Assembly: GCA_039654915.1 (NCBI GenBank)
Contig: CM077599.1
Coordinates: 16,494,501 to 16,558,500, forward strand
Length of the DNA: 64,000 nt
Origin: Aquilaria yunnanensis
Lineage: Eukaryota; Streptophyta; Magnoliopsida; Malvales; Thymelaeaceae
Direction: 5' to 3'
The translations under genes and the position numbers were made by a program. The notes under the pieces were generated by a model. The model was not told the origin of the DNA and ran no database searches. It saw nothing but the letters and a program-made list of their open reading frames with translations. Shown in pieces: positions 1 through 64,000 of the stretch (its first letter is position 1; each line of letters starts with the position of its first letter).

Positions 1-1
1 T

Positions 2-2080
2 ACCACATATGAAGTGAAATACTCAATAGTAGAAAAGTCCTGTTGTGCCCTTGCATGGGTAGCACACCGACTACGACACTACATGCTCAACAACACCACA
101 TTGCTAATCTCCAAGACTGATCCCATTAAGTACATTTTTGAAAAACCAGCTTTATCAGGCAGGATCGCAAAATGGCAAATGCTGTTGTCTGAATACGACA
201 TACAGTATGTCACCCAAAAGGCTGTAAAAGGGAGTGTGATTGCTGAATATCTGGCTGATAGAGCATTGGATGATTATGAGCCAATGAAAATGGAGTTTCC
301 TGATAGAGATATAATGACAATAGAACAAGAAGTCTCTAAAGATGATGAAACATGGAAAATGGCATTCGATGGAGCATCTAATGCTTTGGGACAAGGGATT
401 GGAGCCATACTCATCTCTCCAAGTGGAGAGCAATTCCCTCTTACAGCAAAAATTACATTTCCTTGTACCAACAATATAGTAGAGTATGAGGCATGTGCTA
501 TGGGACTCCAAATGGCACTGGAATTGAAAGTGCGAGATCTCCGAGTTTATGGGGATTCCGCATTAGTCATATATCAAATCAACGGAGAATGGGAGACAAG
601 GGATTCAAAATTGATCCCTTACCAAAAGCTCATACTAGACTTGGCTCGAAAATTCAATAGTATAAGCTTCCATCATCTTCCAAGGGAAGATAATCAAATA
701 CCGGATGCTTTAGCTACTTTGGCTGCTATGTACAAGATCAGTGACCCCGAGCATACTCCTGTGTTCGAGATGAGAATAATAGATTCTCCAGCTTATTGCA
801 TGAGCATCGAAGAAGAATTGGATGGAAAGCCTTGGTATCACGATATCAAGAAATACCTCCAAGAAAGAGTATATCCACCAGAAGTATCAGAAAATGACAA
901 GAAATTTCTACGAAGATTGTCAATGGGTTTTCTTTTAAACCTAGACATACTTTACAAGAAAACCCCAGACTCGATGCTACTTCGCTGTGTAGATACTCAT
1001 GAAGCACGAAAGATCATGGAAGAAGTTCATTCTGGAATATGTGGAGCACACACTAGTGGTCATACTATGGCAAGACAAATAATGAGGGCTGGTTACTATT
1101 GGCTCACATTGGAAAGTGATTGCGTCAATCACGTAAGAAAATGTCACAAATGCCAAATATATGCCAACAAGATCCAAGCTCCACCTGTTCCTCTTAATGT
1201 AACAGCAATACCTTGGCCTTTTGCCATGTGGGGAATCGATGTTATTGGAGCGATTACCCCTAAAGCTTCCAATGGTCACAAATTCATCCTAGTTGCAATT
1301 GACTACTTTACTAAATGGGTAGAAGCTGTGTCTTATGCAAGCGTAACTCAAAAGGTGGTATGCCGGTTCATTAAGAAAGAAATCATTTGTCGCTATGGAC
1401 CGCCAGAGTGTATCATCTCAGACAATGCCACGAACCTGAATAATGCAATGATGCAGACTTTGTGCCGGCAATTCAAAATCAAGCATCTCAATTCAGCACC
1501 TTATCGACCGATGATGAATGGTGCAGTAGAAGCGGCCAATAAAAATATCAAGAGAATTGTTTAAAAGATGATCGTCACTTACAAGGACTGGCATGAGATG
1601 TTACCTTTTGCACTGCATGCTTATAGAACTTCTACCCGTACTTCTACTGGAGCAACACCTTTTTCTCTGGTATACGGTATGGAGGCTGTATTGCCTATCG
1701 AAGTTGAAATTCCTTCATTAAGGGTACTAATGGATACTCAATTAGGAGAAGCAGAATGGGTCAAAGCTAGATACGAGCAATTAAATCTAATTGATGAAAG
1801 AAGAATGATAGCCCTCTGCCATGGGCAACTTTATCAAAGAAGGATGATTCGTGCTTACAACAAAAAGGTTCGCCCACGACAATTTCACGAAGGTGACATA
1901 GTGCTCAAGAAAATTTTACCCATGCAACATGATTCAAGAGGAAAATGGACACCAAATTATGACGGGCCATATGTCGTGAAGAAAGCATTTTCAGGAGGGG
2001 CACTAATTCTGACAGAAATGGATGGACGAGAATTACCGAAGCCAGTAAATTCGGATGCAGTAAAGAAATACTTTGCATAA
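2..2080 (+). pseudogene. Retrotransposon pol fragment: RNase H, second RNase H, integrase (one nonsense codon)
   Basis: Open from the window edge. Residue numbers count from position 14. Residues 1-85 are the end of the usual gypsy RNase H. Residues 114-240 are a second RNase H with the acidic set D119, E157, D181, D231. Residues 339-380 hold the integrase zinc-binding HHCC motif (H346, H350, C377, C380). The integrase core D-D-E is D409, D470, E506. An in-frame TAA at 1562-1564 interrupts the protein just after the core; reading continues in the same frame from 1568 to the stop at 2078-2080 with typical integrase C-terminal sequence (a YGMEAVLP motif and a basic chromatin-side tail). The doubled RNase H points to the Tat lineage. 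This copy is probably non-autonomous for integrase, with a single apparent lesion in the visible part. Confidence 0.9.
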
Positions 2081-3224
2081 TGAAGAAATTTTCGAACAGA
2101 AGGGGAGAAGTGGATACAGGGTTACCAAAGTTTATTTGATCAAAGTTGTCAAAGAGAGCTTTCTTCCCTTACACTTTCATTATCTATCTGTACCCAAGAT
2201 TTTCATATTCTTTTACCCATAAATAAAAGCCAATTCTCTTTAACTTACCTTAGATTCTCACGTTCAAAATGCTAAAGTCGCTTCTATCCAGTTCTTTTCC
2301 TTCAAATCTCACATTCCTACTAGCCTTAAGTGTGCAATAAATTGTGACTTTTGAAGGAAGAATAGTAATAATTAAAACTTAGAAAAAAACAAAGACCGTA
2401 GATTACTTTGATAAGCTTTGTGAATTAAAACAGGTAAGATTGAGGTCCTGCTTTGCGAGCAGCACAGAACATAGGCTAACAAAGAAGAAGGAGTAACAAA
2501 TCTTTGGGAGATAGCCTTGGTGGTAGCCTGAATGATCATTTCAGAAGTCTTAACATGTCTATGTCAGCAGGAAAGAATCATGCTCACGAATATTTCAACA
2601 GGGACAATTATCCAGAGAAGCATAAAATATGAGGCGGGCATTAAAGAAAATTGAGGTCAAAATTCAAAAATAAGGCAAGGAAAGAGGATTTTTGAACAGA
2701 GTTGGGCTTTTGAGACAATGGACAACAGCTGGAAAGCATAAAGAGATTCAATAATAGTCCGAGAAGGAAATCACAAAGAAGATCCAGTAAAGTAAAGCAA
2801 AGACATGAAGAGCTAGATTAAAAAAAAAAAAACATCAGTTACACATGCCTTGCATTCATGCATTTCACATCATGCATGCATGGCTTTTACATAACAGGGA
2901 TCAAATGAAAAGCATGTCCGCAGCATGATTGCAGCAGTATAAGCTGAGATCTTAATGACATCAGCTCTTACTAATTGGACGCATAGCTAATACGCTGGAC
3001 CCAGCCCCATCAGGAATCCAAGGATAAAGCATACAATATCGTCAAAAGCCTGGCAATTGAGGCTACACCTAAAAGAACAGAATTGATGCCAGCTTAGCAG
3101 CATCCAAGATGAGTGATAGCTATCGTCAAAGATAAGGCAGACATCAAGAAATATTGTCGTTGAAAATTCGTCAAAAGCGGACAATGGATTCAATAATCAA
3201 GGACTGAATCGACGTCAGCTGGAT
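2081..3224. other. Non-coding spacer between pol and the cargo cassettes
   Basis: About 1.1 kb without a convincing reading frame. A purine-rich stretch (about 2091-2110, agaaggggagaag) follows directly after pol and could be an internal or former polypurine tract. A short A-run lies near 2820 and ATGCAT-type palindromes lie near 2850-2880. No tRNA, LTR end or other transposon terminus was recognised. Confidence 0.5.
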
Positions 3225-3255
3225 GGAATATCTATCACATCAAAATAAAGTAGGA
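3225..3255 (+). promoter_or_regulatory. Degenerate promoter module upstream of cargo copy 1
   Basis: By position and flanking similarity (the following TTTTCCGGTTAAG and CGGATAC.GTACTC stretch matches the sequence after the TATA box of copy 3), this is the counterpart of the TATA modules of the later copies. Here the TATA core reads caaaataaag instead of CTATAAAT, so the box is weakened. It lies about 120 bp before the start codon. Confidence 0.4.
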
Positions 3256-3371
3256 TTCACTTTTCCGGTTAAGCGGCGGATACGGTACTCCGTGACTCTC
3301 AAGTCGGTTCTCTCAGTTGCCCATAATAACTGATCATTTCCTCCCTCCTTTCTTTTACTTTCTCCTAGAAA

Positions 3372-3920
3372 ATGGATCCTACTTTTTCTGCCTTGCGAAA
3401 ATATTTTCCTTCTCTCCCAATGAACATCCTCAAAAAGATCTACCAAGTTCGCTGTGAACGATTAAGAGCTCTGATGCATAAAGGAATCCCTGAAGATGTG
3501 CGGTGGTTAGTTGAAGCTAAGGTTCGTCTGGCAGGTGAAATCCCAGAGGCATTTGTGTCTCACATGCCTGGTGTAGGCAAAAGCTCTTATGCCAAAAAGC
3601 GAAGAGCGAGGAGACTAGGCGTCTGTCATAAATGCGGACGCTGGACCTGTAATACTAAATGTCGTTCTTTTGGGATGATCTCTGATAATCGAGAAGATAA
3701 AATACGATTCATTAAGAATGGCCTGAGTAAGGACTCATTGGATGATATCCAATTGACTCTTGAGACGCATTCTTGTGGATCCGTGCAACGTGAACTTCTC
3801 GATTTATGGAGCATTTTTCATGAAGAACGAGAACGATACAGTCCCGGGAATCTGACGTTAAACGACCCTATTTGTCAGCTTGTAAGAAAACTGGATGGGA
3901 AGCAAATCCTCGACTCATAG
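3372..3920 (+). CDS. Cargo gene copy 1: 182-aa basic four-cysteine protein, viral NABP-like
   Basis: An intact 182-aa frame, first of four tandem paralogues. Visible layout: a conserved N-terminal helix-rich part (residues 1-60, starting MDPTFSALRKYFPS), then G-x-G-K-S-x-Y-A (68-74), an arginine/lysine block (75-81), and a C-x2-C-x4-C-x3-C putative zinc site (C85, C88, C93, C97), then N-R-E-D-K...F-I-K-N-G-L. The order 'GKS-YA-basic block-CxxC' resembles the small cysteine-rich nucleic-acid-binding proteins of Betaflexiviridae (carlavirus Carla_C4 and vitivirus families), which bind RNA/DNA and act in host gene control or silencing suppression. That link is from memory of the family pattern; cysteine spacing after the first pair differs. 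It is not a retroviral CCHC gag knuckle. Function here is unknown. Confidence 0.7.
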   Translation: MDPTFSALRKYFPSLPMNILKKIYQVRCERLRALMHKGIPEDVRWLVEAKVRLAGEIPEAFVSHMPGVGKSSYAKKRRARRLGVCHKCGRWTCNTKCRSFGMISDNREDKIRFIKNGLSKDSLDDIQLTLETHSCGSVQRELLDLWSIFHEERERYSPGNLTLNDPICQLVRKLDGKQILDS

Positions 3921-4059
3921 AAGCCATTAATCCCGTTACTGGACGTAAAACCAGTGGAAGATGTGAGCCACAGTCACAATCACTGTACATACAATTTATC
4001 ATATTTAAAATTTTCCATTTTTCTTTTAATAATGTATTTGCTCCCGTAAGTGTAATCGA

Positions 4060-4086
4060 CACGTTATCCATTTCATCGCTATAAAT
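4060..4086 (+). promoter_or_regulatory. Promoter module of cargo copy 2 (TATA 4080-4086)
   Basis: Reads TTATCC-ATTTCATCGCTATAAAT. The TATA box is 80 bp before the ATG of copy 2. The same block (TTATC, then TTCATC, then CTATAAAT) recurs before copies 3 and 4 and before the LOG-like gene. TTATC is a reversed GATA motif. Confidence 0.6.
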
Positions 4087-4166
4087 GCATGTTCTTCCAG
4101 TCGGTTATCTAAGTTTCCTTCAATAACTGATTCATTTCCCTCTTCTCTCAAATTCTTCTCTCATCA

Positions 4167-4715
4167 ATGGATTCTACTCTTTCTGCACTGCGAAAATACT
4201 TTCCTTCCTTTCCAATAAAAGTCCTTAAAAAGATCTACCTTGCTAGATGTGAAAGAATCAGAGTTTTTACACGCAAAGGCATTCCCGATAATGTGCAGTG
4301 GATAATTGAAGCTAAGGTCCGTCTGGCGGGTGAAGTTCCAGATGCATTTATGCCCCGCATGCCCGGTTTAGGTAAAAGCCGTTATGCCAAAAGGCGAAGA
4401 GCAAAGAGACTAGGCGTGTGTTATAAATGTGGCCGATGGAATTGTATTACTAAATGTCGCTCTTTAGGATACATCTCCATAAATCGTGAAGATAAAAGAA
4501 AATTCATTAAGAATGGCCTGCGTAAGGAATCTCTGGAAGATATCCGAGAGACTCTTGAAACGCATTCTTGTGGAAAAGTGCAAGGTGAAATTATCAGTTT
4601 ATGGAGGACTTACCATAAAGAACGAAACCGTTACAGTCTTGGGAATGTGACTTTAAACGATCCTGTTTGTCAGTTTGTAAGAAAACTGGATGGGAAGCAA
4701 ATCCCCGACTTATAG
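4167..4715 (+). CDS. Cargo gene copy 2: 182-aa basic four-cysteine protein
   Basis: An intact 182-aa paralogue of the preceding gene, starting MDSTLSALRKYFPS, 795 bp downstream of the start of copy 1. It keeps the G-x-G-K-S-x-Y-A motif, the basic block and all four cysteines (C85, C88, C93, C97, reading CYKCGRWNCITKC). Differences from copy 1 are spread along the protein and many are conservative, which suggests the copies were kept under selection for some time rather than duplicated very recently. It has its own TATA box 80 bp upstream and its own 3' spacer, so it is probably transcribed as a single gene. Identity as viral NABP-like is by motif order only. Confidence 0.7.
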   Translation: MDSTLSALRKYFPSFPIKVLKKIYLARCERIRVFTRKGIPDNVQWIIEAKVRLAGEVPDAFMPRMPGLGKSRYAKRRRAKRLGVCYKCGRWNCITKCRSLGYISINREDKRKFIKNGLRKESLEDIRETLETHSCGKVQGEIISLWRTYHKERNRYSLGNVTLNDPVCQFVRKLDGKQIPDL

Positions 4716-4842
4716 ATGGCATTGAAGCCATTACTGGACATAAATCAGGGGAAGATGAGAGCCACGGTCATGATTCCTGTACATATAAGCTGTCATTTGT
4801 CTTTTCTTTTAATATACTTGTTCCTGTAAGCGTAATTAACAC

Positions 4843-4865
4843 GTTATCCTTTCATCGCTATAAAT
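4843..4865 (+). promoter_or_regulatory. Promoter module of cargo copy 3 (TATA 4859-4865)
   Basis: Reads TTATCCTTTCATCGCTATAAAT, nearly identical to the block before copy 2. The TATA lies 106 bp before the ATG. Confidence 0.6.
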
Positions 4866-4970
4866 GCGTGTTCTTCTTTCCGGTAAAGTAGCGGATGCAA
4901 TACTCTCTGACTCTCAGTTTCCTACAATAACTGATTTCTTCATCTCTTCTCTCAAATTCTTCTTTTATCA

Positions 4971-5519
4971 ATGGATTCTACTCTTTCCGCCATGCGAAAA
5001 TACTTTCCTTCCATCCCAATAAATGTTCTTAAAATGATTTACCAAGCTAGATGTGAAAGGATTAGAGTCTTTATGCACAAAGGCATTCCTGACAATGTGC
5101 GGTGGCTAATTGAAGCTAAGGTTCGTTCAACTGGTGAAGTTCCAGAAGCGTTCTTTCCCCGTATGCCCGGCTTTGGTAAAAGCGCTTATGCCAAAAAGCG
5201 AAGAGCAAAGAGGCTAGGTGTCTGTCATAAATGTGGACGATAGAATTGTAATACTAAATGTCGCTTTTTAGGATACATCTCCAGAAATCATGAAGATAAA
5301 AGAAAATTCATCAAGAATGGCCTGCGTAAGGAATCTTTGGATGATATCCTATTAACTTTTGAAACACATTCTTGTGAAATAGTGCAATGGGAAATTATGG
5401 ATTTATGGTGGACTTTCCGTAAAGAACAGGATCGTTACAGTCTTGGAAATCTAACTTTTAATGACCCTGTTTGCCAGTTTGTGAGAAAACTGGATGGGAA
5501 GCAAATCCCCGACTTATAG
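4971..5519 (+). pseudogene. Cargo gene copy 3: four-cysteine protein with a nonsense codon
   Basis: Third tandem paralogue, 804 bp after copy 2. It is collinear over the full 182-codon length, but a TAG at 5241-5243 replaces the tryptophan codon that follows the first CxxC pair in copies 1 and 2. The product would stop after 90 residues, losing half of the putative zinc site and the C-terminal part. The rest of the frame downstream (to 5519) is still open and similar to the other copies, so the lesion looks recent. Confidence 0.7.
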
Positions 5520-5652
5520 AAGGCATTGAAGCCGTTACTAGACATAAATCAGTGGAAGATGAGAGCCACAGTCATGATTGCTGTACATATAAGCTGTCAT
5601 TTGTCTTTTCTTTTGACAATAATGTACTTGCTTCTGTAAGTGTAATAAACGC

Positions 5653-5676
5653 ATTATCCCTTTCATCACTATAAAT
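5653..5676 (+). promoter_or_regulatory. Promoter module of cargo copy 4 (TATA 5670-5676)
   Basis: Reads TTATCCCTTTCATCACTATAAAT, the same module as for copies 2 and 3. The distance to the ATG at 5736 is about 60 bp. Confidence 0.6.
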
Positions 5677-5735
5677 ATGTGTTAGTTATGTTCGTTTCCT
5701 ACAATCACTAATTTCTTTCTTTGCCTCCTTCATCA

Positions 5736-6284
5736 ATGGAGTCTTCTCTTTCCGCCCTACGAAAGTATTTTCCTTCCTTCCCAATAAATGTTCTTAAAAA
5801 GATTTATCAAGCTAGATGTGAACGATTCAGAGTATTTATGCACAAAGGCATTCCTGATAATGTGCGGTGGCTAATTGAAGCTAAGGTTCGTTCAGCTGGT
5901 GAAGTTCCCGAAGCGTTCTTTCCCCGTATGCCCGGCTTTGGTAAAAGCGCTTATGCCAAAAAAAGAAGAGCAAAGAGGCTAGGCGTTTGTCATAATTGTG
6001 GATGGTGGATTTGCGGCAATAAATGTCGTGCTCCTGGAGTGATCACCAGAAATCGTAATGATAGAATAAGATTCATTAAGAATGGCTTGCGTAAGGAATC
6101 TCTAGAAGATATTCGAGAGGTTCTTGAAGCGCATTCTTGCGGAATAGTGCAATTTGAGGTTGTTGGATTATGGATAATTTTTCAAAAAGAACGAGATCGT
6201 TACAGTCTTGGGAATCTGACCCTAAACGACCCTGTTTGCCAGTTTGTGAGAAAGCTAGATGAGATGCAAATCACCGATTCATAG
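5736..6284 (+). CDS. Cargo gene copy 4: 182-aa basic four-cysteine protein
   Basis: Intact fourth paralogue. I chose the ATG at 5736 because it aligns with the MDSTLSALRKYFPS start of the other copies; an upstream in-frame TTG exists at 5721. It keeps G-F-G-K-S-A-Y-A, the basic block and the four cysteines (CHNCGWWICGNKC). It is closest to copy 3 over residues 15-85 (long identical runs such as FPRMPGFGKSAYAKK), but differs after the zinc site and near the end (EMQITDS instead of GKQIPDL), which hints at gene conversion or mosaic descent. It has its own TATA box and is followed by the 87-bp repeat array. Confidence 0.7.
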   Translation: MESSLSALRKYFPSFPINVLKKIYQARCERFRVFMHKGIPDNVRWLIEAKVRSAGEVPEAFFPRMPGFGKSAYAKKRRAKRLGVCHNCGWWICGNKCRAPGVITRNRNDRIRFIKNGLRKESLEDIREVLEAHSCGIVQFEVVGLWIIFQKERDRYSLGNLTLNDPVCQFVRKLDEMQITDS

Positions 6285-6335
6285 AAAGCATTGAAGCCAT
6301 TACTGGACGCAAAGCCAGTGGAAGACGAGGATCAA

Positions 6336-6871
6336 AGTCACGATTACTGTACGTGCTAGCTGTCGCTTTTGAAATTTTCCTCCCCTTTTGGTAATAATGT
6401 ATCCACTCCTGACGTGAACCAAAGTCACGATTACTGTACGTACTAGCTGTCGCTTTTGAAATTTTTCTCCCCTTTTGGTAATAATGTATCCACTCCTGAC
6501 GTGAACCAAAGTCACGATTACTGTACGTACTAGCTGTCGCTTTTGAAATTTTCCTCCCCTTTCAGCGATAATGTATCCACTCCTGACATGAGCCATAGTT
6601 ACGATTACTATACGTGCTAGCTGTCGCTTTTGAAATTTTCCTCCCCTTTGGCAATAATGTACCCACTCCTGACACGGACTACTGTATATAGCTGCCACTT
6701 TTGAAATTTTCCTTCCCTTCCAACAATCACATACCTACTCCTGACATAAGCTACAGTAGTGACTACTGTACATGCTAGTAGCTATTTTGAAAATTTTCCT
6801 CCTCTTTTAACGATAGTGTACCCATACCTGACCAGAGTCATACTCGTGACTACTGTGTATAGCTGGCAATA
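6336..6871 (+). repeat. 87-bp minisatellite (about 6-7 units) between cargo copy 4 and the LOG-like gene
   Basis: Units begin near 6336, 6423, 6510, 6597, about 6672, 6755 and 6840. Each reads roughly AGTCACGATTACTGTAC...GCTGTCGCTTTTGAAATTTTCC...TAATGTATCCACTCCTGAC. The first three are almost identical; later ones diverge. The same string of words (CAGTCATGATTGCTGTAC, AGCTGTCATTTGTC, AATAATGTACTTGC) occurs once in the spacer before each cysteine-protein cassette. The array is therefore an amplified upstream promoter segment and not unrelated satellite DNA. Confidence 0.8.
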
Positions 6872-6903
6872 ATGTATCCACTCTTGAAAATAAAATTATT
6901 GCC

Positions 6904-6925
6904 TTATCTCTTCATCTCTATAAAT
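6904..6925 (+). promoter_or_regulatory. Promoter module of the LOG-like gene (TATA 6919-6925)
   Basis: Reads TTATCTCTTCATCTCTATAAAT, matching the module before copies 2-4. The upstream words AATAATGTATCCACTC also match. The TATA is only about 34 bp before the ATG at 6959, implying a very short leader. Confidence 0.65.
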
Positions 6926-6958
6926 ATATCCTCTTTTCTCACAAGGATAAGGATAGGA

Positions 6959-7588
6959 ATGGAGAAAACCCCAACTCGTAAATCCCGAAGTATTTGTGTA
7001 TTTTCTGGGGCTTTTCCTGGAAAAGATGAAGAGTATTTAAAGGCAGCCAACCATTTGGGTAGAGTATTAGCTGAGCGAAAAATACATTTAGTTTATGGAG
7101 GAGGTAGTGTCGGATTAATGGGAGGTGTAGCATCAGCAGCATCTTTAGGAGGAAGTCAAGTTTTGGGCATCATCCCTGGACCTTTGAAATTTGTTTCTGG
7201 GGGTACGATTGGAGAAGAATTAGTGGTTAAAAATTTGCAAGAGCGTGTGTTACAAATGCTTTTAAATGCTGATGCTTTTATCGCTCTACCAGGTGGTTTT
7301 GGCACGTTGGGAGAAGTCTTTCAAATTGCTTCCATGGCCCAACTTAATTTGCATAAGAAACCCATTGGGCTTTTAAATGTTAACAATTTTTTTACAGGTC
7401 TGATAGCTTTTATGGATTATGCTATGCAGAAGAATTTCATATCAAGAGTGGCACAGCGAATCATAATATCCGCAACAACTGCTGAAGAATTGCTAGATAA
7501 AATACAAGCTTTTGTTCCTGAACCAGATCCAGCAATGATTCAGATAGACTGGACACGACAGTCTTTCCCGACCAGTTCACTCCCATAA
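6959..7588 (+). CDS. LOG-like cytokinin riboside 5'-monophosphate phosphoribohydrolase, retrotransposon cargo
   Basis: A 209-aa intronless frame. LOG enzymes release active cytokinin bases from their ribotides in one step. Visible family marks: SICVFSGAFPGKD near the N-terminus, LVYGGGSVGLMG, VLGIIPGPL, the signature PGGFGTLGE, and HKKPIGLLNV. Length fits the family (about 210-230 aa). I chose the ATG at 6959 because it starts the family-like sequence just after the TATA box; the frame extends upstream to 6872 but that part covers the TATA box. Oddities: plant LOG genes normally have several introns, and the family's R-K-x-x-M segment reads R-V-L-Q-M, so the arginine is kept but the lysine is lost. 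Capture from a spliced transcript is the simplest origin; a bacterial source is an alternative. Activity is uncertain, but the frame is fully open. Confidence 0.85.
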   Translation: MEKTPTRKSRSICVFSGAFPGKDEEYLKAANHLGRVLAERKIHLVYGGGSVGLMGGVASAASLGGSQVLGIIPGPLKFVSGGTIGEELVVKNLQERVLQMLLNADAFIALPGGFGTLGEVFQIASMAQLNLHKKPIGLLNVNNFFTGLIAFMDYAMQKNFISRVAQRIIISATTAEELLDKIQAFVPEPDPAMIQIDWTRQSFPTSSLP

Positions 7589-8136
7589 TGGTCCTCTACT
7601 CACCCTGTTGAAGTATTGTGGAAGAAAGAAGCGATCTGATCCGTTTTTCTTGTCCTTTAGTTTTATTATCAGCATTTTCTTTCGCGTTTCAGTTTTTCTT
7701 TTCAAGGAATTTCTTTTCTTATAAGATAGTTTCGTCCATGCTGATATTAAAACCATGGGACAATGCCTTTAGGTTGGAATGGCTGAGTAAAGAGTAATTT
7801 TTATTACTCTTGAGACGCATCCTATTAGGTCTACTAGGCATAACATTTTGGGGTAGTTAAGCTTTAACCTTATTTGGATGACATATCTCACAAGGGAATC
7901 TATATTTACTGAAGAAAATATTAGATGAACCTTGGATATTGATTCCAAACATCCGTTCCCTTTACATAATTTGTCAATGTTATTGTCATCATCAAGATTC
8001 ACTCATCTTATCGAAGTTTAAATTTTTGCACTCACCTATTATGAAAATTCACACTTTCGAAGAAAATTATTCCAATTTCAATTGCTTTCATATAAATTTC
8101 GCTCGAGGTCCTAAGGAAAGCTCCTTAGCCTCAAAA
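7589..8136. other. 3' flank of the LOG-like gene
   Basis: About 550 bp, AT-rich, with T-runs that could hold a polyadenylation region. It ends where the tandem arrays begin. No gene was recognised. Confidence 0.4.
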
Positions 8137-8288
8137 TCAATTTTCATCATCGGGGTTTTAAGGATGGAACCTTTGCCTCGAAAACAATCAATTTTCATCA
8201 TCGGGGTTTTAAGGAAGGAACCTTTGCCTCGAAAACAACCAATTTTCATCATCGGGGTTTTAAGGATGGAACCTTTGCCTCGAGATCA
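8137..8288 (+). repeat. 51-bp tandem repeat, 3 copies
   Basis: Three copies start at 8137, 8188 and 8239, each containing TTTTCATCATCGGGGTTTTA and GGAACCTTTGCCTCG. Copies differ by one or two bases. A frame runs through the array but only because the period (51) is a multiple of three. Confidence 0.85.
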
Positions 8289-9049
8289 ATCATTCAGTCC
8301 ATCTTACAACGATAGAACCTTTCCTATCGTTAGAGGTTCCAAGGACCTTTCCTTAAACCTCAAACAAACAATCAATCATTCAGTCCATCTTACAACGATA
8401 GAACCTTTCCTATCGTTAGAGGTTCTAAGGACCTTTCCTTAAACCTCAAACAAACAATCAATCATTCAGTCCATCTTACAACGATAGAACCTTTCCTATC
8501 GTTAGAGGTTCCAAGGACCTTTCCTTAAACCTCAAACAAACAATCAATCATTCAGTCCATCTTACAACGATAGAACCTTTCCTATCGTTAGAGGTTCCAA
8601 GGACCTTTCCTTAAACCTCAAACAAACAATCAATCATTCAGTCCATCTTACAACGATAGAACCTTTCCTATCGTTAGAGGTTCCAAGGACCTTTCCTTAA
8701 ACCTCAAACAAACAATCAATCATTCAGTCCATCTTACAACGATAGAACCTTTCCTATCGTTAGAGGTTCTAAGGATCTTTCCTTAAACCTCAAACAACCA
8801 ATCAATCATTCAGTCCATCTTACAACGATAGAACCTTTCCTATCGTTAGAGGTTCTAAGGACCTTTCCTTAACCTCAAACAAGCAATCAATCATTCAGTC
8901 CATCTTACAACGATAGAACCTTTCCTATCGTTAGAGGTTCTAAGGACCTTTCCTTAAACCTCAAACAAACAATCAATCATTCAGTCCATCTTACAACGAT
9001 AGAACCTTTCCTATCGTTAGAGGTTCTAAGGACCTTTCCTTAAACCTCA
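8289..9049 (+). repeat. 86-bp tandem repeat, about 9 copies, with an internal inverted repeat
   Basis: The word CATTCAGTCC recurs at 8291, 8377, 8463, 8549, 8635, 8721 and so on, a period of 86 (one unit is a base shorter). Units are almost identical. Each carries AACGATAG, an 8-base loop, then CTATCGTT, able to form a stem, followed by a weaker AGGTT/AACCT pair. Such arrays just before the 3' LTR are known from Tat/Ogre elements and can seed satellite DNA. Confidence 0.9.
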
Positions 9050-9138
9050 GAGTTTAGGCGGCGAGAAGGTTTTCAATGCCTTGCTAAGCTGGACGAAATT
9101 TGGTAACTAACTTTGCATACATCATGTCCCATGAAGCA

Positions 9139-9154
9139 TGCAAAGGGGGGCAGC
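9139..9154 (+). other. Polypurine tract preceding the 3' LTR
   Basis: The purine-rich stretch gcaaaggggggcagc ends directly at the TGTTGACA start of the LTR. This is where plus-strand DNA synthesis would be primed. Confidence 0.75.
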
Positions 9155-9654
9155 TGTTGACACCCAATTTCGTCCGGCCATTAAAATAATTTTAAAAAAA
9201 ATTAAATAAAAAAAATTAAATAAAAAAATGTATTATTATTATTGTTATTATTATTACTAAATTTTTTTTTAATTAGTTTAAAATATATATTTTTTTTTAA
9301 GATTTGATATATGTGTGTATATGTGTATGTTTGAAAGAAAAAAAGAAAACTCCATAAAAATGACAAAATTTAAAAGTTTGAGGTGAAAATGACAAAATTA
9401 AGAAGTTTCAGGCAAAATTGACAAATTCTGAAAGTTCCAGGAGCATTTGGCAGTTTGTCACATAAAATTTTGAGCCTGCCGACGTTTTTTGCTCAAATTG
9501 ACAGAAAACGACAAAATTGTCAAAATCAGAAGCTTCAGGAACTTATCCAGAGGCTGAGAGACGTAAAGGACTAAAATTGTCATTTTACCAATTTAAGAGA
9601 TAAGTTTGAAATTTTTTATTAATTTATCCATCAACAGTTCAGCTAAACTTCCTC

Positions 9655-9661
9655 TATAAAT
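9655..9661 (+). promoter_or_regulatory. LTR promoter TATA box
   Basis: CTCTATAAATAGCCCCCC, 500 bp into the LTR and before the CT-rich leader. The position and the following C-rich stretch suit a retrotransposon U3/R boundary, with transcription probably starting near 9690. Confidence 0.6.
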
Positions 9662-9805
9662 AGCCCCCCAAATTTTGTGCTGAACACAGAAAAAAATAGC
9701 AAAAAAACTTAGAGCTCCGTTTCAAAAAAAAGAGAAAATTACAGCCCTTAGCCCCAGCCCTCTTCCCTTCTTCCCCAGAAAGCCAAAATTTTTTTTCACT
9801 GCTGT

Positions 9806-9808
<3 letters not shown>

Positions 9809-9849
<41 letters not shown>

Positions 9850-9947
9850 GTGCCTCTCTCCTCACCGTCGCCGCCTCCGCCGTGCCCGTGCCGCCGTCGC
9901 CCCGCCGTCCCGCCTCCGCCGTGCCCGTGCCGCCGTCGCCCCGCCGG
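9809..9947 (+). repeat. CT microsatellite and 39-bp GC-rich direct repeat in the LTR leader
   Basis: (CT)n covers 9809-9846. A 39-bp period repeat built of CGCCTCCGCCGTGCCCGTG then follows (9872 and 9911). The local GC content is far above the flanks. Long proline/arginine frames on both strands here are by-products of the CCG composition. Confidence 0.8.
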
Positions 9948-10977
9948 CCCGCCGCCGCGTCCCCTTTTCTTTTCCCTCCTTTTCCTTCTTTCTCCTCGGA
10001 CCTCCGCCCCTCGCCGGCCGCTGTCTCCGCCGTGCCGTCGCTCGCCGTCCCGTGCCCGTGCCGCCGCGCCACCCCCGCCGTCCCCCCCTGCCCCTGGCCC
10101 AGCCGCCGCCGGCCGCCAGCCCCTTTCCCCCCTCGCGCTCGCGTCGCGCCTGTACCCAGCAAAATTCAAAAATTTCAACCTTTAGGTAAAATTCTACTTT
10201 AATACTTCATCTTTTCAATTCTTTTCATTTTGGTCACTAATCTTTTTATTTTGTTTTTTTTTCAGAATTAATTACTAACTTTATTTTTTTTACTTGTGTA
10301 TTTATTTGTTTATTATTGTTATTGTTACTAACCTTTTTTTTTTTTTTGTTATTATTAACTTGTTAACTAACTTACTAACAACTAACTTTTAACATTATTA
10401 TTGTTACTAACCTTTTAATTTTTGCATTATTACTAACTTTTATTATTGTTAATTAATTTAATCAACTTGGTTAATTAACAATTAATTAATTTGGCTAAAT
10501 TTTATTATTGTTGTTAATTAATTAATTTAATTAACTTGACTAACTTTTTATTATTGTTGTTAACAATTAATTTAATTAAACTTGGCTAATTTTTATTATT
10601 GTTGTTAATTAATTTAATCTAACTTTTACTAACCTTTTTTTATTGTTATTAACTAACTAATCCAACTAATCTAACTATATTAATTGTGCTAACTTTTATT
10701 ATTATTGTGTTATTAAAGTGGATGGCCAAAAAGCCCCACTTTATTAATTGAATTTTTTTATGATTAAAAGATAAAAAAAGGAATTTTACGTGAATAATTT
10801 TCTAAAGGCTAATAAAAATTACTTTTTTTTATTTTGAAACAAAGTTTTTATTCCTTTTAATAAACAAACATAATGAAATAATTCAAAAATAAAATAAATA
10901 AATAAATAAACATAAAATCATTCTTTTAATACATCTTTAAAATTAATAATTAATGAAATAAAAAAAATTAAAACTCC

Positions 10978-12505
10978 ATGACCAAATGATCCGCCAGGAT
11001 TCATGGCTCGGAAATATTTTTAAATAAAATATATAAATAAATTTTTTCTTTCTAAAAAATAAAAAAAAACTTTAGACTAATATATTAATTATCTATTAAT
11101 ATATAATTTTTTTTAGTTTTCTTTATTAATAAAAAGAATAAAAAGCGTAAAAATTTTGGGTTAATATTTTATTCAGTAATATTTTACTTATTAAATTATA
11201 TAACTTTTTGTTTCTTTTATAAAAATCTTAATCAAATAATTTCAAAATAATACAAAATAAAACAAAAATAATTGAATTTTCTCTTAAATATTTTTGACTT
11301 ATTGATTAGATATATTTTCAGAAATATAAATTAAAATTAAAAAAAAAAATCTTTCATCAAACAAAGAAGAATATAAAAATAAAAATATCAAGACTTTTGT
11401 TTTAAAATACATATAAGTTTTCGGTTAAATAATCTTTTATTCCAAAATAAATTAAATAAATATCAAAACTTTTCTTCTTTTGTTTAAAATTTTTGATTCT
11501 CTTAATAAAAAAAAATAATAAAAAAATAATAAAAAAATAATAAAAAAAAATAAAAATTTTTAGTTCATGGTATATTGGCTGGAAACTGTCTCGTGCCCGC
11601 TTTTGAGCTGCTTCACCTGGTGAAGAGGGTCTGGCTGAGTAACAACGCCCCGTACCATGATCAAAATTTTTATTTTTAAACTCTTTTAAATTAACTTCTT
11701 ATTAAATAAAAATTAATTATTATTTTTTTTAATTCTTTTATAAATTGAGTAATCCTTTAAAATAATAAATATCTTTCATTAAACAAGAAAACAAAAAAAA
11801 GTAAACAAGAAAAAAAAAAGAAAGATAAGAAAAATAAAAGAAAGATAAGAAAGAAAAATAAAAGAAAGATAAGAAAGAAAAGAAAGATAAAAAAAAATAA
11901 AAGAAAAGATAAGAAAAAGAAAAGAAAGAAAGAAAAGACAAGAAAAATAAAAGAAAGATAAGAAAGAAAAATAAAAGAAAGATAAGATAAAGAAAAGAAA
12001 GGAAAGATAAGAAAAAGAAAAGAAAGATAAAAGAAAGAAAAAGAAAAAGAAAAGAAAGAAAGAAAAGAATAAAAAAAGAAAGAAAAGAAAAGAAATTAAA
12101 AGAAATTTAAAAAAAAAAAAAGTAAAATAAGTAAAAAAGAAGAAAATGAAAGAAAGTAAAAAAAGAAGTAAAAATATAAAGATAAATTTTTAGTTAGTAT
12201 TAAAAATCATTCATAAATAAAAAGAATTACCATTTAAAAATTAATTTCATAATAATAAGAATTAAATAATTACGATAAATCAATTTCCATATCCGGATGA
12301 TCCGGCAGGATCTACGGTTTGGAAAATATCAAACTTTTTAAAATAAATAAATTAAATAAATACAAAGATAAAAATCCATGTTTACAATATGGATTAAATT
12401 ATTTAAAATTTCACCAAATTCCGTGTCCAAATGACTCGGCAGAGTCCATGGTTCGGAATCAAATCTTCCGTGTCCAAATGACTCGGCAGAGTCCATGGTT
12501 CGGAA
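10978..12505 (+). repeat. Dispersed 36-bp motif in the LTR (4 copies)
   Basis: A motif like CCAAATGACTCGGCAGAGTC-CATGGTTCGGAA occurs near 10,978, 12,290, 12,421 and 12,469. The last two are nearly identical; the others are variants (GATCCGGCAGGATC). Each centres on an imperfect palindrome (GACTCGGCAGAGTC). It may be a structural or protein-binding element of the LTR RNA or DNA. Confidence 0.5.
11780..12180 (+). repeat. Purine-only low-complexity tract (AAGAAAAGAAAGATAAG)n
   Basis: About 400 bp of almost pure A and G with degenerate GAAAGATAAGAAA words. The long Phe/Ser-rich frame on the minus strand is produced by this composition. Confidence 0.85.
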
Positions 12506-13131
12506 GTATAAAATTTCATACAAATTAATTAATTTAAAAATCCACATTTCGACTAATCCAGTTAAAATTTCTAATTTTGAAAATTAACTGAGAATTATTT
12601 AAAAGCAAAGCAAAACAAAATTAAAATCAACTAAGGTGCCAATTTTTGGGCGTTTTAACAAAGTTGTTTTAACGTAACCGTACTCCCGATCCCCGAACTC
12701 TCGCAGACCAATTTTAAGGTGACCAATCGACCTAGGTGAAACCGATTGGTGGCGACTCCAGAAAACCCGACGTTGCCACAGTTAATATTCCAAACTTTTA
12801 GGGCATTGGCCATTTCTAATGCAAGTGGGTTTTGAATAACATGTTAATAGGCCCTTATTAACTTAAAACGAATTGAGCATTAATAGTTAAAAACTTATCA
12901 GTATGATCAAGAGGTCTAAGATTCAATTATCCACCTTCTTAACATCTTTCCTACATTTAAAAAGAAAAAAGAAAAATTTCTGTTTGATTATTTTTCTAAC
13001 CTCTAATATTAAATATAGGCGTTATTCTCAATACAACCAACATGATACTTAATTTGTAGTAAGAAGAAAATGCTTTACTACACAATTTTATTACTAACTT
13101 ATATTTTTTCTACAAGAATTTAAATATAAAA

Positions 13132-13906
13132 GAAAATTGTACAAAAAAAAACTCAGCATAGTTATGGGAGTAGACCGATTTAGTTACTATAATTTTAAGT
13201 GATTCCAATTATATCGCTAAAATCATAGTTTGGGCCCAAATTGGTCATTAATGTTACAGTTTGGTACAGAATATGCTATCGGCCATTAAAAAACCTAACA
13301 ATAATTGTGAGAAATTGTTGATTTTGAAATCTTTGGGCACTTATGTAACTTTTAACAAATTTCAGAAGTTGTGCATAATTTACCATTTTTACTTTTTTGT
13401 GTGACAACAACCTCTATCCTTTATCAAATTTGCCACTGATCCTTATAGAAATAATATTTAAACTAGTTACTGCATTTTGATACTATAGATAACCTGAACC
13501 TTGATCAAATAAAACTCATTCATTCAATATCAATGTATTTCTAATCATCTACTTCCTGATATTGCAGTTTTTTTGTTTCCAAATAATGATATTCAATACT
13601 ATTTCTTTTGGCATCGCCTCCGTCACCAGTGCCAAATTCGGTGGTGAATAATGTAATGACTAGTGCACAAAATAAATGAAAATGGTAAATTACATAAAAT
13701 TTCTAAAATTTGTTAAAAGTTATATTAGTGCCCCAAGATTTCAAAACTAACAACTTCCCACATTTATCGTTAAGCTTTTAACAATCGATGGCATATTCGA
13801 TACTTATTATAACATTAGTGGCTAATTTGGGCAAAAACTATAACTTCAATAATGACTAAATTGGTCTAAACTCATAACTACGGTGATTCTTTTTTGTACC
13901 TTTCCC
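13132..13906. mobile_element. Non-autonomous Mutator-like element with ~250-bp terminal inverted repeats
   Basis: The arms 13,132-13,395 and 13,650-13,906 are inverted copies with many substitutions (for example TTTTAACAAATTTCAGAAGTT against TTTTAACAAATTTTAGAAATT). Flanks AATATAAAA and AAGATAAAA match at 8 of 9 bases, as expected for a 9-bp Mutator target duplication. There is no transposase frame. Confidence 0.65.
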
Positions 13907-14064
13907 AAGATAAAATTATACACTTGAATTTAAATTACTATACTTGTTCGATAGAGATTGATATTTTTTTTAAGTGTTTCGTTGTCTACACAAATTATAC
14001 ATTTGTGTAGAAATATGCGTACGCTCTAACATGACAAATAAGAAAAACTTTTAAATTACGACAT

Positions 14065-14287
14065 CTCTCCTGAATTCTTTGCTTCATTTTAGCTTGTTTT
14101 AACTTAAATTTGATTTGATCTTATTTGTATTATTATTTACTAGAATTTTTAATATATAAACATTTTGAAACTAAAAAAATATAGTTTTTAAATATAATTT
14201 TTTAAAATTTTTTCATCAAATAATAATATAAATAAATTTAATTTAAACTTAAGTTAAAAAACTGAAATAGAGTAAAGAATTTCAGAG
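14065..14287. mobile_element. Stowaway-like MITE (~220 bp), family member 1
   Basis: The ends CTCCTGAATTCTTTGCTTC and the reverse complement CTCTGAAATTCTTTACTC form a terminal inverted repeat of about 45 bp with AT-rich interior (TAAATATAATTTTTTAAAA). Similar elements lie near 45,862, 52,916 and 54,519. No intact TA duplication could be fixed. Confidence 0.5.
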
Positions 14288-14784
14288 TAACATAAGCATA
14301 GTATTCTTAAATTTTGTGAAAATAGAACAACGGAATAATGGTGCATCCATTTTTATTGGTACTCAATGGTGAATCCGTTAAATATTCGACAGATCCTTTT
14401 ACGGGAAAAAGAATACATAAAAAAACAATTGTAAACTTCTTTCGTATACTATTATAGGTCACGGTACATGTGTTCGATTGTTACGCTATTAGAGCCCACT
14501 GGGCCTGGGCCACTCCGAACCGAACTAACTCTAATATAATATTAGTGGGTGGACAGAGAGTCAAATTGTGGTTGTTCGAGGGGCTAAGCCGCTATAGAGA
14601 CAGGCCAACATTGATGTCCGTGTTTTTCCTTTTCTGCAACCATTTCCGACACCAAACAAAGCCTCCGAACCTGGATTAACAACCCGTCTTGTTTGTAGCT
14701 CGCGGTCACAGTCACCGGGACGGATAGGCGGCCGGGGTGAGAGTGAAAAGGAGGCAGTTGGAGACAAAAACGCAGGAAGAGGAA

Positions 14785-17700
14785 ATGGGAAAATCTGCTT
14801 CTTGTCTAAAACTCCTTAGGTGCGGCGGCAGTTCGCCCGATAGAGACGACGTCTCCCAGGTATCGACGCGAACCTTTTTCTGTTACTCTTGGACTTGCAT
14901 TTGATCACTTTGCTCTGTTTAAGGAAAGTCAAAGGTTCGCTTGGATCTATTTGTTCTGTCCCGTTACTTGATTTCTGTGGAAATGCAGGAGGAGGAAAGT
15001 AGTTAGACTTTATAGTCTTTCAAGTTGTTACTAATTTAAGATCTGAAAGTTCATTTTTTTGTATTCTTACGATCGGCGCTTTTAGTTTCAAGATGTTGCG
15101 AGCCATTAATTCAGGTTGAATCTCTGAACTTAACTGATCAAGCTTGCTTATTATCGTCCATAATGGAAGATCTGGATATTTCTATTTGATAAGTTTGAAT
15201 TTGAACCTCTATGGATTCCAGATCCACCTTCAAATTTTCCACTTACGTGATAATTTCTGAGAGAAATTTTGATCGTCATTACGGAATATAATGATCGGCG
15301 AGCTATCCACTTTTCAGTTCGATTTCTGTCTCATGTAACAGGAATAATTAATTTATGGGAGTCTGCAGATGTATGTTTAATTCTGCGCATGACAAGGCTC
15401 TGATGTTCATTTTATTGATAAACTGGTATGCCCATGAAGTGAAGGGTCGGACATCATCTTATGTGATTGTCTCAGTATTGTAGATGTATTCTCTACGGTT
15501 ATTGTCGTAACCTAGGGACTCCATGAGGAGAGGGAAAAAGATTGCATACAATGATGTTTTAAGTTTCATTGCAGAACAAAAGCTCCGGTGGAAAAAAGAT
15601 ATGGAGTTTTCGAAAGAGAAGTGAGAGCAATCATCGAGTGCTTATCGACACTGTGATTACTGACACTACTTCTGGACACAAGGAAATCCCAGGACATGTT
15701 GCTGTTAAATTTGAAGAAAGCGAGATCTCTATTGATCACGAGAAAACTTCCACAACTCAAATCATTGAAGAGAAACTGCAACAGGAACCTGCAGAATCAA
15801 GAAACCCTGAGGTGGTTGCTGCTAATGAGACTGAGGTTAGAAAACCTGAACCTGTTACCATTGGCAGTGATGAGACTGAGGTGGAAGTCAATGTGGATGA
15901 GTCTGTCGTCATTGTTCAGACCGCAGTTAGAGGATATTTGGTAACTTTCCTTCTGAAAAACATTTATTTGGAACCAACTCATCAGTAGATTATCTTGCTG
16001 AAAATAAAAATCATATTATAGGCACAAAAAAAACTGAGAAAGCTAAAGAGTGTCATAAAGCTGCAAGCTGCTGTACGTGGCCATCTTGTCAGGAGGCATG
16101 CTATTGGAGCTCTACGCTGTGTTCAGGGCATTGTCAAAATGCAAGTTCTTGTTCGTGCTTGGCTTGCTCACCAATCTGTTGTACAGTCTTCTGAAAAGAA
16201 GCTTGATGGAAAGCATGGAAAAGATGATCAGGTAATTGAATGATTCAGTAACATTGTATTTGGAACTAGATGGCTATTTTCATCAAGGTCATAGTTCAGA
16301 GGGCTTCAGAATTTGCTTTTCTATTTTGGTGGACTAGTAAGTAGCACTTGAGCTACCTTCCTTCGCTAAGTACCTTAAGGTCCATAGTTATATATTCGAG
16401 GTAATATTTTGTTTGAGGCATTACATCGTACTCTTGGGTATATGCTCCTACACTTATGAAACTGGACAGTGATGAAATAATGCTGGACACCATATAAAAA
16501 TCTATTAGACAACTAGGAAAGATATTGGACTGCATACTATTTTAAACAATGTTCAATACATTTCACAAAGTGTCTAATATCATTTATATGGTGCCCAATG
16601 CAATTTCATAAGTGTCGACTTACATATTCCAGGGAGTATCTTAGAATTATCCTTTTCCGTTAGCATCTTCTGAAAGTATGCTGCTTCAGCCATTATGTAC
16701 TATTTTATCCCATTTTTGCCTTTGCTCAAATAACATCCATGCATTACATTTTGTATGAAAATCAGGAGAGGAGTTCACCAAAACCAACAGATTCTGGCAC
16801 TTCAATTGAGAAATTGCTTAGCAATAGGTTCACCCGTCAGGTATGTCAGATCCTTTATTTCTTTTTCCAGTTGTATTAAGTGTCCAAACAGCTACACAGC
16901 GCATGCACTCGCTTCCTATACTGAGACACATTTTTCTTCGAAGCTAATGGAATCAACACCAAAGGCCAAGCCTATCAAAATTAAATGTGATCCGTTGAAA
17001 CCTGGCTCTGCTTGGAATTGGTTGGAGAGGTGGATGTTGGTTTCATCTGTAGTACCAGCCTCAAGACTTGAGTCCACAGCTGAACAGCCTGAAAAAGAGG
17101 CAAATAAGAACCATTACTTCTCTATGGATACTGAAGCTCCATGTAAAGTTACTTGTGAGTCAACTGTTGCGAAGTCTAATGAAGAAGGAACTATGGTGCT
17201 ACCAGAAAGTGAAGAAAACTTGATCTCCTCTGGTTCCAGTGACTCGAAGTTTGACGCATGCCAACCAAATTCAGTGAAAGAGATCTTGGAACATTTTAAG
17301 GTCGAAAACACAAGTATGTCAAACCCTGAAGAGACCTCAGTGGAGTTGCATGCTGTTTCAAATCAGGTGGTGCAAACAGATCTAAATTCTGAACCAGATG
17401 TTAGTTATCGTCTTCATAAACCTGAAACAGATAGTGAACAAGTGAAGCATTCTATTGAACCATCTGTTTCTGAGCAATTAGAAAGTGAGCAAAAGAAGGT
17501 TGTTAATGAATTAAGAAAAGCCGATAACCCTGCATTTAATGTTGCACAGTCTAAATTGGAGGAACTGAGCTCATCTTCCAGAACTGTTAAACGAATGAGT
17601 GCATCCCATCAAGATGTCGCAGCTGAATCAAATGAAGATATTTCTTCTTCGGCTTTTGATACTCTGAGGAGGACAAATGAGCTGAGCATGACAGAAACTC

Positions 17701-18771
17701 CAATCCATGACAAGTTAAGTGTCCAACATGGTGACTCTGAGTTGGGAACTGGTCTTTCTGTTTCTTCAGCTCTTGATTTACCTGGAAGATTGGAAGTTGG
17801 AATAAAAGAAAATGATCACCAAGCTGAAGTTACGCTGTCCAAAAATCACTCTTCTGTGTTGCCTAATTTGTCTAACATGGAAACAAATCACCTAGAGAAA
17901 CTGGTTTCTGATGGAGGTGAGTCTATGGATTCAACCGCAGTTGTATACCCTGCAGAAGTCATGGAAAACCAGCAAAAAGGCACATCAGATATTCAAACTG
18001 AACCGGACTGTGGTGCAGGTCATCAAGTTTACACCTCATATCCAGAAGCTTCTCCCAAAAGCCATACAAGTATCCCATCACATGGAACACCATCTAGTCA
18101 GGTGTCTGTGAAATATAAGAAGGGAAAAAATGAAACAAGCAGCCACAAGCGCAAGTCCCAATCAGCTAATAATGGTTCCCCAGCAAATCCTGGTAATGAC
18201 TCTGGCTCAAGAAGAAGTACTGACCTTTTGCCTAAAGATCAGAGAAATGGTAAAAGACGCAATTCTTTTGGCTCACCAAAACCTGACCCCACTGAACAAG
18301 AACTGAAAGACATTAACAGTGGGAACTCTCTACCTCGTTTCATGCAAGCTACAGAATCTGCGAGAGCTAAGATCAATGCAAATAGCTCACCGAGGTCAAG
18401 TCCAGGTTTGCATGATCAAGATACTTACATCAAGAAGAGGCATTCATTACCAGGGGCAGATGGTAGGCAGGGTTCTCCAATAATCCAGAGATCTTTGTCT
18501 CAGGCACAGCAGGATGCAAAAGAAAAAGGTATGTGTCTTTTTCTTACGTGATTTGAATATACACATACATTTTTGTTTATCTTGTTTAAGACGGTTCAGA
18601 AACCTGTGTCTTCAGACGATACAAACCACCACATGTTTGCTTCTCTTGCTTATTTGGCCCCTGTAACTGTAAAGGAAGAAGGACTGAAAAAGTGTTTTCC
18701 CTGAAGGAGTTATGCCTTAATAATTGATGGATGGAACTATGATTGTTTCAGAGAGGAAATGGCTGCGGTGA
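14785..18771 (+). CDS. IQD32: IQ67-domain (IQD) calmodulin-binding protein, IQD32-like
   Basis: Coding exons: 14,785-14,859; 15,575-15,940; 16,022-16,231; 16,766-16,840; 16,944-18,528; 18,752-18,771, giving 776 aa with every junction GT/AG and in frame. IQD proteins bind calmodulin and link it to microtubules and membranes. The start MGKSASCLKLLRCGG, an IQ67 domain at about residues 136-200 (IVQTAVRGYL, VIKLQAAVRGHLVRRHA, VLVRAWLAHQ), the SAWNWLERWM motif after the domain, a long acidic/Ser-rich region and the basic ERKWLR end all fit the long IQD28-32 subgroup. Exon 2 to exon 3 splits the IQ67 domain, as is usual for this family. The 5' leader is GC-rich; no clear TATA box is seen. The IQD32 symbol is by length, motif layout and position next to ARF5. 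Confidence 0.88.
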
Positions 18772-19560
18772 AGAGTTATACAGAAGGTGTCGGCTAGAAT
18801 GACAATATGGTACTTTGCCCCTGCAAGATAGAAGGGTTTAAGAGCTATTACTTATCCACCTCAACAGTCTGGATTGCAACTGAACTCATTAATACTGCGA
18901 GGCATTGTAATTTAGTGTCGGAGATATACATAGAACTGAGTGAAGATGTACATGGGTCTACTACTAAAACAATTGCTATGAATTCTGCCTGCAAATCATG
19001 CCTTTTCTGTCGACTCTCTTTGGTGTGATATGATTCTTTATCCAATACCTGCTTTGTGGTGTTCATCAGGAGTTTGAGACAGCTGTAAATTGGAGCATAC
19101 AAGGTTATATATTGTACTTTTCTTTTGTATTCGACTCTGCACTGTTTAATTAAGTAAAATATTTATTTTGATACCCTGTCTTTTAATAAGTTGGTGAGGA
19201 AGAAAGTAGACAACTGTCTATTTAAGGGGCTTGGTGGGTGTTTTACCTCGTAGAGGCTGAAATCTTGACCATCAGACTTCGTGTAATCCAGGTGCACTTG
19301 CAAACTACCATTTGAGCCGTAATGCAAATTCAGTAAATGTTTATTTGAATTAGTTAAGACGCTTGCTTGTGTTAGGAATGGAAATTCTTAAGGCCGATCA
19401 GACCAAGTAGGGTTACTAGTAACCAAACTTGACATTAAAGTGGCTGCATATTTAATGAGTAATCAAGAAATTCGAAAGCCCAATTAATTGTAAAAGAAAA
19501 GGTTTCTATTTATCTTTTGTAAATTTCATTAAGTGAAAAATCTTTCTATATATTAAAAGG
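18772..19560. other. 3' flank of the IQD gene
   Basis: Likely holds the 3' UTR (TTGTACTTTTCTTTTGTATTC region near 19,100) and ordinary intergenic DNA. No further gene was seen. Confidence 0.4.
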
Positions 19561-19577
19561 GTATTGTAATCACAGCT

Positions 19578-20240
19578 CCCCCCCCCCCCCCCCCCTTCTT
19601 TTTTTTCTTTTCTCAAAATGAATGGATAAATTTTTCTTTCAGTCCTTAATTATGTTATTTCTCCTTTTTTGGTCCCCAAACTTCTTTCATCTTATGATCA
19701 TATTCCCGGTTTTTTTTTTCTTTTCTCACTAATGGTTAAATTTTATTTTTTTTTAGTCCTAAGTATGTTATTTCTACCCTTTTAGTCCCCGAATTCCTCA
19801 ATCTGATGATCAAATCTTTGGTTTAAACTACATTTATTTTGTAAGCAATATTGTTTTGTACTCTTTGGTTTCTATGTAGGATTTTTTATTTTTTATTTTT
19901 TATTTTTTGCTTTTTGCTTTTTGCTTTTTGCTTTTTCCAAGTGAATGGGTAAATTCTTATTTCAGTCCCTAATTATGTTCTTTCTACCATTTTGGTCCTC
20001 AAACTTCTCTATCTGATGATTAGATTCCTAATTTCGCAATTCCCTATTTTACTCATTTTTTTTTCTCTTTTTTCTAGTGAATGGTTAAATTTCTTTTTCA
20101 ATCTCTAAGTATGTTCTTACTGCCCTTTTAGTCCCTGAACTCCTCCATCTGATGGTCCAGTCCTTAGTTTCAGCCACATTTATCTCATAAGAGATTGTTT
20201 TGCACTCTTTGGTTTCTGTTTCTTCCTAATTATTCCAAAT
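19578..20240 (+). repeat. Poly-C run and four degenerate ~150-bp repeat units
   Basis: C18 at 19,578-19,595 is followed by four units that each carry GTGAATGG-TAAAT, a T-rich stretch, AGTCCCTAA-TATGTT-TTTCT, TTTTGGTCC and CTGATGAT. Units 1+2 (about 19,617-19,890) and 3+4 (about 19,935-20,230) are a duplicated pair, as units 2 and 4 share the extra GTTTTGTACTCTTTGGTTTCT. Short TTTTTGC/TTTTTAT slippage repeats lie between the two blocks. Confidence 0.65.
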
Positions 20241-20399
20241 TTATGTTGCAAAAAGAATTTTCCAAATCTCTTTTCTTACCCTCTCTTTCCTTTTCTTCTT
20301 AATTTATTTGTTCTTTCTTTGATAAATTTATGATTTATTTGTCATGAGTTAAATGTGAAATTAGTAATTTATATACTAGGGTCCTACATTTTTCATTTT

Positions 20400-21150
20400 T
20401 TCTGCAATCTATACAAGTTACAAAATGATATTACCTTTTACCTTCATTATCCATTGCTAAAAATTTGCATAGTCCCACAACAATGTGCGGCTCCTGCAAC
20501 TAGTTACTCTAAAGGAGGGAAACCTCCCAACCCCTTGCGAACAGTAGCTTCCCAGCTACAATGCAAACAATTTTGGGCCCCAGTCTTCTTTCTTAGAATT
20601 TGGAAGTCTACCCAAATTGGTAACGACACTCAATTTATGTGTAAGATTGCCATCTAGTCCTCAAAATTTTATGAGTCATTTTGTCACACTATCTGAGAAA
20701 AAACTCGATAGACATTACCAAATAGCACCCTATCCTTTGATGAGAGATATGAACAAGAGGCTTCGCGAAAACTCATAGGGTATTAGGAAAGCTTTGTTCC
20801 TCCAGATACGACAAGAAGGCTTAGTTATAATGAAATTCCAGCTCAGGTTGGCATCTCTGCAACTGATTACCCGGGGACTTTTCTGAGCCAAAATCCTCCA
20901 GTGACCGAGAATGGGCGCGATGTCTTAGCTTGCTTATAAAGACCAGCAGAAGTTGTACCTAATCCATGTGGTACATGCGCTTCAAAATTTGGCGCACAAT
21001 CGAAAGGCTCAAGTTCAGAACTAAAAAGCCAACAAGAATTCAAATACGAAGTCGGAAGAGGTTCTAAGCTTCAATTCCGGTGATGGATTTCTCTGTTTGT
21101 ACAGAATTTTCTATTTTTGGAGACCAAAAACATAAATCCTACATAATCCC
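20400..21150. other. Higher-complexity unassigned segment
   Basis: Base composition is closer to coding DNA than the flanks, and a short plus-strand frame near 20,797-20,935 (containing PPDTTRRLSYNEIPAQVG) looks gene-like, but it is interrupted by stops on both sides and no family was recognised. It could be a worn gene or retroelement fragment. Confidence 0.3.
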
Positions 21151-21197
21151 TTTTGTGTGAACGACGGGGCAGTTTAGCTCTAGGATGCACAAGTCTG

Positions 21198-22165
21198 TTA
21201 GCGATCTTCCCGTTTAACTCTGTTGGGGTCGGATACCATGTCCATCATAATCTTCTCAGGTGAATCTTCCCAACTGGAGAAACTTTTCAGGTCCACCTAT
21301 GGCCACACAACAGACATACTTTATAAAGCCATGGGCGAAATGCTGCTACTACAAAAGGTGGTGAACAGTGGAACTTCAGTACCTTGCGCCTTTGTTCAGT
21401 GAATAGTTCTTCTCGTTTCTGGTATGCACTTTGGACTTCCTTTGCTTTCCGGCCACCTAGTCCCCATACTTCCAATTCCAAAATGGAGGCTTCCACTGGT
21501 AGAAAACCCTGCACTCAGATCAGTCCAGGTTCAAAAAGAAAACTGTGTGAGATCCTTGAGACAAATGGCATAGCTTCTTGGTTGCTTATCTTATAGACGA
21601 ATTCAATCCAAATTCAATTTGCATGCCACAAGGCCAACAAACTAAATGAAGCATGTGCCAAGTCAAATAAAAAAGTGTTACTTATCATGAAGAACCCACA
21701 AAAAATCAAGAGAAAGTAATTACCAAATAGGAAGAGCAATTACAATTTACCAAAATGTCTAACCAAGCATGTAATACTGCCAAGAATCTGACCTAAAATG
21801 TGAGTACCTGATTCGGGATGAGAGAACCAGACCGGTAAGTTTTGTCAACAGCATGATGGCGAAGTATGATTCTTGCAAAATCTTCATCGATAAATATTCT
21901 CTCATTACCTATGGTTCCTCCAAATGAAATACCCACAGGCTTTGGGTGTGGGTCATAAGCTCTAGTTGCAAGATGCAAATGGCTATAGACAAAGTTCTTC
22001 TCCTTCCCTGTCCATTATTTACAGTAACTGCTATCAACCATGAAACACAATTACTTCACAGTAATTTTGGCGTGAAAGGCAACATCATTTCCTATTCCTG
22101 CCTCAACCAACCCTTTCACCATAAACAACAAGAGTTTGTGTTGTGTGTGTGTGTGGAAAGAAAAG

Positions 22166-22196
<31 letters not shown>

Positions 22197-23973
22197 TCTC
22201 CTTATTAGCTAGTGTTACATACCAGAAGGTGGAATAGCTTGGAATACTGGATCTATAGCATAGAGGTTTCCAAAGCTTCCGTAGAATGTATCCTTATTTT
22301 CAAAACCTTGATGTGTGACAACACCTATAACCCATTTCCTTATTTTGCCATTACCATCATTAGCATCCTCTAAATTCCCAGCAATCAGAACAAGCAGAGG
22401 ACCATGATAACCATCAATATGAGACCAGAATCTATTCAAGCCTCTCCCATGGAGAGACGACCTGCAAATTGGCAAGACAAATGAACTTGTAAAAGTTCCG
22501 AGAGAAGAATGCAAGGCACTTCAAAAACACTTGGACATAAAAAGTTGATATTAATGTGAAATTTTTCAACTGCAATATCAGTGCTGCACAAAGAACAGCA
22601 TAGCATGGAAAGATGAGCGAAAGCATGAAGAAAAGAGGAAGGACAAACCGGTAAAGTAGGCTTCCAACAGCTTCAATCCCACTATGATCAAAAGTCAACT
22701 TCAAAATTTCTTCTGTTATCGTGCTTTTAGATGCAAGGGAAATTGACCATGCTCTTCCATGAGTTAGAAGAAAAACATTAGATCCCTGGCCAGAACCATC
22801 CCCTTGAGCTGAACGTGAAGGTCCCTGGTCAGCCTGTGACTCGTTAAATATCTCATCATTAGTTTCTCGTTTCAACAAACTTGCATTCGAGAAGTACACG
22901 TACCAATATCTAAGCAAAATTGAGAGAAATCAGCAAACAAAAGCCAGTAACTGTGCTAATTGTGTACGGCACCTCAGCAATATCAGCCCCTTTAAGTCTG
23001 GCATGGATAAACTGTATGAAGCAATTTGTGAGGCCCGGCACTGTTGTTAAAATCCAAGCAACAAACTTGCCAGCAGGAAGTTGAACTTCCAAGCTTGAGG
23101 TATCAGAGTCATAGACATCAACCGCAGCACCATCTTCAGCGCAAGCCACTACTGCCGACAATACCAAATGATTCACATCCGGGAGGTGTAGATTTGCCAT
23201 CTTGGGCAATACCCATGACATAGCCCAACACAACCAAAGAAGCAAATGTACGTGAGCGGGAATTAAAAATCCACTCGTCTTGCAATCTACATCCACCAAT
23301 TCAAACTCCAAACCCGTAGGAAGTCCTGCCTTTGTCATTGCCATAGAAAACACTCTCAGCAATACATTCAACGATACTGATGCTGGCATCCCGCAGCAGC
23401 AGCTAATGTAACCCCTCACGAACTCGACCCAACTTAGCCCTCCTTTATCGGGCAAGAAAAATATATCCACCACTGACGAGCCCACTTGATCCAACACTTC
23501 TGCAAATGAATCCGACATCCCAGAAACTTCACCGCTAACATCTTTGCAACCTAAATCGAAGCATGCCTGGAGAAGAACAACTTGGTCAAATATGAAGAGA
23601 ATATAGCCACAGCTAAACATAACAAGGTGTGGACACAAAAAATCAGTAGATCACTCTTATCCAAACAGCCCAAATTAGAACATACCACACACCAAGATTC
23701 CTTTTTTCCCAAGATTATCTCTCAATTATGATAAAAAGGGAAATAGGTTTTACTGTAACGCCGAAACTACACTAAAGGGGGACAGATAAAAACAACAATA
23801 CCAGTTAAAAGGAGGATTTGAAGCAATTGGAATACCTTGAGAGATTGGGCAGAAACAGTATTGGTCTGAGGATCAGCGAGGCGAGAGAAGGACTTCTGAA
23901 GCAGAGGAAGGGCTCCGGTGGAAGCAGCGAGGCTTTCGACCTCCGTTTGCTCCGTCGAGGAGGACGCTCCCAT
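21198..23973 (-). CDS. TLDc-domain protein, plant (At5g39590-like)
   Basis: Coding exons on the minus strand: 23,836-23,973; 22,968-23,566; 22,649-22,909; 22,223-22,461; 21,808-22,007; 21,383-21,508; 21,198-21,296, giving 553 aa. All joins keep frame; the second intron is only about 58 bp and its donor (CC/GTACAC) is the least certain. The TLDc domain covers about residues 300-506 (SLLYRSSLHGRGLNRFWSH, GPLLVLIAG, FYGSFGNLYAIDP, GISFGGTIGNERIFIDEDF, LELEVWGLGG). TLDc proteins in other eukaryotes are linked to oxidation resistance and V-ATPase regulation; the plant member's role is less clear. The protein begins MGASSSTEQ, a good N-myristoylation signal. The C-terminal SDPNRVKREDR is typical of the plant family. 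Confidence 0.88.
22165..22194 (+). repeat. G30 homopolymer in a TLDc-gene intron
   Basis: Thirty consecutive G on the plus strand (C on the coding strand) within the fourth intron, next to a GT run. Lengths in such runs are often unreliable in assemblies. Confidence 0.9.
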
Positions 23974-24249
23974 CGCGAGAAAGAGAAATTAGTCAATTAG
24001 AAGCGTTTCCCACTTCTCTGGGTTTGAATTGATTTTGGAGAATTTGGAGCTGTTGTTCGTCGTCTCGTCTGTGACTGTGATACATACGTGGGAGGTTCTG
24101 GGATCGCAACTCCCACTCCTTGCCATGTGTCCAACTCTTTTGCCTGCAAGTATCTTAGTGAATTTTTGGAATTGACACGTATTTATTAATAGATATAAAA
24201 ATAGGAACAATAGCAATAAAGAATTATAGATACTTCCTGCTCTCATATT

Positions 24250-26118
24250 TTTTTGTTTAATTGTTACAATGACGTCATATGCACTTGCACGTGTTCCTTT
24301 GTTACCCTAATTTATATGACATGTCAATCACACAATTAAACTTAGATCCACTTTCAGACAGTTAACACTTAATTTAAATTTTTCACATTTTCACAGTTAC
24401 GTTCTCACTTATAATAGATTTTGCCACATATATTATAATTACGACATGTGTTGAAGCATAAATGTATACCTTGAAACCCACTTTTCTTAATTACAGTTAT
24501 TTTTTGAACAATTCCTACATCTATGCCACGTGCCCTGCCTATATTGATTCATTTTGACGTGGCAAGTATATTTTATTAAACTTTAAAATATGGGGATGGA
24601 CACAATGCTCAACTACAACCGGAGTAGTAGTTAGTAGAGGATGGTTAAATGATGGTTACTATAAGCTACCTTATAACCCAATTAACCCCACTACCCCATT
24701 AATCCATTATAGATTTGAGTTAGTTACAGTCTAACACAGTATATATAAGCATTTTACATCTCCTAAATATTCTTTCAAATGTACTAAGAGGACCAGAAAT
24801 TTGATTCACACCTTTGAGTGGTAAGCACATAACAGCAGTTTTTAGATTTTTAGCCCTGAGCCTACAATAATAAGGTATCATCCCGTCAGTTTCATAACTC
24901 AACATATTTCACAAACCAAATTATCTAAAAGTTTCATTCATTCATGCATACACATTTTCTCAAGTTTTCTTGTACTAATTTTGTACATATCTATTAATCT
25001 CTTCATTTCAGTAGCAACTACTTCATACCCACCTTCCATTCTATTGGACCTTCATATCCTGCACCCAATGCGATGTAAGCCCAATCATCATTAAAGTTTA
25101 ACAAATTCAAAAAAGAGCAAAATATAGGAATCTGACATCTGAGATATACTAACATGTAGCTTATAAAATTTATATTAGTGAGTATTATGGTCTGAAAATG
25201 TCAAAAACTGCAATGCAGAATGAAATCCTATTTTGTTCTATTTTATTGTTGGTAATCATTTCAATATTCTGTATATTCATATTTCCAACTCATTCAGAAA
25301 TATTGTAGCAGTAGATTGCACAAAATAATTGCACTAGAAAACTCCCAAATCATAACAGGTATTTTATTTCATTTTTATTTTCAATTTAGGTATTTACTAT
25401 GCTCATTTAACAAATTCGATAATACATTCAAGGTACTTTTCTGTATACTTAAAAAATATTTACTGTGGATTCATGGTAGGAGAAAGAAAACATATTTCAC
25501 ATCCACCAAAATCATCAACAACATGCAGCAAAACAAACCGAGACCAAGTCCATATTCTAAATGTGATGCCTATGATAGTAACAAAAGTTGATCCATTCTA
25601 TGTTATGCTTGTACAATTACGATCTTTTAAAAATTTTCTCTTTTTTCCGGTAAACAGTTTTAGTAAACATTTGCATTTATTCACCAAGAGGAAAAAAGTT
25701 TTTCAAAAAAAAAAGATCGAAAGAAAGGAAAAAAAAAACAACCTTATAAAACCTTAGGTCATCAAATGCCGTTGCCATCAAACGCGCCGCATACCCAATC
25801 AAAATGCCATTAATGAAGATACCCTAATGCCTTGACCCTTGTAAGTCATGTTGCAAAAGGATGGAAGGAAAAAAATCAGGGCAAAAAGAAGATTCATGAA
25901 ACAAATATACTTTTCAAACCCGATCTACCAAAAGAACTTGGTTCCTAATGAATTGCCTTCAGAGAAACTTAAAGTTGTGGAAAATAGGACTTAAATCATG
26001 TATATTGTTTTCAAATCTAACTTAGATCAATAGAATGAAGTTTTGAGTTGAAGCAAAATTACCCCGCCATGTAGATCCTGCCCGCTCTGGTCCATAGCCT
26101 ACCAGAACCAATCACTGA
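24250..26118. other. Intergenic DNA without recognised genes
   Basis: AT-rich; starts in the likely upstream region of the TLDc gene. A G-box (CACGTG) lies at 24,527-24,532. The short frames near 25,316-25,757 lack coding character. Confidence 0.45.
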
Positions 26119-26480
26119 CAGGGCGTTTCACCCAATTCGTTTTAACTTAAGTCAACTTAATCTAAAATGACTTATTTTTATTTTTAAATATTTTTTTCCT
26201 AGAACCAATTTCATTTGAAAGCTAATATTATATAGGTGTAATAATCCATTTGAAACAAAATTTTTATTATGTTATTAAATTTCTATGAAATTTTCATTTT
26301 TAATGTTTAAAAAAGAATAAAAAATTAATAGTATTATAAAAATTTTACAATCAATAGATTATTTCATCTAAATAATATTGACTTTCAAATGAAATTAATT
26401 TCAAGTAAAAAAGATGCAAACATAAAAATAAGTTATTTTGAATTAAATTAACTTAAATTAAAACGAATTGGCCTGATTCA
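26119..26480. mobile_element. MITE with ~100-bp terminal inverted repeats
   Basis: CAATTCGTTTTAACTTAAGT near 26,131 pairs with ACTTAAATTAAAACGAATTG near 26,451-26,470; pairing continues inwards (ACTTATTTTTAT against ATAAAAATAAGT, CATTTGAAAG against CTTTCAAATG). The outermost bases (GGGCGTTTCACC and GGCCTGATTC) are less well matched, so the superfamily is unclear. Confidence 0.55.
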
Positions 26481-28880
26481 AAGTTTCTAAGGGAATGAAT
26501 AACATCACATGTGGAGGGGTAGAGAAAGGGAGGGAAAGAAAAGATGAGAGTGAGAGAGAAAGGGCATTTGTAATGAAGTTTTCGGAGATAAAGTGGATGT
26601 TATGTGTGTTAGGGATTTTAAGTGAGCTAGGTTAGGATTGTCTTACAAGTTAAAAAAATGGCCTTATCTCCAATAGTCTAAACTAATGAATAAAATTGGT
26701 TGTTAGCCTGATAGTGGGTTTATTTTGTCCAAAGGGGAAAAACATGTGGGTTTCCATATGGACGGGCTTAAAAGAAATAGATGCATTTAAATAATATTTG
26801 GGTTAGGAAGAAATTAGAAAGTATGGTTCACACTTCACAATAATGCAAAGTAAAAAAATAATATTTACTATATTTGCATGATAGACAGGTCCGATTTAAA
26901 ATTTCTTTTCACCTTCTAAGGCTTTCAATTTGTTCACTTAATTCAATGTTAATGTCTTCAATATTTGCTTCACTTGTATAATACCCTTTTTTTTACTTAC
27001 ATTATTATTTTGAACATACTTAATTTTATTTTCATTTTCAAATTCTAATTATATAATTTCTTATTACTATAACTTAAATGTAAGGTTCCACCAAATTATT
27101 TACATCATTTTTTTCTATAAAGTTTTACTTTTTCCACTATGCAACCATAATTGTCTATCATAATGCAATTATCCACCAAGATTATTGGTCTCATTCTATT
27201 TAAAGTTGTATGATTAACCCAGGGAGTCAGGCAATTTGACCTTTATACACCATTTTTTCATGTCACCCTTCACTCTTCCGACCATTTTTAATATGCTAAA
27301 TGTTTCATGTGTAATTTGGTGTTGGTACTTGGTATCCTAATCGAGCCTCGCTTCGATTTATTAAATATAGGTACATGGGTTTGGGGAGGCCGAAAAAGTA
27401 TTATCGGTAGGATTTTTTTTTCTTTTCCTTTACTCTCATTCAAAACCAATCAATTTGTTTCATTTTTCCCGTAACATTTTCTATGAGTTATATCACTTGT
27501 GAATGATGCAATTTTTATTTGTATTGTTATTTAGAAATGTTAAGTTAATTTAGTTGGACAATAAAGGCCAATTGATTTTAAATTAAATAAGTCAAAATAG
27601 AAAAATGCTTTACTTATCGTAAAATACAAATAAAAAAGTTATGCACGTTTTACAATTTAGATTTGCACTTATGATTGGGCCTTTTATTCTTTACCGTTGA
27701 CATATCTTTCTATCTTTCTTTCTTTTTTTTTCCTTATGATAACATAAACAATACTTTAAACATAGCAAATGTTATTGATTATTGCTCAACATACATTGTT
27801 ATATTTCTTAAAATATTTCTACGATGCACATTTATTGTATTAAAACATATTTAGTCGTTTGTTCAATTTCATCACTAACATTTTCATCTACTCTTTATGA
27901 TGATTAATTATTTTATGAAATGATTACCTATTCATTTGTCGGGCTATGAAACTAGTTATAGTGAATTTAAAAGTAATTTTTCTTTTGCTATGTGCCTGCT
28001 CAAACTTTTTAGAATATTTTTTACTCAAACCCTATTTTAAAAAATGTTAATATTTTTTATGGAAATAAATAATTTTTTTAGGTTGGTGAAATAAAAAAAT
28101 TACTAAAAATTACATAAGTTTTATAAAAAAACAAGTATCGTAAATTTATTTTTAAAATTTCTTAAAGTGCAATATTTTAGTAAATTGACAATTTGAACAA
28201 ATAATCATTTTATATAAAAATAATGCATAAGAATACTTTAAAATTTAATCACTTGGCTTTATCACATACATCTTAATCAACGATTATTTTTATTTTTTTT
28301 ATTTCAAGGTGTCCTTATTACAAGTTTACAAGGGAATAATGTTTTATTATTATAAGCAAGGGAAAAGAAGTGTTAGTTTTTTGAAGAACACAAGACAATT
28401 AATTTAGTCTGTGTGGGGCATGATGTAAGATATAAGGAAGTCAGAGTCAAATTCAAAACCTCTTTAATGTCTCTTCGATGCCTTTGCCATTATACTTATG
28501 ACATGGGACTTGATTAAAACAATGTGTGTGCAATCTACAAAATATTGAAAAATTTTCATATAAGTTATTTCAGTATTTGTACCATGGTTATTAAAATCAC
28601 GTTTTAAAACGTAAGATAGTATGTTTCAACGATTCAACAACTCTAAAAGTTAAAACCTTCTTGAGTTGTAATAAAAACGTACTCACTATAGAAGCTAAAC
28701 CATCTTAAGTTGTAATAAAAATGTACTCACTATAGAATCATAGAGATGCGACCCTGAACGTAGAAATGTTATAAACGTTTAAGACTCCACAACTCAACAA
28801 GAGCCAAAGAATTTTTCAACCTGACAAACCGTAGGCAAAAAAAATTATCAGCCCAACATAAGACTGCATACTAAGAACAA
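26481..28880. other. Intergenic DNA without recognised genes
   Basis: AT-rich, with a GA-rich patch near 26,515-26,570 and T/C slippage near 27,705-27,730. No reading frame, RNA gene or transposon terminus was recognised. Confidence 0.4.
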
Positions 28881-28884
28881 ATAG

Positions 28885-29730
28885 CCTTCTATCAACCAAG
28901 CTATTTTATAACTTTTCAAGACCCTGCACACATTCTAGCTCTCCCACATGGGACAAAGAACTAATGGTGCAAAAAGCAGTAGAGCATGTCATCTTCCATC
29001 AACCAAGCCATTTTATGGTTTTTCAAGACCTTGCTCCCCTTATAGTTTTCCTACGTGGGACAAATAACGAGTGGCATAAAGGGCAACAAAGCATGGCCTC
29101 CCTACTGGGTATTACAGCCGCTACTTGTACATTTTAAAAGCCCAAGGGCCTTAACTCTTTTACGCCTATCCATGTGGTATAAGGGAACAATAAAACACTA
29201 TCAAACCATATTTGTTTATGCTTTATTTATAACCTCATACAATTAATTTCTTTGTTATGGTGTCCATGTGGAACAAGAAAAACCTAGTTGATTTAGTTGG
29301 ACTGCTTTGCCTCTATAGTCTATATTTTCAGACTCCCAATTTGGTGCTAACTCTGTCCATATATGACAAAAGAGAAAGAAAAATAGCAATCATAAACCAA
29401 GAGCACAACAACAAATAGCAACTTGTTCATCCAACCGATAATAGCCTTGCCCATATACCGAGTTCAAATTCTTACTTTGTACTTTACCCTCATGGGATGA
29501 AAACACACAAGCAACAACTTGACTTTTTCTTCAACAAGTCACTTTGGCAGGCCTCATCTTTTAAAGACCCTCCTTTCCTTATTCCCTTGTTGTCCTATCC
29601 ATGTGCAATAAGGGAGAAATACATGAACATCAAATTGAACAATTCTACCTTGTTTTTACATAGCCTCAAACTACCAATTTTCCTCCTATTTAGTCCTTAT
29701 GGGATGAGCCAGCAAACTAATTAGCTAGCG
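28885..29730 (+). repeat. Degenerate ~107-bp tandem repeats
   Basis: ATCAACCAAGC-ATTTTAT and TTTTCAAGACC appear at 28,891 and 28,998 with the rest of the unit (CCTACGTGGGACAAA-style end) conserved. Weaker units with CCATGTGG-A-AAG cores seem to continue to 29,730. Confidence 0.5.
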
Positions 29731-30121
29731 ATGTCGAGCTTTCAGTAGAGTCTTATGACTTTATGTTTTTTACGACTTTATGACTATAAAAAACCAAAAT
29801 GATTCTGGATAGAATCCTGACCTTAATAACCTTGGTTTATACACAAACGAGATGCATCTCATCCTTTCTACAAAAATGATGAGTTAGACTTGGACCAACG
29901 TCCACCATATCTTTTGTTTCCCACCTAAGATGAGGTAATGCGTTCCTTTGTGTAGAACAATAGAATTTTTCATAGTGGAAATGTTTCGTGCAATTCTACG
30001 ATTCTAATATACAAAAAATTATCAAAATATTGTAAGATCAAAGATATGGTAGGATGTAGCAATATCACAATTAGGATTGGAGGATACTATCAATCCTACT
30101 TAGATATTGATATTTTTTAGG

Positions 30122-30680
30122 GTTAAATTGCAGGGATAGTCCATAGCCTTTATGTACCATTTTTTTTTAGTCCCTAATATGTTAAATGTTCTAATTTGGG
30201 CATAAACCTATTAAAAACATTCAATTTTGATCCAAAATCTATTAAACAATAAACATGTTTTATTCTTGTCCACAATTTCACAAAATTTGTTAACTCAAAG
30301 TAATTGTCTGATAGCAACTTTTTATATTATAATTTAAATGATTTGGCTACTATCTTACAGTAGATTTTATTTGTATAACAATTTATTTATAGTTACTAAA
30401 CAATTTGATTTACCAAAATTTGATATCTGTAAATTGAACTTATTTCACTCGAGAGGAAAAAACAACCAATTTAAATTATCTATTGACTGTCAAAAAATTA
30501 TTATACAGTTTAAATTTACTAAAATACAGTTTTTAATTTTTATATTAGAATATTAAAAGTTTGTTCAAATAGTTATTTTAAGATAATGAATTTCATCTGA
30601 TGAGGACAAAAACAAAACAATTTTAATAGGTATGGGACTAAAGCAGGACTAAAACAAAATGTTAATTGAAACTTAGGCAC
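30122..30680. mobile_element. Possible worn inverted-repeat element
   Basis: The left side (GTCCCTAATATGTTAA, CCTATTAAAA, TTTTATTCTTGTCC) has partial inverted partners on the right (GGACAAAAACAAAACAATTT, TTTTAATAGG, GGGACTAAA). Ends and target duplication could not be set. Confidence 0.3.
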
Positions 30681-30985
30681 ACTATATTCTCTTTTATTTA
30701 TCTATAATATGTTTCTCTATGAATTTTTTCCAAATTTGTATTGATTATTATATGTTGATTATGTTTATGTATACTTTATTAAAAGTTGAACAACTTTATT
30801 TATATTATATCATTATTGTGGCACTTAAACATTATTTAAGTTTTTAATATAATTAATTTTTTTTATATAAATTATATTATTTTGATAAAAAATTTTAAGT
30901 GTTGCGATCTACGAGACAACGATATGTGATGTTCGAAAAACAATGCGCTAGCTTTCCGTGCAAAACTAGCTTCACATGTGACTTT

Positions 30986-32062
30986 AGGGTAAATTGCACC
31001 CGTGACCCTTAGCTTTTTATTATTATCCTATTTTAGACCCTAATCTCAAAACCTCAAATAGAAAGTCCTCAATCTCAATTTTTTATTCAATTTTAGACCT
31101 TTGGATGATGAAAACCGTTAAAATTTATGGAACTGGCCATGTGGCATGCCAGCATGGGGGCATTTTACGTGTGGCACAATAATCAACTGCAGGTGATGAT
31201 GTAGAAAAGAAGAAAAGTAATAAAAAATGAAAATATGGAAAAAGAAAATAATAAAAAAAAGAAAGAAAAATGCAAAAAAAAAGGCAAAACCCAAATCTAG
31301 TTGGGCCAAACCAATCCCCTTTGACTATCTGGCGATGATTTATCGATGATTCCCAACAAGCCTTCGTCTTGCAGCATAGTGCCGTCACAGTCTCCTTTGG
31401 CATTCATTTGCCTAGTGCCTCTGCTTCAACCGACAGCCTAACGTCGCCACCATCATCGTACAAATTTGGCTCTTTGTTCATGCCAATCTAGATTCATGCC
31501 AGATCTCGCCCTACTACATGAAGGCTCTTCGAGAATTGCCAATGAATCGTTGGCTCTGGGTTGTGAATCGTCGCGACTCTAGGTTGCAAATCTCGCAATG
31601 GAATCATCAGCTTGTTAGAGGAGATTGGCAGGATCATCGAAGACTACAACAACGCTGCGAAATTGTTGATGAGTCATGCTGCGAGAAGAAGGCTGGTCTA
31701 GAATCGCCGATGGATCATTGTTGGATCATTGGAGGGGAATGGTTGGATCTAGGTTTTCCTCTTTTTTTTTATTTAAGTTTTGTTTCTTTTTTTTATTATT
31801 ACCTTTTTCCATATTTTCATTTTTTTTATTAGTTTTCATATTTTCCACATCATTGCCAATAGATGATTATTGTGCCATGTGGCAAATTGCGCCACGTTGG
31901 CATGCCATGTGGTCAATTCTATCAATTTTAACGATTTCCATCCTCCAATGGTTTAAAATGAAACAAAAAATTTAGATTAAGGGCTTTTTATGTGAGGTTT
32001 TAAAATTGGGGTCTAAGATATGACAATAATAAAATATTAGGGGTCACAGGTGCAATTTACCT
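30986..32062. mobile_element. Fold-back Mutator-like element, 1077 bp, with a 9-bp target duplication
   Basis: TGTGACTTT is repeated exactly at 30,977-30,985 and 32,063-32,071. The ends AGGGTAAATTGCACC and the reverse complement AAGGTAAATTGCACC start inverted repeats that run about 400 bp inward on each side, leaving only a short centre (about 31,400-31,670). A 9-bp duplication with long inverted repeats marks the Mutator superfamily. No transposase is encoded; short frames inside are composition effects. Confidence 0.85.
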
Positions 32063-32779
32063 TGTGACTTTATATTAGTGGGCGAAACTGTTTCATGGTT
32101 CATCCAACTTATTTAAGATTATTTATCTGACCTCTCAACTTCGGTCTCTTTTCATTTATTCACCGGGTTTTCCTTTTCTTACTACTTCTGTAGTAGGGTA
32201 TTTTTTAAGAACTTTGGCGCACTCAAGTCATCAAGTTATTTCCCTTGCTCTACCTTTTCTGAAGAGAGAATGCTTTTTGTGTCCGTATAAAAATTCTTTT
32301 TCTTCCTCTTTTAAGCAATGAATTTTGTGTTTAATGAATCTCGCAGCCATCTTCTCTCAAGTCCCAAGCGTGCGTCAAGGTGGATCTAACTCTGAAAGCT
32401 GAGTAGAAAACCAAGACAGTCTGTAGTTATTACTCCAGCTAAGAGTCCAAAACTATTGGAAGGACCAAAAAGGCTGGCCAAAAAACATTAGTTAAGTGTT
32501 GTAATCGATCGTAATCATAGTTCAAATACTAAACTGATCATCTACTATAAGCTGCTCAACCATTGGTGTAGTTTCTCCAGACCGACAAAGTTCTTGTCCT
32601 CAAAACACAGTGTTTATAACGCACCGCTATGCTAATCGAAACTACTCACAACCTAATCTTCCTTTTCACTGGTAATAAAAAATCTCCACCTGCTCCACTT
32701 CTCACGTCTCACTGTCTGTCTACCCGATCCGAAGTTCATAGTCTCTTGCTTCACTCTGAAGCACAAGAAACTGAGAAAC

Positions 32780-34033
32780 ATGGGCTCAGTTTCTCTGAAG
32801 GTTGGAGATGGAACGGCCAGATTCAAGAGGGCAACTTTCTGCTCCTCGGCAGCCAATCTCCTGATGCTCTTCTCTGTCATCACGACTAATCTTTTCGCCC
32901 TCTACGCCTTCTCTTACTCCTCAAAACCACACCGAAACCACCTTCTTCACCAGGACATCTCTCTCATCTCCGACCATGTCTCTCTGATCCTCAGAGAGAT
33001 CGATTCTTCTCAGAAGAAGCTTGCCAAGATGGAAAAGGAGCTTCTTGGGTATGAGACTTTTGATCTTTCCAGGCCCAATTTACCCGGTGAGCTCAGGTCG
33101 TTTCTCCAGCATCATCAGCTTCCTTTGGGTAAGGATTCGAGAACTGGGATCACTGAGATGGTGGCTTCTGTGGGCCATTCTTGCGAGAAATCTGCCGACT
33201 TGTTGTTTCAGTACATGAATTACAAGGTTTCAGGGCCGTGCCCTGATGATTGGAGCTTAGCCCAGAAGCTGATCTTGCGCGGCTGTGAGCCTTTGCCGCG
33301 GAGGAGGTGCCTTGCGAAGACTGTTCCTAAGGTTGGTTTTATTTCTCTCCCTGATTCTCTTTGGAAACCTGTTAGCAATAAGAGCGTGATCTGGAGTGGC
33401 CTTGGTTGTAAGAATTTTGAGTGTTTGAATAGTAAGAAGTTGAGTAGAGACTGTGTTGGTTGCTTTGATCTGGTTAATGGGTATGAGACTCAGAAGTATG
33501 TTAGAGCTAGAGGGAAGAATGACTTCCCCATTGATGATGTGTTGGCAATGGGGAGCGGTGGAATTAGGATTGGCTTTGACATAGGAGGCGGGTCTGGCAC
33601 ATTCGCTGCTAGAATGGCTGAGAGGAATGTGACTGTGGTTACCAACACTTTGAATGTAGATGCTCCATATAGCGATTTCATCGCTGCCAGAGGGCTTTTC
33701 CCTTTGTTCCTCAGTTTAGATCATAGGTTCCCGTTCTATGATAACGTGTTCGATTTGGTTCATGCCTCAAGTGCGTTGGATGTTGGGGGCAAACCAGAGA
33801 AGCTGGAGTTCTTGATGTTTGATTTGGATCGCATATTGAGACCTGGTGGTTTGTTTTGGTTGGACAACTTCTATTGTGCAGATGATGATAAGAAAAGAGA
33901 TTTGACACGTTTAATAGAAAGGTTTGGGTACAAGAAGCTGAAATGGGTTGTAGGAGACAAACCAGATACGGCTGGATCTGGCAAATCTGAAGTTTTTCTG
34001 TCTGCTGTTCTGCAGAAACCACTGAGAGTATGA
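32780..34033 (+). CDS. Membrane-anchored SAM-dependent methyltransferase-like protein
   Basis: A single-exon 417-aa frame. A hydrophobic segment at about residues 23-46 (NLLMLFSVITTNLFALYAF) suggests a type II anchor, probably in the Golgi or endomembrane system. Residues 64-90 are charged and may form a short coiled stalk. The catalytic fold lies in the C-terminal half: motif I FDIGGGSGTFAARM at 266-279, the acidic post-motif region NTLNVDAPYSDF, a FDLVHASSAL stretch at 324-333, and LRPGG at 353-357 with a following FWLDNF strand. A cysteine-rich segment (C207-C228) lies between anchor and fold. It belongs to a plant family annotated only as SAM-dependent methyltransferases; the substrate is not known to me. 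It faces the ARF5 gene tail to tail, 1.1 kb apart. Confidence 0.88.
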   Translation: MGSVSLKVGDGTARFKRATFCSSAANLLMLFSVITTNLFALYAFSYSSKPHRNHLLHQDISLISDHVSLILREIDSSQKKLAKMEKELLGYETFDLSRPNLPGELRSFLQHHQLPLGKDSRTGITEMVASVGHSCEKSADLLFQYMNYKVSGPCPDDWSLAQKLILRGCEPLPRRRCLAKTVPKVGFISLPDSLWKPVSNKSVIWSGLGCKNFECLNSKKLSRDCVGCFDLVNGYETQKYVRARGKNDFPIDDVLAMGSGGIRIGFDIGGGSGTFAARMAERNVTVVTNTLNVDAPYSDFIAARGLFPLFLSLDHRFPFYDNVFDLVHASSALDVGGKPEKLEFLMFDLDRILRPGGLFWLDNFYCADDDKKRDLTRLIERFGYKKLKWVVGDKPDTAGSGKSEVFLSAVLQKPLRV

Positions 34034-35174
34034 TGGTAGATCTCCTTGGGAACTTCAGGTCATCTGTCTCTTGCTGACATGTCATTGAGCAATCTTGCCC
34101 TGGCATCTGAATGGATTTGCTTCATGATGGAATAAATGCTCTGATTGTTTCCGCCTGAGCCATAAAGTACCAAGATCTACTCTGTAGCCTAGAAGGTGGC
34201 GCTCGTAAATTCTTATTGAGTGCTTGATAACTGCGCTAGTTATTCAGTTAGCAAATTACATCACATTTCCTCAGAAAAGGAAAAGGAAATGAGATCACAT
34301 TGTGTATTCTTTTATCTGTCAAAATATTTGATATCCTATGTTCTTAGCAATGCAGTGATCCTTTTTCTGAATGAAATTTTTTTGGAAATGACCATGTAGT
34401 GATGCAATCCATGAGATTGAAAAATGTTGGTATTTCATCTGAACATTGTCGCTGTGGTGCCTTTATAGTTAACACAGTTGATGCTTCACGGTTCATTGCT
34501 TTCATTCTTGTCCTTGATTCCTTGGTGCCCGCTATGGTTAGTTCTTTTATCTAACCCTACTCCCAATTATTTCCCCTGCTTCTAGTTCTTATGCTGGGGA
34601 GTGTCTAACAGATCCTACATCTTGCAGTAGCTACTTCCTGGTGTCTTGTGTGTGTTAGCCATCATAACAGCTATTTAGAGTGCGTTGGAGAGTTGTAAAA
34701 CCATGTTGCTGTCCTTCATGTGGTTGAAATTTTTTAGGCCAAAAGTCTGAACCATTAATATAACAAGATTGCTCGGTTTGATTCTTGCCTCTCTCATCTT
34801 TCCTCCTCACCTTGGGTACTAAGCACTAGCAATGGGTTTATCTCCATCCATCGGCACCATGTGAATGGGACTATCAAGGAGGCTGAATCTAACATAGTTT
34901 AACATAATCCGAGTCTTTCATGAGAATGGCACGTTCAGTAAGCTGAAATGGCTTAATCTATTGGTTCATTTTCCTGTTGAAATATGCTTCCCGAATACAT
35001 ACATAAATGACATTGCATGTCGACAGAGAGAACTGGCACAGGTGAACTGGTAGGTGCAGCGGCCAGATATTCAAGTGACGGTGGAGAGGAACTAATCAAG
35101 CACCCTTCAACTCGAGCAGGCTTAAATGAACTTGCAGCTCAGGTAATGCTAGAGTCAGCTTGAGGCGTTCCGTC
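34034..35174. other. Convergent intergenic region between the methyltransferase-like gene and ARF5
   Basis: Holds the 3' untranslated regions of both genes. No additional gene was recognised. Confidence 0.5.
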
Positions 35175-38100
35175 TTAAGCATGGCAAGCTTCTGAACTCG
35201 TGCCCGCAATCCCCTGCAGAGTGCCACTGTTGAGAAGCTTCATTCCTTCTTCACTCATCTGCTGAACCTCTGCCGGTGACAGAATTCTGATGCAGCGTAC
35301 GCAGCCAACAAACTCTCTGCAAAGGGTTTTCATTTTTTAAGCAATAAAAAATCAGACACCAAAACAAGCCAAATCCCGACACCAAGAAAGGAAAAGAACA
35401 AAAGAAGTTACTTACTCCCAAGGGTCATCTCCAACAAGCAGAACATCATTCTCATAGTCCACATACACCAATTTCCAAGCCGAGCCTCTTGGGTCATTGA
35501 GTAGTCCCTTGAGTCCAAACATACATTCGATTGCAGAAACTAGTTCAGCATAATTCCTAAAGCTCGTGACATCAATTGATCTCCCAACTGATCCTGCCTT
35601 TTGCACCTGTGAGTTAGGATCACCAAATTAAAGTTAAAAACCGTGTTAAGGTGTTAACAAGGCCACTGAATTCAGTATTGAGTTTCCGAACTGGTCAAGC
35701 CATCTTCTAATTTCTAGTCTAAGGTTTCAAAGCTGTATCCTTTCAGAGAACACCAGGCATTCACATAACAGGAAGTACAATAAGTAAGTCTCTTACTTTT
35801 GTATAGGTTCTGACGCGCGTTGCTACTTGCTGCCATGAGTTACTCCGTAAAATACCACTCTCATCAATCTCCACATTAGCATTGCTTGATGAAGCACCCC
35901 CCGAGTTGTCGTGCTGGGAGAAAGCCTGGGAGTCTGCAAGGCTTGCAGAAGTAATCTGCGACTGGACATCCTGACTAGAACTAAAGTTGCTGACTAGACA
36001 GTCTGAAGGGTTCTGGAAGCCAGCATCCTTTAGTGCACAGAAATCGTCAAGAACAGCACTTGAAACTGAAGGATCCACAACACTACTTCCCACATTACTA
36101 ATATCGACATGGAGACAGCTATAGATTCCACTTTGATTATTACTGTCATCAGACAAATCTCTCAATCCATTAGAATCAAGGATGCATGGGTCTTGCTGTG
36201 GAAAAGAAGTAAGTTGGCCTGCTTGGCATAGGACCTTAGAATGATTAAATTGATGATCCCAGATACTTTGACCAACTGTCATCATTGAAGGATTAGTTGG
36301 ATCTGAAAACAAAGTTGAAGAATCTTGCAATCCAAAGTTTGGTACTCCAGAAGATCTGTAAATCCCCGGAAGAATTTGGCAAGAAGAGAGGCTGGATGTC
36401 CACTCATCATTGTCAATGCAAGGGAGGAAGCTACCCACATCAACCTGAGGCGCCTGAGTTTGATGAGTGTGTGAGGATGCTGCTTCCAACTGTGGCTGTA
36501 TGGGCAATACAGTTGGTTGTGATTGCCAAGAAGTCTGATGGTTATTAAAGGCCAAATTGTTTGGCAACGTTGGTTGACTAGTAGAATCCGCAGCAACTTT
36601 TTTGTCACTCACCTCAGATGCTACTGTCAGCTGGCTTAGCTGATCAGTTGAATGCTCCGGCTCTGACTTCAACTTTTCAGCTGTACTTCCAGATTGAGTT
36701 TTGCTTGGAACCTTGTGTTCAGAAGATATGTTCCCAGTTCCATTTACTTTAGGCAGACTTGAGTGTGTAGGATCTTGTTTATCAGGGACCAGCTGTGCAA
36801 CATTTTCACCCTCTACCAAGTCAATTTCTGGCCGTACATGCTGAGATTTCTGATTCATGGCAGGTTGCACACTCTTCGCCTCTTCAAGTGGAGATCCCTT
36901 GGAAGGAATTTGTTGCAGCCCAGGTGCAAATATTGCTGGATGGTTAAGCAATTGAGGCTTCAGCATCTTCATAAATTGTTCAGGAAAGTTTGAAACTGTT
37001 GAAACTGGATAAGGAAAATTGCCATTTCCATTATCAGGAATCTGGATCAAGGGTCTTTTCACCAAGCTTCCCCACTGAGAATCAACCCCTGGTAGGATAT
37101 TGAGCTAAACAATCAGCACATTTAAAAAATTTTGTCAGATGGGAGCCCAGTGAAGGATATGAGCTTACCAAATAATCCTGGATGTAATGGCCGTTTCAGA
37201 CCTGAAGTCAGAGAAGGAAAAATAAAAAGGCTTTCAGGAGTTTCAATTTCCCATGCACTAACCCTCTTTTGTTTATCATTACATCCCGGTTCATCCCATT
37301 CAACCTGTTTAAAGAACAGGACAAATCTATGTTATGCCGGACAACGGATTCAGTTCAATAACTTTGAAGATACCTATTTCCATTTTCCTTACAGACAAAA
37401 TAGAGGAGAATAAAAACCTGAAGGTTACGCCACTTTGAGCCAGGCCATCTTAACGGATCTAAGTCACTGATCCCAACTATTGTTCCCATGTACCTGTCCA
37501 AAGAACTACTATTAATAAAACATGCCTCCTCAGAACTTCAGACTTGGCTATTGCTTGGAATGAAAGACAGTAGAACGATGGAAAAAACTATCTGGAACAT
37601 TACCTTCGTTTTCCCGACTCCTCCGTTTCAAACATCATCCCAAATCTCATACCAGCAGAGAGTTGAGTGCCATAAACAGCCTTCCTGTATTTAGCTAACG
37701 GAATGACAAACTCTGAAGGACAGGCCCTATGGAAACAAACAGAGTTATTGGCATAAGATAAACATATTGCTCTGAAATTCTAAATTGCACATGATATTGA
37801 AGTACAAAGTAAAACTTAATTATCAAGTATGATTAACAAAAGACACCTTGGATTGTAGAAGATTGTGAATGGACTCCGGTTGGCAGCTGCATGTGCTGCA
37901 GCAGCAAGGACACCGATGTGCATACTGTCAGCAGAAAGAACTGATGATGGTAATGATGTTTGTTGACGGTTTGCACGCCTCACACCCACCAACAGTTGGG
38001 ACTTCTCATCTCTGAGGTAATAAACAAGCAATCGGATCAGCTGCTGATGCACATTTCTAAGATAATACAAACCTATCTACTAGCTTGAAATTTCAATAGA

Positions 38101-40212
38101 CATTACCTTATCATGTTTACAATACTTTTTATGTCAATGTGATTATGGCATACCTGATAAAGAGAACAGAGTCACCTGCCCTGAGCCTTTTAGATCCAAC
38201 AAACAAGCTCCAGCCAGTTGTGAGAAGATGTCGCTTTGGTTGCCCTGCAAACATAACATAAATAAGGCATTGTGTATATCCATCACAGAGTGGAGCAAAA
38301 GAGTATCTGAGTCGAATAGATGATACTACTGCAGCCCATACAAGGGCCAAAAGGAGAGAAGAAGCCACACGGCACAGCCTTCAGTGGATGATATTCCAAA
38401 ATAAGGACATCATCCTGCTAATTATTATGTTGCTGATGAATAATTATTAAATCACTCACCTCGATAGATATGCCGAAAAGTCCAGGTATTATCATGTAAA
38501 TCTCGAACTACAAGCTCCTGGGTTGGTGGTTGCATTGTATAGTCCTGAATAAGCCAAGAAGTTTGCATTAGGAAAGCATCCACCAAAGCGGGTTCCAAAC
38601 AACTACTGCATACAAATTTTTTGACCAAACTGAGTCCTACCAGTGGAGGAAAGAGTTTCTCAGCTGCCCTGCGTGGCACAGAGAAGCCACCATGCGTGCT
38701 GGTGTCACTTGCCGTAAGAATCTTGCAGAAAAACTCAGTTGGATGCTTGCTGGGCTTTAAACCAACGTTTGGCATTGGGAGTATATCCTTTTCCTGATCA
38801 AAAGCAAGATTAAAGGCAATAGCACGCATAAGTGGTTGAGGTGACACCATATCTTAAAATGGAAAGGAAAAACATAAACAAACAAAAGCTGAAGGCATTC
38901 TCTATTCTATGTAACTTACAGAATTCACTGGCTGAAGACTCATCTGCGCATATATTTCATCGGTGTCTTTGTCTGCCTGCCGGAGAAGAAAAATGAAACT
39001 GTTAAACATTACATACGATCAGAAATATCAAGCAGTAGCAGATATTACAGTTCCATAAACCAGATGAACATACATGGAGAGTAACATTGTGGACTTGGCA
39101 CATTAACTGAGAGGCTAAATTTGGGTAGTTGGGGACTTGTGATGTTGCTGATCTCTTTGTCGAAACAGCCACCTGACCAAAAGAACACACTGAAGAATGT
39201 AGATCAAGAAAACATTTGGCTGAAAATAAAACACTTCATGCTTCCTATGCCACGTGAAACATCTGAATATCAGTAAATAGGTCTACTTTAGTTTCCATGC
39301 TTACAAGATTAATAGAGGTACGAAACTACTGACAAAATTGACATTATTCGGCCTGAATGAAGCCTCATTCTCATAGTATTGGTATCTAAAGATGATCAGA
39401 AGAATATAAAATTTATTATGTATATCCACTTCAAATAAGGTATTAATAGGAAGGCCTTGAACTTGTGTTCGCCTTCAAACATGTAGATGGAGAAGGAACA
39501 ACAGAAGAAAAATAAATTTGAGAGAGAAGGAACCGCAAGTATGTAATAAAAAGTTTTCTTTATCCTCCCTCCAAATGCAGGAAATAAATGCAAACCTGCT
39601 CGCTATGGCCTTGAGGGAAGTAATACACAAGACTCCCAACCTGCGGCAAGGAAACGAGTGGACCAGCACAGGCATGCCATAACTCCGAATTTATTGCCTT
39701 CCGGATCCCTGAAATCATCCATCACATGATCCTCAAATTATAACTCCCTCCAAGAATAAATTTCACAGATAATGCAGATGGGTTAATTCAGAAGCTTTAA
39801 AAAGCTCCGAGAGGCAGTGAAATCAGAAGTAGTTTTTCTTTTTCCATTTTCGTACTATTCTAATCATCCAAAGTGAAATTTTTCAGCTCTGTTTTTCATC
39901 ATTTCGACAAGCTGCGACACTCTTTACTAGAATACCGGATTGATCTGAAAGAAGCTGACTGAAATGTTTCTTTTTCAAGAGTCCAAAGCCGTCAAGCTAT
40001 TGATTCCAGCTCGGAAGAAAACAAAATTGAGTCGTCAATAAAGGGCGAAAGCTTCCTAAAGAGATGGAAAACCCAGGTTTTGAGGAAGGAAACAAACCAG
40101 AGTGGCCTTGCATTTCCTTCAACAATTTCATCTCCTCGAGCAAGTTTGTGTGCGACCCACCAACGAAACCTCCAGCTTTGCTCTTGTCTTCAACAACAAC
40201 AGAGCCCATCAT
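35175..40212 (-). CDS. ARF5: Auxin response factor 5 (MONOPTEROS) orthologue
   Basis: Fourteen coding exons (minus): 40,098-40,212; 39,596-39,708; 39,074-39,172; 38,920-38,976; 38,641-38,793; 38,460-38,544; 38,154-38,244; 37,847-38,011; 37,604-37,726; 37,418-37,493; 37,169-37,304; 35,797-37,088; 35,416-35,606; 35,175-35,316. They give 945 aa and every junction keeps frame. ARF5 is the auxin-dependent activator that sets embryo axis and vascular patterning. Dimerisation part [12 protein letters not shown] (46-57), B3 DNA-binding domain (~149-253, with [19 protein letters not shown]), ARF ancillary domain (~275-360), a Ser/Gln-rich activating middle region (405-830, one large exon), and a PB1 domain (836-930, basic VQKAGSVGR face and acidic [17 protein letters not shown]). 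Middle-region words such as LDDFC-LKDA and [18 protein letters not shown] mark ARF5 rather than ARF7/19 or ARF6/8. Confidence 0.95.
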
Positions 40213-40296
40213 GTCGTCTGTTTTCTTCCCTTCCTCTTACCTCCTATGCCAGTCTAACTCCAGGAGATCCCAAAGCAGAGCAGCCAATTTACATCT

Positions 40297-40515
40297 TTAA
40301 ACCAAAATCCCCAAATAAACTGAAGTTCGAAACTTCCATTCCTCTCTCAGAAAACACTCGCTCGAGTCCAAAATCAAGGAACAAGACCTGCAAAGAAATG
40401 GGCACAGACGCTGGAAGACGGCCTTTCTTTTTTCTGCTGGTGGGGCTTTTGGAGCAACCCAGGAACCAAAATTTACTGGAAAGAATAAGTAAAAGTCATC
40501 GATTTGCAGCATCAA
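40297..40515 (-). other. Possible upstream open reading frame in the ARF5 leader
   Basis: A 72-codon minus-strand frame starting with two ATGs ends 84 bp before the ARF5 start codon. It would lie in the 5' leader if transcription starts beyond 40,515. ARF5 in Arabidopsis is known to have upstream frames. The peptide shows no recognised family, so this is only a candidate. Confidence 0.3.
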
Positions 40516-40908
40516 GTCACGCAGACCAAAGCATAGAGTCGGTCTCCCTCTCTTGATCTACCATCGAGAGTTGTTTTTTTGTTTTATCTCCCAAAAAGAA
40601 ATCGACCTTTCGTTGAAAAACCCCACTCCTCATGATCACCATGAAAAACAATACTTAATTGACACACAAGAAAAAAAATACAGCTTTCTTTACATTGAAA
40701 ACTTTCTCATTTCTCTCTCTCCACTTGCTTGGGACCGGGGGAAGAGTGCTCACTCTTATCCTGTGCACAGACTTCCAGTAATTGGGTGATTCCGTTGCAG
40801 CTTTAAACTGTGAACAAAAGCTTTTTATTTCCAATGGAGTACTAATAAAGGAGAAATGTTATAAAAAAGGCAGAGTAAGACCATATGAACACGAAATCAG
40901 TAGCTCAG

Positions 40909-40910
<2 letters not shown>

Positions 40911-40943
<33 letters not shown>
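40911..40943 (+). repeat. GA microsatellite upstream of ARF5
   Basis: (GA)n about 0.7 kb upstream of the ARF5 start codon. GA runs in plant promoters can bind BASIC PENTACYSTEINE proteins; no direct sign of that is visible here. Confidence 0.7.
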
Positions 40944-40946
<3 letters not shown>

Positions 40947-41749
40947 AATGGTTTTAAAAAGGGAGGGAGTTGCTGAGAAGAGTGAAGTGGAGGTGTGCAC
41001 GGTTGGCGCATTTTAGCATGAGGAAGCGATGATTTTCTGGTTCTTTTTATTGGATTTTCACGGGGGAAGACAGAAAATAAAATACAAGTACTCTGGTGGC
41101 AGTACTATATTCGTTTTATTATTTTTTCAGAAAGAGAAAAAATAATTGTTAAAGTCAATAAAAAATATAAATGGGATAGAAAGCGGAGAGTTGGCTGGAA
41201 CTTTTGCGCCTGATATTTGACCCGTCGATTCACGCGTGCGGTTCACGACAAAACGATTTGAAGAGAAAATCTAGGGTAGGTGACCACTCCACGTGTTCGA
41301 ATACGACGCCGTTTCCACCTCTGACACTTGCTGCCTGCGCCTGAGCAAGAGCCTGAGCCCCGGCCCTTTATGACTTCTCCGGAATAATATTATTACTTTT
41401 TTTTTATTTTTTCAGTTACCCGAGCTTTAAGTGACATTACATTACCCTTCAAGTTTAAAATCTATACTTATCTTCTATTTTATTAATATTGTCAGTTAAC
41501 CGTCAATTAAAATTACAGCAAGCCCCTTTAAATTTAGCTTAATTTATAATTATACCTAAAACCTTATAAATTGATAATTTTTCAATATTATCCTTCCTCT
41601 CCACATCTCAGCACTTCCATTCTCCTTCGCCTCTACTTCAACTCATCCATCTCCTCTGCCTTCTCACCTCCTTATGCAACTTTGGTAGGTCGTTAGAACC
41701 ACTAAAAATAATTTGGTATTACTAACAACTCAGGATAAATAAATTTGTA

Positions 41750-42222
41750 ATATAACAGTGAAACACCTCCCCACACCTAGCTCTTATCCTTTTCCAAAAA
41801 GATAGCCCATGTGGTGTGGGCAGGTGTTCCGATGACCGGTTCTGGAGTTGGATCATTAAATATGGTATCAGAGCCGACCCAGGGCCGCGATGGTGTGGCA
41901 TAATAGGTGTGCACATGTATCATCTACCGGGATTGATCCTGTATTTGATAGGCTACTTGGTCAGGGGCTAAGTAGTCTGATTAGAAAGGTTACTTAGTCC
42001 GGGGCACCAAGTAATCCAACTGACCCTAACAAAGACATTAGGTACATAAGGGGGGGAGTTTGTAACACCCTCATATCCCATATGGGTGAATTGTGGGAAG
42101 CTTTATGTAGATATATAGGCCTCAATTCTAAAACAAGCACCTAGCGCTTATCCTTTTCTAAAGGATAGCCCATGTCTTGTGGGCAGGTGTTCCGTTGACC
42201 GGTTTTGGACTTGGGTCGTTAT
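41750..42222 (+). mobile_element. TRIM: small non-coding LTR retroelement
   Basis: A primer-binding site TGGTATCAGAGCC (initiator Met tRNA) at 41,863-41,875 follows a worn 5' LTR; a purine tract AAGGGGGGGAGTT at 42,048-42,060 precedes a 3' LTR that starts TGTAACACCC at 42,061. Both LTRs share CTTATCCTTTTC-AAA--ATAGCCCATGT and GTGGGCAGGTGTTCCG. The internal part is under 200 bp and has no coding capacity, as is typical of TRIMs. Confidence 0.75.
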
Positions 42223-42244
42223 AATAATAATAATAATAATAATA

Positions 42245-42307
<63 letters not shown>
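42221..42307 (+). repeat. ATT/TAA trinucleotide microsatellite
   Basis: (TAA)n turning into (ATT)n directly after the TRIM 3' LTR. A long tyrosine frame through it is an artefact. Confidence 0.9.
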
Positions 42308-42309
<2 letters not shown>

Positions 42310-43661
42310 TTTGCTAATACATAATATAATTAATTTTTATAAAGAAGTTGTGAATTCACACTTATCTTATTTGGTCATATAGAAGCAAGAAATATAAATA
42401 TATTATATTCCCAAGTCTTTTCAGGAAATAGATTTGTTCATATATAAAAGTAATAAAACAAACATATAATAATAATATTAATATAAAAAATTGTAAAGTT
42501 TATCAAATTATCTAGAAGTTTACAAAATGCTCCCGCCTATAGTGGAGAATATAATATGAACCTTTAATTATTTCAATTTAATTATTAGAGATAAATTTTT
42601 ATTTAATTTTTTATTTGCCCCATCATATTCTAATTATCAACAATATAATATTTAATTTCAATTATTTGCCTCTAATTTTGAATAGGGTTTATGGAGACAT
42701 ATTTTAATTGATTCATTTTATTTGTATCAAATGTATATTAATTAGTGACAAATATATTATATGTTTCTAAATTTTTGCCTCAAATTTTGAATATAGGTTT
42801 TGGAGACAAATGCGCTATTTGTCCAATTATCTTTATCTCAAAAGCTAGTTCCTCATATAGTTGATTCAAAATAAAATAAAAAATAAAAATAAAAATGAGA
42901 AATGTTGAAAAACAATTTATTTTGAAAATACGAGGTAAAACAACATTACTACATGTTTGACAATGATTCTAAAAAATGAGTTATTAGTAATTATTTTGAT
43001 ATATAATGATTGTTCACTCAACTTGAATAATATCTATTAAAATTTTGTATTTAAAAAGTTGAAAAAGTATTTTTTTAACACTTTTTTGGAAAATCTCAGT
43101 ATTTTCCCTTGATTTTTCTTTTTCTTAGTTGGCTAAAAAAATATTATTTTCTAAAAAATATTATTCAAATGATTATTAATTAGATATTTAAATTATATAA
43201 TTTTCAGATTAAAAAATGAATTAAAGTAGCTAGAGACTTTGAAGCGTTAGCCTTCTTCTTCTCCCCTTCAATTTGCATCACTTTACAGAAGAACAAGTAA
43301 GGCGAATTTAGATGAGTCCAAATGGTCGAGGTGAGGAGAACAGGTGATTTTAAGAACAAGGTCAATGAAGGAGGCAATGAAGCAAAAAGGCATGGTCGAA
43401 TAAGATGAAAGGGGTCAAAGTGGTGGCCAAAGAGAATGGAAGTAAGAGGATGAGAAAGGAAAGAGAAATCTTGAAAAATTATAAATTTCTAAAGTTCTGG
43501 GTATAATTATAAATTAGACTAAATTTAAGGTAATTTGTTGTAATTTTGTTGTTGGTGTGAAAAAAGGGGGGGATAATTGTAGATTTTCAAATTTCATTAA
43601 ACAAGTATAATATCACCTAAAGTTCATAAAGTAGTTATAAAAACCCTTATTTTTTTTTTTC

Positions 43662-44639
43662 ACTTTGGAGCGGACTATATATTAATCCATTCTGGACATT
43701 ACTAAAAAAGAATTACTTAAAATGTAGAGCTTGGAGGAAAAGTAGTGTACTTCATCTGCACTTTTTTAACTCCTGTCCATATAGGTGCGTGATTTATGAA
43801 TATTGTTGTCGAGCACAAACTTGCAAAATGAGAAACCAACAGAAACAATCTTCATCACTATGTATACGTAACAAGAAACAACTGGATAGTACTTCCATTT
43901 GAACTTGGGTCTGTCCCAACATGACCACATCCATGCTCATGCCGTAATTTCTGATTTTATGGTCATAATTTTAGAATAAGCCTATCATTTGGTTTTGAGT
44001 TGTGGCTTATAAATACGTATTCCTGCCGGCTGTAAGGGTCGAAATCAAGTATAAAAAAAAAATTGTAGTTAGATGAAAAATAAAAGCACTCGATTTCAAT
44101 ATTTGGCATAGAGTCTGGGTCAATTCACCAACAAAAACAGAATATATCGATTTCTCTCATCTATAAATATAAATGGTAAAAATTTGAATAACATGAAATA
44201 TTGTATGTATTTGTTGGACATGTTTTCGCTCTTGCTTCAATTTTTCTTTAAAAAAAATATTTTGGTTTTTTGTTGATTTTCATGACATTTGTTTTCCCCA
44301 ACAAAATTATGCTAACTGTATGGTACATACACATGTTTTTATTTCATCTTTCAATATTGTGACAAGTGAGTTGTCTTGTTTGCAGCTAAAAATTACTGTA
44401 GTATAATCGAATATTTTCTATTTGCAACTCATGGCTGTCTCTCCCGCCTTTTTTTTTAACTTCATTTTTATACCTTCAAACACAACTTTAAGCTGCCATT
44501 AACATATTGAATTTTGTTATCTTAACTATTTTGAACTTGTTGAAAAACAAACTAAATTAAACTTGTATGTTGAACATAATTATTTATCTCGTAATATGTG
44601 ACCATAAAAAACGGTAGTGATAGCAAAAAAGTCCGGATA
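43662..44639. other. Intergenic DNA without recognised genes
   Basis: AT-rich. No reading frame, RNA gene or transposon end was recognised. Confidence 0.4.
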
Positions 44640-45050
44640 TTTGTAATTAGATTGCATATTTATAGATTGTGGATGAAAGTTTTGATTATGTGATGGCTTG
44701 AGTGTGAGGAATAAATAAGTTTGGGGTTCTTAAGAATGAAAGTTATAACTAAATTGGATATTTTTATATTTTTGGTTGCATGTTTGAATGTAAGGAGGCT
44801 TGAATGTGAGAAGAGTGGTTGTTGGGAGGAGAAACTGCAATTGAATTAGGTATTTTAAGGTTGTGGTTACAAGTTTTGATCATGTAGGGGCTCAAATGTA
44901 ACATGTGAAGAAGTTTGGGGAGTTATCATGGAGGAAACTAAAATTTGGGCAGATTTCTTAGGTTGTTATTGAAAGTTTTGATTGCATACATGTGGGATTA
45001 AGTGTGACAAGAGAAAAAGTTTTGGAGTTGTTAGAAGGATGTTTTGTTAG
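44640..45050 (+). repeat. Degenerate ~100-bp tandem repeat, 4 units
   Basis: Each unit carries AATT-G-AT-TTT, GGTTGTGG-T--AAGTTTTGAT, a GTG-G--T-AA(G)TGTGA segment and an AAGTTTGGGG-T-TTA tail. Units start near 44,645, 44,752, 44,840 and 44,940. Divergence is high, so the array is old. Confidence 0.5.
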
Positions 45051-45861
45051 TTGTTTGTTTCCCTAAAAATAAAAATAAAACATAAGTTCTCAACAATTGT
45101 ACAATTATGTTAATGTAATTCAATACAATTGTACTATTATATTTGATTCTGATGCGATCACACTCATTTTTTGTATATTAATTTCTATCACCTCAATCAG
45201 AATTTTAAAAACTTCCATAATAAGTAGATAATACTTTTTCTACATAAAGTTGCCAAAAAAAAAAAAGAGTCTATTTTATTATAACATATATATCACAAAA
45301 ATCTCGCAAAGAATTATACTATTTACATTTGTTCCTTGCATGTTTAAATAACTTAATCACCAGGAGTGTTATCTCCATCAATCGATGGAATTTCAAACCC
45401 CATTAATTTTTTTCTTTTCTAATAGATATTTAAAATGTTAAACTATAACAATTTTTAGGATTTACGTTTCCTCATTTGATTTGAGCATCTATAGGCGGCC
45501 TCAATTTACGATGGAATAATGGGTTGCTAATGGTATCGTTGTTATGCTTGGAAAATTTACAAACTAGGCAATAACAAAAATAGATGCATTTGATTGCATT
45601 TTCTTTGGAAGTGTCCCTCACGCTTAGACTCTTGTCCATTTACTACAAATAAAAAGAAAGAGGAAAAAATCTCTTGGATGATTCAAGACGTCGCTAAGTT
45701 ATCTAACAAGCAGGGAAAGCACTCAACTCTGTTTATAAACTTCCCCACGAAAATATTTATCTGAGTTGATGAATGTCTATAAAAAAGCAAAAACAAAATA
45801 AGTTGAGTTTGGAGTACCTTTTTTAGTACAAACATAATGCACAAACTTACAGAATTTGATA

Positions 45862-46086
45862 CTCCTTCTATCCTATATTTTTTGTATTATTTGACTTTTT
45901 TACTTAATTTGACTTGAATTTATTCATATTAGTATTTATTTAAAAAAATTTATATTTAGAAACTCTATGTTTTGATTTATCATTCTTATATAAAAATTCT
46001 TCATTTATATACTAAAATGTAGAAAATAAAAATTATATATTAATTGTTAAAAAGTAAATGATGCAAAGAATATGAGATAGAGAGAG
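45862..46086. mobile_element. Stowaway-like MITE, family member 2
   Basis: It begins CTCCTTCTATCCTATATTTT after a TA and ends with the inverted ATGCAAAGAATATGAGATAG. The length of about 225 bp and the AT-rich interior with TTTGACTT words resemble the other copies. Confidence 0.45.
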
Positions 46087-46197
46087 ATGATTTATGAATT
46101 TTAACTAGTTAATGAACCCTCATGTGAGTTTTAGCCCAAGCTTGCATAATCTTTGACTTAAGTAGTATTCTCATGCCCAGTGATTACCTGTAAAAAG

Positions 46198-47531
46198 GTA
46201 AAATGGGCAAATTTATCAATACAATTTATAGGATATAGTAATTTTGCTATTAAACCTTTTTTACAAATAAATTTGTTATTAATCTCTTCTAAATGTGCAA
46301 TTTTGTGACTAATGTTTTGTGTTTGGAACAAATCTACAACAGAGTGTTAAAATTGCTTAACGCAGCAAATGTGAAAAAAGAAGAAAAATTCAAGTTTCAA
46401 TTATAAGTTTTCTTTACCTAACACATTGCTCCTAAAGTTTCTAAATCTATCATTTCACCATTGTCTTTGCTCTAACAACCCCCTAAAAAGCCTACACCCT
46501 TTGCCACCCTTCAATATTTCCACCACCGGTACTACCTTTACTCTTCCACACATTGGGGTGCTCAATCGACTATTTCAATTTTAACCAAAACCGAATAACT
46601 AAATTTATTTTATTTTCTATCTTATGTACTAATAATCAAATAAACCGAAATATAAGAGAAAACCGAAATAACCGAAAACTAAAAAAAAATCGGTTATTCG
46701 GTTTTTAACCGAAATAACCGAATTTTATGTATACATATTTCAAACCTCAAATATTCATCACATATCCCAATCTAAACACCATTTCAATCACCTAGCAAAC
46801 ATCTATAATTTATTCCAAGTTCAAATATCACATTCATGCACATAGCAAAAATCTATCATATATATAATCATTTCAAAATCTTAAATATAAATACTAGTGG
46901 AATAAAAATTCGGTTATTTTAGTTAACCGAATTTTAATAGAAGGAAACAAAAAATTGAACCGAATTTATATATCGATTTTCAGTTATAACCAAAAATCAA
47001 AATTTTACCTAAAAGTGATAACAAAAAACCGATTTTTTTTTTCGGTTATTCGGTTCTTTCAAATATAACCGAGATTTTACTCACCCCTATCCACACATTA
47101 ACACAATGCCCCCTTCGAATAAACCCTAATCAAACAAGGTTCAATTAACACATGGACTAAATCTAAAGGTCTTATAGTTCTAGAATAAATGATCGATACC
47201 AGTGGTGGTAAAGGGTTGCTTGGTGATAACAAAAAAAGTAAAAACAAGAAGACTCAACAATAGAGGTATGTGGCCAAACACAAGGTTTTGACTCATTTGG
47301 GTCTTGTGAAAGATTTGGATAGCTAGGAGTTAATGAGAAAATTTTTATGGACTAGTTTAAGAATTATGTAATAGAATATTCTTTAAATAAATAGAATATT
47401 CCTCCAATTTAACAATTGGTAGCAAAATTGCCCACAACAAAAATATTAATAATAAATTTGTCTAAAAAAAGTTCAGTGAAAAAATTACCTTTTCACAAAC
47501 ACTTTAGTGACAAAATTATCTCTTTTGCCCT
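46198..47531. mobile_element. Inverted-repeat (Mutator-like) element hosting a hAT insertion
   Basis: The left arm (GGTAAAATGGGCAAATTTATC ... AATAAATTTGTTATTAATCT) is mirrored on the right (ATTAATAATAAATTTGTCTA ... CTCTTTTGCCCTTTTATG). Substitutions are common. No clean target duplication was found. Its interior is split by the element at 46,554-47,090. Confidence 0.45.
46554..47090. mobile_element. hAT-like non-autonomous element (537 bp)
   Basis: CCACACAT is duplicated exactly at 46,546-46,553 and 47,091-47,098. Ends TGGGGTGCTC and reverse complement ATAGGGGTGAG fit the (T/C)AGGGGTG start of hAT elements. The interior is built of CGGTTATTCGGTT and AACCGAATAACCGAA words in both directions. 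Confidence 0.75.
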
Positions 47532-48059
47532 TTTATGTATTACCCACTTATTGAAATCACACACTCTAAAAAAGTCGAACAGGTAATTTTAAAAATATTT
47601 TTTGTAAAATAGGCTGCCCCTGTCATTGGTCTGACCAAACTTGAGCTTAAATATTTTATTGAGTATTATTTTTATGTTTGGTTAGGTTAAAAAAAATAAT
47701 TAAAAAACACTATTTTATTAGAATATCTTAAATTACTTTTTCAGATTTCTGAAATTGTAAGGTCTCAATAAATCATAAATTTTGGCAAATAATCACTTTA
47801 GATAAGAATAAAATTAAAATTAATACAAAATGAATTGGTCGTCAAACTTTGTTGTTTCATTATCTCAGCAACTAAGGATATAATGCATGAAGCTTTACCA
47901 ATTAAATTAACCTCAATGTACATGTTTGAAATAGTAGAGGATAATATTCCCACGTTTTTGAAGTAAAGTTAAGGAGTTTAGATAAGTGGAAACCATTTTT
48001 CCAGGAAAAAAAAAGGTCCGAAATTTAACATTGGCTGTAAAAGAAGAAAAGGTGGGGAA
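47532..48059. other. Intergenic DNA without recognised genes
   Basis: AT-rich; nothing recognised. Confidence 0.35.
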
Positions 48060-48560
48060 AGTGGGGTGATCCAATTCTATTATGATGGGAATTGATTGGA
48101 TTGGAAGCATGAGGAGGAGCAGTCGAGAGGCTTGCCCCTTGCGGTGAAGGTGGAGACGCATGGAATTGAAAGGCGTGGCGCACGCATCCCCAACCGATGC
48201 ACGTCAATCGAACCAATACCAATACCAATACCAATACCAGTAAAAGTTACGCTTACCTCTCGCAATAGAAGCGGCTTCCTCCGGATCGGTGATTCGGATC
48301 GCCCCTTTTTCTTTGTCGCTTTTACCTGCCCCCCCTTTTCTTGGTGGTGGGCCAATCTCGGGGATCGCATTGTTTTGTATCGCCACGCCAACAACCTAAA
48401 CCCACGACGCAGAAGAAAGTGACGGATCAAAATGTACGCTTCCAAAATACCGCCCCCTTTGTCCCAACTTTTTCTCTCTTTTGGGCCCATTCGACTTTTG
48501 TCCTTCGTTCCCTCCCATCTCATCAAACCTCACTACGCCTTTTCTTTTCTTAAGTCTTAA
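48060..48560. other. GC-richer unassigned segment with an ACCAAT repeat
   Basis: Composition rises above the AT-rich flanks. It includes five CCAATA units (48,209-48,238) and CCCC runs. Frames exist on both strands but none shows recognisable protein features or splice context. It could be an old promoter or leader. Confidence 0.35.
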
Positions 48561-48689
48561 CTTAACCCCACCTTTTCGGTGCCTGGATCACAAACTAGAT
48601 TACAGTTACATTTCCATTGCATGCCAATGCCATGCAACTTTATTTATTATTCATTCATTTATTTATTTATTGTAAATGGTAAAATGATT

Positions 48690-49510
48690 TCATTTCATGA
48701 AGAATGCAAAATATACCGGACATTCCAGGGATTTACATAAAAACGTTTTCCAATGACTGAAGATGAGAAACAAAGAGGTCTGTACTTTGTACAGCTTCAG
48801 CATTCTAATACAAAGATCTTTTAATCTTGTTCCGCAGGCCTTACTTTGCCACAAAACATCTTTGGTTTCTGTCGTGCCATTGGCATACATAGTAAGTAGA
48901 CACAACAGCCAGCATATCGGAGAGTATACCTTAATTAGTCTGTTAATCATGAGTTTCCCCTTAACATGATTCTGGTCTAGGAACAGCTAGAAATTCCCAA
49001 CACTGACGCTACCATATCTTTTCTTATTGGTTTTATCTCGAAGAAGCTCGTAAGTGAAGTGAGAGGCTGCACTTCCCTTTCATCATTGATAAGACCTCAG
49101 GAATTCCTGAGAAAAGGTACTGCCCATCTTAAGATGACAAATATCATCTCTTAGCCTCCACCATAAGCTCTGCCAAACCCACCGATCATTTGCTGACTTT
49201 TTGATAGCCCAGAAAATCAGTTTGCTACAAGTAGTGGCTATTAATCCATTTTTTATCCAGAGTGAATCTCTTATTATTATTTAAGGCCTGGTTCCAAATT
49301 ATGAGTTCTTTCAGACCCAAGACCTCCTTCCTACTTAGCCATAATCAGTTTATCCCAAGAAATTAAGGACACCTTTTCCCCCAACAAAGGTAACCTTCAC
49401 TGGGTTTCAACTTGTTTGTCACAGATGTAGGCAAGACAAAATAGATACCAGTAGGTTTGAATAATACTGTAAAGTACAGTTCGAACCAGCTGCAATTTTC
49501 TAGCATAAAA
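48690..49510 (-). mobile_element. LINE (L1-type) remnant
   Basis: Read on the minus strand, 49,260-49,400 gives VSLISWDKL, a stop, then EGG-LGLKELIIWNQAL and WINSHYL with a frameshift between. This order (SWD, GGLG-K-L, WN-AL, W-K-WI) is typical of the region after the reverse transcriptase in plant LINEs. Downstream sequence to 48,690 is probably the worn 3' end. Many stops; not functional. Confidence 0.55.
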
Positions 49511-50930
49511 AAAAGTAGGTTTGAGCTCAAGGGTCAGTTTTTGTTATAGTTTTATTAATCAAAGAATGATACTTCACCGCTTTGAATCTATCTAGAAGAA
49601 CCGATTACCTCCCCTAAATGACTCTCATAACGACTTTGTTACAGTTAATTCTAAATTATATCCTTTTTTTTATAAAAATATTTTATTTCAATTAAAAGTG
49701 AATCAAACGGTATTTTATAAACAAATAACAGCATAAAATTCTAATGGATAATAAGAACATAAAATTGACCACAAAATGATTACTTATTCCTATGACACTA
49801 ATAAAAAAAAATTGAATTAAGTCGAACTTTTTGGGTAAGTCAAAATAAATATAAAGTACAAAATTCACAAATAAATGGAACAAATCCCAAATCAAGCCAA
49901 CAATAACCAAGCAATGCTAAAACCAACTAGGTATCAAAGACGTAAATAATACTATTTATAAAAATAAAAAAAATTAGCTACAAAACCTTAAAAAAAAAAT
50001 GAAGACTGACTGACTGACTTTATTCTAAATTCTATCCTTTAAGTACATCATAATTTAGATGAAACAGCGTGTTCTATATATATTTCGTATATTCTACTTA
50101 TAGAGATGTCATTGACGGTTTATTGAATGACCTACTAGCTAGGTCTCGGTTGTTCTTTGTAATTTTTTTTCAATCAGAAACAATTTCTACTAAATATAAG
50201 GGTTTAAGAATATTTATATTTTTTTATTCTAGATGCTATGTACTTAACTTCTAATTAAATGGAACAAAATTTATTTTCTCAAAAAACCATTACGATGTTA
50301 CAAACATGAACAATAATGTTAAAGAACAACAAAACAACATTTAACTTAAATGAAATTGAAAGATTGCTTCGTCCTTAATTGAGTTTAATACGGTTTAATT
50401 CTAATTTGTTCATCTAATTTAATTAAACTAGATATCTTATAAAAGAAAACGAAAAGCAACATATATAGTCAACTTAAAAATTTAATATCAAACATACTCC
50501 TAGACTAAGAGAAAACCATTGCATGCCTTTGCTAAAACATGAAAGATGTGACAATTCGTCTAAATTGAAGTCTTCGATTAACTTTTTTTTTAAAAAAATC
50601 ACATTAGTCTTTTTTTTTTTTTTTAGGAATGTTTTTCTATTACTACGACGTCAAAACATAAATTTGGGGCAGCTTATTTTACATTAAATCAAATTAATAA
50701 AAATAGTTTGTTTTCATGTTTACTGGGAGTATTTTTTTTTTATATGAAATGAATGTTATTTTAAAGTTAATACCCCTTTAGTCCAAAAACTTGTGCACCA
50801 TTTTTTTTTATGCCCCAAAACTATTGCACCATTTTCCATTTTAGAAATTTTTTACATTAAATTTACCATATAACACTTATTCTACCTTTTATTTTAAAAT
50901 TTATCATATCCCTAATTTCATCATCCCTAG
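49511..50930. other. Intergenic DNA without recognised genes
   Basis: Very AT-rich; contains an ACTGACTG slip repeat at about 50,006-50,017. Nothing else recognised. Confidence 0.4.
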
Positions 50931-50934
50931 CTCG

Positions 50935-51300
50935 TAAAAGACTGGGCGATCAACTAATAACAATGGAGGACAAAGAGCAGTGGTCAACGATTGAGCAATT
51001 GAGGAAGAATGATGTAGGATGAGGAGTGGCGATTGATGATGGGGCGATCGAGGAACGATGATGGAACACAAGGAGCAGCGATTGATGACGGGGTGATCAA
51101 AGAACAACAACAAAAAACAAGGAGCGGTGATCAACGCCAAGGAATGGCGATCGATGACAGGGCGATTAAGGAACAATAGCAAAGGACAAGGAGTGGCGAT
51201 TGATGACGGGGCAATTGAGGAACAACAATAAAGGCAATCAAAGAGGTGATTGATAATGGATGACAAGGAGTGACGAAAATAGATCGAGGATGAAGGATGA
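50935..51300 (+). repeat. Irregular 50-70-bp tandem repeat
   Basis: The core AAGGAG-GGCGATTGATGACGGGG recurs near 51,028, 51,077, 51,147 and 51,197 with GAGGAACAACAA words between. It creates a long Ser/Leu/Pro frame on the minus strand that I do not take as a gene. Confidence 0.6.
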
Positions 51301-52915
51301 GGAGCAGTTGGACGAGATTAAGGACGGAGGACGAAGACTAATGGGACAAGATAAAAAACAGTGTGTTGGAAGATGGTGCAAACAGTGTGTTTTTCTTGGT
51401 TTGTGTGTGAAACAGAAAGGTGCAAATGTTTCATAGAATAATTTATAGTTTGACCAACAAAAAATAATTCATAGAATAAAATTTTAATTTATAATGTAAT
51501 CAAATTATGTAAAATTTAAAAGTACTCAATAATTAGTAACTCTTTTGTGCCTAATTTTCTATTTTGCCCCTATTATGTCCTGCATGCGTCTCTTATTTCC
51601 CTCATATCCTATCTCCTCCCACTTATATCCTTAGTCATCATCCTTCCGGATTGAATTTTACTGGCAAAATTCATTCACGATTCAAAGATAAAATGGCTTA
51701 ATTGGTAAATTGCCACCATCGAACAACAAATGAAATCTGATATTAACTAGCGACGATGAACAATGAATGGGGAGATTTGTGCAAAACAAGATGATAAAGA
51801 AGGTAATTCGAGCTTTGAGCAAGCCAAATGTGTCAAGCAAGTGCCAGATCCACCGCTATAAGCCATTGTCGCTATTCCCAAATCCACCTCCTGTAATTCA
51901 TTTGCCCACCTGTAAGTTGCCACCATTGTTCCCAAATCCACCGCTGCTACAAAATCACCACCGCCACTATAGTGGTACAAGTCCACATCGCCCATAAAAA
52001 TGCAAACGACAAACAAACATTGTAGAATGGAATATAAAGCTAGGAGGCAAAATTGGGAATGAGGAGGAATTTTAGCCTAGCCTTAATTTGCGTGCGGAAT
52101 GAAATGAAGCAATTAAAACAAAATAGAGAGAGTACCAAGTTGGATTGATATGATTGAAAAATTCTATCAATCTTAAGATCTTAATCAGGATTCTACTCAA
52201 TTCTACGAAATCACTACTCCTTTTACCATCCAACAAAATTTTATGATATTTAATAGTAGTGTTGCGGGATCTTGTCAACTTTTCTCTCACCAGTCATATG
52301 ATACAGTGATGTGCATATCAATTGAGCTAGGACTTAACCGGTAAAATAAATAAACTGCACCGGACATGATGGAGGGTTTAGGTGGCACGTTTGGTGGACA
52401 TGAGTCTATGCGGAGGATCAAAGAGAAAAGGACGGTGGAGATTGGTCGTTGGAATCGGAAGCAGGCGAAACAGTGATTGGCATAATCCAATTCCATCACT
52501 CTATTCGAAAACTTTGGAACTCGCAGTCGCCGATGCTAATTCCCATTTCCCACATAATTCTCACAACCTGGCCACTGGCCAGCCCTGTTGATTCCTAATT
52601 TCCCGCGGTATTAATGGTACTACACTTGTTTCAAATTACTTCATCCTTATGTCTTGAAAAAAAGATTTAAAATACTTAATTATCTTTTGTATAAAAATAA
52701 AAATAAACTGTTAGGTATTACTATTTATACTTTTTGTAAATGAATTAAAAAACAAGTTCTCATAAAACTATGTGAAAAATTAAAATAATTCACTAATATA
52801 ACATGGATGGAGTATTTGTTTATCCAAAAAACGAGCTACTTGGAATGGAATAAGGATAGTAAATGAGACAATATGAAAGAGGTCGACTTTCACTTAACGG
52901 TTTACCTAAAGATAT
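51301..52915. other. Intergenic DNA without recognised genes
   Basis: Includes a moderately GC-rich part (51,770-52,000 and 52,380-52,600) with short frames on both strands but no recognisable domain. A possible MITE with TIR-like ends (CTTGTTTCAAATTACTTCATCC / CATGGATGGAGTATTTG) lies near 52,620-52,820. Confidence 0.35.
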
Positions 52916-53116
52916 TACTCCATCTGTCTCGAATTGTTTATTACATTTTAATTTTTTGGGTTAAATTTATTTATATTATTATTTAATAAAATTTTTGTCA
53001 AAATATATTTAAATTGTAAATATGATTTTATAAAAAAATTATATCAAATAATAATATAAATAATTTAAATTTAAATAAAAAAACTAAAACAGAGCAAAAA
53101 AAATTGAAGTAGAGAT
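52916..53116. mobile_element. Stowaway-like MITE, family member 3
   Basis: It starts TACTCCATCTGTCTCGAATTG and ends with AAAACAGAGCAAAAA...GAAGTAGAGATA. The CTCCATCTGTCTC start matches the classic Stowaway consensus type. The interior AAATAATAATATAAATAATTTAAATTT is shared with the copy at 14,065. Confidence 0.5.
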
Positions 53117-53219
53117 AGTTATATTTGAGTTAGAAAATGCTCTTGGCCATCGAAATATTTAGAAAATACTCTTGTCGGATGAAAATGATCTACGTACTGA
53201 TTTATGGTCTGCCTATTTG

Positions 53220-53735
53220 TAGGGGTGATTATTTGGTTTAAATTGAACTGAGTTAATCTATTTATTTGGTTTTCTATTTTAAATGATAAAAATTGAATAG
53301 GCCGAATTAGCATCTAAAATTGAACTCAAACCGAACTGAATTTGGTTTGATTTCGGTTCGATATGAACAGAATTTACCCAAAAAAATGGGAGTGAGATTC
53401 TTTGGGAGAGGGAATGAGAGAGAGACATTATTTTTTCTTTCAAATTTCATTTAATATAAAATATTTATTGTCTATAGAAATAAAGAAAACAATAATCCAA
53501 GTTAATTTGGGTTGGTTTGTAGCTTTATTGTCTATAAAAAAAATTGAAAAATCTAATAATAAAAATTTTGGTTAATTCAGTTATTGAATCAACATATATA
53601 AAAAATGGAAACCGATTTTTTTGTTTTTTATTTTCAACTGAAACCGAACCAAATTACTAAATTGACCGAACTAAATTATAAAATTATTTCAATTTTTTAA
53701 TTTTTTTGGTTTAAACTGAATACGGATCACCCTTA
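53220..53735. mobile_element. hAT-like non-autonomous element (516 bp)
   Basis: Ends TAGGGGTGATTATTTGG and reverse complement TAAGGGTGATCCG. Flanks CCTATTTG and CTTATTTT match at 6 of 8 bases, an eroded 8-bp duplication. The interior has GGTTCGGT/ACCGAA words, so it is probably related to the 537-bp element at 46,554. Confidence 0.6.
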
Positions 53736-53825
53736 CTTATTTTATATCAATCTCCCGCCTAGTTTTACGCATGCAACATTGAAGGTTAACAAACTAATGA
53801 ATTTAAATCATGACTCATTCACAAG

Positions 53826-53935
53826 ATAAAATGTTTAAAATAGTTGAAATTTAGGTCATGTAATCCATTTATTTTGGATTATAAAATGTTTAAAATAGTT
53901 GAAATTTAGGTCATGTAATCCATTTATTTTGGATT
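53826..53935 (+). repeat. Perfect 55-bp tandem duplication
   Basis: The 55-base block from ATAAAATGTTTAAAATAG to CCATTTATTTTGGATT occurs twice without a mismatch (53,826-53,880 and 53,881-53,935), so it is a very recent duplication. Confidence 0.95.
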
Positions 53936-54518
53936 GTTGCTTCTGCTCTCAACAATTGTTTTTGTTTTTATTTTTATAACACTTTTATTTACTTAAATTT
54001 AATAAGAAAAATGATGTTTTTTCCTCTTTTGTTCCCCACTCTCATTTTTCAGGGAACTTCGTTTGACCTAGGTTGAAATAAAGTTCGTTACAATGGCACT
54101 ATCATCCAGAAAGGCAAATACCAAAGAAAAAATAGGAATACAAATCATAGAAATAGATTAGTAGAAGGTAATCTCATCATAGTGCAACATTAAATTTAGG
54201 AGTAAGCTGAAACTTTAATCACAGTTTCAATTAATCCGAATTATTACTTTCTTTAATTTATTGTAGAGCAGAAAAATGAGGTCCATTAATTGTGGTTGCA
54301 GGAGAAATTAAAAGGGCACATGCAGAGGAATACTGCGATAACGTTTGCCATGGAAGAATGAGTCTCATGTAGTTACAGATCGCGATCAAAGTAATTGTCA
54401 AGGGAAGTCAAATCACAACCATTATGAATATATGGCCCCACGCATAAGGTTTTAGATGCTTAAGGTGACCCGTCATTATGAAGCGATTTACCGGTTTAAT
54501 TTATCCAATTTTTTCTCA

Positions 54519-54734
54519 ACTTCACTATTCCATTTCATTTTTTTTTAATTTAAGGTTCACTGGAATCTTTTATATTATTATTTAATATAAAATTTTCAAA
54601 AAAAATATTTTTCGAAGCTATAAGATTTATTATTTTTAAATATAATTTTTTTAAAATATAAAATAATAATATTATTAATAAATTTAAGTTAAATTTAAAT
54701 AAAAAATTGAAATAGAACAAATAACTTCGAACAG
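54519..54734. mobile_element. Stowaway-like MITE, family member 4
   Basis: Left TTCACTATTCCATTTCATTTT and right AAATTGAAATAGAACAAATAAC are partly inverted. The interior (TTTTTAAATATAATTTTTTTAAAA) matches the copy at 14,065. Confidence 0.45.
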
Positions 54735-56918
54735 GAAAACTGATTTTTAGGATACTTTTTCAACTCTTCAAAATAAGGGTTAAAACTTTGAATGTATAAA
54801 CAATTAGCTCTAAAGTCTTTTAATTTTCTAAAAATGTCCTAAAACTTTGTAATTGTATAAACAATTAGTTTTAACACTATTTATTTTTTTGACATCTACT
54901 TTTTTAAAATTTTAATTGAAAATATTCAGTAACTACAATTCAGGAAATTCAAACTATAAAATAATTTTTTTGACAGTCAATGCATTATTTAAATGATAAA
55001 TTTTCCTCATTATAAATCGTATTTTCTCAGTAACTATATTTCAGTAAAATTATGACTAACTATTAATAATTCGACAAAGTTATATGACTTATTTAAAAAA
55101 TAAAAAATTTTAAAACTCAAAACGGAAAAATAGGTCAACTTTATCAAAACGGAGTACTAGTAATATATTTGATGAGACTGTGTTTAGTGAAAAGAAATTT
55201 ATTAGCGGAAATTACTGACTCTGAAAAGAGAAGAAGGATGAAGGAAAGGACGTCATGATCGATATATTGATATATAATATACCAAAAAAAGCATTTAAAA
55301 GGTCGTACGAAATGGAGAGAATCTACAAAAATCAAAAGAAAAGATATGAATTTGGCTGAGTGGTCCAGTAGACCTGGCGATAGCTCCAACCACTGCTGGC
55401 TAGTCGACGGTGATACTATTGAGTACTGAGTCCTAGTAAAAGGATAGATGTGGAGGTGGAAAAAGTGGCCCGAAAAAGGATTATAAGGGGACCCGACCAC
55501 TTCACCAGTCATTTTCTCCCAGATTAATTGTCAAAGCATTATATATGAATTTTTCTTTTCACAAGAGCAAAAACTTTAAAAATCTGTGCGATGATGACAG
55601 TAAAAAAACATAAGTATATATTCTCTCATCTCAAAATAATTAATTACATTTTTTAAGAAAAAAATTAAGGGTGTTATGTGACATCATTAAATCATATGTA
55701 TTTTTTCATAAATTTTTAGATAGTATGTAAATGTAATTAGTGCTTCACGGACACAAAAAAGTTTTAAAATGACCAATATATTTTAAAACGGGTATATAAG
55801 CATAAAAATTTATAAAAATTTATGAAACTAACTACATAGGAATAAATTTATGAATTAGTTGGATCATATCATTATCCGTGAATTAATTCCGCATTGATAT
55901 ATAAATGTCAATGAGTTGGAGAGTGCATGCGTAATGATCCACATGCATATCTGAAAATAAAAATAAATGCAAAGTTACAATCATTAAAAGGGTTATCCAC
56001 CCACCTAAAAAGTTATAGTATTCACGTACCGTATCCACTTCATTCTTTAGCTGTTTTGACTCATCAAAGTTTTGCTCATTATGCCGATTGGCCTTTCATC
56101 TAATTAGCATCACAAGCACTTCTCAAAAGTCGGGGGTTTAAGTATAACTTATACAAGAGGTTTCTTCTCTTTACGTTTAGTACTTGGTGGTTTTGTGTAA
56201 GATATAAGCGCTTGTGTGTATAGTAAGTTAGATAGTAGTTACAATTTTCTTTAATAGTTTTAATATGTAAATAAAAAAAAAGAAATTTTATTTACCTGAT
56301 TAGATCACTAAGGCCCTGCCAAATCCCTACTCAAGTTTAATTTTTACTCCTCCCCCCCCCCCCCCCCCAAACCACAAATTTCTATCTAGTAAAAATGTAC
56401 ATAAATAAAATAAAAAAAAAGTACTATGCCTGAAAATTGTCCCTGCTGGATGATTCCATTTTCTGATAGTGAACAAACCAATGGGTGGCAATGTATTCGC
56501 GAATTTGGATCATGTCAAATCTAAAATGTCCGATGGAGGATTCGGCCCAAATGCGTGGATGACAATGGGATAAATTTTCTTGTTCTTTTTCAGATATGTA
56601 CGGACTATTATTTTATATTATGGCTTTGTTATAACAGTTGGTTTTTCTTTCTTTTTTTTATTTCCTTTCTTTTTCCTTTTTACGGTGTGGTTGTATTAGT
56701 GGATTACGCATAATAAAATACGTCAATAAAATATTTTGGTGAAGTGGATAGAATTGGTAATAAGAGACTGGACTGGTTCCTGAAATGAGCCGTAAAGAAG
56801 TTGAACCATTAGTTTCATAAGGACCAATAACTGATAAATTGGCGAGGTATTTACTTAGGAAAGAAAAAAGAAGTAGAATGGAATGAGAGGAGGGGACGGT
56901 AAGGTGATTATTATTTAA
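54735..56918. other. Intergenic DNA without recognised genes
   Basis: AT-rich. A C-run lies at about 56,352-56,368. A short segment near 55,340-55,430 has higher complexity but no recognised identity. Confidence 0.4.
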
Positions 56919-57154
56919 GGTCATCTTCAACAGCTTCTCTATAATTTATATATAAAATGAAAATAAAAATAAAAAATTTTACAATTTTTTTTATTTCAAC
57001 TTTAACAGTTTTCTTATTTTACATAATTTTACGTTTATTGTGCAACAATGAAATGATATGCATTTAAAGCAAATTCAAAATAATGGCTAATTTAATTATT
57101 ATAATAATTAAATATTCTATATTTAAAATAATAATAGTTTATATTATTGAGGAC

Positions 57155-58416
57155 TAGGGGTGAAAAGGGATCGGGCTTTTTTCGGGTAGCTCGAGCTCGA
57201 GCTTGAGTTGAGGCATTTCGAGCCGGGCTTATTCGAGCTCGAGTTCAAGCCAAAAAATGGGCTCGAACTCTAAAAGGGACCGAGCTCGAGCTTGAACGTA
57301 TCCGGCCCTATAAACTCGTGAGCCTAACAGGCCTTGCCCTTTGTTTCTTTCCCAACAGGCCCAAACCCGTATCACTTCCTTCCTCCCCCAAGCGCCCGAG
57401 CCTCGTGCCTAATTAAATCCCATTTGCACCACCCACCTAGTCGCCCACCCATTCGCACCACGCCGCCGTCGACCAGGAAGGATCGCACCTCCAGCCTTGC
57501 GAACCTGATGCCTCCAGCCTTGCTGTCGACCAGGAAGGATACTTCGATGGAATCTAGGCTCCATAGCGGTATCTTACTCGATTTTACTGGGGAAGCGTTT
57601 CCCTTCGATTTCGAAGCGACCCCTCTTCGTTCCTCCTTGTATTTCACCTTCTTCTTCACGTTTTCCATCGTCCCGAGCTCAGCTTTCGTGGCATTTGTTG
57701 GCATCTCTGAGGTCCGATCACTCTATGGCTAGCCAATCTACCAAGGGGTCGGTTCATGATTTCACCGTTAAGGTCAGATTCTTTTTCAATTTCTTGGCCT
57801 TTTCCAGTTTGTTCTCTATTTGTTAAATTGGTCCCTGCTTGATCTTTGTTTGTGTGAACTTTGAAATGCATGACGATGAGCGACAACGACAACAACCCCG
57901 AGATCGAAAACAATCGCTGCCGACGATAACCCCACCCATGGTTCGGTGACGACCAACGATAGCCCCACCATGATCGCCACTGCCGTTGCAGCCGACGCTC
58001 CTAGCAGATGTCAGAGACCTAGATCGATAGCTTGAGGACAGAGACGGACTACGGTGCCTCCAGTTCCACTGTCGAAGACTCAAAAGAAGGAAAACGATGC
58101 CTTATTTGTAAAGTACACAAAATCAAGGTAGAATTGCAAACAATTAGAAAGTTTAGGATAGGTTTTTAAATTTTCCCTTATTTGGTTATCTATGTAAGAA
58201 AAATTACATATTCAGTCCCCATTTTTCATCTAAATTGTTGTTAGGGTATTAAGGATTTATGAGTTATTCGAGCCTAGCGGGCTTTCGATCCGAGCTCGAG
58301 CCCTTTTCGAGCCGAGCTCGAGCCTAAAAAAATTGGGCTCGAGCAATTCGAGCTCGAGCTCGAGTAGTGCCAAACAGTGAAGGGGCCGAGCTCGACCCGG
58401 CCCATTTTCAGCCCTA
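57155..58416. mobile_element. hAT-like element carrying captured gene sequence (1262 bp)
   Basis: TTGAGGAC is duplicated exactly at 57,147-57,154 and 58,417-58,424 (8 bp, as in hAT). Ends are TAGGGGTGAAAA and reverse complement TAGGGCTGAAAA. Subterminal regions are packed with GCTCGAGCTCGAGC words in both arms. The GC-richer interior (57,330-58,090) is unlike the arms and includes a probable host exon. Confidence 0.8.
57725..57772 (+). pseudogene. Captured first exon of a plant glutathione peroxidase-like gene
   Basis: ATG-started 16 codons read MASQSTKGSVHDFTVK and stop at a GT donor (AAG/GTCAGATTC). Plant phospholipid-hydroperoxide-type GPX proteins begin in this manner (…SVHDFTVKDA…), and their first intron falls after this lysine. 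Sequence after the donor looks intronic. No second exon is present inside the element, so this is a fragment. Confidence 0.6.
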
Positions 58417-58792
58417 TTGAGGACATTTGAGAAAAGTCAAAGCATAGAGAGAAAGAGGAAACAAAAGTGAATTGGGGTGAAAGAGGAGGGAAAATAATAA
58501 ATTTTAGAGTTTTTACAGATAAGGAAATTGACTATCTTTTTTGTCTCATTTCTTATTTTAGAAAATAAGATAAAAAAAAACTATTTGAGGTGCAAATGTA
58601 CTCAATATCCCCTAAACAGAGAAGATCTATAAAATTAATATCTCCCAAATAAAAAAAATCTATAAAATAAAGAAGCTATTGAAGATAATCTAAAGTCTTA
58701 AAGAAGAGGCAACGAGGAAAATGGTTCAGATTATGATCATGCAGAATGTGATATATAGATGGATACAACAGATTAACTTTATATTTTGGAAA

Positions 58793-59231
58793 ACTTACAA
58801 TTACCCCCTGAGACATATCCTAACCTATAGTTTAACCCCCCTCTATTTTTAAAACCTACACTTTGCACCTATATATTTTACACTACCCAATAGCAACTTT
58901 TAAAACTGTACGATAGTCATCTTCAGTAATTTTAATATCTCTAATATTTTTTTTATAATTAATATATATTTTAAATTATTATTTTTTTCTTTCTGTAAAT
59001 GCATTTTCTTCTTGTAAATGCATATCAGTATCTTTTAAAGGTCAATTAGCTATAAAAAAATATCAAAAATCTTAAAATTACTACAACATAATCATTAGAT
59101 AGTTTAAATTAAAGTTTCAAAAATTATTGTTGGATACTATAAAAGAAATAAAAGGGTAAAATTTAGGTTTTTTAAAATAGATGGGTTAAAGTGTAGGTTT
59201 GACTAAACTACAGGGGACTTTTGTTGTAAGT
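58793..59231. mobile_element. Inverted-repeat MITE (~440 bp)
   Basis: ACTTACAATTACCCCCTGAG at the left pairs with the reverse complement ACTTACAACAAAAGTCCCCTG at the right; pairing continues (AACCTACACTTT, TCTATTTT-AAAA). A clean target duplication was not found. Confidence 0.5.
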
Positions 59232-60431
59232 CTCTCTCTCTCTAAATATATATATATATATATGGTTATGTTGAGCTCAACATCATTTACAAGTAAATTT
59301 TTTTAATCAGAAGCCAGACATTTCCAAGTAATTGAGAGCGATATCCTTCATCAATGGCCACGTTAACTTTATACTAGTATAACGGTATATTATGTTATGC
59401 TAAGCGTTGCCATGTTTTTTTTTTAATATTTTTCATGTATGATGGTAAAAATGTAGGGTAAATGTAAAAAAATTTCTGATATTTTGGTAAAATACAATCT
59501 GCCAGTTTTTATTTTAAAAACGTGAAATTTACTACCGAGATTGTGCTGCTATTAACATTAATACGAGGGAAAATGATATTTTACATTTCGATTGAGGAAA
59601 TCTTGACAGTTAAAGTCACTCACCAAGCATCCAGACAGTTCGAGTTTATTAAAAAGATAAATAGCTTAATTTAAATTAGGACTTAAAAAAGTTACTAAGC
59701 TGGGAAAAATGTACAGCGGACCGTAGAATAAGAGGGAACACGCACGTATAAAGCGGAGGGGTGAGTGGGGACCACGAAGACAATGTCAGGGGGAGGGAAT
59801 TGGCGTGGCTCGACGGAAACACGAAAGCAGGGATGGTGTGTTGTGTAGGGGTGTAAGGAGACATTGCCTGCCATCCCTCTTCTCAGCCTTCTGCTGCATT
59901 GCTTTGCCATTGCATGATAGACTTAAGAGATTACACACTCCGACCCCTATGATTTTAGTCCCGTTGCTCCTGCTTATTTTATACTCCCTTTCTTTCATAT
60001 TTTCTTTTCTACTAGTATTTAATGTTTTTTTAGGTTATTGTGTATTATTCCCATATTTGATAAGTTATTTACCATATTATTCATATAACTATGATTTTAG
60101 CACTCATTTTTTTCTGTCTTCCTTAATTTATATGTAAAACAGGCAATAAAAGCAATTTTTTTTTAAAAAAAAAAACTTAATCACCGGACCAAACTCAAAT
60201 TAATGCGTTAAATAATATGGGATAAAAGAAATAATGCTTAGTGTTTAGTAGAGTTTTAATCTAGTGTGCGTATGTATATGGATTAGGCTCGGCAAAATTA
60301 TTATATGTATGCATGTAGATAACATTAAAATTCATCGTACTATGTGACTAATAAATATGTTCCTTTCAATGTACAGAAGGAAGTAAACTGACCAATAGAA
60401 ATTGAACATTAAAGTTCCCAATAATAATTGT
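59232..60431. other. Intergenic DNA without recognised genes
   Basis: Contains CT and AT slip repeats (59,232-59,262). Frames on both strands near 59,690-60,140 show no recognisable protein features. Confidence 0.4.
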
Positions 60432-61572
60432 GGGATAAAATTCAAATTTGGTCTCCTAACTTTAAAGATCGTCCTAATGTGGTCCCTTAATTCAAAAAGT
60501 GACTATTAAAATCCCCTAACTAAACTCACGTGTCCTATTTTGGTCCCTACAGTCAATTCAAGCTTTAGTTCCAACAGAAATTGCCTACGTGGCACCCAAA
60601 CTGTCACGTGACATCCTCTTTTATGACAATAAATGATAAGACTGGAAGAATAATAAATCATAAGCTAGAATTGACAACGTAAAATAATTTTAGGGACTTA
60701 AAAAATTAATAACCCTAATTTTCAGCTCTTCCCTAACTCTTATAGTTCGCCGCCGCTGTCTACGCCCACCTAGTTTCGATTGTCGAGATCGGCGGCATTT
60801 GCAGAAGTGGTGACAACTGTTCCTGACGAGTGTGGGAGAATGGGCGGTGGGAGAATGGGCGGCGGAGGAGGAATGGGTAGGTTCCTGCCTAGTTCGAGAT
60901 CTCCGATTTTGCCTTCACCGGCGGTGGAGGAGCGAGCAGTTGCCTGGGGTCAAGTGGGTACCGAATCGCAATGGGGCAATAGCACGTGAGCAACAACGAG
61001 CGACGTCCGGGGGTGGTTGGAAACGGTGGAGCGATCGATGGAGAGGGCAGCAGGCTAGAGCGCTGCCGGCGTGTGCTAGAGGTTAAAGGTTGGAGGCTAG
61101 TGTCGAGCAACAGAGGGAAGCTCTGGGGACCGCGAGGAGAAAAGGTTTGGGCCTTCTAGGGATTAGGGAGGCAAGACTGGCAGAGAAGCTAAAAGGGAAG
61201 AGAATGGATCGGTGGGAGAATGGGCGACGGAGAGGCAGAGGTGGGCGGCTGCATGGGTGGTGGAGGTGGTTGAGCATTTGGAAGATTATGGTTAATATGT
61301 GTCTTAAGTCCTTAATATTGTGTATTTTAATCAATTTTAGTCTCATACTTAATGTTCTTTCATACTAGTCACTCATTGCTATGACATAGGATGACACGTG
61401 GCAAAATGGGTGCCACATAGACATCTTCCATCCAAGTTAACGGCTTAAGCAACGGAATGGACTGAAATAGGACAAGTTAAGGGAGGTAGGGGACTTTAAT
61501 ATACACTATTGAAAGTAAGAGACCACATTAGGATAATCCTTAAAGTTAGGGGACCAAATTTGGATTTTACCC
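60432..61572. mobile_element. Mutator-like element (1141 bp) with a 9-bp target duplication and a GC-rich insert
   Basis: AATAATTGT is duplicated exactly at 60,423-60,431 and 61,573-61,581. Ends GGGATAAAATTCAAATTTGG and reverse complement GGGTAAAATCCAAATTTGG start inverted repeats of about 220 bp. The interior (about 60,725-61,265) is much richer in G and C than the arms and could be captured host DNA, but I could not name a gene. Confidence 0.85.
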
Positions 61573-61615
61573 AATAATTGTGGGTAGAAATATCAAATTC
61601 CCTATTAATTTTTTG

Positions 61616-62180
61616 GGTAGAGAGTGAATATGCCATTATATATTTTTTTTTACCCAATCTTTCACTAATATTTTAAAATGGGCTGAATATGCTACTACCA
61701 GTTAGAAAATAAAAAAAATGGTAAAAATAGCACATTTTAAAATCTTGGGATTATTATATATTTTTCAAAAAATAGCAGGATTTTTGATATTTTTGCCAAA
61801 AGAGGATTTAATCTCTGTTATTAGTGCTTCAATCCTATCGCTGTCTCCATCATCAGCACCCTAACCCCATCACTAACCTCCCACTGTCTCTACTGTCTAA
61901 TCTCCCAACCATCACCTGAGAGAGAGAGGGGGGGAGTATCAAATTACAAAAAAATTTTAAAGTTTATTAAAATTTACATTATTACCCTAAAATTTTAAAA
62001 CATGTCATTTTTAACTTTTTTTGTTAGCTTTTTTAACATTTTTCGTTAGATTTTTAATGGCTAATGACATATTCACTCTTAATTTGAAACTTCTGTGGCA
62101 TATCCGGCCCATTTTAAAACATTAGTAAGAGATTGGCAAAAAAATAAACTATAATGGCATATCCGCTCTTAACATAAAAC
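61616..62180. mobile_element. Inverted-repeat element (~560 bp)
   Basis: GAATATGCCATTATATATTT and CTAATATTTTAAAATGGGC at the left pair with GCCCATTTTAAAACATTAG and ATAATGGCATATCCGC at the right. A second inward copy of the motif (GACATATTCACTCTTAAT) lies near 62,067. No target duplication could be set. Confidence 0.5.
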
Positions 62181-64000
62181 ATCAGTGATAAATTTGGTAG
62201 TTTTGCCATAATTATAAGCGTTAACTAATAAGGTAAGTTTTTTATTTTTATTTTTATTTTTGCTGTTGACTAACGATATGAATATCTACTGTACAGGAGA
62301 ATGTAATTAATTTGTGAGGCACGTATAATATGAGACAGATAATTTAGAGCTCCCCGATTCCTATAATTTAAAAAGGGTTTGTCTATCATGTGCCCTAAGA
62401 GTATGTTAAGAACTATTAAATGAACACTTAATTATCATTGAAAAAGTAAAATGATATTAATTAAGGTTGAATCTCTTATAGTCTCAAATTACCCTTCCTA
62501 GATTTAATTGACATAATTACAAATCTCTTTGGCTCCATCCGTTCTCTGTCCCCCTAATTTTACTGTCATTTTTCTTTTGTTTTCATGGGAAAGAACATCC
62601 AACAGAAAACTTTTGTATTGCAGGTCAACTAACTATAATTCATTATTTTGGACACCATACAAGAAAAAAAATATGACACGAAAATAAGAGTTCTAAAGGT
62701 AATAAATGATTTAGTAATTCTTTTTCAAAGTCAAAATTCAACCATCACATATCTAAAATTTCAGATAAAAAAAAGATTTTATGTCTAGATGATATGAAAG
62801 AATTCTTGTTCCCAATTTTTTTTCCATAGATTGTACTAACATCATGATGAAAACTCGCATAATATGTCTGTTATTATTAGATTTGTTTAAATTAATAAAT
62901 TATATATTTACGGCACTTCCAACAGAATGAAAAAAAAAAAAACATAACCCCCATGTTAAACAAAAGTATCAAAATTAACAGGTAAATAGATAAATAATTA
63001 TTGACTGTAAAAGAAATGTAATATAAACATCTGTGTGGCAAAAGAAAAAAAAATTATTCATTTACTTTTGATAGTCAGGAACCAACAGAAATTAAAGCGA
63101 TGAGTTAATTTGAGAAGGATAATTTGGATATAAAAAGATATTTAAATTTAATTAATATCATATTACCTTTTCAAGAAGTATTAAATGTTCATTTTATACT
63201 TCTTAGCATGTCATCTTAGTTTATGATCTATCAAAGAAATAATTTACTAACAGAAATAACTTTGTGGGAGACTTGGGAGTTGTTTTTTCAAGAATTTTCA
63301 AAATCATTAAAAAGTTGAATTATAGGGTAGTAATATATTGGAAAGTAATAATTCGCAAATTTTAAACCATAAAATGATTGAGTAGTAATTGTAGGAAAAA
63401 CAATCTGAACAATACTGTATTGGATTAAGAGAACGATTTCTTGAGTTTTCACTTTGTAGTAGAGGTCATTCATTTACAATTTTTCAAAAATAACTTATCC
63501 AGCTTCACAAGGAGGAAAATGATTTTACAACAAACTATTAATGCAACATCTCTTCGGGTATAAGAATTTTAAAAATTTTGAAAATAATCTAACCAAACAT
63601 AATATTCTTTGAATTTGTTCCTATAATATATATTCAATTATTTTTATATTTTGAAAATCGTGAATTGTTATTTTCCAAAAATGTTATTTTGCTAGGATTT
63701 TCTTTAAATAAATTATACTCTACAAGAATTTTAAAATTTGTTTAACCAAAACGCGCATAACCCCATAAGTGCAGGTGATGGGGAATAAAGCATAAAGAAA
63801 CACCAAATTGAAAATAAAAAGCACATTGTCATTAATTCTGAGTAATAATATGCTGATGCCAATTATTTTTTATTTGTTTGGGTCGAACACGGCATTTTTA
63901 CAGCTTGTTGGATTAAGTTCAAAATAGAACAAAGCAGCTTCGATTATCTTTTGATTTTAACGCTGCTTTTGCATTACCTTTTGGTCTCAGATTTTCAATG
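62181..64000. other. Intergenic DNA without recognised genes
   Basis: AT-rich; no frame, RNA gene or transposon terminus was recognised. Confidence 0.4.

Follow-up and report, generated by a model that had tools for sequence, protein, structure and literature searches.

Retrotransposons are usually held to engage their host solely through their copying machinery. LOG enzymes produce active cytokinin, and the LOG-domain cases of Steinbauerova et al. 2011 were reportedly placed in Athila-like elements. Passages in PMC9289625 (citing Steinbauerova et al. 2011) describe a YgdH/LOG domain in Ty3/gypsy elements of Citrus and Populus and, in Phalaenopsis, Tat-type Gypsy giants of 25 kb with a captured 2-ODD (AlkB) domain, the enzyme being active in vitro. 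Among plant viruses, the carlavirus CRP finger motif is given as C-X2-C-X12-C-X4-C in part of PMC8839810, parts of PMC12172455 and PMC8839810 ascribe silencing suppression to viral CRPs, and the carlavirus protein CVB p12 is said both to suppress silencing weakly and to act as a transcription factor that induces hyperplasia (PMC12172455, in part). Here we describe an Aquilaria retrotransposon in which genes for a protein that profile searches place with the carlavirus nucleic-acid-binding type (NABP) stand next to a LOG-like gene.

Results

A Tat/Ogre-type element with a module behind integrase

The window that we analysed is a stretch of 64,000 nt of Aquilaria yunnanensis DNA (assembly GCA_039654915.1, contig CM077599.1, positions 16,494,501-16,558,500, forward strand). 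It contains only the 3′ part of a retrotransposon that is complete at 23.7 kb, with the start of the 5′ LTR lying 10.9 kb upstream of the window. The LTRs are ~3.6 kb each and differ by 7 mismatches (2650+979 aligned columns), and a 5-bp duplication, GTTAA, flanks both element ends. In the pol frame, Pfam matches follow the order RT_RNaseH (2-65), RVT_3 (130-240), H2C2 and rve, so that a second RNase H lies between the RT-RNase H and integrase. This arrangement, an extra ORF before gag (a 431-aa PMD/DUF7745 frame, i.e. a PMD-type ORF1), the giant size and the multi-kb LTRs are those of Tat/Ogre, and the element is a Tat/Ogre-type Ty3/gypsy LTR retrotransposon, as the first-pass annotation of this DNA had proposed. 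The gag frame matches only Retrotrans_gag and G-patch in Pfam, and a C-X2-C-X4-H-X4-C knuckle is absent from the gag, RT and ORF1 frames scanned. The integrase frame of the window copy is interrupted by a stop (1562-1564). Among the best 150 integrase rows, the frame is open for at least 1144 aa in 138, and the part beyond the stop shows 100% identity across all 150.

The module, four NABP cassettes followed by the LOG-like gene, occupies the region between integrase and the 3′ LTR, on the one strand and in the position that the annotation had given it (Table 1).

Table 1. Features of the Aquilaria element within the window
Feature	Position	Strand	Remarks
RNase H (two RNase H-type domains) and integrase	2-1564	+	RT_RNaseH, RVT_3, Integrase_H2C2, rve (Pfam)
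Remainder of integrase frame past stop	1568-2080	+	open frame
Conserved leader, NABP cassette 1	3261-3371	+	similarity to L001 leader
NABP-like gene, cassette 1	3372-3920	+	182 aa, intact
TATA block, cassette 2	4074-4087	+	sequence pattern
NABP-like gene, cassette 2	4167-4715	+	182 aa, intact
TATA block, cassette 3	4853-4866	+	sequence pattern
NABP-like gene, cassette 3	4971-5519	+	broken: one in-frame TAG, codon 91
TATA block, cassette 4	5664-5677	+	sequence pattern
NABP-like gene, cassette 4	5736-6284	+	182 aa, intact
Array of ~87-bp repeats upstream of LOG	6324-6865	+	
TATA block, LOG gene	6913-6926	+	sequence pattern
LOG-like gene	6959-7588	+	one uninterrupted frame, 209 codons, PGGxGTxxE motif
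86-bp tandem repeats, LOG to 3′ LTR	8199-9143	+	
3′ LTR	9155-12780	+	then GTTAA, same bases as before 5′ LTR

The cassettes encode a carlavirus-type protein

The four cassettes are 75-79% identical in pairwise alignments of up to 2.3 kb. Three of them are intact, a correction to the annotation, and the third in order carries a premature stop. Their product had been recognised as a basic cysteine protein, and what escaped notice is its family: by profile match, the Cys-rich 182-aa protein is of the carlavirus NABP type. Cassette 1 scores 28.9 bits against Carla_C4 (cut-off 20.9) and 28.3 bits against Viral_NABP (cut-off 23), and cassettes 2 and 4 likewise exceed both Pfam cut-offs. In a set of 116 NABPs, 107 match Carla_C4 and 105 match Viral_NABP (E 0.01), and a basic stretch lies immediately N-terminal of the Cys cluster in 102. 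The cysteines are spaced C-X2-C-X4-C-X3-C in 98 of the 116, and the carlavirus spacing occurs in none of them. A model predicted from the 116-row alignment reached a pLDDT of 70.6 and a pTM of 0.35 (pLDDT 59.7 with a 28-row alignment) and had no significant match in PDB or BFVD (best E 0.36); its top three BFVD matches, non-significant at E 0.36-0.40, are flexivirus silencing suppressors. A PDB sequence search (A1) returned one match (E 0.39), and a PHROGs search with NABP returned none.

The LOG-like gene probably starts at 6959

An intact LOG-like gene had been annotated; its frame is indeed uninterrupted, and its start is likely 6959 rather than 6872 because a TATA block precedes that position and other copies begin with MEKT there. 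The protein scores above the TIGR00730 cut-off, combines the TIGR00730/Lysine_decarbox fold with PGGxGTxxE, and matches Arabidopsis At2g37210 (E 5e-51) and At5g11950 (E 7e-47). It falls below the cut-off of the NCBIfam LOG equivalog CtkRMPhLog (99.2 bits vs 300), and the Arabidopsis stretch MHQRKAEM is changed, with R retained and K gone. Across 124 LOG rows, a set that includes two from Arabidopsis and excludes the double LOG models P0114 and P0115, 112 retain PGGxGTxxE, which suggests that the LOG-like protein is catalytic.

Candidate promoters and a conserved leader

A TATA-block pattern, defined after the sequence had been inspected, has four exact matches in the window, each ahead of one of cassettes 2-4 or LOG; cassette 1 has none. 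On its own, CTATAAAT is mildly over-represented (10 observed vs 5.4 expected; 3 of 100 shuffles reach 10). The exact block also precedes LOG in 10 of 19 copies picked by their LOG (below). Cassette 1 has a leader similar to one upstream of a NABP gene in another element, L001 (61 of 75 aligned sites identical; fourfold sites, 25 of 47). A structured RNA was considered for this leader and rejected, folding being no better than in shuffles (z -0.26, -0.72, 0.21). Rfam has no match within 2080-12000.

The module recurs across the genome

A first look across the genome gave 3310 LOG and 8560 NABP candidates; among the best 150 of each, 145 LOG and 150 NABP rows lack an internal stop. We read 27 other copies from the best-scoring lists (19 LOG-picked, 5 NABP-picked and 3 integrase-picked), and in all 27 one or more NABPs precede LOG on one strand, the order that the annotation had proposed to look for in other copies. 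One to three NABPs lie upstream of LOG in 19/19 LOG-picked copies, pol is followed by three or four NABPs and LOG in 5/5 NABP-picked copies, and four NABPs and LOG are present in 3/3 integrase-picked copies, one LOG being truncated where the sequence read ends. Some NABP and LOG frames among the 27 are not intact; a full LOG frame from ATG is missing in 6/19 LOG-picked and 2/5 NABP-picked copies.

The module lies downstream of integrase in all nine pol-bearing copies read besides the window. A NABP row follows 1.8-2.0 kb downstream in 35 of 44 integrase rows, a count of rows chosen by eye and not a rate. Copies without pol retain NABP and LOG. Upstream of one copy, L023, a search of 8 kb (L032) turned up a distant Gypsy pol in reverse orientation but neither an LTR of this family nor the 5′ end of the copy.

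NABP and LOG are under purifying selection

The six pairs of window cassettes have dN/dS values of 0.20-0.42. Copy-level values, which lean low because they derive from full frames only and, for LOG, from the best-scoring 150 of 3310 candidates, average 0.07-0.34 across all groupings, pol-less copies included. Between pol-bearing and pol-less groups, means are 0.25 for LOG (52 pairs) and 0.15 for NABP (48 pairs; this set omits L016, L018, L021, L024, L014 and copies without a full frame). Inside pol-less copies they are 0.31 and 0.19, and inside pol-bearing copies 0.07 (6 pairs) and 0.22 (15 pairs), for LOG and NABP, respectively. Individual LOG pairs range from 0.08 to 1.27. Both genes are under purifying selection. 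Copies without the module, or genes free of such selection, were the outcomes that the annotation had named as speaking against its proposal, and neither appeared among the copies read.

Relatives beyond Aquilaria

In Rhamnella, Citrus, Acer and Gossypium, there are gene models in which a NABP is joined to a partial LOG. A scan of genome contigs identified L001, a stretch of plant DNA that had been binned into a bacterial MAG and in which an intact NABP with the conserved leader stands behind the integrase of a different Gypsy element; a second RNase H was not found in that element. DNA homology between the window and L001 begins and ends near the cassette edges. IMG/VR viral contigs yielded no relatives with NABP alone, the NABP alignment or the leader pattern. 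The presence of NABP in both of these Gypsy element types makes at least one past transfer likely.

Discussion

What might the module do? The reading that we favour, though we put it at somewhat below an even chance, is that this selected NABP-LOG module, with predicted promoters of its own, aids the element through effects on silencing or transcription and on cytokinin. NABPs and LOG would be made from their own internal promoters. NABP, with its basic stretch adjoining the Cys cluster, may act in the nucleus, where it could counter host silencing or alter transcription, and LOG, if it has phosphoribohydrolase activity, would raise active cytokinin in dividing cells. Cytokinin-rich dividing cells could feed the germ line, so that new copies would be inherited. 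The annotation had suggested a push of host cells toward division, and this idea gains some weight because carlavirus p12 is described as a hyperplasia-inducing transcription factor (PMC12172455, in part). If the module helped the element purely in trans, its retention in pol-less copies would not be predicted. A bolder version, which we regard as rather unlikely, sees a set of growth and defence effectors of mixed viral and host origin, namely a zinc-binding regulator of RNA-virus type in tandem cassettes and a cytokinin-activating enzyme, with its own promoters. This set would have moved between Athila-like and Tat/Ogre-like lineages and would steer host cells to proliferation and weak silencing; the element would thereby multiply in germ-line founders, and the set would be to retrotransposons what the genes of tumour-inducing plasmids are to their carriers.

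NABP could instead serve the RNA or cDNA of the element, replacing the nucleocapsid zinc knuckle, with the LOG fold as a nucleotide-handling or RNA-linked helper and host growth unaffected. The absent knuckle, the few domains of gag, the basic and Cys-rich character of NABP and the conserved leader, which might serve in packaging or as a signal for translation, are all consistent with such a role. We nevertheless doubt it, as the papers cited above present the viral homologues chiefly as suppressors of silencing, and CVB p12 as a transcription factor, and the persistence of PGGxGTxxE suggests catalysis. Silencing is the chief control of plant retrotransposons, and together with the activity described for viral CRPs this makes an anti-defence kit conceivable, in which NABP is mainly an RNA-silencing suppressor, LOG suppresses or reroutes the host response and growth effects are a by-product. 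It is unlikely in our judgement: the sequence gives no reason for LOG to have joined, and the basic stretch hints at a nuclear location.

Two further explanations are opposed by the data. Sequence capture via template switching is common, and broken frames in several copies and LOG pairs with dN/dS >1 would suit host and viral sequences caught in this way and carried as functionless passengers; yet the low mean dN/dS in all groupings, the order kept in 27/27 copies and conservation across plant genera and in a second element type make neutrality very improbable. More improbable still is a nested origin, in which the module would be an independent mobile element that had inserted into the retrotransposon. 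The presence of NABP in two Gypsy element types and the homology limits near the cassette edges point that way, but no inverted repeat of at least 60 nt (shorter ends would escape detection) surrounds the module, and its place downstream of integrase is constant in the pol-bearing copies read.

If the favoured NABP-LOG reading is true, retrotransposons also carry effector-like genes, here from a plant-virus protein family and a hormone-activating enzyme family; an exchange of genes between retrotransposons and RNA viruses, in one direction or the other, would be documented, and altered cytokinin chemistry would be predicted for a genome in which LOG may be present in thousands of copies. The annotation had known of no LOG gene in such elements, and here it was overtaken by the literature, which already has LOG domains in plant Gypsy elements (PMC9289625, in part). 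We found no report of a viral-type NABP or of a joint NABP-LOG module in them.

The Citrus and Populus elements are likewise plant Gypsy LTR retrotransposons with a domain of LOG type; a viral-type NABP, a NABP-LOG module, a shared internal TATA block and a selection test are not mentioned for them in the relevant passages of PMC9289625. With its Tat-type pair of RNase H domains, the Aquilaria element differs from the 2011 cases, which are said to be Athila-like. Like Ogre/Tat elements that have a PMD-type ORF1, it is very large, has long LTRs, encodes two RNase H domains and places ORF1 ahead of gag; to these it adds the NABP-LOG module after integrase. The plant LOG enzymes resemble its LOG-like protein in exceeding the TIGR00730 cut-off and keeping PGGxGTxxE, whereas the element gene is uninterrupted, exists in many copies and scores below the NCBIfam LOG equivalog. 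Carlavirus p12/NABP (Carla_C4) has the same succession of basic stretch and Cys cluster and the same above-cut-off Pfam match; the Aquilaria protein differs in its length of 182 aa, its Cys spacing and its encoding by a retrotransposon. The Phalaenopsis giants carry other cargo, an AlkB domain that is found in flexiviruses too, whereas in Aquilaria one cargo gene is of a viral-family type and comes in one to four tandem cassettes.

A NABP-LOG module in a complete retrotransposon

The window opens inside the pol gene of a Gypsy element, with two RNase H-type domains and an integrase zinc domain and core (Pfam); the 5' LTR is located in the stretch preceding the window. GTTAA borders the outer ends of both LTRs, and the element, 23,720 bp in size with LTRs of ~3.6 kb, is therefore complete. 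The LTR pair shows 7 mismatches over 2650 + 979 alignment columns, the remaining differences being gaps; 7 mismatches over ~3570 sites, at plant substitution rates of 7e-9 to 1.3e-8 per site per year, give an insertion age of roughly 0.1 million years. As judged from sequence, the two RNase H domains, the PMD/DUF7745 frame before gag and the G-patch fit the Tat/Ogre lineage. The integrase frame of this copy is interrupted by a stop; by our count, an open frame of at least 1144 aa is present in 138 of the best 150 integrase matches among 17,435 candidates.

Four tandem units with a spacing of 765–804 bp begin ~1.3 kb past the integrase frame, each with a frame for a Cys-rich, viral nucleic-acid-binding-type (NABP-like) protein, and a LOG-like frame lies 3' of them. 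The first-pass annotation had described four cysteine-protein cassettes and one intact LOG-like gene on the element; its coordinates and gene counts hold, with the amendments that three of the four cassettes are intact (cassette 3 is broken by one in-frame stop), that LOG most likely starts further in, and that integrase carries a stop. Repeats of ~87 bp ahead of LOG, by eye similar to the inter-cassette region, may represent a promoter or 3' end that was amplified. Behind the 3' LTR, an inverted repeat (~178 bp, 79% alike) may be a small DNA transposon, and two likely host genes lie near the insertion, one for a DUF4005 protein that we take to be IQD-like.

Coordinates of features in the window and in L029, the stretch with ORF1 and gag of the element
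Feature	Position	Remark
Integrase stop	window 1562–1564	
Cassette 1, 182-codon frame	window 3372 (start)	
Cassette 2, 182-codon frame	window 4167 (start)	
Cassette 3, 182-codon frame	window 4971 (start)	
Cassette 4, 182-codon frame	window 5736 (start)	
~87-bp repeats	window 6324–6865	
LOG-like frame	window 6959–7588	most likely start
Inverted repeat	window 13225–13401 / 13666–13841	
Likely host gene, DUF4005 protein	window 16755–18551	
Likely host gene, putative methyltransferase	window 32780–34033	
PMD/DUF7745 frame (ORF1), 431 aa	L029:3237–4529	ahead of gag
gag frame with G-patch	L029:5090–8452	

Identity of the two proteins

The Carla_C4 and Viral_NABP families comprise Cys-rich proteins that bind nucleic acid and occur in carlaviruses and related flexiviruses. 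Cassette 1 scores 28.9 bits against Pfam Carla_C4 (cut-off 20.9) and 28.3 bits against Viral_NABP (cut-off 23); among 116 relatives scanned, 107 and 105, respectively, match at E 0.01. Foldseek comparison of the NABP model with viral models places four named flexivirus suppressors or NABPs in the top six of 41, a likeness that is only a hint because the E-values are 0.36 and worse. The Cys spacing is unlike the carlavirus motif given in the available part of PMC8839810. Since the structural match is a hint and the spacing differs, the protein, homologous by profile, is best called NABP-like and not a carlavirus CRP.

The LOG frame (209 codons, uninterrupted) matches PF03641 and TIGR00730, aligns to Arabidopsis At2g37210 and At5g11950 over almost its whole length, and falls under the NCBIfam LOG equivalog cut-off. 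It retains PGGxGTxxE, present in 112 of the 124 rows of the LOG tree set. A quick tree of these rows, with the two Arabidopsis chains as its root, groups it with the searched protein P0113 on a long branch, and gives nothing firm on origin because it has only two outgroup rows.

Recurrence in the same genome

The genome searched (842 Mb, 345 contigs) gave 3310 LOG, 8560 NABP and 17,435 integrase C-terminus candidates at first look, counts that are rough because 150 of each were scored. The cassettes and LOG had been read as cargo of the element, and its other copies bear this out: NABP(s) are followed by LOG in 19/19 LOG-picked copies (1–3 NABPs, same strand), 5/5 NABP-picked copies (3–4 NABPs, pol 98–100% identical to the window) and 3/3 integrase-picked copies (four NABPs; one LOG cut at the stretch end), the last chosen from rows whose NABP was absent from the NABP list. 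Among LOG-picked copies, 13/19 have an LTR start within reach and 13/19 a full LOG frame from ATG; LOG is full in 3/5 NABP-picked copies.

RNase H and integrase lie upstream in only one LOG-picked copy (L014); neither was found in the 2.9–4.7 kb read before the first NABP in the other 18, nine of which have gag fragments there. In pol-bearing copies integrase is 1.3–1.6 kb from the first NABP. The internal region of the copy L020, read in two pieces with L031 from 5' LTR to 3' LTR, holds a partial gag, three NABPs and LOG, and no RT or integrase was found in it; no family LTR was found in 8 kb further upstream of the copy L023. By our count, 33 of the 47 NABP cassettes of the pol-less copies are full-length, with 182 codons beginning at ATG. 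These 18 copies look like non-autonomous partners that lost pol and retained the cargo. In one mosaic copy (L015), with no pol seen, the first NABP is 100% identical to that of the window and LOG 86%, which suggests recombination between subfamilies.

Selection on the module

Window cassette pairs, which are free of full-frame or score picking, give dN/dS of 0.20–0.42; against L001, plant DNA from a bacterial MAG, the cassettes give 0.18–0.26 (bootstrap limits up to 0.40). Values among copies lean low, because copy sets hold full-length frames only and LOG copies were selected by score: the median for LOG is 0.29 (90 pairs, range 0.08–1.27), and dN/dS is 0.21 for the first NABP cassette (64 pairs, 0.10–0.66) and 0.33 for the last (118 pairs, 0.13–0.94). 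With the same lean, LOG and NABP give 0.25 (4 x 13 copies) and 0.15 (6 x 8) for pol-bearing versus pol-less copies, 0.31 and 0.19 within pol-less copies, and 0.07 (6 pairs) and 0.22 (15 pairs) within pol-bearing copies. The group values (dN/dS 0.07–0.31, likewise leaning low) point to purifying selection on the module genes, whose absence from every copy would have counted against the first-pass annotation.

NABPs beyond this genome

A protein search returned 112 NABPs, and a profile search 419 matches at E 1 (best 120 listed); organism-named NABPs among the matches listed are all plant proteins (Rhamnella, Xanthoceras, Populus, Acer, Citrus, Gossypium, Orobanche). NABP is fused to an incomplete part of LOG, only 28 residues in P0080, in six gene models (P0065, P0080, P0086, P0095, P0109, P0110; from Rhamnella, Gossypium, Citrus x3 and Acer). 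Lists of contigs of at least 2 kb with NABP (43) and LOG (21) have three exactly equal sizes in common (0.15 expected under jitter; three reached in 8/20,000 runs).

L001 is contamination of the bacterial genome collection: a 3.3-kb contig of plant retrotransposon DNA assigned to a Candidatus Nomurabacteria MAG. Its integrase region lacks a second RNase H, presumably placing it in an Athila-like lineage, and an intact NABP follows 204 bp behind; no LOG-like frame is listed in the remaining 1 kb. The leader of this NABP matches that of cassette 1 at 61/75 sites, versus 25/47 fourfold sites (Fisher p 0.001), and on this alignment is a non-coding stretch conserved across two kinds of element. In two Rhamnella models (P0056, P0104) an apparent L001-type integrase C-terminus is joined to NABP; in an Orobanche minor model (P0288) the NABP is joined to an apparent Gypsy protease stretch, which we assume from its motif (no Pfam match).

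Expression and proposed role

A common block ending CATCNCTATAAATR precedes each of cassettes 2–4 and LOG, and cassette 1 is without it. Its exact matches in the window are these four; with at most one mismatch there are seven, a count reached by 0/100 shuffles for a pattern composed after the sequence had been read. By itself, CTATAAAT shows only mild enrichment. The exact block lies ahead of LOG in 10/19 LOG-picked, 5/5 NABP-picked and 3/3 integrase-picked copies. This arrangement suggests separate promoters for cassettes 2–4 and LOG.

Active cytokinin is released by LOG enzymes. According to two sources, viral CRPs suppress silencing and serve as pathogenicity factors; CVB p12 is described there as a transcription factor that induces hyperplasia (PMC12172455, PMC8839810). 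The simplest joint reading of NABP and LOG is a growth-plus-anti-silencing kit that would keep host cells dividing and weaken silencing, and dividing cells with weak silencing would give more element output in cells leading to the germ line. The main rival makes NABP a helper standing in for the nucleocapsid finger; scanning three frames of the element turned up no CCHC knuckle. The kit reading predicts that NABP acts in the nucleus and that LOG is enzymatically active.

A YgdH/LOG domain in Gypsy elements was reportedly described by Steinbauerova et al. in 2011, consistent with the later report from Citrus and poplar. LOG inside a Gypsy element is already known and thus not new here, since that report describes YgdH/LOG in Citrus and poplar Gypsy consensuses, along with PMD and G-patch in Gypsy elements (PMC9289625); 'carlavirus' and 'nucleic acid binding' have 0 occurrences in it. 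No report of a viral NABP or NABP-LOG module in retrotransposons was found in the open-licence PMC literature, and on that basis what appears to be new is the viral-type partner, the joint module, the selection on it and its presence in elements of two kinds.
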